A DNA stretch of 64,000 nt, taken from NCBI RefSeq assembly GCF_008274585.1, contig NZ_VTRT01000004.1:124001-188000 (forward strand), written 5' to 3'. Below the pieces are notes generated by a model, which was not told where the DNA came from, did not search any database, and worked only from the letters and a program-made list of their open reading frames with translations. Every line of letters starts with the position of its first letter. Within the stretch, counting starts at the first letter, position 1. Source of the DNA: Pedobacter sp. BS3. Its GTDB lineage: Bacteria; Bacteroidota; Bacteroidia; Sphingobacteriales; Sphingobacteriaceae. Below are positions 1 to 64,000 of this stretch, piece by piece. Position numbers and translations under genes: made by a program.

Positions 1-1
1 T

Positions 2-1546
2 CCATTGGGTGTAATGAGCAGCTATAACGATTGGGATGGCATTCCCATAACAGGAAGTCATTATTTTCTTACGGATTTGCTGCGTAACCAGTTTGGATTT
101 AATGGTTATGTCGTTTCAGATAGCAAAGCCGTAGAATTTATCGCTTCCAAGCATCACGTGGCTGCCGATTTTAAAGGCGCTATTGAACAGGCTGTCAATG
201 CGGGATTAGATGTATGGACGAATTTCAGGCAGCCCGAAGATTATATTCTTCCCTTACGGGAGCTGGTTAAAGAAGGTAAAGTATCCCAGGAAACGCTTAA
301 CAAACGGGTAAAAGAAGTATTAACGGTTAAATTCAAATTGGGATTGTTTGATCGTCCTTTTGTTGAAGATCCGCAGCAGGCTGATAAAACAGTTCACACC
401 AAAGCCGATGATGATTTTGCCTTGCAGCTGAACCGGGAATCGCTGGTATTGCTGAAAAACGAAAAGAATATATTACCTCTTAACAAGCAGCAAACCCGGA
501 AAATACTGGTAACAGGTCCGTTGGCGGCAGAAACCAGCTACATGGTTAGCCGGTACGGTCCGGGTAATAATCCGTCTACGTCCATATTAGAAGGTATAAA
601 ACAATATGGAGGAAATCATATCAGGGTAGATTATGCCAAAGGTTGCGATATTGTAAACCCCGGCTGGCCCGGAACGGAAATTATACCAACTGCATTGACA
701 ACTTCGGAACAAGCTTCCATAAACGAGGCGGTAGCCAAAGCCAAACAATCAGATATCGTGATCGCTGTGGTAGGTGAGGATGAAAAGCGGGTGGGAGAAA
801 GCCTTTCGCGTACCAGCCTTGATCTGCCTGGCAGGCAACAACAGCTTTTACAGGCGCTTTACGAAACCGGTAAACCGGTAATTCTCGTACTGGTAAACGG
901 CAGGCCTCTAACTATAAACTGGGCAAACCAGTACTTGCCGGCTATCCTCGAATCCTGGTTTTTAGGCCCGTCGGGAGGAAAGGCTGTTGCCGAAGCGATT
1001 TTTGGCGATTACAATCCCGGCGGAAAACTTCCGGTTACCTTTCCCAAAACTACGGGAGAACTGGAGTTTAATTTCCCGTTTAAGCCTGGTTCGCATGCCG
1101 ATCAGCCATCATCTGGCGAAGACGGATATGGCTCAACACGGGTTAACGGGGCGCTTTATCCCTTTGGCTACGGCCTGAGCTATACCACATTTCAGTACAA
1201 AAACCTGAAAGTGACTCCCGAAAAACAAACCCCAACCGGCAATGTACAGGTTTCGGTTGAGGTAACCAATACCGGCAGCCGTAAAGGCGATGAAGTAGTG
1301 CAGCTATACATTCGCGATAAGCTGAGCAGCGTAATTGTCTACGATTCACAGTTACGCGGCTTTGAACGCATCACGCTGCAACCCGGCGAAACCAAAACCG
1401 TAACGTTTACCATTCATCCCGAACACCTGATGCTGCTTAACCGCGATATGCAATGGGTAGTAGAACCGGGCGAATTTGAAGCGTTAATAGGAAGCTCTTC
1501 CGAGGATATCCGGCAGAAGCAAACTTTTGTTATTACAGGTAAATAA
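2..1546 (+). CDS. Glycoside hydrolase family 3 enzyme, 5'-truncated by window edge
   Basis: This is the C-terminal 514 residues or so of a GH3 beta-glycosidase (beta-glucosidase or beta-xylosidase type), probably periplasmic or surface exposed. The reading frame is open to the left edge, so the true start lies outside. Near the left end, GYVVSDSKAV carries the family nucleophile Asp (VVSD). The GH3 C-terminal alpha/beta sandwich follows (about residues 140-350, with the KNEKNILPL and AVVGEDE/GESLSRTSLDLPG motifs). It ends in a fibronectin type III-like domain (about 390-505, with GDEVVQLYIRD and LRGFERITLQPGET). It lies directly upstream of a LacI-type regulator and a SusCD pair, which fits a polysaccharide utilisation locus. 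Exact substrate cannot be read from the sequence. Confidence 0.93.
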   Translation, partial: PLGVMSSYNDWDGIPITGSHYFLTDLLRNQFGFNGYVVSDSKAVEFIASKHHVAADFKGAIEQAVNAGLDVWTNFRQPEDYILPLRELVKEGKVSQETLNKRVKEVLTVKFKLGLFDRPFVEDPQQADKTVHTKADDDFALQLNRESLVLLKNEKNILPLNKQQTRKILVTGPLAAETSYMVSRYGPGNNPSTSILEGIKQYGGNHIRVDYAKGCDIVNPGWPGTEIIPTALTTSEQASINEAVAKAKQSDIVIAVVGEDEKRVGESLSRTSLDLPGRQQQLLQALYETGKPVILVLVNGRPLTINWANQYLPAILESWFLGPSGGKAVAEAIFGDYNPGGKLPVTFPKTTGELEFNFPFKPGSHADQPSSGEDGYGSTRVNGALYPFGYGLSYTTFQYKNLKVTPEKQTPTGNVQVSVEVTNTGSRKGDEVVQLYIRDKLSSVIVYDSQLRGFERITLQPGETKTVTFTIHPEHLMLLNRDMQWVVEPGEFEALIGSSSEDIRQKQTFVITGK

Positions 1547-1593
1547 ACAGTAATGCATCAGGTTGTGTATATTTAAATTTCTTTGCAAATGCG

Positions 1594-2640
1594 ATGAAGA
1601 AGTATGCTGGTAATAAGGTAATTACAATAAGCGATATCGCTAAAGAGCTGTCTGTGTCCAAATCAACGGTATCCCGGGCATTGCAGGATCATCATTCTAT
1701 CAGCGATGCAACGAAACAGGCGGTAAAGCGGCTTGCGAAGCAATACAATTACCACCCTAATGCCATTGCATCAAGCCTGTTTAAAAAATCAACCAAAACC
1801 ATTGGTGTTATCGTTCCTATTATATCGCATTACTTTTTTTCCACAGTTATATCGGGTATCGAAGATGTGGCGTACAAAGCCGGGTACAAGGTTATTATCT
1901 GCCAGTCCAATGAATCGTATAAACGTGAGGTTGATTTAGTAAAGACATTGTTGTCTGCTCATGTTGACGGTCTGATTGTTTCGGTTTCCCGCGAAACAAA
2001 AAATGCAGGTCACTTCCAGCTTTTTTTAGATAAGGGGATACCGCTGGTGTTTTTTGACCGGCTTCCTGTAGGTATTAAAAGCAACAGCGTTTCGGTTGAC
2101 GATTATCAGGGAGCATACCATCTTGTAGAGCACCTGATCAAACAAGGTTTTAAAAAAATAGCACATTTTGCAGGTCCGCAGCATGTTATTGTGGCCAAAA
2201 ACCGCTTCCTCGGCTATAAAGCCGCCTTGCAGAAACACCATATCCCATTTGACGAAAACCTGGTTTTTGAAACCGGCTTCGAGCGAAAACATGGCGCCAA
2301 AGCTGCTGAGCTGCTGCTATCCCGCGATACCCTTCCTGATGCGGTGTTTGCAGTTTGCGATCCGGTAGCAATCGGGTTGATGTTTGTGCTAAAACAACAT
2401 GGAATAAAAATACCCGGTGATATGGCAGTCGCCGGGTTTAACGATGAGCCGATCGCTACCGTAATTGAGCCGCAGCTTACCACGGTAGTGCAGCCGGCTT
2501 TTGACATGGGTGTTTCGGCAGCAACCATTTTTCTCAAAAAAGTAACAGAAGATGCGGATGCTGATTTCATTGAAAAAGTACATCACACCGCATTAAGGAT
2601 ACGCAATTCGAGCTTGCGGCTAACTCCAAATCCCTCCTGA
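1594..2640 (+). CDS. LacI family transcriptional regulator
   Basis: A 348-residue one-component regulator. Residues about 12-60 form the LacI helix-turn-helix and hinge (ITISDIAKELSVSKSTVSRAL ends in a typical recognition helix, followed by YNYHPNAIA). Residues 67-330 form the periplasmic-binding-protein-like effector domain (TIGVIVPIISHYFFSTVISG, DGLIVSVSRET, VAGFNDEPIATVIEPQLTTV). It starts 47 bp after the GH3 gene and ends in TGA. It is the only regulator next to the first SusCD pair, so it probably controls this PUL in response to a released sugar. Two identical palindromes with a central CG, the usual LacI operator signature, lie between it and susC. Family assignment is firm; the effector is unknown. 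Confidence 0.96.
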   Translation: MKKYAGNKVITISDIAKELSVSKSTVSRALQDHHSISDATKQAVKRLAKQYNYHPNAIASSLFKKSTKTIGVIVPIISHYFFSTVISGIEDVAYKAGYKVIICQSNESYKREVDLVKTLLSAHVDGLIVSVSRETKNAGHFQLFLDKGIPLVFFDRLPVGIKSNSVSVDDYQGAYHLVEHLIKQGFKKIAHFAGPQHVIVAKNRFLGYKAALQKHHIPFDENLVFETGFERKHGAKAAELLLSRDTLPDAVFAVCDPVAIGLMFVLKQHGIKIPGDMAVAGFNDEPIATVIEPQLTTVVQPAFDMGVSAATIFLKKVTEDADADFIEKVHHTALRIRNSSLRLTPNPS

Positions 2641-2935
2641 GATAGCGCTCGTTCAAAAAAGTGTGACCCCAGCTTGTATATCGCATTAAGATACCGGATT
2701 CCCGAGTACTCCTAGGATGTACCGACATCTTTAACAATAGACCCATTGACTTTTCAGCCCTTATCTGCACTATACGTTGTCCTCTCACTGCCTTTGTTAA
2801 TCATGGAGGTGGATTTACCTTAACTGCCTATGTGGGTATTTGGAATAAAGTGTAGAACAGGCTTATATTGACCTTGTACCGGATGATGTATATTTTGAGC
2901 TTTTTAATAATCTAGTAAGATCATTCAGCTTTTTG

Positions 2936-2945
2936 CAACCGGTTG
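2936..2945. promoter_or_regulatory. Candidate LacI-family operator O1 (CAACCGGTTG)
   Basis: A perfect 10-bp palindrome with the central CG typical of LacI-family operators. The identical sequence recurs 280 bp downstream, just before the susC start. I noticed no other copy of this exact 10-mer in the window. Binding by the adjacent LacI-type regulator is inference. Confidence 0.55.
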
Positions 2946-3215
2946 TAAAAAAACTTAAAATTTATCCAAATAAACCCAAGAAGATTTATTATTCAATCAT
3001 ATATACATTATATGTGAATATACACGGCAGATAATGCTAAAATAGCTGAATACTTCGCCAATTGATAAAAATAACAATTGCCGATTATTTGCTCAATTGC
3101 GATAACCAATTAACACACGTTTTCACCAATTAAAAAATGTTAACTAATGATGAGAAAATTGACGCTTTTTCATAGATGAAGAATGAGCATCTGGGATTTT
3201 AATTTTAGTAGAAAT

Positions 3216-3225
3216 CAACCGGTTG
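3216..3225. promoter_or_regulatory. Candidate LacI-family operator O2 (CAACCGGTTG)
   Basis: The second identical palindrome. It ends 37 bp before the susC ATG, so it overlaps the probable promoter or early leader. That position suits a repressor or activator of the susCD operon. Paired with the copy at 2936-2945 it could support DNA looping. Confidence 0.6.
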
Positions 3226-3262
3226 CGTTAGCAGTCGGGTAAAACCAATTAATTAAATTAAT

Positions 3263-6200
3263 ATGAATAAAAAATTTACACGAGCTTTTTTGCCACCAGA
3301 GAAAGCTTTTGCATTGAATGCCGGAAGGCTAAGGATCTTCCTGCTTATGGCGGTATTGCAACTGCTTATTACGGCAGTTTATGCCCAGTCAACTATTAAA
3401 GTTACCGGAACTGTAACTGATTCTAAAGGCGAACCGCTGCCCGGGGTTAGTATAAAGGTAAAAGGCACACCTGCCGGTACTTCAACAAACGCTAACGGTA
3501 AGTATACCATTACAGTTCCCGATGCTAAATCGGTACTCACCTTTACCTATGTTGGTTTTGTAACTAAAGAAGAAAGTGTAGGCAGCCGTACCGTTATTAA
3601 TATTAAACTAAGCGAAAATGTAAGCGATCTGGATGAAGTTGTAGTAACGGGCTACGGTAGCGCTGTAAGAAAACGCGACCTGACCGGCGCCATTGCTTCG
3701 GTATCATCAAAAGATATCCAGGAGCGGCAGCCTGTAACCTTATATGATGCCCTTCAGGGACAGGTAGCAGGCGCCCTGGTAATGAACGATAATGGTGATC
3801 CAACCGGCGAAGGAACCATCCAGATCCGGGGAGCGTCAACCATCAATGCATCTGGTACCGGCCCATTATATGTTATTGATGGAGTAATAAGCGATGACGC
3901 CAATTTTGTAAATCCGGCTGATATTGAAAGCTTTGAAGTGTTAAAAGATGCTTCTTCTGCTGCTATTTACGGTGCACGTGGAGCTAATGGGGTTATTATT
4001 ATAACTACAAAAAGAGGCCAGGAAGGCAAGCCCAGTATAACAGTGCAATATACCCATACCCTGGGCGAATTGGCTCATAAATTACCTGCTGTTACGGCGG
4101 CAGATTTACGTTATTACCGGGCGCATCGCGACAATAAAACGACCGGTGCAGTGGCTGACTCGGTAAACCATTACATGAACCAGGATAATGATTTTCAGGA
4201 CGAGATGCTGAGAACAGCGCACAAGCAGGTTGCTTCGCTGACATTACGGGGTGGGCAAAAAGGCTTAACCTATTATAGCGGTGTAAATTATACAGACGAC
4301 CGTTCTATTGTTATTAATAGCTGGGCTAAAATGCTGCAGACCAAGCTTAACGTAGATTATCAAGCCTCGCCGAAGCTGAAGATCAGCAATAATTTAGCCT
4401 TTGCTTATCAGAGTGGTAACGATATCCCGGTGGGTACTTCTGTTAACGTGCTGTTTGACCGTAACCCCTGGACCAGCTTGTACAACCCTGACGGCTCGAT
4501 GTCAAGTTATGTAGAATCCAAACGGAATCCTGTGGCGTATGCGTTATATGAAATTCATAAGCGTAACTACTTAACGGCGCAGTACAACATACAGCTTAAT
4601 TATAAGATATATAAGGATCTGCAATTCACCACGTTGTTTAATGCTAAGGCCAGGAATAATCAATATACCAATTTCTCGCCCAAGTGGTTAACGTCAAAGG
4701 GCGAAGGTAATGCAAGCGGTACGAATGAACTTAGCAAAGATTTCAATTGGGAATACCAGGCATTCTTTAACTATAATAAAACCCTTGCCGGAAGCCATAA
4801 TATAACCGGTATGTTGGGCTTCAGTGCTGACAGGCGGCGTTACGATGATTTCTATTTTGCCATGTCGCAATACCTGAACGAAACCATTTACACCTCAAAT
4901 GCCGCGGGTCTGCTGGACCTGGCTAAGACCACTACATTTGCTACTGCCAATTCAGATGCATCGCTCTTTGGCCGCTTAGGTTATAATTATAAAGGCCGCT
5001 ACTTGGTTGAGGGTACATACCGTCGTGACGGTTCTTCCCGTTTCGGTTCCAATAATAAATACGGAAATTTCTTCTCAGGATCCGCCGCATGGCGTTTCTC
5101 TGACGAAACATTTATGAAATGGTCTAAATCATTCCTGGAAGATGGTAAGTTGCGCTACAGCGTTGGACAAACCGGTAATGATGCTATTAATGATTACGGT
5201 TCTGTATCGCTCATCAATTTTGGCGATGAGTTTTATAACCTGGTAAGCATGGGAGCATTAAGTACTACCATGGGAAACACCAATATTAAATGGGAATCAA
5301 CAACACAACAAAATCTTGGTCTTGACCTTAGTTTGTTCAAAGGCAAGGTGAGCGTATCAGTAGATGCATACAAAAAAGTTACTTCTAATTTGTTGTATGA
5401 CAAAAAGTTACCTGCTGAGACAGGGTTTGTCAGTACTTTTATTAATTTAGGTACTATTACCAATAAAGGATTGGAGATAGCCATTGGCGGAACACCTGTA
5501 AGTAAGAAAGATTTCCAGTGGAGCACCAATGTCAACGCATCGTTTCAGCAGGGCAAAATTACTAAGCTGGCTGACAATAGCTCCTTTTTATCGGGTGATA
5601 AATGGCTGATACAAGAAGGCGGTAATATCGGTGATATGTACATGTTCAAAAATCTGGGTGTGTATCAATACGATGTGTCTAACGCCTACGATGAACATTG
5701 GAACCTGCTAACCCCCGTAGGCGTATCAAGCGATGGCAAAGCGGCAGAAGGTTACCTGCTTAACGGACAACCTTATACCGGTGTCGTGCAGCAAATGAAA
5801 GATGGAAGCTCCGGTCGGGTATTAACTGGTGGTAATACCATCTGGCAGGATACCGACCATAACGGGGTAATTGATAATAATGATAAAGCCATTTTAGGTA
5901 ATGGTGTGCCTAAATACTACTTCGGGTTTGTCAATAATTTCAGGTACAAACAGTTTTCGCTCAATGTTATTTTTAACGGCAGCTTAGGTTACCAGGTATA
6001 CAATAAGGTAGCTAATGGACAGAACAGGAACAGTTCAACCTATTCGCCGCCGACACCAGATGCCATTTACAATTCCTGGCAAAAGCAGGGCGATATTGCT
6101 AAATATCCTTACTTCCCGAATAAAGACACTTATGGCGACATGCGTTATGGCATAAACAGCTTATATCTCGAAGATGGTGATTTTATCCGCCTGAGCAGCG

Positions 6201-6412
6201 CTAAGCTGACCTATACGCTGGATAATAAAATTGCCAAAAGATTTAAGGCAAAATCTGCTAATGTATACGTTTTTGGCCAGAACCTGGCTACCTGGACAAA
6301 CTACAGCTGGTTTGACCCCGAGTTTAGCTCTAAAGGTTTAAACATTGGTGAGGATAGCGGTAAATATCCCAAAAGAAGAGAAATTGGTTTAGGTGTCCAG
6401 TTAATTTTTTAA
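3263..6412 (+). CDS. SusC/RagA family TonB-linked outer membrane transporter
   Basis: A 1049-residue TonB-dependent glycan importer. It has a long signal peptide (about 1-41, ending AVYAQ) and a carboxypeptidase-regulatory-like domain (about 45-120, VTGTVTDSKGEPLPGVSIKV). The SusC plug follows (about 125-250, with DEVVVTGYG, PLYVIDGV and ASSAAIYGARGANGVIIITT), then a large beta-barrel ending in the usual C-terminal phenylalanine (QLIF). There is no STN domain, so it is not of the sigma/anti-sigma signalling type. It is 10 bp upstream of the partner susD and heads an operon of SusC, SusD and a small lipoprotein. Candidate LacI operators lie upstream. It should import oligosaccharides released by the surface enzymes of this locus. 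Confidence 0.97.
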   Translation: MNKKFTRAFLPPEKAFALNAGRLRIFLLMAVLQLLITAVYAQSTIKVTGTVTDSKGEPLPGVSIKVKGTPAGTSTNANGKYTITVPDAKSVLTFTYVGFVTKEESVGSRTVINIKLSENVSDLDEVVVTGYGSAVRKRDLTGAIASVSSKDIQERQPVTLYDALQGQVAGALVMNDNGDPTGEGTIQIRGASTINASGTGPLYVIDGVISDDANFVNPADIESFEVLKDASSAAIYGARGANGVIIITTKRGQEGKPSITVQYTHTLGELAHKLPAVTAADLRYYRAHRDNKTTGAVADSVNHYMNQDNDFQDEMLRTAHKQVASLTLRGGQKGLTYYSGVNYTDDRSIVINSWAKMLQTKLNVDYQASPKLKISNNLAFAYQSGNDIPVGTSVNVLFDRNPWTSLYNPDGSMSSYVESKRNPVAYALYEIHKRNYLTAQYNIQLNYKIYKDLQFTTLFNAKARNNQYTNFSPKWLTSKGEGNASGTNELSKDFNWEYQAFFNYNKTLAGSHNITGMLGFSADRRRYDDFYFAMSQYLNETIYTSNAAGLLDLAKTTTFATANSDASLFGRLGYNYKGRYLVEGTYRRDGSSRFGSNNKYGNFFSGSAAWRFSDETFMKWSKSFLEDGKLRYSVGQTGNDAINDYGSVSLINFGDEFYNLVSMGALSTTMGNTNIKWESTTQQNLGLDLSLFKGKVSVSVDAYKKVTSNLLYDKKLPAETGFVSTFINLGTITNKGLEIAIGGTPVSKKDFQWSTNVNASFQQGKITKLADNSSFLSGDKWLIQEGGNIGDMYMFKNLGVYQYDVSNAYDEHWNLLTPVGVSSDGKAAEGYLLNGQPYTGVVQQMKDGSSGRVLTGGNTIWQDTDHNGVIDNNDKAILGNGVPKYYFGFVNNFRYKQFSLNVIFNGSLGYQVYNKVANGQNRNSSTYSPPTPDAIYNSWQKQGDIAKYPYFPNKDTYGDMRYGINSLYLEDGDFIRLSSAKLTYTLDNKIAKRFKAKSANVYVFGQNLATWTNYSWFDPEFSSKGLNIGEDSGKYPKRREIGLGVQLIF

Positions 6413-6422
6413 AGTATTTGAT

Positions 6423-7952
6423 ATGAAAAAGATAATATTCGGGACTGCCATCTGCAGTATGTTAATTGTACTGGGCAGTTGTAAAAAATTTTTAGACGAG
6501 AAGCCGTTAAGTGCGGTTTCACTCGAACAATATTTCCGGTCGGCACAGGATATTACCTCATCGGTAGCCGGTGTATATGCTGCCTTTCAGCAGGAAATGA
6601 CCGGCGATGGTGATAATAAATCAAAAATATCAACGTATGGTGGTAAATATCATTATTGGGGAGAATCCCGCTCAGATGATTTTGAGCGCAATGGCTATTA
6701 CAGCACGCTTGACGTAGAAACTACGTTAAACCAGCTCACCTCCGATAATGATATGGCCGATTGGACAGGTTTGTATATTACTATAGGTCGGGCCAATACC
6801 TGTATCAAATACATTCCTGGAGTCCCTAAGTACGATGCTACCGTTTCGCCAGTAACTGTAAATAACAGCCTGGCGCAATGCTATGCCATGCGGGCCATGT
6901 GCTATTTTTACATCGTACGGCTCTGGGGCGATGCGCCGATCTGGCTGGAACCTTACGAAGACCAGGCTGAAAATCCGGAAAAACCGAGGGAGAGTAAAGA
7001 CAAGATCCTGGATGAAGTGATTTTGCCCGATCTTCAGAAAGCGTATGAATTGATTCAGAAAAATCAGACAGCTAATGTATGGTATATTAATGAGCCTGCT
7101 ATTTGTGCCATGCTGGCCGACGTATACATGTGGAAGAGAGATTTCCCGAATGCGAAAGCCTGGATGGATAAGCTGTTCGCGACTAAAGGCCCGCAAGGAA
7201 CAGTTTATGGTACGACCGGTGCTACGCTGGAACCGCAGGCAACCTGGAAAAAGCTGTTCACTGCACCTAATACAACAAACGAGAATATCTGGAGCATTAA
7301 CTGGGATTTTACTTCAAACGGATGCGCTTGTATACCAGTATCTATTCAGCTGAGTAATAATCACCAGAAAATAGACTCGGTACTTCACACTACCTGGAAA
7401 AAGAACCTGGTTGATACACGTGTAACCAAGTCCATGGATACGTTACAGGGAAATGGTCACTGGGATAAAGTGCTTAAATATTATGACCCGGTAACAAATG
7501 GTACAAAATTTCCGGCAACTGCCGATAAGATGAACGTTTACCTGGTAATGTACCGCTTAGGCGATATCTATTTGCTCTATGCCGAAGCATTGAACCAACT
7601 TGATAAACCCGGGGATGCCATTACTTTCTTAAATTTCATCCGAAAAAGGGCTATCCTTGCTTCAAATTATGTACCTTATACAACGGCCGATTTTGCAACC
7701 AAAGAAGATTTGGAAGATGCTATACTGAAAGAACGTCAATATGAATTACTGGGCGAAGGTAAGCGTTGGTTCGACTTGATACGTACCAACCACGTTGAAA
7801 AAGTAATGGATCCTATCTTATCTTTACGGCAGCAAAAATACGGTGTACCTGTAGTTGGTTTTGGTACCGATACCAGGAGGTATTTGTGGCCCTTATCTAA
7901 AGACGTGCTTAACGCCAATTCATTGTTAACCCAAAATAAACCCTACAATTAA
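6423..7952 (+). CDS. SusD/RagB family nutrient-binding outer membrane lipoprotein
   Basis: A 509-residue surface glycan-binding lipoprotein that caps the SusC barrel. The signal peptide ends in a lipobox (VLGSC, Cys20), followed by KKFLDEKPLS, typical of the family. Internal helical repeat motifs (CYAMRAMCYFYIVRLWGDAPIW, and later YRLGDIYLLYAEALNQ and LKERQYELLGEGKRWFDLIRT) match the SusD/RagB fold throughout. Ten bases separate it from susC and 13 from the next gene, so the three are cotranscribed. Length is normal and the frame is intact, unlike the second SusD of this window. Confidence 0.97.
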   Translation: MKKIIFGTAICSMLIVLGSCKKFLDEKPLSAVSLEQYFRSAQDITSSVAGVYAAFQQEMTGDGDNKSKISTYGGKYHYWGESRSDDFERNGYYSTLDVETTLNQLTSDNDMADWTGLYITIGRANTCIKYIPGVPKYDATVSPVTVNNSLAQCYAMRAMCYFYIVRLWGDAPIWLEPYEDQAENPEKPRESKDKILDEVILPDLQKAYELIQKNQTANVWYINEPAICAMLADVYMWKRDFPNAKAWMDKLFATKGPQGTVYGTTGATLEPQATWKKLFTAPNTTNENIWSINWDFTSNGCACIPVSIQLSNNHQKIDSVLHTTWKKNLVDTRVTKSMDTLQGNGHWDKVLKYYDPVTNGTKFPATADKMNVYLVMYRLGDIYLLYAEALNQLDKPGDAITFLNFIRKRAILASNYVPYTTADFATKEDLEDAILKERQYELLGEGKRWFDLIRTNHVEKVMDPILSLRQQKYGVPVVGFGTDTRRYLWPLSKDVLNANSLLTQNKPYN

Positions 7953-7965
7953 AAGCAAAAGCATT

Positions 7966-8655
7966 ATGAAAAAGTTACCAGTTTTATTGATCGCTGCTTA
8001 TGCAATGGTGTTAGCAGGATGTTCGTTATTCGGGTTGGATGTGCAGAAAGATGCCAAACACCCAAAAGCAGATACTATTGATGCCCATTTATATAAAAAC
8101 GCCTGGGAGTATATCAAATCAAGAAGTATTGAATCAGCTACAGATACGCTTTTTAAACCGTTTTATACTGGTATTATTTACAGCGGTATAGATACCAATG
8201 AATACAAAAAAGAAAACAGGACATATATCTTGTTGAACAGTGAAGCTGTATACAAAAAGAACAGTGCGTTGTCATTTTTTAACAATGTTCCGGGAAAAAC
8301 CGGTTTGACAGGCAAAAACGATTGGCGTAATTACGATAAAGATGTGGTTAAGGCATATTTACAGTACCTCATTATAGAAGGGCAGTATGCACACGAAAAT
8401 ATACCCATCACCAGGCTTGATGTAAAAACCACCTGTCCGGCAGGAACATACCCGTCAAACCCCAATTCAATTATGAATCTCAGGGTGTACAATGGCGAGT
8501 ACCCAGGTGCAAACCAGCAGGATTCGCCGATAATTATTAATGAGAATCTTGCGGCACCGACTAATTTCGTGATTACATCCGATTTACGCCCGACTAATGG
8601 TATCATCCAGGTAGTCAGGTGCTGGGTAGATCCCAATGCCCCAGTAATTGAGTAA
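7966..8655 (+). CDS. Small PUL lipoprotein, possibly fasciclin-like
   Basis: A 229-residue lipoprotein (lipobox VLAGC, Cys19) following susD by 13 bp. Segments such as RTYILLNSEAVYKK in the middle and NGIIQVVRCWVDP at the end resemble the two sequence blocks of fasciclin domains (the PTNEAF-like block and the NGVIHVID-like block). Similar small proteins often follow SusCD in Sphingobacteriaceae. A surface glycan-binding role is inferred from position and lipidation only. The fasciclin assignment is tentative and no catalytic motif is visible. Confidence 0.6.
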   Translation: MKKLPVLLIAAYAMVLAGCSLFGLDVQKDAKHPKADTIDAHLYKNAWEYIKSRSIESATDTLFKPFYTGIIYSGIDTNEYKKENRTYILLNSEAVYKKNSALSFFNNVPGKTGLTGKNDWRNYDKDVVKAYLQYLIIEGQYAHENIPITRLDVKTTCPAGTYPSNPNSIMNLRVYNGEYPGANQQDSPIIINENLAAPTNFVITSDLRPTNGIIQVVRCWVDPNAPVIE

Positions 8656-8689
8656 TTGTTTTAGGTGTTGATAAGATACCTAAAAACCG

Positions 8690-8798
8690 ATCGTCATTGC
8701 GAACCGAAGGGCTGCTTGAGAAATGGCGTGAAGCAATCTTGAGAGTATTAATAGATTGCTTCCTCACTTCACTGCGTTTCGTTCCTCGCAATGACGAT
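8690..8798. repeat. 109-bp palindromic intergenic repeat
   Basis: The ends form a perfect 12-bp inverted repeat (TCGTCATTGCGA at 8691-8702, its complement at 8786-8797). A second nested inverted repeat lies inside (GAAGCAATCT against AGATTGCTTC). The whole can fold into a long branched hairpin. It resembles a widespread bacterial intergenic repeat built on CGTCATTGCGA and GAAGCAATC. A short spurious reading frame runs through it. Confidence 0.85.
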
Positions 8799-8832
8799 AT
8801 TTTTAATTTAGTAAAGTGTATTATAAAGTGCC

Positions 8833-10476
8833 ATGAAATTTATTTATTGCGTGTTGCTATGTGTCGGTGTTTTACTATCAAATGTATTTTGTAAGAAAAG
8901 CAAAGGTACCGGACAGGAGAATGGAGTTGATAATTCTGAAACGCCGATCCCTCCGAAAAGTACAGCTTTGGTTTACATCGGCTCAAACCAAAAGCTGGCA
9001 TACAACACTTACGCCAATGAGGGCGAAACAAACAGTGTAAATACTGTTCCGGACTTTTCACATGCCGGTTACAAGGATGGTGGTGTTTCGTTGCCCGATA
9101 TTCCGGTAAAGAAAACAATTAGCGCCATTTCCGGCGATAATCTGCAGCATATCCAGGATGCGATAAATGAAGTGCAAGATCTTCCTGCCGATGCCAATGG
9201 CTTTCGCGGAGCCGTTTTGTTGCAGGCTGGTACGTACAATGTAGAAGGAACGCTGGTCATCAGCAAAAGCGGTGTAGTGCTGCGGGGTGCGGGTCAGGGT
9301 GCTGCAGGAACAATTATAAAAGCTACCCAAAAAGCGCAGCATACCCTCATCCAGCTTAAGGGTTCGGGCTCCGGCTTAGCAGAAGTAAGCGGAACGCGTA
9401 AAAAGATAACCACAGATTATGTCCCTACAGGAGCAATCAGCTTTGCTGTAGAATCAGCTGCCGGTTTTGCCGTTGGCGATCACATTGCCGTATATCGTGT
9501 ACCTAACCAGGCATGGATTGATGATCTGCAAATGGCGCAATATGGCTGGGTGACAAAAGATTATGATATCAGTTTTGAACGCAAAATAGCTGCCGTTAAT
9601 GGAAATATCATTACCATTGATGCGCCGGTAGTTGACCCTATTCAATCCAAATATGGCGGCGGATATGTTTATAAAACCAACATCAACGGCAGAATCAGTA
9701 ATTCTGGCATTGAAAACCTGCGGCTGGTTTCATATTACGATGGCGACGAGGACGAAAATCACGGCTGGAAGGGTATCGAGCTGATCCGTGCCGAGAATTG
9801 CTGGGTGAAACAGGTAACCGCCCAGTATTTCGGTTATGCCTGTGTTTCCATCAGCAAAGAATCGGTGCACAATACCGTAGAAGAATGCGCTATGCTCGAT
9901 CCAAAGTCTATAACAACCGGTGGACGGAAATACTCATTTAACCTGGAGGCGGGAGCGTCGTTTAACCTGTTTCAGCGTTGCTTCACACGTGGAGGCAGGC
10001 ATGATTTCGTAACCGGCTCACGCGTACCTGGCCCTAATGTGTTTTTAGATTGCTATGCTACCGATACACAATCGGATATTGGGCCGCATCACCGCTGGGC
10101 GACCGGTGTGCTGTTTGATAATATATATGGGGGACAAATTCATGTGCAGAACCGAAAGGCAATGGGATCTGGTCATGGTTGGGCCGGTGCGCAAATCCTA
10201 TTCTGGAATTGTGCGTCCTATAAAAATGATATTAAGGTAGAAAGCCCTAAAGGAGCCCGTAATTGGGGCATTGGCTGTACAGGGCTTCAAAAAAATGGAG
10301 CCGGATATTGGGAAAGCTGGAATACTAATGTGCTGCCTCGAAGCCTGTACCTGGCACAACTCAAAGACCGTTTGGGCGAAAGCGCCGTAAATAAAATAAC
10401 GATAGCAGCCCAACGCAGCGGAAATATTTATAATTTATTAAAATCATGGGCTGGGGAAGGTAAATTGTCCAATTAG
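8833..10476 (+). CDS. Secreted right-handed beta-helix protein, pectate-lyase-like
   Basis: A 547-residue exported protein. The N-terminus is hydrophobic and ends VFCKKS, so it may be a lipoprotein anchored at Cys20, although Phe at -1 is unusual for a lipobox. After a linker of about 70 residues comes a pectate-lyase-like beginning (AINEVQDLPADANGFRGAVLLQAGTYNVEGTLVISKSGVVLRGAGQG). A parallel beta-helix follows with short coils and the striking segment CYATDTQSDIGPHHRWATG (about residues 405-425). This pattern occurs in uncharacterised PUL-encoded beta-helix proteins, possibly the DUF4955 type. It lies between SusCD and GH2, so a role in uronic-acid polysaccharide cleavage is plausible. Reaction and substrate are unknown. 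Confidence 0.8.
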   Translation: MKFIYCVLLCVGVLLSNVFCKKSKGTGQENGVDNSETPIPPKSTALVYIGSNQKLAYNTYANEGETNSVNTVPDFSHAGYKDGGVSLPDIPVKKTISAISGDNLQHIQDAINEVQDLPADANGFRGAVLLQAGTYNVEGTLVISKSGVVLRGAGQGAAGTIIKATQKAQHTLIQLKGSGSGLAEVSGTRKKITTDYVPTGAISFAVESAAGFAVGDHIAVYRVPNQAWIDDLQMAQYGWVTKDYDISFERKIAAVNGNIITIDAPVVDPIQSKYGGGYVYKTNINGRISNSGIENLRLVSYYDGDEDENHGWKGIELIRAENCWVKQVTAQYFGYACVSISKESVHNTVEECAMLDPKSITTGGRKYSFNLEAGASFNLFQRCFTRGGRHDFVTGSRVPGPNVFLDCYATDTQSDIGPHHRWATGVLFDNIYGGQIHVQNRKAMGSGHGWAGAQILFWNCASYKNDIKVESPKGARNWGIGCTGLQKNGAGYWESWNTNVLPRSLYLAQLKDRLGESAVNKITIAAQRSGNIYNLLKSWAGEGKLSN

Positions 10477-10506
10477 AAATAACGTTTATAGCGTACATTT
10501 GAGTTT

Positions 10507-10645
10507 GTCTAAAAGTTCCCGTCATCCCGAGGCATAGCTGAGGGATCTCCGTCAGAAGTGCTTAGGAAAGAGATTTTGCTTCGCAGCTACTTCGTGGTCT
10601 CCTCCTAAGGTCGTCGAAATGACGGTGCTTCCTGACTTTTTAGAC
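10507..10645. repeat. 140-bp dispersed palindromic repeat, copy 1
   Basis: Bounded by short inverted ends (GTCTAAAAG and CTTTTTAGAC). Just inside are CGTCATCCCGA on the left and TCGAAATGACG on the right. The middle contains GAAGTGCTTAGGA against TCCTCCTAAGG and TTGCTTCGCAGC. A near-identical copy lies at 21295-21435. It fills most of the gap between the beta-helix gene and the GH2 gene. Confidence 0.9.
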
Positions 10646-10680
10646 ATCCTCATTAATTTTAAGTAAATCCATTTTGATAC

Positions 10681-13137
10681 ATGCGTAAATTTCAGATTAT
10701 CAGCTTTATTTTCGTTTTAACAATACAAACGCTTTTTGCCCAGCAAAGCCGGCGGTTAATACATAATTGGCAATTCCTCAGGCAGGATCTGGGCGGTATT
10801 TGGGAGGCAGTGCGTCCTGTTGGATCGGGAAACCCGGAAAGTGTTCCGCTGTGGCAGGATGTTACCTTGCCGCATTGTTTTAATGCTACCGACGCCGTTG
10901 ATCCCGATGTAAATTATTACCAGGGCCCAGGCTGGTATCGTACTGGCTTGACAGTAAATAATCCGTATTCTGGCGGGCGTACCTTACTGCACTTTGAAGG
11001 TGCCGGACAAAAAACAGAAGTGTACATCTACACTACCAAAGTAGGATCGCACGTTGGCGGATATGATGAATGGACAGTAGACATTACCGATGCTGTAGAA
11101 GCGTTCAAAAAAACGGATGTTTATCAGAAGCAGTTTAAAGGCAAAATTCCCTTATCCATTCGCTGCGATAACTCCCGCGATCTGGAAATGATTCCGTCAG
11201 ACCTTTCTGATTTTAACCTGTACGGAGGCTTATACCGTTACCTCAACCTGGTGTATGTGCCGTCCTTGTCGTTTGATAAGCTGTTTGTACATGCCGAAAC
11301 CGATGCTGCGGGGAAAAATGGCAGCTTGTCAGTCAGAGCCCGCTTTTACAATCCGCTGAATGCGAAAAGTGCTCATGTTGCCATTCATGTTATTGACCCA
11401 AATGGGAAAACAGTGGCTGTTTCAGAAAATACCCTCGACAATCTTTCGGGAGATATAACACTGAAAAATATCGCAATCAAGAAACCGGCATTGTGGCATC
11501 CCGACCACCCGGAATTGTATACCGTTGAAGCCCGTCTTTCTGCTGCATCCGGTGAGGTCACCCAACGGGAGAAAATCGGTTTTCGCAATTTTCAATTTGT
11601 GGATTATGGTCCGTTTATGCTGAATGGTAAGCGTTTGCTGCTTCGCGGAACACACCGGCACGAAGACCACGCAGGAGTGGCTGCCGCTATGACCGAAGAT
11701 ATGATACGCACCGAAATGAAGATGATGAAGGAGATGGGCGTTAATTTTATCAGGCTGGCACATTACCAGCAATCGCCCATTGTGCTTAATCTATGCGATA
11801 GTTTAGGCATATTAGTTTGGGAAGAAGAACCCTGGTGCCGGGGTGGTTTAGGTGGCGACGTTTACAAAAATCAGGCCCGTAGGATGCTCACCAACATGAT
11901 AGAGCAGCATTACAACCATCCATCAGTAATTATCTGGGGATTAGGTAATGAGAACGATTGGCCGGGAGATTTTCCGGAATTTGATAAAGAGAAGATACGG
12001 ACCTTTATGAAAGAGCAGAATGATTTAGCTCACCGGCTTGACCCATCCCGTAAAACGGCCATTCGCCGCTGCGATTTCTGCAAAGATATTGTCGATGTAT
12101 ATTCCCCGTCCATCTGGGCCGGCTGGTATCGCGGCATTTATACCGAATACAAAGAAGTTTCAGAGCAGGAATTTAAAACCGTAAAGCACTTTCTGCACGT
12201 GGAGTGGGGCGGTGACAGTCATGCCCGCCGCCATTCCGAAAATCCCGATAAGGCATTAATGAATATTAAATCCGGTGACGGGGCAGATGAACGTGCGGGA
12301 GATGCCTCTTTATATGGCGGTGCTGCCCGTGTTTCAAAAGATGGCGATTGGAGCGAAAGTTACATCTGCAACCTAATAGACTGGCATTTGAAAGAACAGG
12401 AAACCATGCCCTGGCTTACCGGCTCAGCCTACTGGCCGTTTAAAGATTTTTCAACGCCGGTACGTCCCGATAACCCCGTTCCGTATGTAAACCAGAAAGG
12501 CGTTATTGAACGCGATTTCACCAAAAAGGAAGCATATTACGTATTCCAGTCATACTGGACAGATAAGCTGATGGCGCACATTTACGGGCATACCTGGCCG
12601 GTACGCTGGGGCGATGCCGGTGAAGAGAAATTGATTAAAGTTTACTCCAATTGTACCGAGGCAGAGCTGTTTTTAAACGGCAAAAGTTGTGGGATAAAAA
12701 AGCGTAACAGCCAGGATTATCCGGCTGCAGGCTTACGCTGGAACCTGGTGTTTAACCCTGGCGAGAATCACGTAAAAGTTGTAGCTAAAAAAGGCAAAAC
12801 AGTGGTTCAGGATGAAATAACATTCAGGTATCAAACCGAAAAATGGGGAAAACCGGCTAAAATGACCTTACAGAAAATCGCTGATGAGAACGGCATTGCC
12901 ACAGTAGAGGTAAAGCTGTTTGATGCCAATGCTGTTCAATGCCTGGATGCCACCAACTGGGTACGGTTCGGTTTGGCCGGAGACGGTAGCTTGATTGATG
13001 ACCAGGGCACTTCGGATGGCTCACGGAAAGTGCAGTTGTATAATGGACGTGCAATTATCCGTGTAAAAACCAATGGTGGAAGAAGTACAGTGAGTGTGCA
13101 GTCGGAAGGTATTCCAACTGCGTTTGTGAATTTGTAA
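10681..13137 (+). CDS. Glycoside hydrolase family 2 enzyme (beta-galactosidase/beta-glucuronidase type)
   Basis: An 818-residue retaining exo-beta-glycosidase with an export signal (about 1-20, ending LFAQ), so probably periplasmic. It has an N-terminal jelly-roll sugar-binding domain (about 20-180, WQDVTLPHCFN, GPGWYRTGL), an immunoglobulin-like domain (about 190-300) and a TIM barrel (about 305-610). The acid/base is Glu424 in IWGLGNEND and the nucleophile Glu508 in HVEWGGD. The C-terminal part (about 640-818) has further beta-sandwich character. The family is clear; whether it releases galactose, glucuronic acid or another sugar cannot be decided here. The following GH95 gene begins within 70 bp, so they are probably cotranscribed. 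Confidence 0.95.
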   Translation: MRKFQIISFIFVLTIQTLFAQQSRRLIHNWQFLRQDLGGIWEAVRPVGSGNPESVPLWQDVTLPHCFNATDAVDPDVNYYQGPGWYRTGLTVNNPYSGGRTLLHFEGAGQKTEVYIYTTKVGSHVGGYDEWTVDITDAVEAFKKTDVYQKQFKGKIPLSIRCDNSRDLEMIPSDLSDFNLYGGLYRYLNLVYVPSLSFDKLFVHAETDAAGKNGSLSVRARFYNPLNAKSAHVAIHVIDPNGKTVAVSENTLDNLSGDITLKNIAIKKPALWHPDHPELYTVEARLSAASGEVTQREKIGFRNFQFVDYGPFMLNGKRLLLRGTHRHEDHAGVAAAMTEDMIRTEMKMMKEMGVNFIRLAHYQQSPIVLNLCDSLGILVWEEEPWCRGGLGGDVYKNQARRMLTNMIEQHYNHPSVIIWGLGNENDWPGDFPEFDKEKIRTFMKEQNDLAHRLDPSRKTAIRRCDFCKDIVDVYSPSIWAGWYRGIYTEYKEVSEQEFKTVKHFLHVEWGGDSHARRHSENPDKALMNIKSGDGADERAGDASLYGGAARVSKDGDWSESYICNLIDWHLKEQETMPWLTGSAYWPFKDFSTPVRPDNPVPYVNQKGVIERDFTKKEAYYVFQSYWTDKLMAHIYGHTWPVRWGDAGEEKLIKVYSNCTEAELFLNGKSCGIKKRNSQDYPAAGLRWNLVFNPGENHVKVVAKKGKTVVQDEITFRYQTEKWGKPAKMTLQKIADENGIATVEVKLFDANAVQCLDATNWVRFGLAGDGSLIDDQGTSDGSRKVQLYNGRAIIRVKTNGGRSTVSVQSEGIPTAFVNL

Positions 13138-13204
13138 TCCAAACAAACTTCATAGGTTTAAAATTATTGCGATGAGTGAAGCCACGGAAGATACCAACAA
13201 AACA

Positions 13205-15757
13205 ATGAACAACCTGAAAATTACCCTGCTCAGTATTTTTCTCCTTACGGGATACCGGGCGATGTGCCAGGCAGATGATTCTGCGCTAAAACTTTGGTAC
13301 ACAAAACCGGCCACGGCCTGGGAGGAGGCATTGCCGTTGGGTAACGGTAAAACCGGTGTTATGGTGTTTGGAGGAATTTCTAAAGAGAGGTTCCAGCTAA
13401 ACGATGCGACCCTGTGGTCCGGTTATCCGGCTTCGGGGAATAACCCCGATGGCCCGGTTGTTTTGCCGCAGGTAAGGCAGGCTGTAGCCGATGGCGATTA
13501 TGACAAGGCCGCCATATTATGGAAGAAGATGCAGGGGCCTTATTCCGCACGTTACCTGCCTTTAGGCGATTTGTGGCTGTCATTTCATCTTCCCGATACA
13601 ACCGTTACGTCCTACTACCGCGATTTAAACCTGAACAATGCGCTTGCTACGGTAAGGTATACAGCGAACGGCATTACCTATACCCGTGAAACGTTTATCA
13701 GCTATCCCGGTAAGGTAATGGCTATACGTATCACGGCCAGTAAAAAAGAAGCATTGAATTTTACCATCGGTTTAACCAGCAAGCTACACTTTACTACCTC
13801 AGCTGTCGGAAACGATTACCTGGTATTGAAAGGTAAAGCGCCCAAATTCGTAGCCAACCGCGACTACGAGCCTTTCCAGGTAGTATACGATAAAGACAAT
13901 GGCGAAGGCATGAACTTTCAAATTCACGTTAAGGTTAAAACCGAGGGCGGGAGTATGCAGGCTGCCGATAGTACGCTAAACATACAAAATGCCAGTGCCG
14001 TTACACTTTACCTGGCCGAAGCCACCAGCTTTAACGGGTTTGATAAGTCTCCCGGTTTTCAGGGGAAAGACCCGGCCCTTGAAGCAAAAGCCAATTTGAA
14101 TCAGGCTGTCGCGAAATCTTTTGAACAACTAAAAACCGGTCACGTTACCGATTACCAGAAGTTATTTAAGCGGGTGATCTTTAAGCTCGATGCCGATAAG
14201 CAGGCGATGAATCTGCCGGTTAATGAGCGCTTGTTAAGGTTCAAAGAGCATCCTTCCGATCACCAGTTACAGGTATTGTATTACCAGTTCGGGCGTTACC
14301 TGATGATTGCCAGTTCGCGTCCCGGTTCGCGGCCTACCAATTTGCAGGGCATCTGGAATGACCATGTACAGCCGCCCTGGGGTAGTAATTATACGACCAA
14401 TATCAATACCGAAATGAATTACTGGCCGGCCGAAAATACCAACCTTTCAGAATGCCATCAGCCTTTGTTTGACTTTATGAAAGAGCTGGCAGTGAACGGA
14501 GCTAAGACAGCAAAAGTAAATTACAACATCAGCGAAGGCTGGGTGGTACACCATAACTCTGATCTGTGGGCTAAAACTTCGCCTCCCGGAGGTTACGATT
14601 GGGATCCTAAGGGAAGTCCAAAATGGTCGGCCTGGCCTATGGCTGGTGCCTGGCTTAGTACCCATTTGTGGGAGCATTACCGTTTTACGGGAGATACAGC
14701 ATTTCTGAAAAACGAAGCCTACCCGCTCATGAAAGGTGCTGCACAGTTTATGCTGCACTGGCTGGTGAACGATTCTAAAAGCGGGTATCTGGTAACCAAT
14801 CCCTCTACATCGCCGGAAAATACCATAAAAATTAAGGGTAAAGAATACCAGCTTAGTATGGCTACCACGATGGATATGGCTATTATCCGTGAGCTGTTTA
14901 ACGATTGTATAGCGGCTGCTAAAGTATTAAATAATGATACTGATTTTAGCGGGCAACTGGCAAAGGCCAAAAGCAGGTTATACCCCTATCATATCGGCCG
15001 GTACGGACAAATACAGGAATGGTACCAGGATTGGGATGATCCCAAAGATACGCACCGGCACATTTCACAGCTTTTCGGACTTTATCCCGGTACACAGATT
15101 TCGGTATTTAATACGCCGGAGCTGGCCGCCGCGGCTAAACAAACGCTGATACATCGCGGCGATGTCAGCACAGGCTGGTCTATGGCCTGGAAAATAAACT
15201 GGTGGGCACGTATGCAGGATGGGAATCATGCTTATAAGATATTGAGCGCCGCATTTAATTATGTCGATCCGCACCAAACGCATGGCAATATGAGCGGGGG
15301 AGGTACCTATCCCAATTTGTTTGATGCTCACCCGCCGTTCCAGATTGACGGTAACTTCGGCGGGACAGCCGGTATCACGGAAATGTTGCTGCAAAGCCAT
15401 GAGGGTGAGTTAAACCTGCTGCCGGCCCTGCCGGATGCCTGGTCAAACGGCTCTATTGCCGGCATTAAGGCACGGGGGAATTTTACGGTGGACATCGCCT
15501 GGGCAAAAGGAAAGCTGGTAAAAGCAAAAATTTATTCCGCTAACGGAGGCGATTGCCGGTTAAGAACAGCTATTCCGGTAAAAGTCAAAGAAGTTAGCAC
15601 ACTTCAACGCGATGCAGGTGCGCTTAACGCAGCTGTTGAAGTTCCGCCGTATCAAAAAAATCCATCGGCAAAGCTCCTGCAACTGGATGTCCGCAAAGGT
15701 TATGTCATTGATTTTAAAACCGAAAAAGGAAAGTCGTATACCATTGTTCCGCTATAA
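13205..15757 (+). CDS. Glycoside hydrolase family 95 (alpha-L-fucosidase type)
   Basis: An inverting alpha-glycosidase of about 850 residues, usually removing terminal alpha-1,2-L-fucose (some members act on L-galactose). I chose the ATG at 13205 because it begins a normal signal peptide (MNNLKITLLSIFLLTG ending AMCQ); an upstream ATG at 13172 would add 11 polar residues. The N-terminal beta-sandwich shows WYTKPATAWEEALPLGNGKTGVMVFGG. The (alpha/alpha)6 barrel carries the NINTEMNYW asparagines, the catalytic Glu538 in STSPEN and Asp715 in QIDGNFGG. All key residues are present. It sits between GH2 and GH31 in the PUL and indicates a fucosylated target. Confidence 0.95.
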   Translation: MNNLKITLLSIFLLTGYRAMCQADDSALKLWYTKPATAWEEALPLGNGKTGVMVFGGISKERFQLNDATLWSGYPASGNNPDGPVVLPQVRQAVADGDYDKAAILWKKMQGPYSARYLPLGDLWLSFHLPDTTVTSYYRDLNLNNALATVRYTANGITYTRETFISYPGKVMAIRITASKKEALNFTIGLTSKLHFTTSAVGNDYLVLKGKAPKFVANRDYEPFQVVYDKDNGEGMNFQIHVKVKTEGGSMQAADSTLNIQNASAVTLYLAEATSFNGFDKSPGFQGKDPALEAKANLNQAVAKSFEQLKTGHVTDYQKLFKRVIFKLDADKQAMNLPVNERLLRFKEHPSDHQLQVLYYQFGRYLMIASSRPGSRPTNLQGIWNDHVQPPWGSNYTTNINTEMNYWPAENTNLSECHQPLFDFMKELAVNGAKTAKVNYNISEGWVVHHNSDLWAKTSPPGGYDWDPKGSPKWSAWPMAGAWLSTHLWEHYRFTGDTAFLKNEAYPLMKGAAQFMLHWLVNDSKSGYLVTNPSTSPENTIKIKGKEYQLSMATTMDMAIIRELFNDCIAAAKVLNNDTDFSGQLAKAKSRLYPYHIGRYGQIQEWYQDWDDPKDTHRHISQLFGLYPGTQISVFNTPELAAAAKQTLIHRGDVSTGWSMAWKINWWARMQDGNHAYKILSAAFNYVDPHQTHGNMSGGGTYPNLFDAHPPFQIDGNFGGTAGITEMLLQSHEGELNLLPALPDAWSNGSIAGIKARGNFTVDIAWAKGKLVKAKIYSANGGDCRLRTAIPVKVKEVSTLQRDAGALNAAVEVPPYQKNPSAKLLQLDVRKGYVIDFKTEKGKSYTIVPL

Positions 15758-15772
15758 TCTTAGGCTCACTTA

Positions 15773-15834
15773 GGCTCATCCGGATTTGCAATCCGGATGC
15801 CAATAACTGCGGATTTGTAATCCGCTTAAAAAAT
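15773..15834. repeat. Hairpin-doublet repeat, copy A1
   Basis: A 62-nt unit with two hairpins built on CCGGATTTGCAATCCGG and GCGGATTTGTAATCCGC, joined by a short linker and followed by TTAAAAAAT. A second 62-nt copy with only a few differences lies at 15948-16009, a third at 19340-19400 and a decayed one near 21486. Confidence 0.9.
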
Positions 15835-15885
15835 TAAATGAGCGCCATGAGTAACTTGATATATCAATTATTGTATACTTCGGCC

Positions 15886-15941
15886 AAGCTTCGTGAATAC
15901 ACGAAGCTTCCCTTATACCGGTTCGTGAGGACACGAACCGG
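15886..15941. repeat. Hairpin doublet of a second type
   Basis: Two perfect 10-bp-stem hairpins with 4-nt loops, 8 nt apart: AAGCTTCGTG/CACGAAGCTT (15886-15909) and CCGGTTCGTG/CACGAACCGG (15918-15941). The inner six bases TTCGTG are shared while the outer four differ and covary. The doublet lies between two copies of the A-type unit. Confidence 0.9.
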
Positions 15942-15947
15942 GGCGTT

Positions 15948-16009
15948 GGCTCATCCGGATTTGCAATCCGGATGCCAATAATTGCGGATTTGCAATCCGC
16001 TTAAAAAAT
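15948..16009. repeat. Hairpin-doublet repeat, copy A2
   Basis: The same 62-nt unit as 15773-15834. Its A-rich tail overlaps the first bases of the GH31 coding region (ATG at 16008), so the repeat supplies the translation initiation region of that gene. Confidence 0.9.
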
Positions 16010-18173
16010 GAAACAAGCGCTTATGAGAAAATTGCAGCTTCATATATCGATTATTGTATTCCTGCTTGCCCAGGCTTTAAGCGGTTGGGCACAGCCCATA
16101 AACTGGACGGAAGTTGCTCCGGGTATATGGAAAGGCGTTGTTGGAACGCCCGAAACATTCAACCTGCTAACCGCTTCGGGCGCAAAGCCCAATGTCGAAG
16201 CGTTGAAGAAGCTTGGCGAAGCGGCCTTCCCATTGCCGCAAAACGATATCGCGGCCCAGGTAACCGATGGAAAAACGTATGTACGTTTCCCCCTCGAAAA
16301 AAATGAGCAATTGTTTGGTTTTGGCCTGAATTTCCAGACCGTATACCAACGTGGCAAGGTGCTGGAGCTGCATGTAGACCATTACGGCGGTAAAGATAAT
16401 GGGCGCACCCATGCACCGGTTCCGTTTTATGTATCGTCAAACGGGTATGGCGTATTTATAAATGCTGCACGGTATATCAAAGTTTGGGCCGGTACGGGAG
16501 TCCGCAAAGACAGCCCGAACTTTCCGGAGCCTAAAGACCGTACAACAGATAAAAGCTGGAAATCAAGGCCGTATTCGGATGCGGTTGAAATGCTGATACC
16601 CGCAGCAGGTACAGAAATTTATGTATTCGCGGGCCCCAAGCCTCTGGATGCGGTGAGGCGGTACAATTTATTTAATGGCGGAGGCTGTCTTCCCCCGCGT
16701 TGGGGATTGGGTTTTGTACAGCGTATGATGACCCGTTATACTGCGGCGGACGTTGAAAATGAAGTAAACGCATTTGCCGAAAAAGGTTATCCGCTGGATG
16801 TGGTAGGTCTTGAGCCGGGCTGGCAAAGCAAGGCTTACCCCGGTACCTTTCAATGGGATACTACCCGCTTTCCACAGCCGGCTGCGTTTATAGGCAACCT
16901 GCTTAAAAAAGGCATCCGCTTAAACCTATGGATAAACCCATACATTTCGCCTGACGCACCGTTTTATAAAGAAATCCGTCCGTTTACGGCCTCGCATACC
17001 GTTTGGTTAGGCTTAGTGCCCGATTTTACCATGCCGCAAGCCCGGAAACCTTTTTTCTCGCAATTGCAGAAAGACCAGGTAAACATCGGCGTAAGCGGTT
17101 ATAAAATAGACGAGGTAGACGGTTACGATTATTACTTGTGGCCCGATGTTGCCATGTTTCCGTCCGGAAACAGCGCCGAGCAGATGCGGCAAACTTATGG
17201 CTTGCTGTTGCAACGCTACAGCACAGAGATGATCAGGCAACGTAACCAGCGGACGTACGGCCTGGTTCGGGCATCCAATGGCGGCGGCACCTCGTTTCCC
17301 TATGTAATCTACAACGATTACTATAACCACGAGGACTTCATCACCGCCTTAATTAACAGCGGCTTCTGCGGCGTATTGTGGACTCCTGAAGTACGTGCAT
17401 CCAAAACCGGCGAAGAATGGTTGCGCCGCATCCAGTCGAACGTATTTTCGCCCATGGCCATGATTAATGCCTGGTCAAGCGGCACCAAACCCTGGACATA
17501 TCCCGAAGTAGAAAAACAGGTAAAAGCCTTCGCCTTGCTGCGGATGCGGATGATGCCCTATTGGTACAGCGAGTTTGCGAAATATCATTTCGAAGGTACG
17601 CCGCCATTCCGGGCGATGAATCTGGAAGACGGGTTTATGCAGCGTCCGCAGTCGGAAACATCCGGGAAGGTAAACCTGGAAGAGAACCCGTATGCCGAAG
17701 CCGCCACTAAAGAAATTAAAGACCAGTACATGGCCGGCGAATACCTGCTTGTTGCCCCGATGTTTGCCGGGCAAACCAGCCGGAAGGTCGTTCTCCCCAA
17801 AGGGAAATGGTATGATTTTTATACCGGGGCCTTTGCCGGCGACGGTGAAGTAATAACTGTTACGCCGGGTTTGGATAGAATACCGGTTTTTGTGAAAGAT
17901 GGCGGTATTATTCCCATGATGCCCCCTGTATTGCATGCACCTAAAGCCGGGCAAAAAGTGGATATAGAAATTCGCTATTACGGCGAAAAACCGGGCGTAT
18001 ACCGTTTATACGATGATGACGGTGAAACGTTCGATTATGAAAAAGGGCAATACAACTGGCGTGAAGTTAAGGTACGGCGGATTGGAAATGCCATACAGGG
18101 AAGCATATCTCCGGCCGTAGGCGGCAAGCCCAATACCATTGGTAAAGTTACATGGACATTAATGACAAAGTAA
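16008..18173 (+). CDS. Glycoside hydrolase family 31 (alpha-glycosidase)
   Basis: A 721-residue exported enzyme (signal peptide about 1-28, ending SGWAQ; a second ATG at 16023 would give a shorter n-region). It acts on alpha-linked xylose, galactose or glucose. The N-terminal beta-sandwich (about 30-230) precedes a TIM barrel (about 240-560). The nucleophile candidate is Asp368 in YKIDEVDGYD. The acid/base region is divergent from classical family members (RASNGGGTSFPYVIYNDYYNHEDF), suggesting a distinct subfamily. The C-terminal beta-domains (about 580-721) show GEYLLVAPMF and DDDGETFDYEKG. The next gene starts one base after the stop, so translation of the two is coupled. Confidence 0.92.
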   Translation: MKQALMRKLQLHISIIVFLLAQALSGWAQPINWTEVAPGIWKGVVGTPETFNLLTASGAKPNVEALKKLGEAAFPLPQNDIAAQVTDGKTYVRFPLEKNEQLFGFGLNFQTVYQRGKVLELHVDHYGGKDNGRTHAPVPFYVSSNGYGVFINAARYIKVWAGTGVRKDSPNFPEPKDRTTDKSWKSRPYSDAVEMLIPAAGTEIYVFAGPKPLDAVRRYNLFNGGGCLPPRWGLGFVQRMMTRYTAADVENEVNAFAEKGYPLDVVGLEPGWQSKAYPGTFQWDTTRFPQPAAFIGNLLKKGIRLNLWINPYISPDAPFYKEIRPFTASHTVWLGLVPDFTMPQARKPFFSQLQKDQVNIGVSGYKIDEVDGYDYYLWPDVAMFPSGNSAEQMRQTYGLLLQRYSTEMIRQRNQRTYGLVRASNGGGTSFPYVIYNDYYNHEDFITALINSGFCGVLWTPEVRASKTGEEWLRRIQSNVFSPMAMINAWSSGTKPWTYPEVEKQVKAFALLRMRMMPYWYSEFAKYHFEGTPPFRAMNLEDGFMQRPQSETSGKVNLEENPYAEAATKEIKDQYMAGEYLLVAPMFAGQTSRKVVLPKGKWYDFYTGAFAGDGEVITVTPGLDRIPVFVKDGGIIPMMPPVLHAPKAGQKVDIEIRYYGEKPGVYRLYDDDGETFDYEKGQYNWREVKVRRIGNAIQGSISPAVGGKPNTIGKVTWTLMTK

Positions 18174-18174
18174 G

Positions 18175-19338
18175 ATGAAGTATTTTTTTGCAATTATAAG
18201 TTTGATGGTTTTCGCCGGAGGTTTAAATCCGGTCGATGCAAAATCGTATGAGCCGAAAGTAGCCGGTGTATTGCGTAAACAGATATTGGAAGAAGCAGCC
18301 TGGGCCTTAATGCAGCAGCCGGTTACCGTAACAGCACAAACATCGCCACGGAGTGCCGGCGGCAAGCACGATTTCTTTTCGGAAGGCGATTACTGGTGGC
18401 CCGACCCGCAGAACCCTTCAGGGCCTTATATCCAGAAAGACGGGATGACCAATCCGGATAATTTTGTAGCTCACCGGCAGGCCATGATTCGTTTCAGCCG
18501 GATTATCGGAGCGCTGGCATCGGCCTACAAGCTTACCGGCGATAAAAAGTATGCTCTCCATGCTTTGGTGCATTTAAAAGCCTGGTTTATTAACCCCGAA
18601 ACCCTGATGAATCCCAACCTGGCCTTTGCCCAGGCCATACAGGGAAGGTTTACTGGTCGCGGAATCGGTATTATTGACACCATTCAGCTGATGGAAGTGG
18701 CGCAGGGTGTGCTGGTAATGCAGGCAGCTTTCAATACATCCGATTTAAACGGCATAAAAAAATGGTTTGCCGATTATCTCACCTGGCTTACCACGCATCC
18801 CTACGGAAAGGATGAGATGAATGCCAAAAACAATCACGGCACGTGCTGGGTAATGCAGGTTGCCGCTTTCGCGAAGCTGACCGCTAATAAAGCATTGCTC
18901 GATTTTTGTCGTGAAAGATATAAAACCGTGCTGTTGCCTGATCAAATGGCGGCGGACGGAAGCTTTCCTTTAGAGCTTGCCCGTACCAAGCCTTACGGCT
19001 ATTCCATATTTAACCTGGACGCTATGGCGACGATTTGTCAAATACTTTCAGATAAGCAGGAAAACCTGTGGAATTATACAACCACGGATGGCAAAACCAT
19101 AAAAAAAGGTATTGAATTTCTTTATCCATACATTGCCGATAAAAGCAAATGGCCGTTTAAGCACGATGTGATGTACTGGGAAAACTGGCCTGTGGCACAG
19201 CCATCGCTGGTGTTTGGCGCTAATGCCTTTCATAACGGGCAATGGTTTAAAACCTGGGCAAGGTTGGATCATGATCCTCAGGTAGAAGAAGTTATCCGGA
19301 ATTTACCGGTAAGGCATCCGCTGATATGGTTTTATTAG
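18175..19338 (+). CDS. Alginate-lyase-superfamily (PF05426) polysaccharide lyase, PL38-like
   Basis: A 387-residue exported protein (signal peptide ending PVDAKS) with an (alpha/alpha) toroid fold. The block FFSEGDYWWPDPQNPSGPYI and the central MNAKNNHGTCW (Asn220-His221, candidate catalytic pair) are hallmarks of the alginate-lyase superfamily. Members with this block have been placed in PL38 (glucuronan lyases) as well as being called alginate lyases. It would cleave uronic-acid chains by beta-elimination, leaving an unsaturated uronate that the downstream GH88 could remove. The start lies one base after the GH31 stop. Substrate (glucuronan or alginate-like) is inferred. Confidence 0.85.
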   Translation: MKYFFAIISLMVFAGGLNPVDAKSYEPKVAGVLRKQILEEAAWALMQQPVTVTAQTSPRSAGGKHDFFSEGDYWWPDPQNPSGPYIQKDGMTNPDNFVAHRQAMIRFSRIIGALASAYKLTGDKKYALHALVHLKAWFINPETLMNPNLAFAQAIQGRFTGRGIGIIDTIQLMEVAQGVLVMQAAFNTSDLNGIKKWFADYLTWLTTHPYGKDEMNAKNNHGTCWVMQVAAFAKLTANKALLDFCRERYKTVLLPDQMAADGSFPLELARTKPYGYSIFNLDAMATICQILSDKQENLWNYTTTDGKTIKKGIEFLYPYIADKSKWPFKHDVMYWENWPVAQPSLVFGANAFHNGQWFKTWARLDHDPQVEEVIRNLPVRHPLIWFY

Positions 19339-19339
19339 T

Positions 19340-19400
19340 GCTCATTCGGATTTGTAATCCGGATGGTAATAACAGCGGATTTATAATCCGCATAAAAAAT
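19340..19400. repeat. Hairpin-doublet repeat, copy A3
   Basis: A third copy of the unit at 15773-15834: GGATTTGTAATCC, linker, CGGATTTATAATCCG, then an A-rich tail. It fills the whole gap between the lyase stop and the GH29 ATG at 19406, so it again forms the leader of a glycosidase gene. Confidence 0.88.
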
Positions 19401-19405
19401 CTTCA

Positions 19406-21301
19406 ATGAAAAATACAATACGGCTTTTAGTTTTAGTATTACTGCTGAGTTCGGGATTTACCTGCTTTGCCCAGGTAAAAGGCGATGAAGATGCTGAAAT
19501 GTTTAACAAGGCCAAAGTTCGTGATCAAAAAGCAATTGATGAGGCAGAGGATGGTTGGTGGACAGCATCGATGAAAACTCATGATGAGCGCATCCAGTGG
19601 TGGCGTGAAGCCCGTTTCGGGATGTTTATTCACTGGGGCGTTTATTCATTGCCGGCCGGCGAATGGAAGGGCAAAAAGGTAAACGGTTATGCTGAACACC
19701 TGATGCGGAAAGAAAAGATATCCCGTGAGGAATACCTGAGCCTGGCGCATCAATTTGATCCGGTGAAATTTAATGCTGACGAATGGGTGAAGGAAGCCAA
19801 AAAAGCAGGGATGCGGTATCTGATCATTACAGCTAAACATCACGATGGCTTTGCGATGTATAATTCTTCGGTATCTGATTTTAATGTGGTTAAGCAAACC
19901 GCCTGGCACCATGACCCGATGGTGGATTTATCGGCAGCCTGCAAAAAATACGGTATCAAATTTGGCTTTTATTATTCGCATGCGTTTGACTGGGAGCATC
20001 CCGATGCGCCGGGAAATGATTGGGAATACAAAAATCCGGGCGGCGATTTGGGTTTATACGGTGGCACAAACTGGTATGATGTTCACCCGGAATTGTTAGC
20101 TAAAGCACAGCGTTACGTCGACCAAAAGGCCATCCCCCAGATCAGGGAACTGCTAACCCGGTATCATCCTGATATTTTATGGTTTGATACCCCGCAAAAA
20201 TTGCCGCTGTCCGAAAATATCCGCATTCTGAAAGCCATTCGTGAAACTGATCCTAACGTGGTGGTTAACGGACGTTTGGTGCGAAGCGCCACGGCAAATT
20301 TTGGCGATTATAAGAATACGGCCGATCGTCCGGCAGAATTTTACCCGGTTAAAGGCGACTGGGAAGCCATTCCTACCACCAACGAATCGTATGGCTATTC
20401 AAAATATGATAATTCGCATAAGCCGGCCTCGTTCTTCATTCAACTGCTTGCCAAATCGGTGGCGAAAGGCGGTAACCTGCTCCTAAATATCGGCCCGAAA
20501 GGCGATGGTGAATTTGATTCGAAAGATACCCGTATATTAGATAGTATCGGGCTGTGGATGAGCAAAAACAGCAGCAGTATTTATGGTGCTGGAAAATCGC
20601 CCTTACCGTTACAAAATTGGGGAGTAACCACGCTGAAGGGTAATAAATTATACCTGCATATATTTAACTGGCCGGTCGATGGTAAATTGTATGTCGGCGG
20701 ATTAAAGACAGTGATATCAAAAGCCTATTTACTGGAAGATGAAAAGAAAAAGCCGCTTATACTGAGCCGCTCGGGGGAAATAGACTGGCAGATCACGGTG
20801 CCCAAACAAGCGCCCGACCAGATAAATACCGTTATTGTCGCCAAACTGCAGGCTCCCGTCCAAACAGATTCACTGCTGTATGTTGCGCCCAATGTTCCGG
20901 TAACCCGTTTGCTGGCATTTGACGCCCAACTGAGCAAAGGTTTTAAATTTGGTGACGGTAAAGCCAGCCGTTATTATGTTGAAAATTGGCAAAATACCGG
21001 TCAAACCGTTCAGTGGCATTTCAGGACAATCCAGCCACAACGATTTAAGGTGATGATAAAATACCTTGCGGGAGGCGATGCCGGAGGAACATATCGCTTA
21101 AGCTTAGGTGATTTAAAAGCCAGTAAAGTTGTATCGCAAACACATAATGGCAGTGCGATCATAACAGATCCGGTTGGCCGGGTATCGCTCAAAGCGGGAG
21201 TACATACCCTGCTCATCAAACCTGAGCAGATTACGGGAAAAGAGTTAATGAAATTGCTGGAAGTTCAGTTAATTCCGGTTAACGGCGCTAGGGCTGACTA
21301 A
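19406..21301 (+). CDS. Glycoside hydrolase family 29 alpha-L-fucosidase
   Basis: A 631-residue retaining alpha-L-fucosidase with a signal peptide (ending FTCFAQ). The catalytic barrel contains FGMFIHWGVYSLPAGEW, ITAKHHDGFAMYNS (fucose-binding histidines) and the nucleophile Asp261 in ILWFDTP. The part after about residue 380 includes the typical small beta-domain and an extra C-terminal beta-sandwich (about 500-631, possibly carbohydrate binding). With the GH95 enzyme it would remove fucose in different linkages. The stop codon lies inside the 140-bp repeat that follows, so the last residues are encoded by repeat sequence. Confidence 0.96.
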   Translation: MKNTIRLLVLVLLLSSGFTCFAQVKGDEDAEMFNKAKVRDQKAIDEAEDGWWTASMKTHDERIQWWREARFGMFIHWGVYSLPAGEWKGKKVNGYAEHLMRKEKISREEYLSLAHQFDPVKFNADEWVKEAKKAGMRYLIITAKHHDGFAMYNSSVSDFNVVKQTAWHHDPMVDLSAACKKYGIKFGFYYSHAFDWEHPDAPGNDWEYKNPGGDLGLYGGTNWYDVHPELLAKAQRYVDQKAIPQIRELLTRYHPDILWFDTPQKLPLSENIRILKAIRETDPNVVVNGRLVRSATANFGDYKNTADRPAEFYPVKGDWEAIPTTNESYGYSKYDNSHKPASFFIQLLAKSVAKGGNLLLNIGPKGDGEFDSKDTRILDSIGLWMSKNSSSIYGAGKSPLPLQNWGVTTLKGNKLYLHIFNWPVDGKLYVGGLKTVISKAYLLEDEKKKPLILSRSGEIDWQITVPKQAPDQINTVIVAKLQAPVQTDSLLYVAPNVPVTRLLAFDAQLSKGFKFGDGKASRYYVENWQNTGQTVQWHFRTIQPQRFKVMIKYLAGGDAGGTYRLSLGDLKASKVVSQTHNGSAIITDPVGRVSLKAGVHTLLIKPEQITGKELMKLLEVQLIPVNGARAD

Positions 21302-21435
21302 AAAGTTCTCGTCATCCCGAAACGTAGCTGAGGGATCTCCGCCAGAAGTGCTTAGGAAGAAGATTTTGCTTCGCAGCTACTTCGTGGTCTCCTCCTAAGG
21401 TCGTCGAAATGACGCTGCTTTTTGACTTTTTGGTC
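21295..21435. repeat. 140-bp dispersed palindromic repeat, copy 2
   Basis: Nearly identical over its length to 10507-10645 (shared CGTCATCCCGA, TAGCTGAGGGATCTCCG, GAAGTGCTTAGGA, TTGCTTCGCAGCTACTTCG, TCGTCGAAATGACG). It begins before the GH29 stop codon and therefore overlaps the coding region by seven bases. Confidence 0.9.
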
Positions 21436-21485
21436 GGCCACGTAATAACCCGTGGATCCGCTTGAATAAATTAAAATTATATTTA

Positions 21486-21540
21486 CGCTCATCAGGATAA
21501 TAATAACAGTGGATTTGAACTAAATTAGAAAATTAAAACA
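21486..21540. repeat. Decayed hairpin-doublet repeat
   Basis: The sequence GCTCATCAGGATAATAATAA followed by CAGTGGATTTGAAC aligns with the A-type units but has lost most of the first hairpin. Like the other copies it lies just upstream of a glycosidase gene (GH88, ATG 21550). Confidence 0.55.
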
Positions 21541-21549
21541 AACACATAT

Positions 21550-22737
21550 ATGAACACCAAAATCGCTTATATCAGCATTATTTTATTCTTTTCCGGGTTC
21601 GTTTCCTTTGCTCAGAAGATCAACATCAAAAAGGCTTTTGAGCATGCCGAAAAACAAACTTCGCTGATGCTGCAGGAAATTGAGCAAGTAAAAAAGAGTG
21701 CTAAAACCGGACTGGTATCGCCACGTACCCTGGAAAATGGCGAATTAAAGCTGGTGGCTTCCAAAGACTGGACCAGTGGATTTTTCCCCGGCGAATTGTG
21801 GTATTTGTATGAATATAACCAGCAAACAAAATGGCTGGATGAGGCTAAAAAATTTACGGCCAATATTGAAAAAGAAAAAACCAACGGAACCACGCATGAT
21901 ATGGGCTTTAAGGTGTACTGCAGTGTGGGCAATGGCTATCGTTTAACGCACGATGCGCATTACCGGGATGTGCTTATTCAATCGGCAAAAACATTATCTA
22001 CGCGTTTTAATCCAAAGACGGGAGTGATACGCTCCTGGGATCACAATCGTGATAAATGGGTGAACCCGGTTATCATTGATAACATGATGAATCTGGAACT
22101 GCTGTTTGAAGCCACTAAGCTCACCGGAGATTCTTCGTTTTACCGGATAGCGGTAAGTCACGCCAATACAACCATGAAGAATCATTTCCGGGCCGATTAC
22201 AGCTCGTACCATGTGGTAGATTATGACCCGCAAACCGGTGCAGTATTGAAGAGAGGAACTCATCAGGGCTATAGCGATGAATCGGCCTGGGCACGCGGAC
22301 AAGCCTGGGCGTTATACGGTTACACCATGTGCTACCGGTACACTAAAGATCCGGCTTATCTTAGCCAGGCGGAGCATGTAGCCAACTTTATCCTGAACCA
22401 TCCCAATATGCCTGCTGATCTGGTACCTTATTATGATTTTAATGCTCCCGGTATTCCGGATGAACCGCGTGATGCTTCTGCAGCGGCCGTCATAGCATCC
22501 GGTTTATACGAGCTGAGTGCATACAGTAAACAGGGTAAATTTTTTAGCGGGAAAGCTGATAAAATGCTATATTCTCTTACGACTAAATACACAGCTCCGG
22601 CTGGGTCAGCTAAGGGATTTATATTGCTACATAGTACAGGTTCTAAACCTGGTAATTCTGAAATTGATGTTCCGTTAAGCTACGCCGATTATTATTACCT
22701 GGAAGCGTTACTGCGGAAAAAGAACCTGCAGAAATAA
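21550..22737 (+). CDS. Glycoside hydrolase family 88 unsaturated glucuronyl hydrolase
   Basis: A 395-residue exported enzyme (signal peptide ending FVSFAQ) with the (alpha/alpha)6 barrel of GH88. It hydrates and releases the delta-4,5-unsaturated uronate left at the non-reducing end by polysaccharide lyases. The two family aspartates are Asp117 in THDMGF and Asp177 in IIDNMMN. Other hallmarks are WTSGFFPGELWYLYE, QGYSDESAWARGQAWALYG and DEPRDASAAAVIASGLYEL. Its presence with PL38-like and PL6 genes links the locus to uronic-acid-containing chains. Confidence 0.95.
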   Translation: MNTKIAYISIILFFSGFVSFAQKINIKKAFEHAEKQTSLMLQEIEQVKKSAKTGLVSPRTLENGELKLVASKDWTSGFFPGELWYLYEYNQQTKWLDEAKKFTANIEKEKTNGTTHDMGFKVYCSVGNGYRLTHDAHYRDVLIQSAKTLSTRFNPKTGVIRSWDHNRDKWVNPVIIDNMMNLELLFEATKLTGDSSFYRIAVSHANTTMKNHFRADYSSYHVVDYDPQTGAVLKRGTHQGYSDESAWARGQAWALYGYTMCYRYTKDPAYLSQAEHVANFILNHPNMPADLVPYYDFNAPGIPDEPRDASAAAVIASGLYELSAYSKQGKFFSGKADKMLYSLTTKYTAPAGSAKGFILLHSTGSKPGNSEIDVPLSYADYYYLEALLRKKNLQK

Positions 22738-22880
22738 GATTGAAGCCGCATTGCCGGTTATGAAGTGCGCTGGAGCGAAGCTCCGCCTTCGTTCAGATAT
22801 GTTTAACCTCCAGGTTTTTACAATTTCAACGCAATCAACGTCCGGAGTGCTGTTGGTGTTAAACCTCTTTTCCGTCAGCC

Positions 22881-22930
22881 CCGGCGTTACAAACGCCGGA
22901 TAATGATGCACTCGTTATTGTAAACGAGCG
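22881..22930. repeat. Hairpin-doublet repeat, type B, reverse orientation
   Basis: Two hairpins, CCGGCGTT/AACGCCGG (22881-22899) and CTCGTT/AACGAG (22911-22928). The reverse complement matches the doublet at 55901-55958 closely (CGCTCGTTT, AACGAGTGCAT, GGCGTTTGTAACGCC). Confidence 0.85.
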
Positions 22931-22964
22931 CAATTGTGCCTTACAGGTAAAAAGCACTAATCCA

Positions 22965-23195
22965 TTCTTCATTCTCCATTGTCCATTCTCCCTTGTCCAC
23001 TGTCCACTATCCATTCTCCATTCTCCCTTGTCAGTTGTCCACTGTCCATTCTCCACTGTCCATTCTCCACTGTCCATTCTCCACTGTCCATTCTCCACTG
23101 TCCACTATCCATTCTCCATTGTCCATTCTCCACTGTCCACTAATCCATTGTCCATTGTCAGTTGTCCACTGTCAGTTGTCCACTGTCCCTTGCTC
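22965..23195. repeat. Pyrimidine-rich tandem low-complexity tract
   Basis: About 230 bp of imperfect short units of about 10 nt, alternating TCCATTCTCC, ACTGTCCAT and TGTCCAC. There are no unique spacers and no constant repeat length, so it is not a CRISPR array. It is probably a replication-slippage tract. Confidence 0.9.
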
Positions 23196-23305
23196 ACCGA
23201 CCATTTACGTTAAAATAACTTATCGATATACCAAATAGGTAAAATTTTCGGCCTTTTTATTTGCTGATCTTTAGGTACTTATTAACCATTTAAATTAAAC
23301 GCACA

Positions 23306-24625
23306 ATGAAAAAACTGTTACTTCTATTAAGCGTGGTTGTGTGCTGGAAAGCCTCAACGGCGCAGGCAACCTTCAGTGAAGATTTTGAAAGTTATACTAC
23401 CAATGCCGCCCTGGACGGGCAGGGCAATTGGGTGACAAATCCTAAGTATACAGGGGCAGCATCAATCAAAGTAGATGCTCCGGGACTTACGGGAACCCGG
23501 GCTGTATACATAAACCCTGGTGGCAGTGCTGGCGATGGTCCAGTAATACCATTCAATAATAGCAGTCTGAATTTGGCTAAAAATGGGACAGGAACAATCT
23601 ACGTCTCTTTTTTAGTAAAGTTCAACGCGTTGCCTGGAAACGCCAACGGCAGTTATTTCTTTTATTTGGCCGATTTTACTGCTGATCCACTTAATACTGA
23701 TGGTAGAGGCAGGATATATGTAAAACCTGATCCTAATCCTACGAATAAATTTGCCTTTGGGGCAATTGCAAGTAGTAATGAAGTGGCTGATATAACGTTT
23801 ACTTCGTACAGTTATGAGGTTGGAAAAACTTATCTGATTATTGAAAAATATGAAAAGGGATCTTCAGCCAGTGTAGCAGATAAAGTAAGTTTATGGATTT
23901 ATGGTGCGAATGACACCCAAAGCAGTTCAGAATCAACTCCTACTGTTTCTAACGCAACCGAAGCTAAAATTACTAAAAAAGATATTCAAGGTGTAGGATT
24001 CAGAACGATGGAGAGTTCGTATAATATTATTGTTGATGATATTAAGGCGGATCAGGATTGGAGCTTTGTACGGACTCCTGTTCCCCTGCCCGTTAAGCTA
24101 ACCTCATTTACTGCAACACCGCAAAATAATGCCGTAAAGCTGAGCTGGACAACCGCTTCTGAGCAAAATAATTCGCACTTTGATGTGTTGCGGTGGACAG
24201 ATGATGGCAGCACTGAGGTGATTGCAACCATACCCGGTAATGGTACAACAAACAGCATATCACAATACAGCTTTACCGATGCGAATCCGCTGCCCGGAAC
24301 CAATTATTACCAGCTGCAACAGGTAGATTTTAACGGCCGGTCAGAAAAATCGGAGGTTGCTTACGCGAAAATAGCATTTAGACAAACTGCACTTAATATA
24401 TTCGCTTCCGGTCAGGATACAAAAGCTACGGTTTATTCAAATTCAGCTGATAAAGCTACTTTATATGTTTACACAACCGCTGGCTTACGAATTATTACGC
24501 AACCAGTTGTGTTGCAAAGGGGCTATAATACCATACCATTAAACGCATCGCTTAGTAACGGGGTGTATGTGGCAACGCTGGTATCCGGAACAGAAAAAAT
24601 AAGCACCAAATTTATTTCGCAATAA
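23306..24625 (+). CDS. T9SS-secreted protein with N-terminal jelly-roll-like domain
   Basis: A 439-residue secreted protein. After the signal peptide (ending STAQA) comes a beta-rich domain (about 22-250, beginning FSEDFESYTT; similar to laminin-G/concanavalin-like modules often seen in carbohydrate-active proteins). A T9SS-type tail follows: LPVKLTSFTATPQNNAVKLSWTTASEQNNSHFDVLR (about 260 on) and a terminal beta-domain with NGVYVATLVSGTEKISTKF. It would be exported by the Por system and attached to or released from the surface. No catalytic motif is recognisable; glycan binding or a lyase fold is possible given its place next to PL6. Confidence 0.8.
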   Translation: MKKLLLLLSVVVCWKASTAQATFSEDFESYTTNAALDGQGNWVTNPKYTGAASIKVDAPGLTGTRAVYINPGGSAGDGPVIPFNNSSLNLAKNGTGTIYVSFLVKFNALPGNANGSYFFYLADFTADPLNTDGRGRIYVKPDPNPTNKFAFGAIASSNEVADITFTSYSYEVGKTYLIIEKYEKGSSASVADKVSLWIYGANDTQSSSESTPTVSNATEAKITKKDIQGVGFRTMESSYNIIVDDIKADQDWSFVRTPVPLPVKLTSFTATPQNNAVKLSWTTASEQNNSHFDVLRWTDDGSTEVIATIPGNGTTNSISQYSFTDANPLPGTNYYQLQQVDFNGRSEKSEVAYAKIAFRQTALNIFASGQDTKATVYSNSADKATLYVYTTAGLRIITQPVVLQRGYNTIPLNASLSNGVYVATLVSGTEKISTKFISQ

Positions 24626-24654
24626 AACCATATACGTTCAATTTATAGATAAAG

Positions 24655-26157
24655 ATGAAGACAACAAACTGTTCCATGCTACTATCGCTTGCATTTGCAA
24701 CGCTTATATCATTTAGTGCGTGTAAAAAAGGCGGAGGCTCAAACAATACTAACCCTGATCCAACGCCTGACCCTCCGGTAGATAAGCCGGTCTGTACATC
24801 CTGCAAAAGTATTTCTTCGGCAGCAGAGCTTTCTGCACTAACCTTGCAGGCGGGCGATACGGTTATGATGAAATCCGGTACCTGGACTGACCAGCGGTTG
24901 GTGTTTAAAGGTACGGGTACAGCGCAAAAGCCTATTGTATTGATTGCAGAAAAAGCCGGAAAAGTTAACCTGAAAGGAGCTTCATCGTTATCAATAGACG
25001 GTCAGTGGCTGGTAGCCGATGGATTGAGCTTTAGTAATGGCAACTTAGGAGTTTCAAAGCTGAACGTAGTTGATTTTACATCGGCTTCACGCAACTGCCG
25101 GTTAACCAACACGTCTATTGTAGATTATAACCCGACAGATCCTACCATTGACTATCGTTGGGTATCTGTTAACGGGAAAAATAACCGGGTAGACCACTGC
25201 TACCTGAAAGGTAAGCAACACCAGGGGCCTACTATGGTAATATGGGGCATGAGCAGCGCCATATCGCACCGGATAGATCATAACTATTTTGGCTCCAGAC
25301 CCGATCTGGGCAATAATGGCGGTGAATCGATCCGCGTAGGTACAAGCGATTATTATCTTAGTGAGGCCCTGGTGGTGGTTGAAGAGAATGTTTTTGAGCA
25401 CTGCAACGGTGAAACGGAGATCATTTCCAATAAGATGAGTAAGGATACTATCCGCAATAATTTCTTTTTTGAAAGCCGGGGTTCGTTAAGCCTGCGTCAT
25501 GGCAATGGATCATCCGTATATGGTAATTACATCATCGGTAATAACGTAAGCAGTGTGGGAGGAATACGTATCGTGGGAGAGAGTCACATGGTGTATAATA
25601 ATTATATCCAGGGCGTGGCATCTACCGGGCAAACCTGTGCCATTGCCGTTCTGGATGGCGTTCCAAATTCGCCGGCAAGCGGATATTTCCAGGTTAAAAA
25701 TGCCAAAATAGTAGGCAATACGATGGTAGCTTGCGCCCAGGGCTTTGATATCGGGGCTGGTAAAGGTGGCAATGACCGTACTGTTCCGCCGGCCGACTGT
25801 GTTATTGCCAATAACCTGGTTTCGTCAAGAAGCGGTATTGCCATCGCCTATACAGATCCGCCGCAAAATTTTACGTATCAGGGAAATATTGCCTATGGCA
25901 TGGGTAATGGGCAAACATTGGCCCTGCCGCAGGGTATACAGCAAACAGATCCCAAAATGACGCTGGTTAGCGAATTTAATACGTACGTACCCGGCGCAAA
26001 TAGTCCCGCTATAGGTGGGTTCCAGGGAAGCTATTCCTTTTTTCAATCGGCAAATATCGGTGCAAATCCATTGGATGACCTGCATAAATCGTTGCTGAAA
26101 ATCCAGGGAATTGGCCCTTCATGGATGACCTTTCCGGCGTTGGTTATTAAAAATTAA
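24655..26157 (+). CDS. Polysaccharide lyase family 6 lipoprotein (chondroitinase B/alginate lyase type)
   Basis: A 500-residue lipoprotein (lipobox FSAC, followed by KKGGGSNN and a Pro/Asp-rich linker). The rest is a right-handed beta-helix of PL6 type. The catalytic Lys260 (in EIISNKMSKDTIRNN) and Arg281 (in GSLSLRHGN) are 21 residues apart, as in chondroitinase B (Lys250/Arg271). NGGESIRVG and the HCNGE segment match the calcium-site region. Members act on alginate or dermatan-type uronic acids. It probably acts at the cell surface and feeds GH88. It is followed directly by a broken GH29 gene. Confidence 0.93.
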   Translation: MKTTNCSMLLSLAFATLISFSACKKGGGSNNTNPDPTPDPPVDKPVCTSCKSISSAAELSALTLQAGDTVMMKSGTWTDQRLVFKGTGTAQKPIVLIAEKAGKVNLKGASSLSIDGQWLVADGLSFSNGNLGVSKLNVVDFTSASRNCRLTNTSIVDYNPTDPTIDYRWVSVNGKNNRVDHCYLKGKQHQGPTMVIWGMSSAISHRIDHNYFGSRPDLGNNGGESIRVGTSDYYLSEALVVVEENVFEHCNGETEIISNKMSKDTIRNNFFFESRGSLSLRHGNGSSVYGNYIIGNNVSSVGGIRIVGESHMVYNNYIQGVASTGQTCAIAVLDGVPNSPASGYFQVKNAKIVGNTMVACAQGFDIGAGKGGNDRTVPPADCVIANNLVSSRSGIAIAYTDPPQNFTYQGNIAYGMGNGQTLALPQGIQQTDPKMTLVSEFNTYVPGANSPAIGGFQGSYSFFQSANIGANPLDDLHKSLLKIQGIGPSWMTFPALVIKN

Positions 26158-26202
26158 GGAATAATCAATCGAATAAAGAAAGGAGGAGAGTGTCTAAAAA
26201 GC

Positions 26203-27454
26203 TAAAAACACCGTCAATTTTGATTCCCAAGTCCGGGTTATCAGCAATATTACCGCGAAAAAGCAGTTCCCCAGTTAAAAGAATTAATGACAAATTACGG
26301 TCCATTGGGCATTTTATGGTTCGATACGCCTGGTGGCATGTCAAAGGAACAAACACAGGCATTGGTCAATGAGCTTAGACAGTTACAACCTCAATGTTTG
26401 TTTAGCAGCCGCGTTGGGCAGGGTTTGGGTGATTATCGTGACTATGGAGATTCGGAAGTGCCTCCAGCTCCGATAAGAGGAGCATGGGAATCTATTTATA
26501 CACATAATGATTCATGGGGATATATCAAGCACGACATGAATTTCAAAACACCGGCAGAGATCATTCATTTATTGGCTGATGTAGCTTCAAAAGGCGGTAA
26601 CCTGATGCTGAACATAGGGTCCGGACGGAGAGGGTAATATTCCCGGATATTCGGTCAAATTTCTTCGGGAGACCGGAAAATGGCTGGACAAGAACGGCGA
26701 AAGTATTTACGGAACAACTTACGGCCTTATTCCACCCCAGCCTTGGGGGGTAAGTACAACCAAACCCGGAAAGCAGTTCTTACATGTCTGGCGAAGACCG
26801 GAAGATGGCCGGTTAATGATTCCCGGAATTAAAAATATCCGGGTAAATAAAGTATATACCCTGGTTGGCGGGCAAATGCTGCAAATACACCGGGAGGACG
26901 ATAGACTGTTCATCAATATGCCCTTAAACCATGATTTTGCAGACGAGGTGATCGTGATGGAATATCAGGGCACCCTTCCTGATTATTCATTAAGCAATCC
27001 TGTAACCGTAAGTGCTCAATATGCGGATAATAGGATTGATGCGGTGTTTGCCAAAACGTCCGGTAATGCCACCATTAAAAGTTTTACCTATAGTCATTAC
27101 TTTGGCGACTGGAAACATACTACCTGCGTTACCGGATTGAAAGATAGTACAGATGCCGTGAAGTTTAATCTATATATAGACAGCCCGGGAGATTACCAGG
27201 TACAACTTGACTATCAGTGCGGTAAAGAGAGCGCTATGCAGCAGGGCTGTGTAATAGTTGATGGTAAAAACTTTTATTTCAGGATATTACAGACCGCGGA
27301 TTTTGATAAGCATGCCCCCATGCAGTTTATCAGGCAAATGGTAGCCACCATATCAGTTACGGGTGCGGGCAATTACAAAATAGTTATAAAACCCTTGCAA
27401 AATGGAAAAGATCTGTTCAATCTGAAAGCGCTTTATATACTTCCCGTACATTAA
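26203..27454 (+). pseudogene. GH29 alpha-L-fucosidase pseudogene (5'-deleted and frameshifted)
   Basis: The frame resumes in the middle of a GH29 enzyme: YYREKAVPQLKELMTNYG, then the nucleophile block GILWFDTPGG, and on to LADVASKGGNLMLNIG. There an extra base at about 26620 shifts the frame to a stop at 26637-26639; skipping it restores GPDGEGNIPG and the downstream frame to 27454. The downstream part contains the small beta-domain and a C-terminal beta-sandwich. The first 200 or so residues, including signal peptide and fucose-binding histidines, are absent, so the gene cannot make an active enzyme. It begins soon after the PL6 stop, suggesting a deletion between the two. It is a different paralogue from the intact GH29 at 19406. 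Confidence 0.9.
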
Positions 27455-27608
27455 CTTAACGGGTTTGTCTTGGCGCTCAGCTGCTTGTACAATATAGCTT
27501 AGTAGTTAGCTAAATGCTATGAATAATCTACTGATTAATCTGTCTTTTTTTACAACACGCAATAACAATAACCAATTTAACCCTTTATGGGGTATTAAAA
27601 CCTATTTT

Positions 27609-30200
27609 ATGAAACAAATTTACTGTCAACATTTTAAGGAGATGAAAAAAACTATTTGGCGGACCATTTGCATGTCTTTAATCTTTTTAGCTGGATTTAT
27701 GATGCAGGCGCATCATAGCATGGCGCAATCTATGGTGCTTGATGGTGCCACTGGTTCTGTTACCCAAAATGAGATTGATAAATTTAAGGCTTATATGCAG
27801 GCCAAAGTATCTGCGCCAGACTACAATGGAGGAAATATCTGGGTGTATGGAAACTCAGGAAAGGCGCTTGAGGCCTGCGGTTTAATGTATGAAACTACAA
27901 ATGATATAGACATCCTGAACCGGATGATCTATTATGCAGACGCTGCACTGGCTGGAAGGAACGACCTGGCATCTGCGGTAAACGGCGGACAAAAGGTAAC
28001 CTGGACAGGCGCTATAGATCCCATCTGGCCGTCCGGCGCTGTTGATGTTAGTCCGGCAGGAGCTGGAGTAGAGCAGGGCGAAGTGCTTTCACACATGCTT
28101 TATTGCGCTAAGCTTATTTTACAGAATCCATCCATCTGGAATATAATAGTACCGGATAGCGACCCTAATGGGTTTGGAAGCACCTACAAGCAACGGGCAG
28201 TAAAGTATGTAACCGAAGCGGATTATGTGATGGACAATTAGATACTTCCCCGCTTTATTAAAACCAGCGAGAATAACCATTTTTATTTCCCCGGATCTCC
28301 CAATACCTATAAGCCTAATGATCCTGCACCCTGGAACCAGCTTTTTATGCTTACCGATGGCTTTATCCGCCTGATACAATGTCACGTATTATTAAACGAC
28401 AATCCCTCAAGGGTCGCTCAGTTTGATAGTATCGTCCAATCGAATATAGACTGGTTTTTTCAGAATGCATCAGATCAGGTATCACCTGGCGGCTCTGCTA
28501 TCAAACTATGGTTGTACGCGATAGGCGGAAGCGTGGAAGATGCCAATCATTTTGCGTACGAAGCGCAAGGCTTGTGGATTGCCTATGAAAGCGGAAGATA
28601 TGGCGTGAAATTTAAAGATATTGTGCCCTTTGCCAATACTTATGTAGATATGATACTGGGCATATACGATAGCAGTACAGGTAAATATGCCGGCAAAGTT
28701 GACGGAACAACCGGTTCCGGAAATTCCGGAGGTGATAACTACGTACGTGATGAATACATTTACCTCACGGAGTTCAGGCCCGATCAGTTTACCCGGTTTG
28801 CAACCATTAACAGCGGTAAAATAGCATCTTCGCATCAAATAACGGCCCGCCTGTTGTGGGAAAAGAATCGCCGATATCAGGCACAAGCTAACCAGGTGGA
28901 TTTGCCGGCACAGGCATGCGTAGTAACACCGGGCCATAAAAGTACCCAAGTGGTTTTTGGCGATGTCACACTCCAATGGACCGGTAGTATCAATACCGCA
29001 TCCTATAACGTGTATGTTGGAACCAGCCCGGATAATTTGCAATACCAGGACGAAGTTACAGGGACAAGCCTGGTTATTCCGTCATTACCTGCCAATACAA
29101 AATATTACTGGCGGGTGGATGCCATAAATAACATGGGTGAAGTTACAGGGGAAGTGTATTATTTTACCACGTATGATCCTGATAATATACCTCCTGATCC
29201 CACTCCCGATCAGATCAGGGTAACGGGTAATGGCGGTACCATGACGGCTCAGTATGGCTCATCGTCGGTACCAGCGGGGACAGCATTGCCGGTTTTGCAT
29301 GATCTGGATATTGCGACCAAATTTTTTATAGCTGGTAAAACTGCTCTATGGATACAATATGAATCTACAGTTCCCGCGGCCTTATCTACGTATGTTATCG
29401 TATCCGGGAATGACCGCCCTGCACGTGATCCTAAAAGCTGGACTGTGAAAGGATCTAATGACCTGGTTACATGGGTTACCCTTGATGAACGCGAAAATGA
29501 ATCCTTCAATGCCCGGGGGCAGGCAAATTATTACATCGTCAATGATGAAACAAAATACAAATACTTTAGGCTATATATTACCGAGAACGCCGGTGAGGAG
29601 AATACCCAACTGGCAGAATGGAATATTTATCAATCTAAAACCCTGCCGGTAGAGCTGCTCACATTCAATGCTAGAAAGCAGCAAAATGGTGTGCTTTTGA
29701 GTTGGCAAACAGCTTCCGAAGCAAATAATGATCAGTTTATACTCTATCGTTCGGGTGATGGTAAACAATTCTCTCCGATAGACACCATTTCTGGCGCAAC
29801 ATATTCCGCTCAAATGCTTAGCTACTCATTTCTGGATAAGGATCCGCTTGCAGGTAATAATTATTACCGTTTAGTACAGTACGACCTGAACGGCAGCGTA
29901 ACAGATTTAGGAACGCGGGTAATTTCATTCGGTATCAAAGATGCCCGGCTGGTGGTTTATCCCAACCCTTTCAATGGGAGCCGGTTAAAATTCCGATATA
30001 AAGCCGTAGATGCACATTTAACAGTCAGGCTTACCGATCTGACCGGTAAAATAGTTTACAGAAAGATCATTCCGGTAAACGATCTGGAAGAGTATGTAAT
30101 CGATTTTCCTGTGCAACTGGCTGCCGGCTTCTACATTTTAAACCTGCAGGATGAGCATGGTGACTTCGGTGAACAAGCACAGGTAATTGTACAAAGGTAA
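27609..30200 (+). pseudogene. T9SS secreted multidomain protein interrupted by in-frame TAG
   Basis: A single 863-codon frame broken only by a TAG at 28239-28241; both sides are in the same frame and read as one protein (TEADYVMDN, stop, ILPRFIKTSENNHFYFP). A signal peptide follows the ATG at 27642 (ending SMAQS). The first 400 residues are helical and toroid-like, reminiscent of lyase or hydrolase barrels (EVLSHMLYCAKLILQ; HFAYEAQGLWIAYESGRYGVKFKDI). Then come a fibronectin III module (VTLQWTGSINTASYNVYVGTS), a discoidin-like module (SWTVKGSNDLVTWVTLDERENE, KYFRLYITEN), and a T9SS sorting tail (VVYPNPFNGS at the end). The nonsense codon may be a true mutation or a sequencing error. The downstream half has no signal peptide of its own. 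Confidence 0.8.
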
Positions 30201-30230
30201 AATATAAAAGGCCTCTGAAAAACAAAGAAA

Positions 30231-30271
30231 GGTGCCTCCTACATTTGTCTTCGACAAACATAGGAGGCACC
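30231..30271. terminator. Bidirectional hairpin between convergent genes
   Basis: A 19-bp stem with two mismatches (GGTGCCTCCT on the left, AGGAGGCACC on the right) and a 3-nt loop. It lies between the T9SS gene (stop 30200) and the minus-strand DUF892 gene (stop 30298). Read on the minus strand it is followed by a T-rich run, so it best serves the DUF892 transcript. Confidence 0.75.
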
Positions 30272-30297
30272 CTCTTCATTAAGGCTTCGTAGCTTCA

Positions 30298-30837
30298 CTA
30301 TTCGGCGGCAGCCTGTTCATTAACAAAGCCTTCTGCTACTTTGGTTAAAGCCACATCCGTTTCTTTTTCATTATCCAGCGTTTGCTGTAATAAGGAAGCA
30401 ACTTCGGTATGGCCCATGGTATCGGCAAACGTTTTCAGCGTGCCGTATGTAGCAATTTCATAATGCTCGGCCTTTTGTGCAGCCAGAATAAGCCCGGCGT
30501 CGCGTACCATGGTACCTCTTTCGGTATCTTCCATAATGCTTTTGGCTTCTTCAATGAGTCCTTCCATTGCATCGCATTTTTTTGCCACAGCTTTTTCACC
30601 CAGCAAAGAAAAAATCTGTTCCAGGGTATCAATATGGGTTTGCGTTTCGCCCGTATGCTTTTCAAATGCTGCGGCCAGCTCTTCGCTGGTAGCCGCTTTC
30701 TGCATTTTGGGTAATGCCTTTACCAGGTGCTTTTCTGCCCAGTAGATATCCTTTAGCTCGTCTACAAAAAATTTGTGAAATTCAGAATCCATGTGTTCTG
30801 CCGAGGCCTGGCCTCTTTGTTTACTTTTAGTTTCCAT
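30298..30837 (-). CDS. Ferritin-like DUF892 (YciE/YciF family) stress protein
   Basis: A 179-residue soluble helical protein of the ferritin-like YciE/YciF family (PF05974), usually induced by general stress. The start at 30837 (METKSKQRGQ) is preferred over an upstream in-frame start that would add 14 atypical residues. Ferritin-like helices with metal-ligand residues are visible: FVDELKDIYWAEKHLVKALPKM, HTGETQTHIDTLEQIF, and AQKAEHYEIATYGTL. It is divergent from a sensor kinase starting 82 bp away. Biochemical function is not established for the family. Confidence 0.93.
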   Translation of the reverse strand: METKSKQRGQASAEHMDSEFHKFFVDELKDIYWAEKHLVKALPKMQKAATSEELAAAFEKHTGETQTHIDTLEQIFSLLGEKAVAKKCDAMEGLIEEAKSIMEDTERGTMVRDAGLILAAQKAEHYEIATYGTLKTFADTMGHTEVASLLQQTLDNEKETDVALTKVAEGFVNEQAAAE

Positions 30838-30919
30838 ATAGTGAGATGTTTTGTGATAATAAAACTCTCTTGGCGGCAATTTGTTCTGTCAAAGAAGTTA
30901 TTATTCTTACTTTTATAAC

Positions 30920-32929
30920 ATGGACGAAACCCAGCCGGCAAACCTTACTACTGAAAATATGCCCTCAATTTCCGGTAACGAGATACATTCCAGGCTTTAT
31001 GATCATTTGCCGGTGGCCGTTTATACCTGTAATCGTTTAGGATATATTACGTTCTTTAACAAAGCGGCCGAAAGGTTATGGGGCCGGACTCCCGAAATTG
31101 GTCGTGATTTGTGGTGCGGCTCCTGGAAAATATACACAACGGAAGGAATACCCATATCGCTGGACAATTGCCCGATGGCTGTAGCACTAAAAAAAGGTAT
31201 TCCCCTTGAGGGCGAGCAGATCATTATAGAGCGTCCAGACGGTGTGCGGGTTAAGGTCAGGCCGTACCCGGTTCCGGTTTTTGATGATCATGGCGAATTG
31301 ACCGGAGCGGTAAATACCTTAATTGATGTAACCGAACTGGTGGATAACGAGGGCAAACAGGCGGTGCTGGCAGCTATCGTCAACACGTCTGATGATGCCA
31401 TTATCAGCAAAACGCTTCAGGGAAACATTATAAGCTGGAACAGGGGGGCAGAGCAAATATTTGGTTATACGGAAGCCGAAGTGTTAGGCAAGCACATTTC
31501 CATACTGATTCCTGAGAATCGTTTGCAGGAGGAAGATGTTATTATAGGCCGCATTGCGCAAGGCAAAAAGGTAGATCATTTTGAAACCATACGTCTCACC
31601 AAAGCAGGGCGGGAAATTCCGGTATCGCTTTCTGTATCGCCTATTATGGATCGTAGTGGTAAAATTATAGGTGCCTCTAAAATTGCACGCGATATCAGTG
31701 TTCAGAAGTCGGCGCAGGAAGCCGCCGAACGCCATATAAAAAACCTGAGGACCATTAATGCGATGGCTAAAATGGTATCGGAAGAGCTCAACCTGAAACA
31801 ATTGCTGCAAAAAGTTACCGATGCTACCACACAACTTATCGGGGCAGCTTATGGCGTGTTTTTTTATAAAGCTGTCGATACCGCCGGCGAATCGTCTGTA
31901 TTATATTCTTTATCCGGTGTGCCGGTACCTGCCGTTAAAAAACTCGATCTTCCGGTGAGCATGGAATTTCTTCAGGATATATTTCCGGATGAGACCGTTG
32001 TGCGGATAAATGATATCACCAAAATAGTACCAAATGGGCGTAATGCCTCTTATTACGATATGCTTAGCGGGCAGCTGCAGATTGCCAGTTACCTGGCTGT
32101 GCCGGTTGCAGACCGGTTAGGTACGATAGTTGGCGGTTTGCTATTTGGTCATCCCGATGCCGGTGTATTTACCAAAGAGCATGAGATGATGGTCACCGCT
32201 ATTGCCTCGCATGCCGCTATTGGTATTGATAATGCCCGGCTTTACGAAGAAGTGAAAGCGTTAAACGAGAAGAAGAATGAGTTTATAGGCCTGGCCAGTC
32301 ACGAATTAAAAACACCTTTAACAAGCATCAGCGGTTACCTGCAAATACTGGAGCGCCAGAATACAGATGTGTTGGGTAAAAATTTCATGTCGAAGGCCAT
32401 GCAGCAGATCAGGAAGCTGACAGCCCTCATATCCGATTTGCTGGACGTGTCTAAAATAGAAGCCGGTAAATTACGTTTATCCAAAGAACGTTTTGATATC
32501 AGAAGTTTGCTGGAAGATACCATCGATCTGGTACAATATACTCAAAACAGCCATAAGATTACGCTGGATACAACCGTAGAAAAAACGATACTATATGCCG
32601 ATGCCCAGCGTATAGAACAGGTTGTGGTTAACCTGTTAACCAATGCCATTAAATATGCCCCGGCGGCAACTCATATCACGGTACTGCTGGAGCGCCAGGA
32701 TCAGGAGGTCAAGGTAGGCGTTAAAGATGCGGGCCCCGGTATTGCACCCGATCAGTTGAGTTTGATATTCTCCCGTTTTTACCGGGTAGAAAATTCCAAT
32801 GCTACGGTCTCAGGTCTGGGCATAGGATTGTATCTTTCCCATGAAATTATAGAGCGTCACCAGGGCCGGATCTGGGTAGAAAGTGAGCTGGGTAAAGGCA
32901 GTACATTCTGGTTTGCTTTGCCTGCTTAA
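30920..32929 (+). CDS. Soluble PAS-PAS-GAF sensor histidine kinase
   Basis: A 669-residue cytoplasmic sensor kinase; the ATG at 30920 is preferred to an upstream TTG. Domains in order: PAS (about 20-140, LYDHLPVAVYTCNRLGYITFFNKAAERLWG), a second PAS (about 155-275, IVNTSDDAIISKTLQGNIISWNRGAEQIFGYTEAEVLG), GAF (about 300-440), HisKA with the phospho-acceptor in LASHELKTPLTSISG, and HATPase_c (N-box VVNLLTNAIKYAP, G-boxes DAGPGIAP and GLGIGLYL). No membrane segment is present and no response regulator lies nearby, so it is an orphan. PAS and GAF domains suggest sensing of redox, light or a small ligand. Confidence 0.95.
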   Translation: MDETQPANLTTENMPSISGNEIHSRLYDHLPVAVYTCNRLGYITFFNKAAERLWGRTPEIGRDLWCGSWKIYTTEGIPISLDNCPMAVALKKGIPLEGEQIIIERPDGVRVKVRPYPVPVFDDHGELTGAVNTLIDVTELVDNEGKQAVLAAIVNTSDDAIISKTLQGNIISWNRGAEQIFGYTEAEVLGKHISILIPENRLQEEDVIIGRIAQGKKVDHFETIRLTKAGREIPVSLSVSPIMDRSGKIIGASKIARDISVQKSAQEAAERHIKNLRTINAMAKMVSEELNLKQLLQKVTDATTQLIGAAYGVFFYKAVDTAGESSVLYSLSGVPVPAVKKLDLPVSMEFLQDIFPDETVVRINDITKIVPNGRNASYYDMLSGQLQIASYLAVPVADRLGTIVGGLLFGHPDAGVFTKEHEMMVTAIASHAAIGIDNARLYEEVKALNEKKNEFIGLASHELKTPLTSISGYLQILERQNTDVLGKNFMSKAMQQIRKLTALISDLLDVSKIEAGKLRLSKERFDIRSLLEDTIDLVQYTQNSHKITLDTTVEKTILYADAQRIEQVVVNLLTNAIKYAPAATHITVLLERQDQEVKVGVKDAGPGIAPDQLSLIFSRFYRVENSNATVSGLGIGLYLSHEIIERHQGRIWVESELGKGSTFWFALPA

Positions 32930-33129
32930 GTAAGCTGTTACAAGCACAAATGCACGACAAATTTCTATAATAGAAACGCCTTTGTCCTGCCCCCCCCGTA
33001 TGTACGGGAGAAAGATCTATAGTGTTAACCTATTTAAAATGGCTCTCCTCGTTCTCCATAATAGTATCTGGTATATCTTCAAAAACAAAAGGTGTAAGTG
33101 GGGGTTCTTACTTAAAAGTTTTTTAGCAA

Positions 33130-33414
33130 ATGAAATTTGAGTGCAGACAAGGTTGTATGCCTAACCAGCGGGACATTATTTACGACAGGAAAACCAGCCT
33201 GCAGATACAGGTATTTAACCAGCGGGATGAGTTGTTTGTTCCAGGGAAAAATGAAGTGCATTTTTATGGCGACAATTTCGGGGATATACTGGCATTTGAA
33301 ACCATAGGATACCGTAATGAGAGTGAGGCATTGATCAGGGATGCTATTAAATGGTATGCAGCCTATCTGGGGTGCCCCGGGATGATAATTTATGCAGCCA
33401 ATCCGTTATATTAA
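33130..33414 (+). CDS. Small protein of unknown function
   Basis: A 94-residue soluble protein I do not recognise (MKFECRQGCMPNQRDIIYD at the start, DAIKWYAAYLGCPGMIIY near the end). It has three cysteines, no signal peptide and no membrane segment. An AT-rich leader precedes the ATG. It stands alone between the kinase and the minus-strand cold-shock group. It may be real but has no supporting context. Confidence 0.5.
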   Translation: MKFECRQGCMPNQRDIIYDRKTSLQIQVFNQRDELFVPGKNEVHFYGDNFGDILAFETIGYRNESEALIRDAIKWYAAYLGCPGMIIYAANPLY

Positions 33415-33458
33415 TAAAGCGGCTACAGGGATTCTGTCTCTACGTCGATACCGGAATA

Positions 33459-33677
33459 TCAATGGGTTCTCTCCGGCAGCTGCACGTCATTTTTCTTTTT
33501 CTCCGGCGGGGTAGAGGTAATTTCGCCGAACTCATTCACATAAGCCAGCATGTTTTCAAGACTGCCGTCTTTGGCATTTTTCTTACGTTCTTCCTTACGC
33601 TGCTGTTTTTCTTCTTTCTTTTTCTGTTTGTTCTTTTCTAACTGTTTTTTCATGAAGGTAGCTTGCGATTTGGCCAT
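33459..33677 (-). CDS. Small Lys/Arg-rich protein next to the cold-shock gene
   Basis: A 72-residue, highly charged protein with a coiled, basic N-terminal half (repeated KK/KE/RK) and a conserved-looking C-terminal part (NMLAYVNEFGEITSTPP). In Bacteroidota, similar N-terminal segments are fused to cold-shock domains or lie beside cold-shock genes. Here it lies 139 bp downstream of a CspA-like gene on the same strand. A nucleic-acid-associated role in cold response is inferred from composition and neighbours. Confidence 0.75.
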   Translation of the reverse strand: MAKSQATFMKKQLEKNKQKKKEEKQQRKEERKKNAKDGSLENMLAYVNEFGEITSTPPEKKKNDVQLPERTH

Positions 33678-33767
33678 AATAATAATTTTGTGTCATGTTA
33701 AATAGCACGCCGGATGCTTCTTTTAGCTGCATCAGGTTGTGCTGTTACCGGTGTATAATAAATAAAA

Positions 33768-33793
33768 AGCATTTCCCTGAAAAGAGAAATGCT
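33768..33793 (-). terminator. Rho-independent terminator of the csp gene
   Basis: An 11-bp stem with one wobble (AGCATTTCCCT and AGAGAAATGCT) and a 4-nt loop. It lies 24 bp past the csp stop and is followed on the minus strand by a T-rich run (TTTTTATTTATTA). Confidence 0.85.
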
Positions 33794-33816
33794 CACGATT
33801 AATAAGATATAGTTGA

Positions 33817-34008
33817 TTAAGCTACCTTTACATTTACCGCATTTGGGCCTTTACGGCCTTGTTCTACTTCAAACTTAACCGAATCATTCTCACGAATGTT
33901 ATCGATCAGGCCTGATGAATGAACAAAGATTTCTTTGTCACCATTTTCAGGTGTAATAAATCCGAAACCTTTGGTTTCATTGAAAAATTTTACTGTTCCT
34001 TTTTGCAT
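33817..34008 (-). CDS. CspA-like cold-shock protein
   Basis: A 63-residue single cold-shock domain protein that binds single-stranded RNA and DNA. It carries RNP1 (KGFGFITP) and RNP2 (IFVHSSGL) and the typical start [14 protein letters not shown]. The length is standard. A terminator follows, so it is monocistronic. The leader (34009-34080) is AT-rich. Its neighbours are a fatty acid desaturase and a DEAD-box RNA helicase on the same strand, which suits cold adaptation. Confidence 0.97.
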
Positions 34009-34129
34009 TATATATTATTTTAATAGTTATAAAGGTAAGTTAAATTACAGACAAACAGCACTATATTTTAATAAATATTTTCAGGGTACCATAAAAGGAT
34101 ACTGATATGACAAGCTGCCGCCTTGCCTG

Positions 34130-34858
34130 TTATGCTTTTTTTAACCTGATCACACCGGTACAGTGCAGCAATTTCAGCACCGGGTATACCGGATCGAACT
34201 CGAACCACCGGTGAGCAAAATTAGCACTGTTAGGATGCCGGTGATGGTTATTCTGAAACAGTTCGCCCAGCATCAGGAACCCCAGGGGACTGGTGTTCTT
34301 TGAATGATCGTCATTATTGAAATTTGAATAACCATATTTATGACCGCACCAGTTTACAATAGCTCCGTGCAAAGGCCCCATCAGGAAATGAATAGGCAAG
34401 AGCAAAAACATCCACCAGTAACCCGCAAAAGCTATATAAAAGCAGGTGTAGGCTGCTCCAAATATAATTCGCGATGGAATACTTGAGCCTATCCGGTCAA
34501 TCAAACGCCACTGCGGATAATTCCCCGCAAGTTTTATGGCTGGATTTAATGAGCGCTGCATGTGATCGCGGAATGTAAGTACCGTTGCCCTGGTCATTTG
34601 GAAAACATCCCTGAAGAAGTGAGGTGAGTGCGGATCTTTTTCGGTATCGCTAAAAGCATGGTGATCCCGGTGCATGGTTGCATAGGCAAAAGGCTTAAGA
34701 AATGAAGAACCCTGGAACAGGTAGGTGAGTAGATAAAAGGTTTTTTCCCAGAAGGTGTTCATGCTGAAAACTTTATGGGAAGCATACCGGTGAAGAAAAA
34801 ATGTCTGTACAAATAACGACAGAAACCAATGCCCGATGAAGAAAATAAGAATATACAT
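34130..34858 (-). CDS. Acyl-CoA/fatty acid desaturase (delta-9 type)
   Basis: A 242-residue membrane protein with four predicted transmembrane segments. The three histidine clusters of membrane di-iron desaturases are present: HRYASH (HX4H), HRDHH (HX2HH) and NHHRHP (HX2HH), plus GALHG-like GPLHGAIVNW. It introduces a double bond into acyl chains and so raises membrane fluidity. It is shorter than typical delta-9 desaturases, with little N- or C-terminal extension. It lies between csp and a DEAD-box helicase gene. Confidence 0.92.
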   Translation of the reverse strand: MYILIFFIGHWFLSLFVQTFFLHRYASHKVFSMNTFWEKTFYLLTYLFQGSSFLKPFAYATMHRDHHAFSDTEKDPHSPHFFRDVFQMTRATVLTFRDHMQRSLNPAIKLAGNYPQWRLIDRIGSSIPSRIIFGAAYTCFYIAFAGYWWMFLLLPIHFLMGPLHGAIVNWCGHKYGYSNFNNDDHSKNTSPLGFLMLGELFQNNHHRHPNSANFAHRWFEFDPVYPVLKLLHCTGVIRLKKA

Positions 34859-34895
34859 ACTAATAAAACGGGAAATAAATGATGAATTACAGAAA

Positions 34896-34923
34896 ATGGG
34901 GCTGACTTTTTGGTCAGCCCCAT
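34896..34923 (-). terminator. Rho-independent terminator of the DEAD-box helicase gene
   Basis: A perfect 11-bp stem (ATGGGGCTGAC and GTCAGCCCCAT) with a 6-nt loop, 15 bp after the helicase stop. On the minus strand it is followed by TTTTCTG. It separates the helicase transcript from the desaturase gene. Confidence 0.85.
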
Positions 34924-34938
34924 CTTACCGGATGAGCT

Positions 34939-36168
34939 TTAATATGCAGCGGCAAAATTCCGCCGCTTATGTTTAAAATTCTTTTTAAAAGCCGGTTGAG
35001 TTGCATGCTGAGGTTTTGCCGGCGTTCTAAAAGGCAGCAGGTAAGGATGCTCGTTTACTACGGGGATATTCTGAGCCGTTAATTTGTTAATATCCCTGAG
35101 ATATTCCTGTTCTTCCTGGTCGCAGAATGAGAGCGCTGTTCCATTATTTCCGGCCCTTCCGGTTCGCCCGATACGGTGAACATACGTTTCGGGCAGGTTA
35201 GGCAATTCAAAATTAATCACATATTGCAGTTCCTCCACGTCAATGCCCCGGGCCGCAATATCGGTAGCTACCAACACCCTGATGGTGCCATCCTTGAAGT
35301 TTTTTAACGCCTTTTGACGGGCATTTTGTGATTTATTCCCGTGAATGGCATCTGCACCGATTGCCGACCGGTTTAAGAGCTTAGCCAGCTTATCGGCCCC
35401 GAATTTAGTGCGGGTAAATACCAAAACGCTTTTCATTTCCCTGTTTCCCAGCAAATGGATGAGCAACGCCGCCTTGTCCTTTTTTTCTACCGGGTAAATA
35501 GCCTGTTTAATGCTTTCGGCAGTAGACGACACCGGAGTTACCTTAACTTCCACTGGGTTACGGAGTATGGCATTGGCAAGTCCGGCAATTTCATTGGGCA
35601 TGGTTGCCGAGAAAAATAAGGTTTGCCTGCTGTGCGGGAGCTTGCTAATAACCTTTTTAACATCATGGATAAAGCCCATGTCAAGCATGCGGTCGGCTTC
35701 ATCCAGTACAAAAAGCTGGATATGCTGCAGGTTTACTACGTTTTGGGATAACAGGTCGAGCAGTCTGCCCGGCGTAGCAACCAGGATATCGGTGCCGGCC
35801 TTGAGTGCCGTTATTTGTGAATGTGCCGATACGCCTCCAAAAACAACCTGGTGTTTCAGTCCGGTATGCTTTCCGTACGACGCGAAGCTTTCGCTGATCT
35901 GGATGGCCAGTTCGCGGGTAGGGGTTAAAATCAGCGCAGCAATTTTCCGTTGATGCGCCGGTACAGCAGCTTTTGATTCGAGCAGGTGCAATATCGGGAG
36001 TGCAAAGGCGGCGGTTTTACCGGTTCCGGTTTGTGCGCAGCCTAACAGATCTTTTTTAGTTAAAATTACCGGGATAGCGGCTTTCTGGATAGGGGTAGGA
36101 TGTACATATCCTTCGGTCTTGAGTGCCTTCAGTATGGAAGCACTAAGATTTAAATTTTCAAATGACAA
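34939..36168 (-). CDS. DEAD-box RNA helicase, RhlE-like
   Basis: A 409-residue ATP-dependent RNA helicase. Motifs in order: Q motif (YVHPTPIQKAAIP), Walker A (AQTGTGKT), Ia (PTRELAIQI), GG, DEAD (VLDEADRMLDMGF), SAT (FSATMP), and the C-terminal RecA domain with ATDIAARGIDV and HRIGRTGRAG. The C-terminal tail is short and basic (KKNFKHKRRNFAAAY). It probably unwinds structured RNA in ribosome assembly or mRNA turnover, often needed at low temperature. It ends in its own terminator. Confidence 0.96.
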   Translation of the reverse strand: MSFENLNLSASILKALKTEGYVHPTPIQKAAIPVILTKKDLLGCAQTGTGKTAAFALPILHLLESKAAVPAHQRKIAALILTPTRELAIQISESFASYGKHTGLKHQVVFGGVSAHSQITALKAGTDILVATPGRLLDLLSQNVVNLQHIQLFVLDEADRMLDMGFIHDVKKVISKLPHSRQTLFFSATMPNEIAGLANAILRNPVEVKVTPVSSTAESIKQAIYPVEKKDKAALLIHLLGNREMKSVLVFTRTKFGADKLAKLLNRSAIGADAIHGNKSQNARQKALKNFKDGTIRVLVATDIAARGIDVEELQYVINFELPNLPETYVHRIGRTGRAGNNGTALSFCDQEEQEYLRDINKLTAQNIPVVNEHPYLLPFRTPAKPQHATQPAFKKNFKHKRRNFAAAY

Positions 36169-36661
36169 ATTATTCGTATTAAGTTAAAAATGCTAACTAC
36201 CGGATGATATGATACATGAGGGAGTTAATTATTGACTTCCTTATGAAAGCCGGTAAAGGGATAGAAGAATCGACTTCTGCTAAACATTTATTGCCAAAGG
36301 TAAACTTAAATAGTTGTAATACTGCACAATTGGTGATTTTTATTTTCAATCAGCCCTTTAAGAGTTGAAAGTTTAAAGTGTAGATAATGACGGGATGAAC
36401 GAGCGGCAGTGCCCGGAATGTCTACGTTGCTCTATACATAACTAATCGATGAAATACAGGGCTTGCCAGGTGCGCTGTGCTTGTCGGCTTGTCTGTAACG
36501 TTGATGAGCTTATAAGTTGATGGGGTTATGGCTGTACGCTAGCCTATAACCAAGCTCAACTTATTATTGATACTAATTCTGAATTGGTTTTATTATCCCG
36601 AAAACTGAATTAACTGGATTTTTGCATCCTCAAGAATGACTTTAATAGCACTAATTTCTTC
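36169..36661. other. Gene-free region left of the orphan cassette
   Basis: 493 bp without a convincing gene. It contains the helicase promoter region on its left side. A segment at about 36490-36560 (GTTGATGAGCTTATAAGTTGATGGGG) resembles the text repeated right of the orphan two-gene cassette (37407-37670). The words TTGAAAGTTTAAAGTG (36366) also recur at about 37460-37480. Confidence 0.5.
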
Positions 36662-36850
36662 TTACCCTCTTGTTTTATAGCCTGGAATATGAAGGGGAGT
36701 GATTCTTTCCAGATCTTTAGACATATCGGTGAACCTGCTTGCAGGGACAGTTCGCAATAAAGTGCTTTTTACCTTAAGAAGTTGAGCCTTTGAAGTTGCC
36801 GTCCTCTTTCCCATCTTGCTTTCAGTTAGTCTCTGCGAAAATCTTTTCAT
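36662..36850 (-). CDS. Small protein of unknown function overlapping the preceding gene
   Basis: A 62-residue basic protein (MKRFSQRLTESKMGKRTATSKAQ at the start up to HIPGYKTRG). Its ATG lies inside the end of the 183-residue gene upstream, with a 29-bp overlap, which suggests translational coupling. I recognise no family. It has no signal peptide or membrane segment. It may be the second member of a two-gene cassette. Confidence 0.5.
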   Translation of the reverse strand: MKRFSQRLTESKMGKRTATSKAQLLKVKSTLLRTVPASRFTDMSKDLERITPLHIPGYKTRG

Positions 36851-37373
36851 AGCTCTTTACAATTTTAATATGTTCTTTTTCTCTTTCAACAGGTATAACA
36901 AATATAACGCTATTTCTTCTATTACCAAAAACAGTATATCGCTCTTTAAATGATCTTCTTAGTATTTCCTTTGATATCTGATAACGTTTGTTGTTTTCAT
37001 TATTTGTTTCATATAAAAGATTAGCAGCCACAAATCCCCAGGTATTTATATTAAAACGCTGTCGAACATCTACCATAATGTCCAGTATAGTGCCTCCGAT
37101 AGAACTAAAAGCATTCTGTTTGGTAAGCGTTCTGTACCTTAAGTCCTGTATGCTATCTGCTGAGTTAATTTTGGGTGTCAGCTTTATTTTAGGATAGTAA
37201 TCAAGAGTAAGTAATCTATTAGGATATTCTTTTACAGATACAATGTATTTTATGCAGCAACGGCTGTTATGGGAGTAAAATTTATAAATCAATTCTTTTA
37301 TAAACGACTCGTGGATATTATACTTATTTCTGCGGATTTGTATTAATTGGAAGCCGAGGCTGCTGTCAAACAT
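36822..37373 (-). CDS. Protein of unknown function in AT-rich cassette
   Basis: A 183-residue soluble protein (MFDSSLGFQLIQIRRNKYN at the start; ILDIMVDVRQRFNINTWGFVAANLLYE in the middle; VIFVIPVEREKEHIKIV near the end). I recognise no domain. It is rich in Asn, Ile, Lys and Tyr and its AT-rich codon use differs from the neighbouring genes, which suggests acquisition. It overlaps the following small gene by 29 bp. Similar repeats lie on both sides. No toxin, antitoxin or nuclease motif is visible. Confidence 0.55.
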   Translation of the reverse strand: MFDSSLGFQLIQIRRNKYNIHESFIKELIYKFYSHNSRCCIKYIVSVKEYPNRLLTLDYYPKIKLTPKINSADSIQDLRYRTLTKQNAFSSIGGTILDIMVDVRQRFNINTWGFVAANLLYETNNENNKRYQISKEILRRSFKERYTVFGNRRNSVIFVIPVEREKEHIKIVKSYEKIFAETN

Positions 37374-37712
37374 GCTCTAATCTACATATTTAATTTCATT
37401 TATAAACTTATAACCCTATAACCTGCTCAACTTTCTCCTCAGCCTGAATAGTTGAAAATTTAAGGTCAAAAGTTTAAAGTGCAGATAGTGCAAGATGAGT
37501 CAGAAGCTATGATTATACTTCATCTATAAACTTATAACCTTATAAACTTCTCAACCTTATCCCCAGCAGCCTCGCAATGATGCGGAGAATGAGTAGCAGT
37601 GCGTGTAAAGTTAATGAGGTTATGGTCGGTACATCAACTTATAACCCTATAACCTTCTCAACCTCAACCTTGTCCTTAGCCTTATCCTCAACCGGCCAAT
37701 AACAAAAAATAG
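37374..37712. repeat. Intergenic region with three imperfect repeats
   Basis: Three related stretches begin near 37407, 37528 and 37637, each reading approximately AACTTATAACCCTATAAC followed by CTTCTCAACC and a pyrimidine-rich tail. Spacing is about 110-120 bp. No gene is visible. These are probably slippage-prone interspersed repeats between the orphan cassette and the sigma-factor gene. Confidence 0.7.
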
Positions 37713-37765
37713 TAGGTAAAACTTACCTAAAGTAGTATGGTTTTTAATCCGTTTTTATATATTTG
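37713..37765 (+). promoter_or_regulatory. Promoter region of the ECF sigma gene
   Basis: A perfect inverted repeat TAGGTAA-AAC-TTACCTA (37713-37729) is followed by TATATTTG (37758-37765), an exact match to the Bacteroidota -7 box TAnnTTTG. This would start transcription about 10 nt before the ATG at 37782. The palindrome could be an operator. Confidence 0.6.
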
Positions 37766-37781
37766 TTTTATAAACCTCCTC

Positions 37782-38352
37782 ATGCTCTTATATCAAATCC
37801 TATAGCGACCATGAACTGTTAGGCTTATTAAAGTCGGGAGACAAGCTTGCGCTGGACGAGATCTACAAGCGTTATCATGGCATTCTCTACAGCCATACCT
37901 ACCGGCGTTTTCCCGACAGGGAAGAGGCCCGCGACCTGGTGCAGGAGCTGTTTATCTACCTTTGGAATAACCGGGAAAGCCTGCATATTACCACCAGCTT
38001 ATCATCCTACCTCTATACCTCAGTACGCAACCGTATTCTTAACGCTTACCGCAACCAGAAAGTCCGGGAGGCCTATATTCATTCCCTGCAGGACTTTATA
38101 GCTGCCGGCGAGAATATCACCGAAGAAGCGGTACGCCATAAAGAGCTGATCCGGCTGGTAGAGCAGGAAGTTGCCGCTTTGCCGCCTCAAATGCGCCTGA
38201 TCTTTGAGATGAGCCGCAACCGCGAGATGAGCCATCAGCAGATTGCTGAGGAATTGAATATCAGTCCGCAAACGGTGCGTACGCAGGTGAGAAACGCCTT
38301 GCGTATCCTGCGTGTAAAGCTGGGCGTACATATTTTTTTAATTTTTTTCTGA
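37782..38352 (+). CDS. ECF RNA polymerase sigma factor with apparent frameshift near its start
   Basis: An extracytoplasmic-function sigma factor of FecI type. Region 2 (DHELLGLLKSGDKLALDEIYKRYHGILYSHTYRRFPDREEARDLVQELFIYLW, shown in parts) and region 4 (LPPQMRLIFEMSRNREMSHQQIAEELNISPQTV) are intact. However, the frame encoding them is closed upstream by a stop at about 37772 with no ATG, GTG or TTG before the GTG at 37939. The ATG at 37782 reads MLLYQ and is one base out of register; removing one base between 37791 and 37800 gives MLLYQSYSDHELLGLL, a normal start. Either a one-base insertion or a sequencing error is likely. It is followed by FecR and an STN-type SusC, the usual cell-surface signalling trio. 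Confidence 0.85.
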
Positions 38353-38413
38353 TAGCCTATACCCCCTCCGCTTACCTGGCGTGTCATAGTAGTATAAAGC
38401 CGATATAAACCTT

Positions 38414-39580
38414 ATGATGCAGGACGCAGAAGAGCTATTGAACAAATACAATTCCGGGCAGGCAACCGAGGCCGAGCGGGCCCTGGTGGAAAGCTGGTAC
38501 CTGCATTATAAAACAGGCCCTTCTGACCTGACACCCGAACAGCTTCAGCAGGAGCATGAAGCCGGTTTGCGGGCGCTGAATGCCCGGCTGCACCGGCAGC
38601 AGACGGCTCGTTTATGGCCTCGTATTGCTGCAGCCGCTACGATCCTGCTGGGCATAGTCTGGGGATGGCAACATTATCGTCCGGTTGATAAACCCGTTGT
38701 TGGTCATCCGGTGCAAACCGCTGCAATTAAACCCGGCAGCAATAAAGCGATCCTGACCTTAAGCGATGGCAGTACGATCAGCCTGACCGATGCCGGCAAC
38801 GGAGAACTGGCAGAACAAGCCGGCACCAAAATTATCAAGCAAGCCGACGGGCAGCTATTTTATAAAACGGATAAGGCGGCTCTCACTCCCTCGGAGAGGG
38901 CGGGAGGTGAGGCTTCAATACGCAATATCCTGACGATTCCCCGTGGCGGGCAATACCAGCTCCAACTCCCGGATGGTACTAAAGTTTGGTTGAATTCTGC
39001 TTCGTCATTGCGCTATCCGTCTAAGTTTGACAATAGCGAGCGCCGTGTGGAATTAAGCGGTGAGGCTTACTTTGAGGTGGCTAAGAAGGTGGAAGGTAGT
39101 AAGGCAGAAGGGAGGAAGGTTCCGTTTATCGTAGTGACAGAAAACCAGGAAGTAGAGGTGCTGGGTACGCATTTTAATATCCATGCTTACCCGGATGAGG
39201 AAAAAGCAAGCACAACCCTGCTTGAAGGTAGTGTAAGGGTGCGTGTACGGCATACAGCATATTCCGGTTTGCTCAGGCCCGGGCAGCAGGCGCAGGTAAA
39301 ACCTTCAGAACCTGTTCAGATCCGGTCTGTCAATACCGATGATGCTATTGCCTGGAAGGAAGGCTACTTCGTTTTCGAGGACGCAGATATCAGGACGATT
39401 ATGAATAACCTGGCCCGCTGGTATGACGTGGAGGTGGTGTACCAGGGCGTAGTTACCAACCAGACCTTTGGTGGGGCTTTTCCCCGCTCGGCGGCGCTTG
39501 GCGATTTGCTGAAATACCTGGAAACGTACGGGAATATCCATTTTGCTATCGAAGGAAGGAGGGTACGGGTAATGCCTTAA
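38414..39580 (+). CDS. FecR family anti-sigma factor
   Basis: A 388-residue inner-membrane anti-sigma regulator. The cytoplasmic N-terminal domain (about 1-70, LLNKYNSGQATEAERALVESWY) binds the sigma factor. One transmembrane helix follows (about 73-90, IAAAATILLGIVWGW). The periplasmic FecR domain (about 175-290, LPDGTKVWLNSASSLRYP, RRVELSGEAYFEVAK) and the C-terminal DUF4974 domain (about 320-388, DADIRTIMNNLARWYDVEVVYQG) receive the signal from the STN domain of the next gene. Two linker segments look inserted: LTPSERAGGEASI (about 158-170) and KKVEGSKAEGRKV (about 221-233). The first coincides with an intergenic-type repeat. Confidence 0.95.
   Translation: MMQDAEELLNKYNSGQATEAERALVESWYLHYKTGPSDLTPEQLQQEHEAGLRALNARLHRQQTARLWPRIAAAATILLGIVWGWQHYRPVDKPVVGHPVQTAAIKPGSNKAILTLSDGSTISLTDAGNGELAEQAGTKIIKQADGQLFYKTDKAALTPSERAGGEASIRNILTIPRGGQYQLQLPDGTKVWLNSASSLRYPSKFDNSERRVELSGEAYFEVAKKVEGSKAEGRKVPFIVVTENQEVEVLGTHFNIHAYPDEEKASTTLLEGSVRVRVRHTAYSGLLRPGQQAQVKPSEPVQIRSVNTDDAIAWKEGYFVFEDADIRTIMNNLARWYDVEVVYQGVVTNQTFGGAFPRSAALGDLLKYLETYGNIHFAIEGRRVRVMP
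38879..38916. repeat. Palindromic repeat inserted in frame within fecR
   Basis: The sequence ending GGAGAGGGCGGGAGGTGAGG plus CTT resembles the reverse complement of an intergenic element at 60618-60656 (GGAGAGGG, six or seven bases, GTGAGGCTT). It encodes the LTPSERAGGEA segment of the FecR linker. Confidence 0.5.
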
Positions 39581-39595
39581 CTTCTACATTTCTCT

Positions 39596-39661
39596 TTACC
39601 TGAAAGCCGGGAGCGTTGGCCCGCCCCCGGTCAGCCGTCATCTTCAGACGGTGCCAGGTAA
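39596..39661. promoter_or_regulatory. Structured intergenic element before STN-susC
   Basis: A 7-bp outer stem (TTACCTG at 39596-39602, CAGGTAA at 39655-39661) encloses two inner hairpins (CCGGG/CCCGG at 39607-39630 and CCGTC/GACGG at 39635-39651), making a three-way junction. It ends 49 nt before the SusC start codon. It may be a palindromic repeat or an RNA element acting on susC expression. Confidence 0.5.
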
Positions 39662-39710
39662 TTTCTCAGTTGAGTGAAACAACCAATTTTTGATTAAACC
39701 TGACGTTCAA

Positions 39711-42700
39711 ATGTATAAAAAATTTACTGCATTCGGTTGCAGCTGTTTTTCGTATGCTTCATTAAAAATTTTACTAAAAGTGAAGTTAATAACTATTATC
39801 CTGCTCAGCGCTTTTCTACAGGTACAGGCATCCGGCTATGCCCAGACGGTAAGCCTCTCGGTAAACAAAGTGAACCTGAAAGAAGTATTCCGGCAATTGC
39901 GTAAGCAAACCGGCTATGGTTTCCTGTACCGGGAAGCCGATCTGAAAGATACCCGGCCGGTGAGCCTGGAGCTGAGAAATGCGCCTTTAGATGAGGTGCT
40001 GGAACGCTGCCTGGCTAACCAGCCTTTAACCTATCATATCGAGAAGAATTTTGTAATGATCCGGCGCAAGCCGGATTTGGGTAGTGCTGTTACTGTACCA
40101 GGTATTATTATACAAGGGAAGGTTACGGATGAGAAGGGTGAACCGCTTGCAGGTGTTAGCATACGAGTAAAAAATATCCGACAAAGCACAGTTTCTAATA
40201 CAAAGGGCGAATATAAGATCAATGTCCCCAATGAAGATGCGGTTTTAGTATTCAGCTATATAGGGTTCGAAGTACAAGAAAGAAAAGTGTTAAAAAGCAC
40301 GGTTATAAACGTTTCTTTAAAGGAAAAGAATACCGGGTTAAATGAAGTAGTCGTTACGGCTTTGAATATCAGCAGGGAACAGCGTTCGCTGGGTTACTCT
40401 GCCCAGGTGATAGATAGTGTCGCGTTAAATGTAGCTCCTACAGATAACTGGCTGAATGCATTAGAAGGAAAAGTAGCTGGATTGACCTTAAACAGGGCAG
40501 ACGGGCCCATGGGTAGTTCGGATATTATCCTGAGGGGCGATAAGTCGTTGCAATTAGGAAACAGCGGAGCGTTAGTGGTAATAGATGGAGTCCCCGTCAG
40601 CAACAAGATTACAGCCTCCGGAGCGGGAGCCTATGTCTCAGACAATGCTCCTATAGATATGGGAACCGGCATAGGAGATGTAAATCCCGAGGATATAGCC
40701 TCCGTTTCTGTACTGAAGGGAGCGGCGGCAACGGCGTTGTATGGTTCAAGAGGGGCCAATGGAGCAATAGTTATTGTGACCAAGTCAGGAAGCTCACAAA
40801 AAGGTTTGGGAATATCATTTAGTTCCAGTACTGCTATAGAAAATGTCAACAGGCTTCCTGACTATCAGTATGAGTATGGAGCTGGTGCCAATTCAGGAAT
40901 AGATTATTACTCTTATGGAACTTCCGACAGTGGTGCAAACACTTCAAATGCCAATGCCTCATGGGGCCCCAAGTTAAATACCGGTGTAAAATATTACCAG
41001 TACGATCCTGCAACGCAGGGGCAGGGAGCGGAACCAACTGACTGGATAGCCTATCCTGATAACAGGAAGAATTTTTTTCGTACCGGGTTCAAAACCAGTA
41101 ATACTATCTCAATAGAAGGAGGAAGTAAGACCACTAAGGCAAGGTTCTCTGTTGCCAACCAGCAGAATACGTACATATTGGAGAATGTAGGCTATCAAAG
41201 AACGAGCGTGAATTTATCGCTGGACCAGCAGATCAACAAAGACATGAAGATTGCTACCAAGGTAAATTATTACAATAAATCTTCAGATAACCTGCCAACA
41301 ACGGGCTATAGCAATAAATCGGCTTCTTATTTTTTACTGTGGACAACCCCCAACGTAGACACAGAGTGGTACAGGGATTACTGGAAGATAACAAACGGCA
41401 TTAGGCAGGTGGATATAGAGCAGAACAGGCCCTTCAATAAAAATCCTGATAACCCGTATTTTGCTCTTTACGAGATACTAAACCCCATGAAGCGGAATGG
41501 ACTGTTCGGGAATATCAATTTCAGTTATAAGATATCTCCCTTCCTGAATTTTACCGCTAAAACTGCTATAGATATGTACGATGACGTATTATCTAACAGG
41601 TTTCCCAAAAGTAGTGATTCATATTCACAAGGCTTTTACCGGGAGCAAAATGTGATCAGGTATGAACGGAATTCGGATTTCCTGTTGAGTTATAACAGAC
41701 CGTTCAACAGAGATGTTAAGTTCGGGTTATCCGTTGGCGGAAATAGCATGAGCTCTTCTTATAATAGAACAAGAGCCTACGTAAACCGTTTGCTAATACC
41801 AGGACAATATACACTGGCAAACAGGGTAGACAGACCTGTTATAGATGCATATAAGGAAAATAAGGCTATCAATAGCCTATATGCTTTTACCAACCTGTCG
41901 TATAAAGAATATATATTCCTGGAGCTAACGGCAAGAAACGATTGGTCAAGTGTTTTTGCATCAAATAATAATTCTTATTTCTATCCTTCTGCCAATTTGA
42001 GTCTTGTGCTGAGCGATATGTTCAAGGTCAACTCATCGGTATTGTCTTTTGCCAAATTGAGGCTTTCTTATGCAGAGGTAGGAAGTGATACAAATCCTTA
42101 CCGGATAGAGAAGTTCTATTCGGCAAGTAATTTTTCTTCCAGTATAACCAATCCTACCAGCCTGCCTAATTATGAACTAAAGCCAGAACGAACAAAAAGT
42201 TATGAGACAGGTTTAGAAGCAAGGTTCTTAAGAAACAGGATAGGCTTAGATTTAACCTGCTATCTGGCTGATACCTATGATCAAATTTTGAGTGTTCCGG
42301 TTGAGCCTGCCAGCGGCTACTACTATTACTACATGAATGCTGGTACGGTACGTAACAATGGTGTGGAGGTGCAACTATGGGGCAAACTTTTGGAAAGCAA
42401 GAAGGGGTTGTCCTGGAAAATTAATTTTAATGGGGCCATAAATCGCGGAAAGATACTGGAACTTAAAGAGGAGATCGAATCATTAGGACTTTATGCAATG
42501 GGATCTACAGGTGTTTCTTTACAAGCGGTAAAAGGCGGTTCTATAGGCGATATTTATGGACTGGCTTACCAGCGAAATGAGAATGGCGATATTGTATATG
42601 CGAACGGTGTACCCCAGCTAACTACAGAAATACAGAAAGTAGGTAATGCCGTACCTAAATTTAAAGGAGGTATAGGACAGGAGTTCAGGTATAAAAGCTG

Positions 42701-43190
42701 GACCATGAATATCCTTTTTGATGGCGAGTTCGGACACCAGAAATACAGTCTCTCAAACTCAATGTTGATGGCGAGAGGAAACTCAAAAGCGACCTTGCCA
42801 GGAAGAGAAGAAGGAGGGATTTTGGGTAAAGGTGTGGTACAAAATGATGATGGAACATGGCGACCGAACGACATTGTGGTGTCGCCATCGGTTTATTATG
42901 CTGCTCATTATGACAGGACCAACGCCGAAGCCAATGTTTTTGATGCCTCCTATATAAAATTCAGGGAGTTCAGGATAGACAAATCCTTCAGCTCCAAAAG
43001 CCTGCAAAAAGTAGGATTTAAAAAAGCTTCCATAGGCTTATATGGCCGCGATCTGTTTGTATGGACTAAATGGCCGGGTTTTGATCCGCAAAACGGCACA
43101 CTTAACGATGGAACGATTGTACAGGGAATAGAGATTGGGCAGTTACCATCTACCCGAAATATGGGTGTGAACATCAGGTTCTCATTATAA
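39711..43190 (+). CDS. SusC/RagA TonB-linked outer membrane protein with STN signalling domain
   Basis: A transporter of about 1159 residues; I prefer the ATG at 39711 (MYKKFTAFG) to an upstream TTG. A signal sequence ends ASGYAQ. The STN domain follows (VSLSVNKVNLKEVFRQLRKQTGYGFLY, up to IEKNFVMIRRK), then a carboxypeptidase-regulatory-like domain (IQGKVTDEKGEPLAGVSIRVKN), the plug (LNEVVVTALNISREQRSLGYSAQ, ALVVIDGVPVSNK, GAAATALYGSRGANGAIVIVTKSG) and the barrel. The STN domain signals substrate binding to FecR, which frees the sigma factor, so this transporter induces its own locus. Frame intact. Confidence 0.96.
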   Translation: MYKKFTAFGCSCFSYASLKILLKVKLITIILLSAFLQVQASGYAQTVSLSVNKVNLKEVFRQLRKQTGYGFLYREADLKDTRPVSLELRNAPLDEVLERCLANQPLTYHIEKNFVMIRRKPDLGSAVTVPGIIIQGKVTDEKGEPLAGVSIRVKNIRQSTVSNTKGEYKINVPNEDAVLVFSYIGFEVQERKVLKSTVINVSLKEKNTGLNEVVVTALNISREQRSLGYSAQVIDSVALNVAPTDNWLNALEGKVAGLTLNRADGPMGSSDIILRGDKSLQLGNSGALVVIDGVPVSNKITASGAGAYVSDNAPIDMGTGIGDVNPEDIASVSVLKGAAATALYGSRGANGAIVIVTKSGSSQKGLGISFSSSTAIENVNRLPDYQYEYGAGANSGIDYYSYGTSDSGANTSNANASWGPKLNTGVKYYQYDPATQGQGAEPTDWIAYPDNRKNFFRTGFKTSNTISIEGGSKTTKARFSVANQQNTYILENVGYQRTSVNLSLDQQINKDMKIATKVNYYNKSSDNLPTTGYSNKSASYFLLWTTPNVDTEWYRDYWKITNGIRQVDIEQNRPFNKNPDNPYFALYEILNPMKRNGLFGNINFSYKISPFLNFTAKTAIDMYDDVLSNRFPKSSDSYSQGFYREQNVIRYERNSDFLLSYNRPFNRDVKFGLSVGGNSMSSSYNRTRAYVNRLLIPGQYTLANRVDRPVIDAYKENKAINSLYAFTNLSYKEYIFLELTARNDWSSVFASNNNSYFYPSANLSLVLSDMFKVNSSVLSFAKLRLSYAEVGSDTNPYRIEKFYSASNFSSSITNPTSLPNYELKPERTKSYETGLEARFLRNRIGLDLTCYLADTYDQILSVPVEPASGYYYYYMNAGTVRNNGVEVQLWGKLLESKKGLSWKINFNGAINRGKILELKEEIESLGLYAMGSTGVSLQAVKGGSIGDIYGLAYQRNENGDIVYANGVPQLTTEIQKVGNAVPKFKGGIGQEFRYKSWTMNILFDGEFGHQKYSLSNSMLMARGNSKATLPGREEGGILGKGVVQNDDGTWRPNDIVVSPSVYYAAHYDRTNAEANVFDASYIKFREFRIDKSFSSKSLQKVGFKKASIGLYGRDLFVWTKWPGFDPQNGTLNDGTIVQGIEIGQLPSTRNMGVNIRFSL

Positions 43191-43224
43191 CAAATTCAAA
43201 ACAGAGAAGGCTAATAAAAAATAT

Positions 43225-44670
43225 ATGAAAAAGGTAATATATGCAGGAATAGCGATACTGATATTAAGCTACGGATGTACAAAGGATTTCGATAAATTGA
43301 GCCAGAATCCCAATGCGATTAAGCAAGGGTCGGCGGCAACTCTGCTGTCGCAGACAATTTACAACGGATTGATTTCCCGTATACGGGCTGCGAGAGCTGT
43401 GGGTAATGAGCTGATGGGTTATACTGTTTATAAAAATGAAAGGGCATATACCCAAAGGTTCGATATCAGAAATACGTTGGGCAACGACCTGTGGAACAGG
43501 CATTATACTACACTTACCAACTTAGAGGACATGTACAACAGGGGCATGGCCGAAGGTAATGCAAATTATCAGGCAGTGGCACTAACGTTGAAGGCATGGC
43601 TGGTATCGGAACTGACAGACACCTTTAGGGATATTCCTTATTTTGAAGCAAGTAAAGGAGATAGTCTGAATTTCCTGCCGGCATACAATACCCAGGAAGA
43701 AATATACAAAGATTTGCTTGAAAACCTGGATAAGGCCGCTCTGATGTTCGACAACAGTAAAACCATGTCGGCCGAAGGCGATATCCTTTACGGCTCAAAA
43801 GGCAGCAATGCTTTACAGGTAACGGCATGGCGTAAATTCTGCAACTCTTTGAGGTTGCGTTTGTACTTAAGGGTAAGTAATGCACCCGAATTTGACGGCC
43901 CTGCAAAAATCAATGAAATTGTAAGCAACTCTTCTGTATTTCCCATCTTTACCACTGCGGCAGATCAGGCGTACATTCCGTTTACCAACCAAGAGCCTTT
44001 GTACAATCCTTATTATAATGCTACCAGTGGCGATTTTGGCGTACTCTATGCTCCGAGTACTACTATTTTACAAATGATGCAGGATACCGCCGACCCTCGC
44101 CTTTCGCAATATTACACCAGGGCTGTAAGCACATGGACCGGGATAAAAAGCGGTTTCCCATCGGGAGTTTTAGGCCAGGTTACTGAGGGCGGTACATCTT
44201 ACGTGAATTACAATCTGCACGACTCACCAAGATTTGGCGTAATTATGAACTACGATGAAGTTCAGTTCATTTTGGCCGAGGCAGCTTTAAAAGGCTGAAT
44301 AAATACCGGCACATCGGCCGAAACGTATTATCTGCAGGGCATTCGCAGCAATTTTGAGTTTTGGGGATTGACACCGTCCTCTACCTATCTTAACGGTTCG
44401 GGCGTAGCATTTGATAATACCCTGGAGATCATTATGAAGCAAAAATACCTGGCTTCGTTCTACAGGGGATTAGAAGCTTGGTTTGAATACCGCAGAACAG
44501 GCTTCCCGAATCTGATCATAGACCCACGGGCAGATAATAATGCTGTTGTTCCAAGCAGGCTGGTATATCCTGCGGTTACGCAGATGTATAATCCTACCAA
44601 CTATAGAAAAGCGGTAGAAAGAATGGGAGGAGATAATATTAACATCAAATCGTTCTGGGAAAAACCATAA
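43225..44670 (+). pseudogene. SusD-like (SusD/RagB) lipoprotein interrupted by in-frame TGA
   Basis: A SusD-like lipoprotein of the SusD-like_2 type (lipobox SYGC, Cys18; TKDFDKLSQNPNA). One 481-codon frame is intact except for a TGA at 44296-44298. It reads AEAALKG, stop, INTGTSAETYYLQGIRSNFEFWG, and a Trp codon (TGG) is expected there because family members commonly have GWI at this point. The change is thus a single G-to-A. Upstream and downstream parts are otherwise normal, ending RMGGDNINIKSFWEKP. It may be a true nonsense mutation or an error in the sequence. It follows the STN-SusC gene by 34 bp and should be its partner. Confidence 0.88.
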
Positions 44671-44715
44671 ACGAAGATTGGTGAAGTACGAAGAATAATT
44701 AACAACCAAAAGATT

Positions 44716-46326
44716 ATGAAAACTATCCATTACCTATTATTAGCATTACTGTTACTGGCAATATCATCATGCTTTAAAGAAAAGGATACATTACTGGGAG
44801 TACCTACAAAAAATATGTCGATACATATTTTAAGACAAATGGATGATGGGGGAGAAATATTGCTTACAAAAGATAATGTTGGGGCAGCACCCTTATCAGG
44901 CACGGTGATATCCGATGCGCAGGCCGGTAATATAGAAAAAGGAAAATTTGTAATTGTGCAGAATAAAGAAGGTGTAACTGCCGGTATAACTGTTTCTTTA
45001 CAGGGAATGCCAGATGTAACATATATCCCTGGCGACTCATTAGTTCTCGATGTTTTGGGCAGCACATTAAAAAGAGTAGGCGGGCAACTGGAAATTACCA
45101 ATGTTCCCCTTGCAAAAATCTCTAAAGTAGCTGCCGGAAAAACAGTTAGTCCTCTATTAGTCTCATTAGATGAGTTGGCTCGTAATTTTAACCAATATGA
45201 AAGTATGCTGGTTACCGTGGCAGGGGCGGATATTGTGTTAGATGCAGGAGAGCCTCAAACTTATGCCGGAACCAAAAAAATGGATGATTCTTCTAATGAA
45301 CCAGGAACAGTTAACCTGAATACGTTAAGTACAGCAGTTTTTGCAACAGAAGAAATACCCTTGGTGGCCAATTTTACCGGTATAGCCGTTCGGATTAACA
45401 ATACGCTTAATATGAGGATGAGAAGCTTGGGAGATGTGAATGTGCCAAACGGGCAAAAGCAAGAGACGAAACTTATCATAACAGGCTATGTAACCAATCC
45501 GTCGGGAAGCGACGCTAATAACGAATATGTACAGCTGATGGCAACAGAGGATATTAATTTTGCGGAAACCCCTTATGCTGTTATTAGCTGTTATACTTCA
45601 TATACGGGAACCTGGGAAACCAGCGCTCCCGTAAAGGGATGGGTCACCGGCACGGTGGACAGTAAAAAAGCAGGAGACCCTACTTCCCAAACTACTAAAT
45701 TTAATATTACAAGCGGAGAAGTTAAGGCAGGTCAATTTTTCTATGTGGGCGGTGCGGTAAAGAAAATCAATGGCAGTAGCTCTACCGATATTAGCGAAAC
45801 CGCAGTAGTAGAGGCCAATCGGGCAAAATGGATGAGGGTATTAAGTTATGGGTCAACCCCTTGGGTGGGTGATGATGGTGTTGGAGGAGGCATATTTGGT
45901 GCTTTGTGGGGCAATAGTGAAGCTCCGCAGGGCATAGCCGTTTTTAATACCACCAATGTAACCTCGGCCACCGTACCTGTCGATGTAGTTTTCTTCGGTA
46001 CTTTCCCCACCAGCAGTACAGACCAAAAACGGCTTTATGACAATTCGGGCAGTACCGAACTTGGTTACCGCATTTGCAATACCGACAGGTATTCAGTAGC
46101 AAATGGCGAGTTTTTCGCCAAAGGCGGCAACACCTATCTATATGCCCCTGCCACCAGTGCCGATGCAACGGCAACCGCTAAATTTTACCGGTTAGGAGGA
46201 GTTTATGACAGGGTATTTAAAATGTGGATAATGCCAAGAGAGGTTACCGAAATTACCATGACTACTTCTTCGTCACTGTCGTTGATAGAGACAGGCACAG
46301 GATTAACCACTCTTTTATCGAAGTAA
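44716..46326 (+). CDS. DUF5689-like lipoprotein with C-terminal IITGYV-type domain
   Basis: A 536-residue surface lipoprotein (lipobox ISSC, Cys19). Residues about 45-240 look like DUF5689, an OB-fold-like module (LSGTVISDAQAGNIEKGKFVIVQN; GDSLVLDVLG; QLEITNVPLAKI; NQYESMLVTVAGADI). After a linker (VPNGQKQ) come residues about 251-536, the shared domain of this locus: TKLIITGYVTNPSGSDANNEYVQLMAT, DPTSQTTKFN, GDDGVGGGIFGALWGNSEAPQGIAVFNTTNV, PVDVVFFGTFP, GYRICNTDRYS, FYRLGGVYD. The opening NP.G.D.NEYVQL pattern resembles lamin-tail domains. It is 45 bp after susD and 11 bp before the GDPD gene, so one operon. Function unknown. Confidence 0.85.
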   Translation: MKTIHYLLLALLLLAISSCFKEKDTLLGVPTKNMSIHILRQMDDGGEILLTKDNVGAAPLSGTVISDAQAGNIEKGKFVIVQNKEGVTAGITVSLQGMPDVTYIPGDSLVLDVLGSTLKRVGGQLEITNVPLAKISKVAAGKTVSPLLVSLDELARNFNQYESMLVTVAGADIVLDAGEPQTYAGTKKMDDSSNEPGTVNLNTLSTAVFATEEIPLVANFTGIAVRINNTLNMRMRSLGDVNVPNGQKQETKLIITGYVTNPSGSDANNEYVQLMATEDINFAETPYAVISCYTSYTGTWETSAPVKGWVTGTVDSKKAGDPTSQTTKFNITSGEVKAGQFFYVGGAVKKINGSSSTDISETAVVEANRAKWMRVLSYGSTPWVGDDGVGGGIFGALWGNSEAPQGIAVFNTTNVTSATVPVDVVFFGTFPTSSTDQKRLYDNSGSTELGYRICNTDRYSVANGEFFAKGGNTYLYAPATSADATATAKFYRLGGVYDRVFKMWIMPREVTEITMTTSSSLSLIETGTGLTTLLSK

Positions 46327-46337
46327 AAAAGTAAACC

Positions 46338-48143
46338 ATGAAAACAAACGGTCTAATTGTGAGCCTTTTAATTGGTATTCACTTAGCTGCCTGTGCCAAA
46401 CATGCACAAACGCTGGAAACAGATCAAAAAGGAGAAAAGGCAGAAGCTGTTCCGGAATTTTTTTATGAAGCTCATCGTGGCGGGAGGGGATTGCTGCCAG
46501 AGAACACCATCATCGCGATGAAACATGCTGTTGATTTGAATGTGACGACACTGGAGATGGATTTGGTGATCTCCAAAGACAAAAAAGTGGTCGTATCACA
46601 CAATCTGTACTTTAGCGCTGATTTCACTACAACGCCCGAAGGCAACGCCATAACTGCCGCCGATGGTCGGAGCCGTCTGTTATACAATATGCCTTACGAC
46701 AGCATCAGAAAATATGATGTTGGATTAAAGCAGGATCCCCGATTTCCAAACCGTAAATGCGTAGCGGCAAAGATACCTTTGCTTGCCGATCTGATAACCG
46801 AAGTAGAAGCTTATGCAGCAAGCAAAGGCAAAAAAATGTTCTATGATATGGAAATCAAGTCTTCCGAAGCCGGGGATAACATTAAACATCCGGCGCCGCA
46901 GGAGTTTGTTGATCTGGTTATGGCGGTAGTTCGTGATAAAAAAATTACAGAGCGTACTGTTATTCAGTCATTTGATATCAGGCCCTTAAAATTATTAAAG
47001 GAACACTATCCCCAGATCAAACTGTCATGTCTGGTAAATAAGTCGAACGCTACAGATGTAGACAAACGTTTACAGGAACTGGGCTTTAATCCCGATTTCT
47101 ATAGCGCCGACTATACCACCATTACAGCCGATATGGTAAAAACCTGTCATGACAAGGGTATGAAAGTGATAGCGTGGACAGTAGATACCGAACAGGATAT
47201 TAACCGGTTAAAAGCATTAGGAGTTAACAGTATTATAACGGATTATCCAAATCTGTTTAAGCTGGTGGATGTAAGTGTTCCGAAAGGGCAAAAGCATAAT
47301 ACTAAAGTTATTATTACGGGATATATAAGCAATCCGGCCGGGGCCGATGCCAATAACGAGTATGTACAGCTGATGGCAACGGAGCATATCAATTTTGCGC
47401 TTACGCCTTATGCCGTAATTACTGCCTACAGTTCGTCATCTGGAAACTATGCAACCAGTGCTCCCGCAAAGGGTTGGATTACCGGTAAAGTACCGAGCAA
47501 AACTACAGAAGACGACCCTACCTCCCAAACTACCAAATTTAATTTAACAAAAGGAGAAGTTCAGGCCGGAGAGTTTTTTTATGTTGGAGGGGCAAATAAG
47601 AAGATCAATGGATCGGCTTCTACAAATATTGATCAGGCCAGATGGATAAGGACATTAAACTATCAGCAAAAAACAACCTGGTCTGGTGATGATGATGTTG
47701 GAGGGGGTAAATTCGGAGCGCTGTTCAGTAACGGAGCTATGCCACAAGGCATAGCCGTTTTTAATACCACAAACGTTACCGAAGCAACCGTACCTGTTGA
47801 TGTGGTGTTTTTCGGGACTTTTCCAACAAGCGAAAAAGACCTGAAGCGGCTTTATGATAATTTGGATGGTAAAGCGCTGGGATACAGGATCTGTAATACA
47901 GACAGGTACTCCACAACAAATGGTGAGTTCTTTGGCAAAGGTGACAATATCTACACGTTCAGCCCTGCAAGTAATGCCGATGCATCGGCTCAGGGTAAAT
48001 TTTACCGCTTAGGAGGGATCTATGATCTAACAACCAGGGAATGGACAAAGCCAAGAGAAGCCATAGAAATTATTATGGAAAACACATCGCCACTTTCATT
48101 AATAGAAACCGGGGCAGGGTTAACCACTCTTTTAACTAAATAA
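46338..48143 (+). CDS. Glycerophosphodiester phosphodiesterase lipoprotein fused to IITGYV-type domain
   Basis: A 601-residue lipoprotein (lipobox LAAC, Cys19). Residues about 40-310 are a GDPD TIM barrel with all key residues: His46 in AHRGGRGLLPENT, Glu73 and Asp75 in LEMDLVISKD, His88 in VVSHNLYF, and the later MEIKS and WTVDTEQDI blocks. It hydrolyses glycerophosphodiesters to glycerol-3-phosphate and an alcohol, presumably on the outer surface. After a linker almost identical to that of the preceding protein (VPKGQKHN), residues about 322-601 form the shared domain (YVQLMAT, DPTSQTTKFN, GYRICNTDRYS). It is the clearest enzyme in this locus and points to phosphodiester substrates. Confidence 0.95.
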   Translation: MKTNGLIVSLLIGIHLAACAKHAQTLETDQKGEKAEAVPEFFYEAHRGGRGLLPENTIIAMKHAVDLNVTTLEMDLVISKDKKVVVSHNLYFSADFTTTPEGNAITAADGRSRLLYNMPYDSIRKYDVGLKQDPRFPNRKCVAAKIPLLADLITEVEAYAASKGKKMFYDMEIKSSEAGDNIKHPAPQEFVDLVMAVVRDKKITERTVIQSFDIRPLKLLKEHYPQIKLSCLVNKSNATDVDKRLQELGFNPDFYSADYTTITADMVKTCHDKGMKVIAWTVDTEQDINRLKALGVNSIITDYPNLFKLVDVSVPKGQKHNTKVIITGYISNPAGADANNEYVQLMATEHINFALTPYAVITAYSSSSGNYATSAPAKGWITGKVPSKTTEDDPTSQTTKFNLTKGEVQAGEFFYVGGANKKINGSASTNIDQARWIRTLNYQQKTTWSGDDDVGGGKFGALFSNGAMPQGIAVFNTTNVTEATVPVDVVFFGTFPTSEKDLKRLYDNLDGKALGYRICNTDRYSTTNGEFFGKGDNIYTFSPASNADASAQGKFYRLGGIYDLTTREWTKPREAIEIIMENTSPLSLIETGAGLTTLLTK

Positions 48144-48149
48144 AAAATG

Positions 48150-48199
48150 AACGCTGGCGGGTTATAGATCTGGTTTACCCCTATAGCCCTGTCAGCGTT
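48150..48199 (+). terminator. Hairpin after the GDPD gene
   Basis: An imperfect stem pairs AACGCTGGCGGGTTATAG with CTATAGCCCTGTCAGCGTT, around a 13-nt loop. It lies 7 bp after the stop. It may end or attenuate the upstream transcript before the next paralogue. There is no long T-run. Confidence 0.5.
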
Positions 48200-48286
48200 T
48201 CACAGGCCAATATTTTAGATTTTGTTGTGCACAAGATGAAGTAGAGCACTATCAATAGATCAATTCACATTTAACCGTTAAGAATC

Positions 48287-49228
48287 ATGAAAAAGAACCT
48301 GTTTTCATTGCTGCTCATTTTAGCAATGACCATCGTAACGAAAGCACAACCGCAGGATACAAAAGTTATCATCACAGGGTACGTAACTAATCCGGCCGGG
48401 GCTGATGCAAACCGCGAATATGTACAGCTCATGGCAACCGAAGACATTAATTTTGCCGAAACTCCTTACTCGGTTATTACTTGTTATACTTCGTACTCCG
48501 GAACTTGGGAAACCTTTGCTCCTGTACGTGGATGGGTTACGGGCAAAATAGATAGTAAAAAAGCTAATGATCCAACCTCACAAACCACCAAATTTAATCT
48601 CACAAAAGGAAAAGTTAAGGCAGGCGAATTTTTCTATGCGGGGGGAGCAGGCAAAAAGATTAACGGGGCAGCCTCTACCGATATTAGCGAAAAAGCACCC
48701 GTAGCCGCCAATCAGGCAAAATGGATAAGAACATTAACCTATGGCGCAAAAACATGGTCTGGCGATGATGGTATTGGAGGCGGGATATTTGGAGCCTTGT
48801 TTGGCAATAGCGAAGCTCCGCAGGGCATAGTCGTTTTTAATACTACCAATGTTACCGAGGCAACTATACCTGTCGATGTGGTTTTCTTCGGTACTTTTCC
48901 CTTAAATAAAGTTAACCAAAAGAAACTTTATGAGCGTATTGGAGGCAAGGAGCTTGGATACAGGATTTGCAATACAGACAGGTATTCCGTTTCAAAAGCC
49001 GGTTTTTTTGCCAAAGGCAATAATACATATCTATTCCCCCCGGCAAGCAGCTCCAATGCGGCCGCACAGGGCAATTTCTATAAGCTGGGCGGAGTTTACG
49101 ATATAAAATCGAAGAGGTGGACAGACCCAAGGAATGGAGCGGTTATAGTTGCAATGACCAATGATACACAGCTTGCAGAAATAGAAAAAGGCAAAGGCAC
49201 AACAGAGATCAGGGGCTTGGGGAAATAG
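48287..49228 (+). CDS. Stand-alone secreted IITGYV-type domain protein
   Basis: A 313-residue secreted protein: signal peptide (about 1-20, ending TKAQ) followed directly by the shared domain (about 24-300: DTKVIITGYVTNPAGADANREYVQLMAT, DPTSQTTKFNLTKG, GDDGIGGGIFGALFG, GYRICNTDRYS, FYKLGGVYD). There is no lipobox and no T9SS tail. The last residues (ALAEIEKGKGTTEIRGLGK-like) differ from the paralogues. This is the minimal form of the domain and shows it can stand alone. Function unknown. Confidence 0.85.
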   Translation: MKKNLFSLLLILAMTIVTKAQPQDTKVIITGYVTNPAGADANREYVQLMATEDINFAETPYSVITCYTSYSGTWETFAPVRGWVTGKIDSKKANDPTSQTTKFNLTKGKVKAGEFFYAGGAGKKINGAASTDISEKAPVAANQAKWIRTLTYGAKTWSGDDGIGGGIFGALFGNSEAPQGIVVFNTTNVTEATIPVDVVFFGTFPLNKVNQKKLYERIGGKELGYRICNTDRYSVSKAGFFAKGNNTYLFPPASSSNAAAQGNFYKLGGVYDIKSKRWTDPRNGAVIVAMTNDTQLAEIEKGKGTTEIRGLGK

Positions 49229-49280
49229 ATTAATATTTCGCTTTATAAATTAATTTTCATTCACTTTAAATTAAAAAATT

Positions 49281-50753
49281 ATGAAAAAACTATTATTTTC
49301 TTTATCGCTTCTTATAGTAATGGCAGCTGTATTGAAAGCGCAGCCACAAGACACAAAGGTTATTATTACGGGCTATGTAGTAAATGCCAGCGGGAGCGAT
49401 CCCAGTAATGAGTATGTACAGTTGATGGCAACAGAACATATTAATTTTGCCGAGACTCCCTATGCCGTTATTACCTGTTATACCTCATTTTCGGGAAATT
49501 ACGAAACCAAAGCTCCTGTGCATGGTTGGGTTACGGGCTTAATACCAAGTAAAAGTACAGGTAAGAAAGACGCCAATGGTAACCCGGTCGAAGACCCTAC
49601 TTCCCAAACCACTAAGTTCAATTTAACAAGCGGAGAAGTGCAGCCCGGTGAGTTTTTCTATGTAGGTGGGGCAAATAAGAGAATTAACGGCAGCAGTTCT
49701 ACAGATATTAGTGAAACAGCCGCAATTGAAGCTAACCGGGCAAAATGGATCAGGGTATTGCCTTATCATAATACATCAACATTACCCCCCTGGTCGGGTG
49801 ATGATGGCGTTGGTGGAGGTATATTTGGCGCATTGTTTGGCGATAGTGATGCGCCTCAGGGTATAGCTGTTTTTAATACCACAAGTGTTGATGAAACAAC
49901 CGTACCTGTTGATGTAGTGTTCTTTGGAACTTGGCCTACGGCAGAGGCAGATCAAAAGAAACTTTACGATAATTCGGGCAGTACCGAGCTTGGATACAGA
50001 ATTTGTAATACAGATAGGTATTCAACCGCAGATGGCGCATTTTTTGGCAAAGGAAATAATAAATATCTATTTGGTTCAGACGGTACGGTCAACAAATTTT
50101 ATCAATTAAAGGGAGTTTACAATGTAGCTACCAAATCATGGACAACGCCAAGAGCGCTCAACACCATTACCATGACAACCACCTCCCCACTTTCGCTGAT
50201 AGAAACCGGCTCAACAACGTTACCTGTAAACATTGTTTCCGTTAAGGCAGAAGTTTTGGCAAAAGCTGTGCGCCTGCATTGGACTACCGCCTCCGAAACC
50301 AACAACGCCTACTTTGAAGTTTTGCGTTCCAACAACCAGACAGATTTTGTGAGTATAGGCAAGGTAACGGGCAACAATGCCGCCCACGATTATGTGTTTA
50401 CAGATTACAGTCCACTGCCCGGTACGGCTTACTATAAATTACGGCAGGTAGATTTAGATGGAACGGCAATAGAGTTCGATATCATAGCCGTTAAGAATGG
50501 CCTAAATCCCGATAAGTTAAATATGGCGGTGAACGTTGGCGGCAATACGCTCAGGGTGTTTACCCAATCAGTCGAAAATACCGAAGCACTATTGACCGTT
50601 ACCGATATCTCCGGCAAAAAAGTGTTGGAAAAGAAAATCCGTTTGGTTAACGGCAATGCAGTTTACCAGGAGCCATTTAACCAACCACAAGGCATATACG
50701 TTGTTTCATTGAAAACCAGCAAAGAACAAGCGGTACTGAAATTTGGTAAATAA
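49281..50753 (+). CDS. Secreted IITGYV-type domain protein with T9SS tail
   Basis: A 490-residue secreted protein: signal peptide (ending VLKAQ), the shared domain (about 24-305, with an insertion STGKKDANGNPVE before DPTSQTTKFN), then a T9SS-type tail (about 312-490: LPVNIVSVKAEVLAKAVRLHWTTASETNNAYFEVLR, TDISGKKVLEKK, QGIYVVSLKTSKEQAVLKFGK). The last 539 bp are nearly identical to the end of the gene at 52893. It should be exported by the Por secretion system. The gene starts 52 bp after the preceding paralogue. Confidence 0.87.
   Translation: MKKLLFSLSLLIVMAAVLKAQPQDTKVIITGYVVNASGSDPSNEYVQLMATEHINFAETPYAVITCYTSFSGNYETKAPVHGWVTGLIPSKSTGKKDANGNPVEDPTSQTTKFNLTSGEVQPGEFFYVGGANKRINGSSSTDISETAAIEANRAKWIRVLPYHNTSTLPPWSGDDGVGGGIFGALFGDSDAPQGIAVFNTTSVDETTVPVDVVFFGTWPTAEADQKKLYDNSGSTELGYRICNTDRYSTADGAFFGKGNNKYLFGSDGTVNKFYQLKGVYNVATKSWTTPRALNTITMTTTSPLSLIETGSTTLPVNIVSVKAEVLAKAVRLHWTTASETNNAYFEVLRSNNQTDFVSIGKVTGNNAAHDYVFTDYSPLPGTAYYKLRQVDLDGTAIEFDIIAVKNGLNPDKLNMAVNVGGNTLRVFTQSVENTEALLTVTDISGKKVLEKKIRLVNGNAVYQEPFNQPQGIYVVSLKTSKEQAVLKFGK
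50215..50753. repeat. Near-identical T9SS-tail repeat, copy 1
   Basis: These 539 bp match 53971-54509 with no length difference and only scattered substitutions. They encode the T9SS tails of two neighbouring paralogues. The level of identity exceeds that of the upstream shared domains, suggesting gene conversion or recent tail exchange. Confidence 0.85.
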
Positions 50754-50762
50754 GAATACCAT

Positions 50763-50795
50763 AGACTTACGAAGTTTTTTAAACTTCGTAAGTCT
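50763..50795. terminator. Perfect 15-bp hairpin after the T9SS paralogue
   Basis: AGACTTACGAAGTTT and AAACTTCGTAAGTCT pair perfectly around a TTT loop, 10 bp after the stop codon at 50753. It may act as a terminator or be another member of the palindromic repeats of this genome; a similar 15-bp hairpin lies at 57282-57314. Confidence 0.6.
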
Positions 50796-50940
50796 AACCT
50801 ATCCAATAGCTGTATTTTTTTACTTAAACAGATGCTGGCCTTTACTTGGGCTCGTTATGGTCGTAATAACATCTTTCTGATCAGCTCTTTTTAAAATCAA
50901 TAATCTTCATTTAAAAGAGAAGAACACCAGTTGTAATTTA

Positions 50941-52869
50941 ATGAATTCTACAATGATAAAAATTAAAAAAATAATTCTGCCTCTATTGTTTCTTGGTTGT
51001 TCGGGGGCAATAAAAGCTCAGTTTTTAAGTCCCGATGCCAGCTTTGCCACAGGAACCGGCTTTAACGGAACGGTATGGGAACTCTCAAAACAGTCGGATG
51101 GAAAAATTATTGCCTCCGGGGAGTTTACGAGTTATAACGGAACTACTGTAAACAAGTTGACCAGGCTGGCTGATAATGGCAGTCTTGATGCCATCTTTAA
51201 CACCAATCTTGGCACCGGCTTCAACAATACCGTTTATACCCACTTGTTACAGTCTGACGGGAAAATTGTGGTAGCTGGCGATTTTACCGCTTTCAATGGC
51301 AATACCAGGAACAGGATTGTCCGTTTAAACGCCAATGGCACTATCGATAACACATTCAGCATCGGCACAGGCTTGGATGCCGAAGTGCTGAAAGTAGCGC
51401 TTCAGAGTGATGGGAAAATCCTCGCTGCAGGCAGTTTTACCACTGCTAACGGCGTATCTTCTTCTGGTATTGTGCGGCTGAATACCAATGGAAGCAGAGA
51501 TAACACTTTTTCGGTGGGTAGCGGCTTCAATGTAAATGACGGGGGCATTGGTAACCGCCCGGTAAGGGATATCGCCCTACAATCTGACGGCAAAATAATA
51601 GTGGCAGGGGAATTTACCAGCTATAATGGAACGTCCGTTAATCGTTTGGTACGCCTAAACACCGATGGCAGTATAGACAATACGTTCACATCAAAGATAA
51701 AGTTCGACGATGTGGTATATGGCGTTAAGGTACAGCCCGATGGCAAAATACTGGCTGTTGGCGCTTTTTCAACCTGCAATAGCGAACATGCCAGTTACAA
51801 AATAGCGAGAATTAATACAGACGGAACACTGGATGTTGATTTCAACACCAATATAGGTACGGGGTTTTATGCCCGGATAGGGGCAGGAACGGGTACAGGC
51901 TTTTTTAAAGACGAAGAAAATCCGAGAACCATCGTCCTGCAAGCCGATGGCAAAATACTCATAGGAGGCGATTTTGTATATTTAGATGGCGTAAACAGCA
52001 GGCATTTTGTTCGGTTAAATGCAGATGGTACTTTGGGTACTCCCAACACAAATCCGTCGGGTTTTACCCTGTACCAATTAAAAATACAGGCCAACACCAT
52101 AGGCAATTCCTATATTATAAAAACCAGTAATGGAAAATTAATTGTAATGGATGGCGGCTATGAGGCTGAAGAAACGTACCTCCGTAATTTTATAAACAGT
52201 CTTGGGGGTAAGGTTGAAGCTTGGTTTCTGTCGCACCCGCACCAAGACCATGCAGGCGCTTTTAACGAGATACTAAAGAACCTGCAGGGCATAGAAATTA
52301 AAAACATATACCATTCAAAACCACCTGCAAGCTGGGTAACATCGGCATTCTACCAGGATTTGTACAACTCCATAGACAATGCGGCGCAAAATGGTGTCAA
52401 CGTAGTAAACTATACTACAATTCCCAATGAGGTGATAACTATAGACCAGGTAAATTTTAGGATACTTAGCGTGGCCAATCCAGAGTTGAGCACAGCGTCC
52501 ACAAGAATTAACAATTCATCAATGGCCATAAGGGTATGGGATGAGCAAAAATCTATTGTGTTTTTGGCCGACTTGCAGTTGGAAGGAGGAAACAAGCTGT
52601 TGAACAGCCCACAGCGCCAATATTTGGACTGCGATTACTTGCAGATGTCCCATCATGGCAATGACGGGGTAGGCAAAGCGTTTTACCGTTCCGTTAGGTT
52701 TAAGGCTTGTTTGTGGCCTACCCCCGGATGGTTGTGGGACAATCAGGCCGGTAGTGCAGGGTTTAACACCGGAGGCTACGATACGCTGGAACAAAGAGAG
52801 ATAGTAGATAATGAACTTGGCATACGGCGCAACTATATAGGTTCCAAAGGATTGAATATAATCAAGTGA
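50941..52869 (+). CDS. Secreted delta-60 repeat protein with metallo-beta-lactamase-fold domain
   Basis: A 642-residue exported protein (the ATG at 50953 is an alternative start; signal peptide ends IKAQF). Residues about 35-370 hold six or seven delta-60 repeats of about 53 residues (pattern QSDGKI.AGGFT.NG....IVRLN.DG..D..F), a probable beta-propeller-like binding region. Residues about 380-642 form a metallo-beta-lactamase fold with the metal motif HPHQDH (His432, His434, Asp436, His437), IVFLADLQLEGG and a later SHHGNDG. Such folds include phosphodiesterases (for example pneumococcal phosphorylcholine esterase), nucleases and lactonases. Its neighbours include a GDPD, so phosphodiester hydrolysis is plausible but not shown. 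Confidence 0.85.
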   Translation: MNSTMIKIKKIILPLLFLGCSGAIKAQFLSPDASFATGTGFNGTVWELSKQSDGKIIASGEFTSYNGTTVNKLTRLADNGSLDAIFNTNLGTGFNNTVYTHLLQSDGKIVVAGDFTAFNGNTRNRIVRLNANGTIDNTFSIGTGLDAEVLKVALQSDGKILAAGSFTTANGVSSSGIVRLNTNGSRDNTFSVGSGFNVNDGGIGNRPVRDIALQSDGKIIVAGEFTSYNGTSVNRLVRLNTDGSIDNTFTSKIKFDDVVYGVKVQPDGKILAVGAFSTCNSEHASYKIARINTDGTLDVDFNTNIGTGFYARIGAGTGTGFFKDEENPRTIVLQADGKILIGGDFVYLDGVNSRHFVRLNADGTLGTPNTNPSGFTLYQLKIQANTIGNSYIIKTSNGKLIVMDGGYEAEETYLRNFINSLGGKVEAWFLSHPHQDHAGAFNEILKNLQGIEIKNIYHSKPPASWVTSAFYQDLYNSIDNAAQNGVNVVNYTTIPNEVITIDQVNFRILSVANPELSTASTRINNSSMAIRVWDEQKSIVFLADLQLEGGNKLLNSPQRQYLDCDYLQMSHHGNDGVGKAFYRSVRFKACLWPTPGWLWDNQAGSAGFNTGGYDTLEQREIVDNELGIRRNYIGSKGLNIIK

Positions 52870-52892
52870 TTGTCTTATAAATGATATAGAGT

Positions 52893-54509
52893 ATGAAAAA
52901 GAATATAGTATTGATGGTGTGCTTTTGTTTGCTGGTGTATGGAAGGTTACATGCGCAACAATCGGGATTTAACAATAGCGTATATACTATTGTTGCAAAC
53001 GGAAACAAGCCTATTGTTGGTGGCAAATTTACAAGTGTAAGAGAAGAGGAGCATAACCGTATTGTTCGTTTGCAAGAAGATAACACACCATGGGACAATA
53101 CAAGAAAGCAGGATACAAAAGTTATCATTACAGGGTACGTAACTAACCCGGCTGGTGCTGATGCCAACCGCGAATATGTGCAGTTGATGGCTACCGAATA
53201 CATCAACTTTGCGGCAACGCCCTATTCCGTTATCACGTGTTATACCTCTTATTCCGGAAACTGGACAACCAAAGCTCCGGCGCAGGGCTGGGTTACAGGC
53301 ACCATACCAAGTACACAAGCGCCGCCAAAAGATGTCAATGACCCCACCTCGCAAACCACTAAATTTAATATAACAAGTGGGGAAGTTCAGGCAGGTGATT
53401 TTTTCTATATTGGAGGGTCAAACAAGAGAATTAATGGGGGCAGTTCTACCGATATCAGCGAAACAGCCACCGTTGTAGCCAACCGGGCAAAATGGGGCAG
53501 GGTAATCACCTATGGTTCAACGCCATGGACAGGTGATGACGGTGTTGGAGGAGGTATATTTGGAGCATTGTTCGGCAATAGTGAAGCGCCGCAGGGCGTG
53601 GCCGTTTTTAATACCACAAACGTTACCGAAGCAACTATGCCCATTGATGTGGTGTTTTTTGGCACTTCGCCCACAACTGAGACCAACCAAAAGAAACTTT
53701 ACGATAATTCGGGCAGTACCGAGCTTGGGTATAGAATATGTAATACAGACAGGTATTCGACCGAAAATGGCGAATTCTTTCTCAAAGGCAGCAATACGTA
53801 CCTGTTTGGCCCCGAAACCAGTGCCGATGCAACGGCACAAGGTAAATTTTATCAGCTAAGAGGAACTTACGATGCAATAGCAAAAAAATGGATAGAGCCA
53901 AGGATAGTTACAGAAATTACCATGACAACTACTTCCCCGCTTTCGCTGATAGAAACAGGATATACATACACAACGTTACCTGTAAACATTGTTTCCGTTA
54001 AGGCAGAAGTTTTGGCAAAAGCTGTGCGCCTGCATTGGACTACCGCCTCCGAAACCAACAACGCCTACTTTGAAGTGCTGCGTTCCAACAACCAGGCAGA
54101 TTTTGCAAGCATAGGCAAGATAACGGGCAACAATGCCGCCCATGATTATGTGTTTACAGATTACAGTCCGCTGCCCGGTACGGCCTACTATAAATTACGG
54201 CAGGTAGATTTAGATGGAACGGCAATAGAGTTCAATGTTATAGCTGTTAAGAGTGGTCTAAATCCGGATAAGTTAAATATGGCGGTGAATGTTGGCGATA
54301 ATATGCTCAGATTATTTACCCAATCGGCCGAGAACACCGAAGCGTTATTGACCGTTACCGATATCTCCGGCAAAAAAGTGTTGGAAAAGAAAATCAACCT
54401 GATCAATGGCAATGCTGTTTATCAGGAGCCATTTGACCAGCCGAAAGGAATATATGTAATTTCGCTAAAAACTAATAAAGAACGGGCAGTATTAAAATTT
54501 GGAAAGTGA
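52893..54509 (+). CDS. Secreted chimeric protein: delta-60 remnant, IITGYV-type domain, T9SS tail
   Basis: A 538-residue secreted protein starting 23 bp after the MBL gene. The signal peptide (ending LHAQQ) is followed by one degenerate delta-60 repeat (about 25-60: GFNNSVYTIVANGNKPIVGGKFTSVREEE and NRIVRLQ). The shared domain then begins abruptly at about residue 71 (KQDTKVIITGYVTNPAGADANREYVQLMAT, GDDGVGGGIFGALFGNSEAPQG, GYRICNTDRYS), and the T9SS tail runs from about 360 to the end (QPKGIYVISLKTNKERAVLKFGK). It looks like a recombinant between an upstream delta-60 gene and a paralogue of 49281. It ends in TGA, so TGA is a normal stop here. Confidence 0.86.
   Translation: MKKNIVLMVCFCLLVYGRLHAQQSGFNNSVYTIVANGNKPIVGGKFTSVREEEHNRIVRLQEDNTPWDNTRKQDTKVIITGYVTNPAGADANREYVQLMATEYINFAATPYSVITCYTSYSGNWTTKAPAQGWVTGTIPSTQAPPKDVNDPTSQTTKFNITSGEVQAGDFFYIGGSNKRINGGSSTDISETATVVANRAKWGRVITYGSTPWTGDDGVGGGIFGALFGNSEAPQGVAVFNTTNVTEATMPIDVVFFGTSPTTETNQKKLYDNSGSTELGYRICNTDRYSTENGEFFLKGSNTYLFGPETSADATAQGKFYQLRGTYDAIAKKWIEPRIVTEITMTTTSPLSLIETGYTYTTLPVNIVSVKAEVLAKAVRLHWTTASETNNAYFEVLRSNNQADFASIGKITGNNAAHDYVFTDYSPLPGTAYYKLRQVDLDGTAIEFNVIAVKSGLNPDKLNMAVNVGDNMLRLFTQSAENTEALLTVTDISGKKVLEKKINLINGNAVYQEPFDQPKGIYVISLKTNKERAVLKFGK
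53971..54509. repeat. Near-identical T9SS-tail repeat, copy 2
   Basis: The partner of 50215-50753, equal in length and nearly equal in sequence. It encodes the secretion tail of the last paralogue. Confidence 0.85.
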
Positions 54510-54898
54510 TTTTAGGTACTATTGACAAAAGAATTTATAGTTTTTTTCCGAAACGGTATCACACTGCGGTTCCGTTTCTATTATAACCATGCTCAATGCA
54601 CTGTATTATTAATCGACCTCAGGAGATGAAAGCTAATTAAGACAACTATTGTACGATGTAAGTTTGCTGCATTTGTTAGTAAAAAGATATTGAAATGACT
54701 ACATCTAAGCCATATTCTCAACCCGGTGATGAACCTATGGTCCGCTTATTTAGTGATATTGATTTATCGCTAACATAAAGTTAATGACAACCGGCAATAA
54801 GATAAGCACAGAGATCCTGCCCGGCTTTGAATTAAGGTGCAATGAAGTTTTTGCAGATTAACTGATTATAAGGGCCGCTCTTTCCTTATCTTTGGACT
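54510..54898. other. Gene-free region between the phosphodiester locus and the ABC gene
   Basis: 389 bp with no convincing gene. A weak hairpin (GAAACGG/CCGTTTC at 54550-54578) may terminate the preceding operon. TATCTTTG at 54887-54894 matches the Bacteroidota -7 promoter box and lies only four bases before the GTG start of the ABC gene. Confidence 0.5.
54887..54894 (+). promoter_or_regulatory. -7 box of the ABC gene promoter, possibly leaderless
   Basis: TATCTTTG fits TAnnTTTG. Transcription would begin at or next to the GTG at 54899, so the message may have no leader. No clear -33 element is visible, which lowers confidence. Confidence 0.4.
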
Positions 54899-55891
54899 GT
54901 GTCGCATCCGCTTATTGAGCTTCAGAATGTTACCCGGCAATATACTCCCGAAATTCCATCAGGAGTAAAAAATGTATCTGTTGCTGTCCGGAAAGGCGGT
55001 GTAACCGCTATTATCGGTGAAAGTGGAAGCGGGAAAAGTACATTGCTAAAGCTGATATATGGTCTGTTGGCTCCCGATGAGGGTGATCTCCTGTATGAAG
55101 GCGCTCACATCAAAGGTCCGCATGAAAAGCTGATACCCGGGCACGATGCCATGAAAATGGTAAGCCAGGATTTTAGTCTGAACATTTACGCCAAAGCTTA
55201 CGACAATATTGCGGCTTTGCTGCCCAATACAGATGTGCCTGCTAAACAGCAACGCACCTTAGAGGTAATGGAGCTGCTACGTATTGATCATCTACGGAAC
55301 AAGCGTGCCGTTGATTTAAGCGGGGGAGAGCAGCAACGTGTGGCCATTGCCCGTGCCGTAATAACCCGACCGGAAGTGATTCTGCTCGACGAGCCGTTTA
55401 GCCAGGTTGATGCCATACTAAAAAGCCAGTTACGTGCCGATATTAAAAGCCTTTCGGCGCAGTTAGGCATAACCATTATTATGGTAACCCACGATCCTGC
55501 CGATGCGCTTTCCATGGCCGATGAGCTATGGATATTAAAGGATGGACGTTTACTTGAATCAGGCGCTCCGAAACAGTTATATTATCATCCGCAGAACAGC
55601 TACACAGCCAGGCTTTTAGCCGGAAGTAATATCCTCAATCAGAAGCAGGCAGCTTCTGTTGGTATTGATACACATTCAGCAGAGATCAGTATCCGTCCCG
55701 ATCAGGTTGTATTGGGTGATGATACATCATCAGAAAACCTGTTTACCGTCAGGCAGCAACTGTTTAAGGGTTTCTATTATGAGCTGCTGCTTGAAAATTC
55801 AATGTGCCGGCTCAGGGCTATATCCTTAAATGAAATAACTGTGGGAGCGCCTGTATCTATAATTATAAACGGCTATACGGAATATAACTGA
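54899..55891 (+). CDS. ABC transporter ATP-binding protein
   Basis: A 330-residue ATPase of the spermidine/iron/molybdate importer class. Walker A (GESGSGKST), Q loop (VSQDFS), signature (LSGGEQQRVAIARAV), Walker B (VILLDEPFSQVD) and the switch histidine (VTHDPADAL) are all intact. A C-terminal TOBE-like regulatory part follows (about 240-330, ISIRPDQVVLG). The start is GTG. No permease or binding protein is adjacent, so its membrane partner must be elsewhere and its substrate is unknown. Confidence 0.92.
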   Translation: MSHPLIELQNVTRQYTPEIPSGVKNVSVAVRKGGVTAIIGESGSGKSTLLKLIYGLLAPDEGDLLYEGAHIKGPHEKLIPGHDAMKMVSQDFSLNIYAKAYDNIAALLPNTDVPAKQQRTLEVMELLRIDHLRNKRAVDLSGGEQQRVAIARAVITRPEVILLDEPFSQVDAILKSQLRADIKSLSAQLGITIIMVTHDPADALSMADELWILKDGRLLESGAPKQLYYHPQNSYTARLLAGSNILNQKQAASVGIDTHSAEISIRPDQVVLGDDTSSENLFTVRQQLFKGFYYELLLENSMCRLRAISLNEITVGAPVSIIINGYTEYN

Positions 55892-55900
55892 TTCTGCCTG

Positions 55901-55958
55901 CGCTCGTTTGCAAAACGAGTGCATAAATCTATGGCGTTTGTAACGCCTGTAAGTGCCT
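55901..55958. repeat. Hairpin-doublet repeat, type B
   Basis: CTCGTTT/AAACGAG (55903-55919) and GGCGTTTGTAACGCC (55933-55947), joined by TGCATAAATCTAT. It is the reverse-oriented relative of 22881-22930. It lies between the ABC gene and the convergent ilvA gene. Confidence 0.85.
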
Positions 55959-56029
55959 AAAAAATTCCAATTAGCGAAGTTTGAGCGAGGCTGAACAACG
56001 AAAGGCGAACAACGATAAACGAATAACAA

Positions 56030-57268
56030 TCACACCAGGTATTCAAACAAGGTCTGATCCTGGTTTATTTCCTTAAACTCAAATTTATGGGTACTCATCC
56101 GTTCAATCAGGGATGTATAATCCGCGGCAGATTTAAGTTCAATTCCCACCAGTGCCGGGCCACGTTCGCGTTCTGTTTTTTTAATAAATTCAAAGCGGGT
56201 AATATCGTCTTGTGGCCCCAATACCTCGTTTACAAATAATTTGAGCGCACCGGGACGTTGCGGAAAACGGATAATGAAATAGTGTTTCAGTCCTTCGTAC
56301 AGTAGCGAAAGCTCTTTGATTTCCTGCATCCGGTCGATATCATTATTGCCTCCGCTGATAACACAAACCACATTTTTACCCTTTATTTTATCCCGGAAAA
56401 TGTCCAAGGCGCTAACGGATAGCGCTCCTGCCGGTTCGGCAACAATGGCATCTTCGTTGTAGAGCTTTAATATGGTAGTACACACTTTCCCTTCGGGAAT
56501 TAGGGCGATATCGTCCAGCAGGTTTTTACAAAAATCAAATGTCAGTGACCCGATGCGCTTTACCGCCGCTCCGTCTACAAAACGGTTAATGGATTCCAGT
56601 GTAACCGGTCCGCCTACTTCCAACGCCCGTTTTAGCGATGGAGCGCCTTCCGGCTCAACGCCCAGAATTTTTATATCAGGTTTTACCTGCTTGAGGTAGC
56701 TGCTCACTCCGGCAGCTAAACCGCCGCCGCCAACCGGCACAATAACAATGTCCGTTTCCGGTAAATCTTCAATGATTTCTATACCAACCGTACCCTGACC
56801 TTCGATGATGCGATAATCATCGAAAGGAGGGATGAACGTCATACTGTTGGCGCTGGTATATTCCAGTGCATCTTGCAGACAATCGTCAAACGTGTCGCCG
56901 GTAAGGATAATTTCAATATGATCGCCACCAAACATTTCGGTTTGGGTAACCTTTTGCCGGGGCGTGATAGTAGGCATAAATATAATGCCTTTAATACCCA
57001 TCTGTTTGCAGGAGAAAGCTACTCCCTGGGCATGATTGCCGGCGCTGGCACATACCACGCCATTAGCAAGTTGTTCCTGACCAAGCTGGCTGATCATGTT
57101 ATAAGCTCCCCGTAGCTTATAGGATCGTACAACCTGTAGATCTTCACGTTTCAGGTAAACTTTACAGTTATATTTTTCAGACAGCCTGGGGTTATAAATT
57201 AACGGTGTATGTTTAACCACTTCTTTTAACCTTTCTGCCGCTGCCGGGATGTTTAGTTTTTGCTGCAT
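56030..57268 (-). CDS. ilvA: Threonine ammonia-lyase (threonine dehydratase), biosynthetic
   Basis: A 412-residue pyridoxal-phosphate enzyme turning threonine into 2-oxobutyrate, the first step to isoleucine. I prefer the ATG at 57268 to a TTG five codons upstream. The PLP lysine lies in RSYKLRGAYNM, the phosphate-binding glycine loop in VPVGGGGLAAGVSSYL, and SAGNHAQGVAF matches the family. The C-terminal part (about 330-412, HYFIIRFPQRPGALKLFVNE) is an ACT-like regulatory domain, expected for feedback inhibition by isoleucine. It is the last gene of the minus-strand leucine/isoleucine cluster. Confidence 0.96.
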   Translation of the reverse strand: MQQKLNIPAAAERLKEVVKHTPLIYNPRLSEKYNCKVYLKREDLQVVRSYKLRGAYNMISQLGQEQLANGVVCASAGNHAQGVAFSCKQMGIKGIIFMPTITPRQKVTQTEMFGGDHIEIILTGDTFDDCLQDALEYTSANSMTFIPPFDDYRIIEGQGTVGIEIIEDLPETDIVIVPVGGGGLAAGVSSYLKQVKPDIKILGVEPEGAPSLKRALEVGGPVTLESINRFVDGAAVKRIGSLTFDFCKNLLDDIALIPEGKVCTTILKLYNEDAIVAEPAGALSVSALDIFRDKIKGKNVVCVISGGNNDIDRMQEIKELSLLYEGLKHYFIIRFPQRPGALKLFVNEVLGPQDDITRFEFIKKTERERGPALVGIELKSAADYTSLIERMSTHKFEFKEINQDQTLFEYLV

Positions 57269-57281
57269 GGGGGCCTGTTTC

Positions 57282-57314
57282 AACGCAGACAGCGTTCAAA
57301 ACGCTGTCTGCGTT
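57282..57314. terminator. Perfect 15-bp hairpin between leuB and ilvA
   Basis: AACGCAGACAGCGTT and AACGCTGTCTGCGTT pair around a CAA loop. It lies between the leuB stop and the ilvA start on the minus strand, so it could attenuate ilvA or shield the leuB message. It has no T-run and resembles the repeat-type hairpin at 50763-50795. Confidence 0.55.
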
Positions 57315-57319
57315 AAGTG

Positions 57320-58378
57320 TTATATATTCTTTGCCAGCCAGTCGCCAACTTCGCTGGTTTTGTAGGCTTTGTTTTTACCGGCAAGGTCTTCGGTTACAAT
57401 ACCTTCGGCCAGCGATTTGTTCACTACCTGCCTGATGGCTTCTGCTTCTTCTTTTAAGCCGAATGCGTCCTCAAACATCATAGCAGCAGAAAGTACGGTT
57501 GCCAGCGGATTGGCAATGTCTTTTCCGGCAGCCTGCGGATATGAACCGTGGATCGGCTCATAAAGCGAGGTGTGAACACCTACAGAAGCGGATGGCATTA
57601 AGCCCATGGAGCCTGAAATCACCGAAGCTTCATCGGTTAAAATATCACCAAACAGGTTTTCGGTAATAATGACATCGTAAGCGCTTGGCCATTGTACTAA
57701 GCGCATGGCTACAGCATCAACAAATTCATAGCTTACTTCAACTTCGGGATAATCTTTTTCCATGCTTTGAACGGTTTCACGCCATAAGCGGGAACTTTCA
57801 AGCACGTTAGCTTTATCTACACAACATAATTTTTTACGACGGGTTAACGCCATCTCGAAACCTAATTTAGCTAAGCGTTTTACTTCCTCGCGGGTATAGG
57901 TACAGGTATCGAAAGCGGTGTTGCCGTCATCTTTCCTGCCGCGTTCTCCAAAGTAAATCCCACCGGTAAGCTCACGTAAAATAATCAGGTCTGTACCTTC
58001 AATGCGTTCTCTTTTTAACGGGGAGTTATCAATCAAAGAGGGGAATGTAAATGTGGGACGAACGTTGGCAAACAAACCCAGCTTTTTACGCATTTTTAAT
58101 AGTCCCTGCTCCGGACGTACAGTGGCTTTAGGGTCGTTGTCAAAACGGGGATGGCCAATGGCTCCGAATAAAACGGCATCGGCAGCCATACATACCTCGT
58201 GGGTTTCATCGGGATAAGGCTCGCCTACGGCATCAATCGCGGCAGCGCCGGTCAATGCAGATGTCCAGTTAATTTCGTGATTGAATTTTTTTGCTACGGC
58301 ATTTGAAACCTTTACGGCCTGGTCAATAACCTCGGGGCCTATGCCATCGCCTGCTAAAAGCGCAATGTTTAACTTCAT
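57320..58378 (-). CDS. leuB: 3-isopropylmalate dehydrogenase
   Basis: A 352-residue NAD-dependent enzyme that oxidises and decarboxylates 3-isopropylmalate, the third step of leucine synthesis. Hallmarks are LLAGDGIGPEVI at the start, ELTGGIYFG, ALTRRKKLCCVDKANVL (active-site Lys), EFVDAVAMRLVQWPSAYDVIITENLFGDILTDEASVISGSMGLMPSAS, and EPIHGSYPQAAGKDIANPLA. It begins 21 bp after the preceding synthase gene. Confidence 0.97.
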   Translation of the reverse strand: MKLNIALLAGDGIGPEVIDQAVKVSNAVAKKFNHEINWTSALTGAAAIDAVGEPYPDETHEVCMAADAVLFGAIGHPRFDNDPKATVRPEQGLLKMRKKLGLFANVRPTFTFPSLIDNSPLKRERIEGTDLIILRELTGGIYFGERGRKDDGNTAFDTCTYTREEVKRLAKLGFEMALTRRKKLCCVDKANVLESSRLWRETVQSMEKDYPEVEVSYEFVDAVAMRLVQWPSAYDVIITENLFGDILTDEASVISGSMGLMPSASVGVHTSLYEPIHGSYPQAAGKDIANPLATVLSAAMMFEDAFGLKEEAEAIRQVVNKSLAEGIVTEDLAGKNKAYKTSEVGDWLAKNI

Positions 58379-58399
58379 TTTGATTGTTTTGTATGATGT

Positions 58400-59917
58400 T
58401 TAAATAATATTCAGCATTTTTTGGGTGGATTTGATAGCCGAGACCGTTTGATCTGAATCCAGTCCACGGGTAATAAAGGTGCGGTTGCCCGTTTCCCAGG
58501 TAATAATGGTTTCACATAAGGCATCGGTGGCGCTTCCGGGCGCTATTCTGACCATATAGTCAACCAGTTTAGGTAAACTACGTCCTTTTTGGTTATATAC
58601 CTTGCCTAAAGCGTTCATAAAGGCATCGAACTGGCCGTCGCCCTGGGCGTGCTCTTCGGTAATTTTGCCGTCTATCTTTACAGAGATTGTCGCGGATGGG
58701 CGTAGCCCCTTGGCATGGGTAAGCACGTACGATTCTACACTGACTTTTTCCTCGTATAAACTGCTATCCAGCACATCTGATATGATGTAAGGCAAATCTT
58801 CCTTGGTTACCGTTTCTTTCTTATCCCCCAGCTCGATAACCCGTTGTGTAACTTTTTTCAAATCTTCTTCATTCAGCTTCAGGCCAAGCTCCTGCAGGTT
58901 TTTTTCAATATTTGCCTTGCCGGATGTTTTTCCGAGGGCATATTTACGTTTCCGCCCGAAGCGTTCGGGTAGTAGATCATTGAAATACAGGTTTTTTTTA
59001 TTGTCGCCATCGGCATGAATACCGGCCGTTTGGGTAAACACGTTATCGCCCACAATGGGTTTGTTGGCCGGGATCCGTATTCCCGAAAAGGTTTCAACCA
59101 GCTTGCTGACCTTGTAAATGGATGATTCCCTGATGCCGGTTTTTACTTCAGGTAGAAAATCATTAATGGCGGCTACAACACTGGCCATTGGCGCATTGCC
59201 CGCCCGCTCGCCCATGCCGTTAATGGTTAAATGCAGGCCGTTTGCACCGGCTTTAACCGCTTCCAGCACGTTGGCAGTACCCAGGTCGTAATCGTTATGG
59301 GCATGAAAATCTAAATGAAATAGGGGATATGCTGTACGTAATTGTGAAATATAGTCGGATGTTTCGGATGGTGTTAATACACCCAGTGTATCGGGCAATA
59401 ATACTTTACCGATGGGTTGCGTTGCCAGGAAGTCGAGATATTGCCTTACATACTCCGGCGAGTTACGCATGCCGTTGCTCCAATCTTCGAGATAGACGTT
59501 GGTGGCAATCCGATGCTGTTGCGCCAGCTTAATTACCTGTGCAATCTCCTCAAAGTGTTGCTCCGGTGTTTTTTTGAGCTGATGTGTAAGGTGGTTGAGC
59601 GAACCCTTCGTGAGCAGGTTTTGTACGCGTACGCCGGCATTGACCATCCAGTCGATGGAAACGCCTTTATCTACGAACGAAAGTACTTCGAGGCGGTCGG
59701 TATAGCCGTGTTCTGCGGCCCATTTCATAATGGTTTTTACGGCTTCAAATTCGCCTGCCGATACCCGGGCCGAAGCAATTTCTACACGGTCTACACCCAA
59801 TTCCTCCAGCAATAGCTGGGTAATGGTTAGCTTTTCTGAAATGGAAAATGATACGCCCGACGTTTGCTCTCCATCGCGGAGCGTCGTATCCATAATTTCA
59901 ATTTTCCGTTTTTCCAT
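58400..59917 (-). CDS. LeuA/citramalate synthase-like enzyme with regulatory domain
   Basis: A 505-residue aldol-type synthase; the ATG at 59917 ([21 protein letters not shown]) is preferred over an upstream start. The catalytic TIM barrel has TTLRDGEQ and the metal-binding HAHNDYDLGTANVLEA. GMGERAGNAPM and the leuA dimer domain (about 390-500, HAKGLRPSATISVKIDG, KLVDYMVRI) follow. A second, canonical leuA lies at the head of the cluster. This gene is divergent from it, and IlvA is nearby, so it could be a citramalate synthase feeding isoleucine synthesis via 2-oxobutyrate. That assignment is inference. Confidence 0.85.
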   Translation of the reverse strand: MEKRKIEIMDTTLRDGEQTSGVSFSISEKLTITQLLLEELGVDRVEIASARVSAGEFEAVKTIMKWAAEHGYTDRLEVLSFVDKGVSIDWMVNAGVRVQNLLTKGSLNHLTHQLKKTPEQHFEEIAQVIKLAQQHRIATNVYLEDWSNGMRNSPEYVRQYLDFLATQPIGKVLLPDTLGVLTPSETSDYISQLRTAYPLFHLDFHAHNDYDLGTANVLEAVKAGANGLHLTINGMGERAGNAPMASVVAAINDFLPEVKTGIRESSIYKVSKLVETFSGIRIPANKPIVGDNVFTQTAGIHADGDNKKNLYFNDLLPERFGRKRKYALGKTSGKANIEKNLQELGLKLNEEDLKKVTQRVIELGDKKETVTKEDLPYIISDVLDSSLYEEKVSVESYVLTHAKGLRPSATISVKIDGKITEEHAQGDGQFDAFMNALGKVYNQKGRSLPKLVDYMVRIAPGSATDALCETIITWETGNRTFITRGLDSDQTVSAIKSTQKMLNII

Positions 59918-60016
59918 GAGCCTGGTTTGTTGTCTGTAAATTATACCATAAAAGCGTTCCGGCATTTTGAAACGCTTTTAGGATGATGAAAGAAAGGGAT
60001 AATTCGCCTGCTGCTG

Positions 60017-60613
60017 TTAGATGGGCAGGTGTGAGGCGAACTCCTGTATTTCTGATTTGATATTCTGCAAATAGTCGATATCATCAAACCCGTTCATCAT
60101 ATTTTCTTTTTTATAGCTGTTAATATCGAATGATTCGGATTCTCCCGTGGCAAGAAGCGTGATTTTTTGCTCCGGAAGATTAACCTCGATCTCCGTTTTC
60201 GGATCGTCATAAACAGCTTTGAAGATTTTTTCCAGAAATCCGGCGCTTACCTGTACGGGAAGCACGCCCACGTTGAGGCAGTTATTCCTGAAAATATCTG
60301 CGAAAAAGCTGGATACTACGCAACGGAAACCGTAATCGTAAACCGCCCAGGCGGCATGCTCCCTGGATGAGCCGGAACCAAAGTTCTTTCCGCCAACCAG
60401 TATCTTTCCGCTGTATACGGGATTGTTCAGCACGAAATCTTCTTTCGGCGTATTGTCCGGGTTATACCGCCAGTCGCGGAATAAGTTGTCGCCAAAACCA
60501 ACGCGTTCAGTTGCTTTTAAGAAACGGGCCGGGATAATCTGGTCGGTATCCACGTTCTCAATCGGTAATGGAACCGCCGTGCTTGTTAATATTGTGAATT
60601 TATCGTATGCCAT
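60017..60613 (-). CDS. leuD: 3-isopropylmalate dehydratase small subunit
   Basis: A 198-residue swivel domain of isopropylmalate isomerase (with LeuC). I chose the ATG at 60613 (MAYDKFTILTSTAVPLPIENVDTDQIIPARFL) because the upstream in-frame extension is repeat-derived. GKNFGSGSSREHAAWA and FRNNCLNVGVLPV are hallmarks. It works with LeuC in the second step of leucine synthesis and follows it on the minus strand by 127 bp. Confidence 0.97.
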   Translation of the reverse strand: MAYDKFTILTSTAVPLPIENVDTDQIIPARFLKATERVGFGDNLFRDWRYNPDNTPKEDFVLNNPVYSGKILVGGKNFGSGSSREHAAWAVYDYGFRCVVSSFFADIFRNNCLNVGVLPVQVSAGFLEKIFKAVYDDPKTEIEVNLPEQKITLLATGESESFDINSYKKENMMNGFDDIDYLQNIKSEIQEFASHLPI

Positions 60614-60617
60614 AATA

Positions 60618-60656
60618 AGCCTCACCCTAAATCCCTCTCCCAAGGAGAGGGACTTT
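60618..60656. repeat. Palindromic intergenic repeat between leuC and leuD
   Basis: GCCTCACCC, a 5-nt spacer, then CCCTCTCC and GGAGAGGG, which form a short hairpin. It resembles the segment inserted into fecR at 38879-38916 in reverse orientation. Confidence 0.65.
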
Positions 60657-60740
60657 CCGGGATTATATTTTAATGTTAATGATTATGTTACTAACTTTAG
60701 CTATCTATAACGCTTTGAGCTTTTTGCTTTCCGCTTTTTA

Positions 60741-62153
60741 TTATACTAATTCTCCTTCTTCCATTAATTCCCTTGGGTCGGTTACTTTGCCGGTTACGGC
60801 AGCAGCAGCGGCAACCAACGGACTTGCCAGCATGGTGCGGGCTCCGGGGCCCTGGCGTCCTTCAAAGTTACGGTTTGAGGTGCTTACCGCGTATTTTCCG
60901 GCAGGAATTTTATCATCGTTCATGGCCAGGCAGGCTGAGCATCCGGGCTGGCGAAGCGTAAACCCGGCCTCGGTAAGAATATCCAGTAAACCTTCGTCCT
61001 TGATTTGTTGTTCAACAATATGAGAGCCGGGAACCAGCCAAACGGTTACATTATCAGCTTTCTTTCTGCCTTTAACCAGCGATGCAAATGCCCTGAAATC
61101 TTCGATACGGCCATTGGTACAGCTACCCACAAACACGTAATCTACTTTTTTGCCGATCATGGCATCGCCCTCGTGGAAGCCCATATAACCTAACGATTTT
61201 TCGTAGGTAGCGGCTCCGCCTTCTACTTCTTCGGCTTTAGGAATATGATGCGAAATGCCCATCCCCATACCCGGATTGGTTCCGTAGGTGATCATCGGTT
61301 CAATGTCGGCGCCGTCAAAAACAAACTCCTTGTCAAAAACAGCATCGTCATCGGTTTTCAGGGTTTTCCAGTATGCCATCGCTTTATCCCAGGCTTCGCC
61401 TTTAGGCGCAAATTCACGACCTTTTACATAATCAAATGTAGTTTGGTCGGGAGCGATCATGCCGCCGCGTGCACCCATCTCAATGCTCAGGTTACAAACC
61501 GTCATACGGCCTTCCATGCTCATATTACGAAATACCTCGCCCGCATATTCTACAAAATAGCCGGTTGCCCCGGAGGTAGTAAGCCTGGAGATGATGTATA
61601 ATGCAACATCTTTTGGTGTAACGCCTTTGCTTAACGAGCCATTAACCGTAATGCGCATTTTTTTTGGTTTGGGTTGCATGATACATTGCGCTGAAAGTAC
61701 CATTTCAACCTCAGAGGTTCCGATACCGAACGCTATGGCGCCAAATGCCCCATGCGTAGAAGTATGCGAATCGCCGCAGACTATGGTTACGCCGGGCAGT
61801 GTAATGCCGTTTTCGGGGCCTATAACGTGCACAATACCGTTTTTAAAGTGCCCCAATCCCCAATGCATGATGCCGTATTCTTTGGAGTTTTCTTCCAGCG
61901 CTTTCAGCTGGTTGGCAGAAAGCGGATCCTGGACCGGTAAATGCTGATTCTGAGTAGGCGTATTATGGTCGGCAGTAGCAAATGTACGTTCCGGATATAA
62001 TACCTTAATACCCCTGGTTTTTAACCCCAGGAAAGCAACCGGGCTGGTTACTTCGTGAATTAAATGACGGTCTATAAATAATACGTCGGGGCCTCCCTCT
62101 ATTTTACGCACCACATGCGCATCCCACACCTTATCAAATAACGTCTTGCTCAT
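60741..62153 (-). CDS. leuC: 3-isopropylmalate dehydratase large subunit
   Basis: A 470-residue aconitase-family iron-sulfur enzyme. It starts [15 protein letters not shown] and carries [43 protein letters not shown], and the second cluster cysteines in [13 protein letters not shown], so all three [4Fe-4S] ligands are visible. It forms the isomerase with LeuD. It lies 284 bp after leuA on the minus strand. Confidence 0.98.
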
Positions 62154-62437
62154 TTTTGTTATATTTCTCTATTGTTGTTAATGCTTATTGTTAAGTCAAA
62201 AGTAAAAAGTCAAAATTAAAAACAGGTAACACGTTTAAAACCAGATATATCAAAAATGTACTAATCAGACAATTTATAATTGACTTAGAGCCGGTTTAAA
62301 TTTCATATAAAGATTTTACAGGCTTTAATTAATGGACGGTGAAGACACCGTCCATGGCTTCCTGCCGCTGCTGGTGGCGACTACCAGCAGCTCCGTATAT
62401 CTTAACTTTTTCATTTTTAAACAGGCTCTTAATACTA
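62154..62437. other. leuA-leuC spacer with a hairpin doublet
   Basis: 284 bp without a gene. It holds two hairpins: GGACGGTG-AAGA-CACCGTCC (62334-62353) and GCTGCTGGT/ACCAGCAGC (62367-62391). They may be repeats or may adjust expression of leuC relative to leuA. No leader peptide with leucine codons is evident. Confidence 0.6.
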
Positions 62438-63943
62438 TTATATAAATTTGTTTACCGCGTCTAAGTAGGCTTGCGCCGATGCCTGTACAATATCGGTATG
62501 GAAACCATAGCCTAAATAGGTTTTTTCGTTGTAAACCAGTGTCATGGTTACTTTACAGTTATCGGTGCTGCCGCCATGTATGGAGTCGATATGCAATTCT
62601 TTGAGATTAATATCTTTCCCGATAATGGCATTTACGGCATTGATAGTAGCGTTTACCGGCCCGTTACCGGTTGCCGACGCTTCCTTTACCTCATTTTTAT
62701 ATTCTATCCGGATGGTTGATGTTGGAACTAACGGATGCCCGCATTGCACCTGTAAAAGCTTAATGTGGATTCCATCCTTATAGTTGTTAGTACCTTCGCC
62801 CATCAACGATAACAGATCATCATCGTTAATCTCTTTCTTTTTGTCTGCAAGAATAAGGAATCTTTCGTAAACCTCGTCTAAATTAATTTTATCCGGTACA
62901 TAACCTAAACGCTCTAAATGGTGTTTCAGTGCGTGGCGGCCACTTCTGGCAGTCAGGATAATTTCAGACTGGTCAATGCCCACATCTTCGGGGTTAATGA
63001 TCTCATAGTTTTCCCTGAATTTTAATACACCGTCCTGGTGGATGCCCGAGCTGTGCGCAAAAGCGTTTTTACCTACAATGGCTTTGTTGGGCTGAACAGG
63101 CATACGCATCATGCGGCTTACCATGCCGCTTAGCTGGTGGAATTTTTTGCTGTTGATGTTAGTGTATTTACCCAGCGTAGTGTGGGTTTTTAATATCATG
63201 GCAACTTCTTCCAGCGACGTGTTACCAGCCCGCTCACCGATGCCGTTTATGGTACACTCAACCTGACGGGCGCCGTTCTGGATGCCGGCAATGGTGTTCG
63301 CGGTAGCTAAACCTAAATCGTTATGACAGTGAACAGAAATAATGGCTTTGTCGATATTCTTAACATTATCCATTAAGAACTTGATTTTTGCGCCATACTG
63401 ATCGGGCAGGCAGTAACCGTTCGTGTCGGGAATATTTACTACTGTTGCTCCCGCGGCAATAACGGCTTCAACCATTTTTGCCAGAAATTCGATATCCGCC
63501 CGGCCCGCATCTTCTGCATAGAACTCAATATCCTCAACAAACTTCTTGGCATATTTTACCGCATCAACACCCCGTTGCAGGATTTCTTCGCGGGTACTGT
63601 TGAATTTGTATTTAATGTGCATGTCCGATGAGCCGATACCGGTGTGTATCCGTGGTCTTTTGGCGTATTTAAGCGATTCCACAGCAGCGTCGATATCTTT
63701 GGTATTGGCTCTTGTCAAAGCGCAGATAACAGGCTCACTTACCGCTTTAGACAATTCTACCACGCTTTGGAAATCTCCCGGACTAGAAATAGGAAATCCT
63801 GCCTCAATAACATCAACACCCAGCAGTTCAAGCTCTTTTGCTATTTCAATCTTTTCGCTTGTGGTTAACTGGCAACCAGGTACCTGCTCGCCATCTCTTA
63901 ACGTGGTGTCAAATACATAAATACGGTTCGGATCGTGTATCAT
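62438..63943 (-). CDS. leuA: 2-isopropylmalate synthase
   Basis: A 501-residue synthase condensing acetyl-CoA with 2-oxoisovalerate, the committed step of leucine synthesis. The catalytic barrel begins [18 protein letters not shown] and includes [18 protein letters not shown] and [16 protein letters not shown]. The C-terminal regulatory domain (about 385-500) carries [20 protein letters not shown] and [15 protein letters not shown], the leucine-sensing fold. The gene starts the visible minus-strand leu cluster; further ilv genes may lie beyond the right edge. Confidence 0.97.
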
Positions 63944-64000
63944 AGTTCTGTTTGTATTTTTAAGGCCCAGGGCCGGTTTTTATACTTTATTCAGAAGTCG

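Follow-up and report, generated by a model that had tools for sequence, protein, structure and literature searches.

Five neighbouring genes in a SusCD locus of Pedobacter sp. BS3 encode proteins that share a domain of about 280 residues. We read this domain as a non-catalytic module that would bind or target at the cell surface in SusCD loci scavenging phosphodiesters, probably glycerophosphodiesters, and we put the probability of this reading at roughly 0.6. The original prediction had left the ligand unspecified, and its class is now probably that of the phosphodiesters. The architectures and gene order observed in the window, i.e. the whole stretch of 64,000 nucleotides that was analysed, are given in Table 1.

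Table 1. Genes of the SusCD locus and copies of the shared domain, in window coordinates.
Feature	Position	Strand	Evidence
Sigma-70 family (ECF-type) factor, locus head	37939..38352	+	PF08281, E 2.6e-13; start uncertain
FecR-type regulator	38414..39580	+	PF04773, E 6.1e-17; PF16344
TonB-dependent transporter SusC/RagA	39690..43190	+	TIGR04056, 577 bits (cut-off 368)
SusD-like_2 lipoprotein gene	43225..44670	+	PF12771, 217.5 bits; one in-frame TGA, 44296-44298
Protein A: lipoprotein, DUF5689 (residues 33-241) and lamin-tail-like domain	44716..46326	+	PF18942, E 1.8e-19, 70.9 bits (cut-off 28.6); lipobox by eye; AlphaFold2 model
Domain copy in A	45454..46305 (contig label G000:C22:169454-170305)	+	Profile match
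Protein B: lipoprotein, GDPD (residues 46-305) fused to domain	46338..48143	+	PF03009, E 4.2e-33, 115.9 bits (cut-off 23.6), activity predicted; lipobox by eye
Domain copy in B	47289..48122	+	Profile match
Protein C: signal peptide and domain, nothing else	48287..49228	+	Signal by eye; AlphaFold2 model of domain
Domain copy in C	48344..49204	+	Profile match
Protein D: signal peptide, domain, T9SS type A sorting tail (residues 420-488)	49281..50753	+	Signal by eye; TIGR04183, 30.3 bits (cut-off 23)
Domain copy in D	49338..50219	+	Profile match
Protein E: delta-60 propeller repeats and metallo-beta-lactamase-fold hydrolase, without the domain	50941..52869	+	PF17164, 6 stretches; PF00753, E 1.4e-10
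Protein F: signal peptide, about one delta-60 repeat, domain, T9SS tail (residues 470-536)	52893..54509	+	Signal by eye; TIGR04183, 29.6 bits (cut-off 23)
Domain copy in F	53103..53969	+	Profile match

The five ORFs begin where the original prediction had placed them, and profile searches returned the partners it had described, namely DUF5689, GDPD, none, a T9SS tail, and a delta-60 remnant plus a T9SS tail. Its five anchor motifs were only partly constant: EYVQLMAT, DPTSQTTKFN and GYRICNTDRYS are present in all five copies, whereas IITGYV reads IITGYI in protein B and PVDVVFFGT reads PIDVVFFGT in protein F. The second tail model, PF18962, stayed below its cut-off in proteins D and F. The delta-60 remnant of F is likewise below the Pfam cut-off (16.3 versus 27 bits), yet it matches the repeats of the adjacent upstream gene, that of protein E, with 46% identity across 48 residues. 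Where the SusD-like gene has its TGA, 69 of 81 relatives have W; with this SusD interrupted, the locus may be impaired. An Rfam scan of the window gave no match over the gathering scores.

Pairwise identity of the copies is 60-73% at the protein level (285-322 residues aligned) and 68-75% at the DNA level; for D and F, whose alignment also spans the common tail, the values are 77% and 79%. Since the five ORFs are open, show this degree of identity and carry export signals (by eye), the copies are not debris, and drifting duplicates or an artefact were ruled out. A purely local invention was also ruled out by relatives in other genomes and by five further copies elsewhere in this genome (41-44% identity), which bring its total to ten. 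The best reading is that the domain was locally duplicated and shuffled in the window. The linker of A is kept in B (DVSVPKGQKHNTK / DVNVPNGQKQETK), and the GDPD of B has 19 stand-alone counterparts among the ORFs of 18 related loci, at 41.8-53.5% identity; as judged from these sequences, the fusion joins the domain to an enzyme standing alone in relatives.

The domain was found in 191 of 399 genomes sampled from the family of the source genome and in 7 of 296 genomes of a phylum sample, and is therefore not a general Bacteroidota trait; copy counts in these samples had a ceiling of 6-9 scored candidates per genome. From 223 confirmed relatives, the best 80 were kept as named loci. This selection used an alignment (A2) of eight common-kind rows and no window copy, so that odd architectures may be under-represented among the 80. 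The usual carrier is a lipoprotein of DUF5689 plus the domain, encoded directly 3' of SusC-SusD. All 80 aligned rows, consisting of protein A and 79 of the best 80 of 223, have this architecture and an invariant lipobox-type Cys; the locus lost to the ORF filter (L064) shows the same gene order in its DNA by eye. The local expansion with changing partners that had been proposed holds within the window, whereas elsewhere DUF5689 is the usual partner and the domain is not local. With regard to secreted copies outside the window, the T9SS tails of those in own-genome loci L012 and L013 exceed the cut-off of 23 bits (27.0 and 30.4), and that of a G442 copy (L204, 9703-11049) lies under it (15.4).

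The domain had been described as largely unrecognised, and this view was borne out: Pfam and NCBIfam hold no model naming it, the searches found no match over cut-off to a characterised family, and the domain profile, run against PDB sequences, gave none at E up to 1. The suspected resemblance to lamin tails was supported by profile comparison and, more tentatively, by the structure model. Aligned with hhalign to PF00932, the domain scored 32.6 (probability 53-63), which none of 60 column shuffles reached (maximum 19.0; reversed 13.9), and the alignment is in register at the EYxQL and GxFFYVGG strands. As judged from E values, the 80 rows stayed short of the curated PF00932 cut-off (34.3 bits), five of them having E of at most 0.01 (best 0.0011); one of 17 rows in a smaller set gave E 0.006, and for the window proteins nothing appeared even at an E limit of 1. 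The predicted model, a confident one (pLDDT 88), contains an Ig-like sandwich over residues 4-190 or so. Its best Foldseek match is lamin A/C, a weak one (E 8e-3), and in VIA eleven lamin Ig entries gave Z 5.4-7.0 over 102-117 residues and a twelfth Z 4.3, scores below the tool's safe-match level. The model and the profile comparison together suggest that the first 185 residues or so form a divergent lamin-tail-like sandwich. The best structural neighbour was DUF4876 (PF16215; BT_1938, PDB 4q1z; VIA Z 8.1, 200 residues aligned, rmsd 4.7). Membership of that family was rejected, as the sequence profile score of 19.6 lies inside the shuffle range (up to 22.2), but it is still the nearest fold found.

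The neighbourhoods of the domain are those of SusCD loci. In the loci searched it lies mostly beside SusD, as the original prediction implied; a distribution mostly away from such loci was looked for and not seen. Among 83 related loci, the SusD cluster is at position -1 in 80, SusC at -2 in 78, FecR at -3 in 33 and sigma at -4 in 30. By tblastn, the best 80 of 223 loci contain SusD (78), SusC (76), a metallophosphoesterase (42), GDPD (19), a YncE-type phosphoesterase (7), GlpD (10), GlpT (8), GlpK (8) and GlpF (6). Some sought phosphoesterase is present in 50 of these 80, and in 49 one lies within 5 kb downstream on the same strand. None of the sought phosphoesterase or Glp families was found in 30 of the 80, some of which may be bare SusC-SusD-lipoprotein units. 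The metallophosphoesterase of the related loci is absent from the window locus, the one copy in the genome being on another contig. The control comprised 118 listed SusD_2 hits that scored 150 bits or more, drawn from 25 genomes, leaving out weaker hits and a weak G014 fragment from the domain list: PF16370 or PF03009 occurred within 8 kb of 6 of 11 hits with the domain versus 5 of 107 without it (Fisher p 5e-5), and of 4 of 7 versus 4 of 101 after removal of the source genome (p 4e-4).

Individual loci show the same association. In L202, SusC, SusD and DUF5689 plus domain are followed by metallophosphoesterase, GDPD, GlpT and a GDSL hydrolase, with GlpF, GlpK and GlpD on the opposite strand. 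L204 reads GlpD-type oxidase, DeoR regulator, SusC, SusD, DUF5689 plus domain, a secreted domain, phosphodiester glycosidase, metallophosphoesterase and GDPD. L205, which is not of the SusD_2 type (its SusD is PF07980/PF14322), has a SusE-plus-domain protein flanked by a PLD-like protein and a phosphodiester glycosidase. Among the loci compared, G414:C2 is closest to that of the window, well ahead of the rest for each of SusC (56%), SusD (50%) and DUF5689 (44%); its next genes encode a domain-only protein and a phospholipase C specific for phosphocholine (TIGR03396, 779 bits versus 580). In a tree of 56 rows (all five copies of the window, 12 further rows of A1, every even-numbered row, 29 in all, among 53 named rows of A4, and ten from multi-copy genomes including two identical pairs), the domain half of protein A groups with a secreted copy and not with G414:C2, so that function can be carried over to the window only indirectly. 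Neighbours other than phosphoesterases occur as well, such as a GDSL hydrolase (cluster in 15 of the best 80 of 223 loci) and a GH43 glycosidase (L205); protein E adds a predicted hydrolase that may or may not act on phosphodiesters. A 516-residue oxidoreductase of L013 was considered as GlpD; its profile shows DAO plus Rieske, and it was therefore left out of the GlpD count.

We propose that these loci gather organic phosphodiesters, with phospholipid-derived glycerophosphodiesters as the most likely kind. The standard carrier, DUF5689 (modelled as two tandem OB folds) plus the domain, would take the SusE position of the SusC-SusD locus and, at the SusCD gate, keep hold of the substrate. Phosphoesterases at the surface or in the periplasm (metallophosphoesterase and GDPD, in some loci EEP, PLD-like enzymes or phospholipase C) would cleave it, the products would pass in via SusCD, and glycerol-3-phosphate or glycerol would be imported and burned by GlpT, GlpF, GlpK and GlpD where encoded. 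In the window, copying of the domain onto a GDPD lipoprotein and onto secreted proteins (T9SS-tailed in two cases) may have brought enzyme and capture surface together. Of this picture, the sequences, architectures and gene order are observed and the folds predicted, whereas location at the surface, ligand and the act of binding are inferred.

A tandem-OB, lamin-tail-like lipoprotein might instead capture extracellular DNA or RNA, to be digested by nucleases, imported or used in natural transformation; we consider this unlikely. Lamin-tail domains and OB folds also suit nucleic acids, and the best PDB matches of the DUF5689 OB models are among DNA-binding OB proteins (Teb1, HIN-200, POT1, RPA); however, tRNA synthetases also contain OB folds, and OB folds can bind sugars, which counts against this reading. 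The ExeM nuclease unites LTD, two OB-like regions and EEP (PMC6085458), and EEP enzymes lie in three own-genome loci (L012, L013 and L014; the neighbours of L011 fell outside the scan). As a general partner EEP was rejected, being present in none of the best 80 of 223 named loci against 19 with GDPD, and the Glp genes indicate glycerol phosphate. A DUF5689-DUF5017 protein of Riemerella anatipestifer is listed among those essential for transformation (PMC8459023), but its C-terminal half differs.

It is also doubtful that the domain is a generic attachment or spacer module without ligand specificity, keeping any fused enzyme at the outer membrane. The partners do vary within the window, a role in targeting proteins to membranes has been suggested for the lamin-tail domains of bacteria (Mans et al. 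2004, cited in PMC6085458), and DUF1735 of glycan loci has been proposed to be a membrane-bound spacer (PMC11216935). A neutral spacer, however, does not predict the enrichment of phosphodiester enzymes nearby, and the lipoboxes (by eye) of A and B and the T9SS tails of D and F already supply anchoring in four of the five proteins. The surface module that we favour could, in its widest form, belong to a Sus-type uptake machine that is common across Sphingobacteriaceae and Chitinophagaceae and devoted to phosphodiesters derived from phospholipids or of the poly(glycerol-phosphate) type. The lamin-tail-like domain and tandem OB folds would then be a dedicated phosphodiester-binding module, and duplication and enzyme fusion a cellulosome-like concentration of phosphodiesterases on substrates such as dead-cell membranes or teichoic acid; this extension is speculative and rather improbable. 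GDPD-type enzymes can hydrolyse teichoic acid.

Glycan uptake via SusCD is well known in Bacteroidota, whereas the passage of organic phosphorus over the outer membrane is little known. If our reading is true, the domain would be a marker helping to separate phosphodiester from glycan loci, by which many SusCD loci could be assigned; it would point to a possible function of DUF5689, allow the role of bacterial lamin-tail-like domains to be studied on an example, and hint at the way in which common soil bacteria scavenge organic phosphorus.

Compared with the lamin tail domain PF00932, the present domain has about 100 extra residues, large insertions and DUF5689 as usual partner, but its association with MBL (in the locus), EEP and calcineurin-like phosphoesterase recalls LTD partners reported in PMC6085458. 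DUF4876 is likewise a putative lipoprotein tabulated beside a TonB-dependent receptor (PMC10434189), but in an iron-stimulon setting and without sequence signal to the domain. ExeM-type nucleases similarly combine LTD, tandem OB and phosphodiesterase parts (PMC6085458); in the domain loci most enzymes have genes of their own and the LTD-like part lies at the C-terminus, and a profile search found no EEP in protein A, i.e. not the single-protein LTD, OB and EEP combination. The Flavobacterium Pus systems (PusCD, PUSI-IV) are SusCD-like complexes beside phosphodiesterases, and PUSI has been proposed to scavenge phosphodiesters, e.g. lipid headgroups and nucleic acids (PMC8115612). In gene content the domain loci resemble them, co-locating a SusCD pair with phosphodiesterase genes (50 of the best 80 of 223 named loci; in the window via the fusion in B). 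The Pus passages of PMC8115612 name neither DUF5689 nor the domain. PusD1 is of the pf07980/pf14322 type according to the same source, whereas the window SusD is PF12771, with PF14322 at 19.0 bits below its cut-off of 27. Finally, like the glycan-binding lipoproteins SusE and SusF, the domain lipoprotein is encoded after SusD, and in the L205 relative a SusE domain (PF14292) and the present domain form one protein; the difference is that the domain loci neighbour phosphodiester enzymes, not glycan enzymes alone.

A domain of ~280 residues occurs once in each of five plus-strand ORFs between 44716 and 54509 (see table), bearing out the original prediction that five neighbouring proteins with differing architectures share it. 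The five copies are 60–73% identical pairwise, and the Pedobacter sp. BS3 genome holds five others at 41–44% identity, ten in all. The domain was present in 191 of 399 sampled genomes of the same family, spread over 12 of 25 genera, and in 7 of 296 genomes of a phylum-wide sample. A scan for named relatives found 223, of which the best 80 were kept, nearly all from Chitinophagaceae and Sphingobacteriaceae genera. One locus titled Williamsia (Actinomycetota) was typically Chitinophaga-like and fell among Chitinophaga in the tree; it is probably a mislabelled MAG.

Positions of the features discussed, in the window or in the compared locus named
Feature	Position	Description
Window SusD, in-frame TGA	44296-44298	
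Window SusD, expected end	44670	
Protein A	44716-46326	DUF5689 lipoprotein + domain; lipobox by eye
Protein B	46338-48143	GDPD lipoprotein + domain; lipobox by eye
Protein C	48287-49228	Signal peptide (by eye) + domain
Protein D	49281-50753	Signal peptide (by eye) + domain + T9SS type A tail
Gene E	50941-52869	Delta-60 propeller repeats fused to metallo-beta-lactamase-fold (ComEC-like) hydrolase; inside the cluster, no domain copy
Protein F	52893-54509	Signal peptide (by eye) + about one delta-60 repeat + domain + T9SS tail
Locus L203	10864-13437	Phosphocholine-specific phospholipase C
Locus L204	11264-12667	Phosphodiester glycosidase (NAGPA) protein
Locus L205	6236-7216	Phosphodiester glycosidase (NAGPA) protein

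ORF calling recovered the host protein in 79 of the 80 named loci. Together with protein A, all 80 proteins matched DUF5689 and kept the lipobox-type cysteine (C19). Since SusD lay at -1 in 80 of 83 loci (79 named and four of the own genome) and SusC at -2 in 78, the usual unit is SusC, SusD and a DUF5689+domain lipoprotein. Other architectures were a signal peptide, domain and T9SS tail (two further own loci, tails above cut-off; also genome G442, with the tail below cut-off in L150/L204 and seen by eye in L153), the domain alone (genome G414) and SusE plus domain (L205 of genome G019). The GDPD fusion was seen in the window only, among the proteins examined, which were part of the family-sample matches. 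In three places (G442:C20, G414:C2 and contig C12 of the own genome) a secreted copy and a DUF5689 copy were about 3 kb or less apart, indicating that local duplication recurs.

The window locus starts with a sigma factor and FecR, followed by SusC (TIGR04056) and a SusD-like_2 gene. The latter contains an in-frame TGA where 69 of 81 relatives have Trp, and its frame stays open to the expected end; the TGA is either a nonsense change or a sequencing error. In a quick, midpoint-rooted tree of domain copies, the five window copies formed one group (SH-aLRT 100), nearest to a secreted G442 copy (92) and outside the main set, which comprised 42 DUF5689+domain rows. When parts of the window locus were compared against 84 loci plus L202–L204, its SusC, SusD and DUF5689 half were closest, by a wide margin, to a single G414 contig (C2; 56, 50 and 44% identity), whereas the domain half of A was closest, by a small margin, to the secreted G442 copy (181 bits versus 160 for G414). 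This suggests exchange of the domain, or its homogenisation, inside the locus. Protein B retains A's linker, and F is 46% identical to E's delta-60 repeats across 48 residues, so the fusions were probably assembled from local parts.

The AlphaFold2 model of the domain (pLDDT 88.4, pTM 0.91) ranked lamin Ig domains first in Foldseek, though weakly (E 8e-3). The top VIA-align match was DUF4876 BT_1938 (Z 8.1, 200 aligned, rmsd 4.7), followed by eleven lamin Ig entries (Z 5.4–7.0, 102–117 aligned) and a twelfth at 4.3. A profile of 18 LTD stretches aligned with the domain in register (probability 53–63), scoring 32.6 versus at most 19.0 in 60 column shuffles and 13.9 for the reversed profile; profile comparison with DUF4876 gave no such sequence signal. 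The domain is probably a distant lamin-tail relative, and judged by Pfam's own threshold it is not a member of PF00932.

Neighbouring families were sought by tblastn across the 80 named loci, six of them shorter than 15 kb. A MetallophosN/C phosphoesterase (representative PF16370/16371) was found in 42, GDPD in 19, a YncE-type phosphoesterase in 7, GlpD in 10, GlpT (representative above the TIGR00712 cut-off) and GlpK in 8 each, GlpF in 6 and EEP in none of the 80. At least one of the phosphoesterase or Glp families sought occurred in 50 loci and none in 30; complete chains were seen in L202 and L204. A GDSL hydrolase cluster was present in 15. As background, 33 of 61 family genomes carried MetallophosC and 9 of 61 a true GlpT (above cut-off). 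In a control set drawn from 25 genomes, with 118 SusD_2 matches scoring 150 bits or more, a metallophosphoesterase or GDPD gene lay within 8 kb of 6 of 11 SusD_2 beside the domain versus 5 of 107 elsewhere; one own-genome match was protein B itself, and without that genome the counts were 4 of 7 versus 4 of 101. Exceptions with MetallophosC or GDPD nearby and no domain included G021:C89, G011:C2 and G020:C32, which may be sister loci for the same substrate. In L205, a SusD_RagB-type locus, SusE+domain is flanked by a PLD-like protein on one side and a phosphodiester glycosidase on the other, and a GH43 glycosidase comes next; L204 also encodes a phosphodiester glycosidase. In L203, the locus closest to the window's among those compared, phospholipase C directly follows a signal-peptide-domain gene.

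Most enzymes recurring beside the domain cleave phosphate esters or are predicted to do so, the exceptions being the GDSL hydrolases, the one GH43 and E's hydrolase, which may act on something else; the glycerol-phosphate genes point to glycerophosphodiesters. From these enzymes and genes, and from the phospholipase C of the closest locus compared, we put at roughly 0.6 the probability that the domain is a surface capture or targeting module for phosphodiesters. A nucleic acid role is raised by the DUF5689 half of A, modelled as two tandem OB folds (residues ~31–147 and ~145–246; full protein pLDDT 84.5) that match Teb1, Ten1, HIN-200, RPA and tRNA-synthetase OB domains (Z 8–9.8), and by a DUF5689 protein listed among those that Riemerella needs for natural transformation (PMC8459023). 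Nucleic acid capture and a neutral spacer role are two considerably less probable readings, equal in weight.

We found no publication on this domain in the open-licence literature searched. SusCD systems for organic phosphorus are a known frame from Flavobacterium (PMC8115612). Compared with the system outlined there, the loci described here have a SusD mostly of another lineage and a marker domain of their own.
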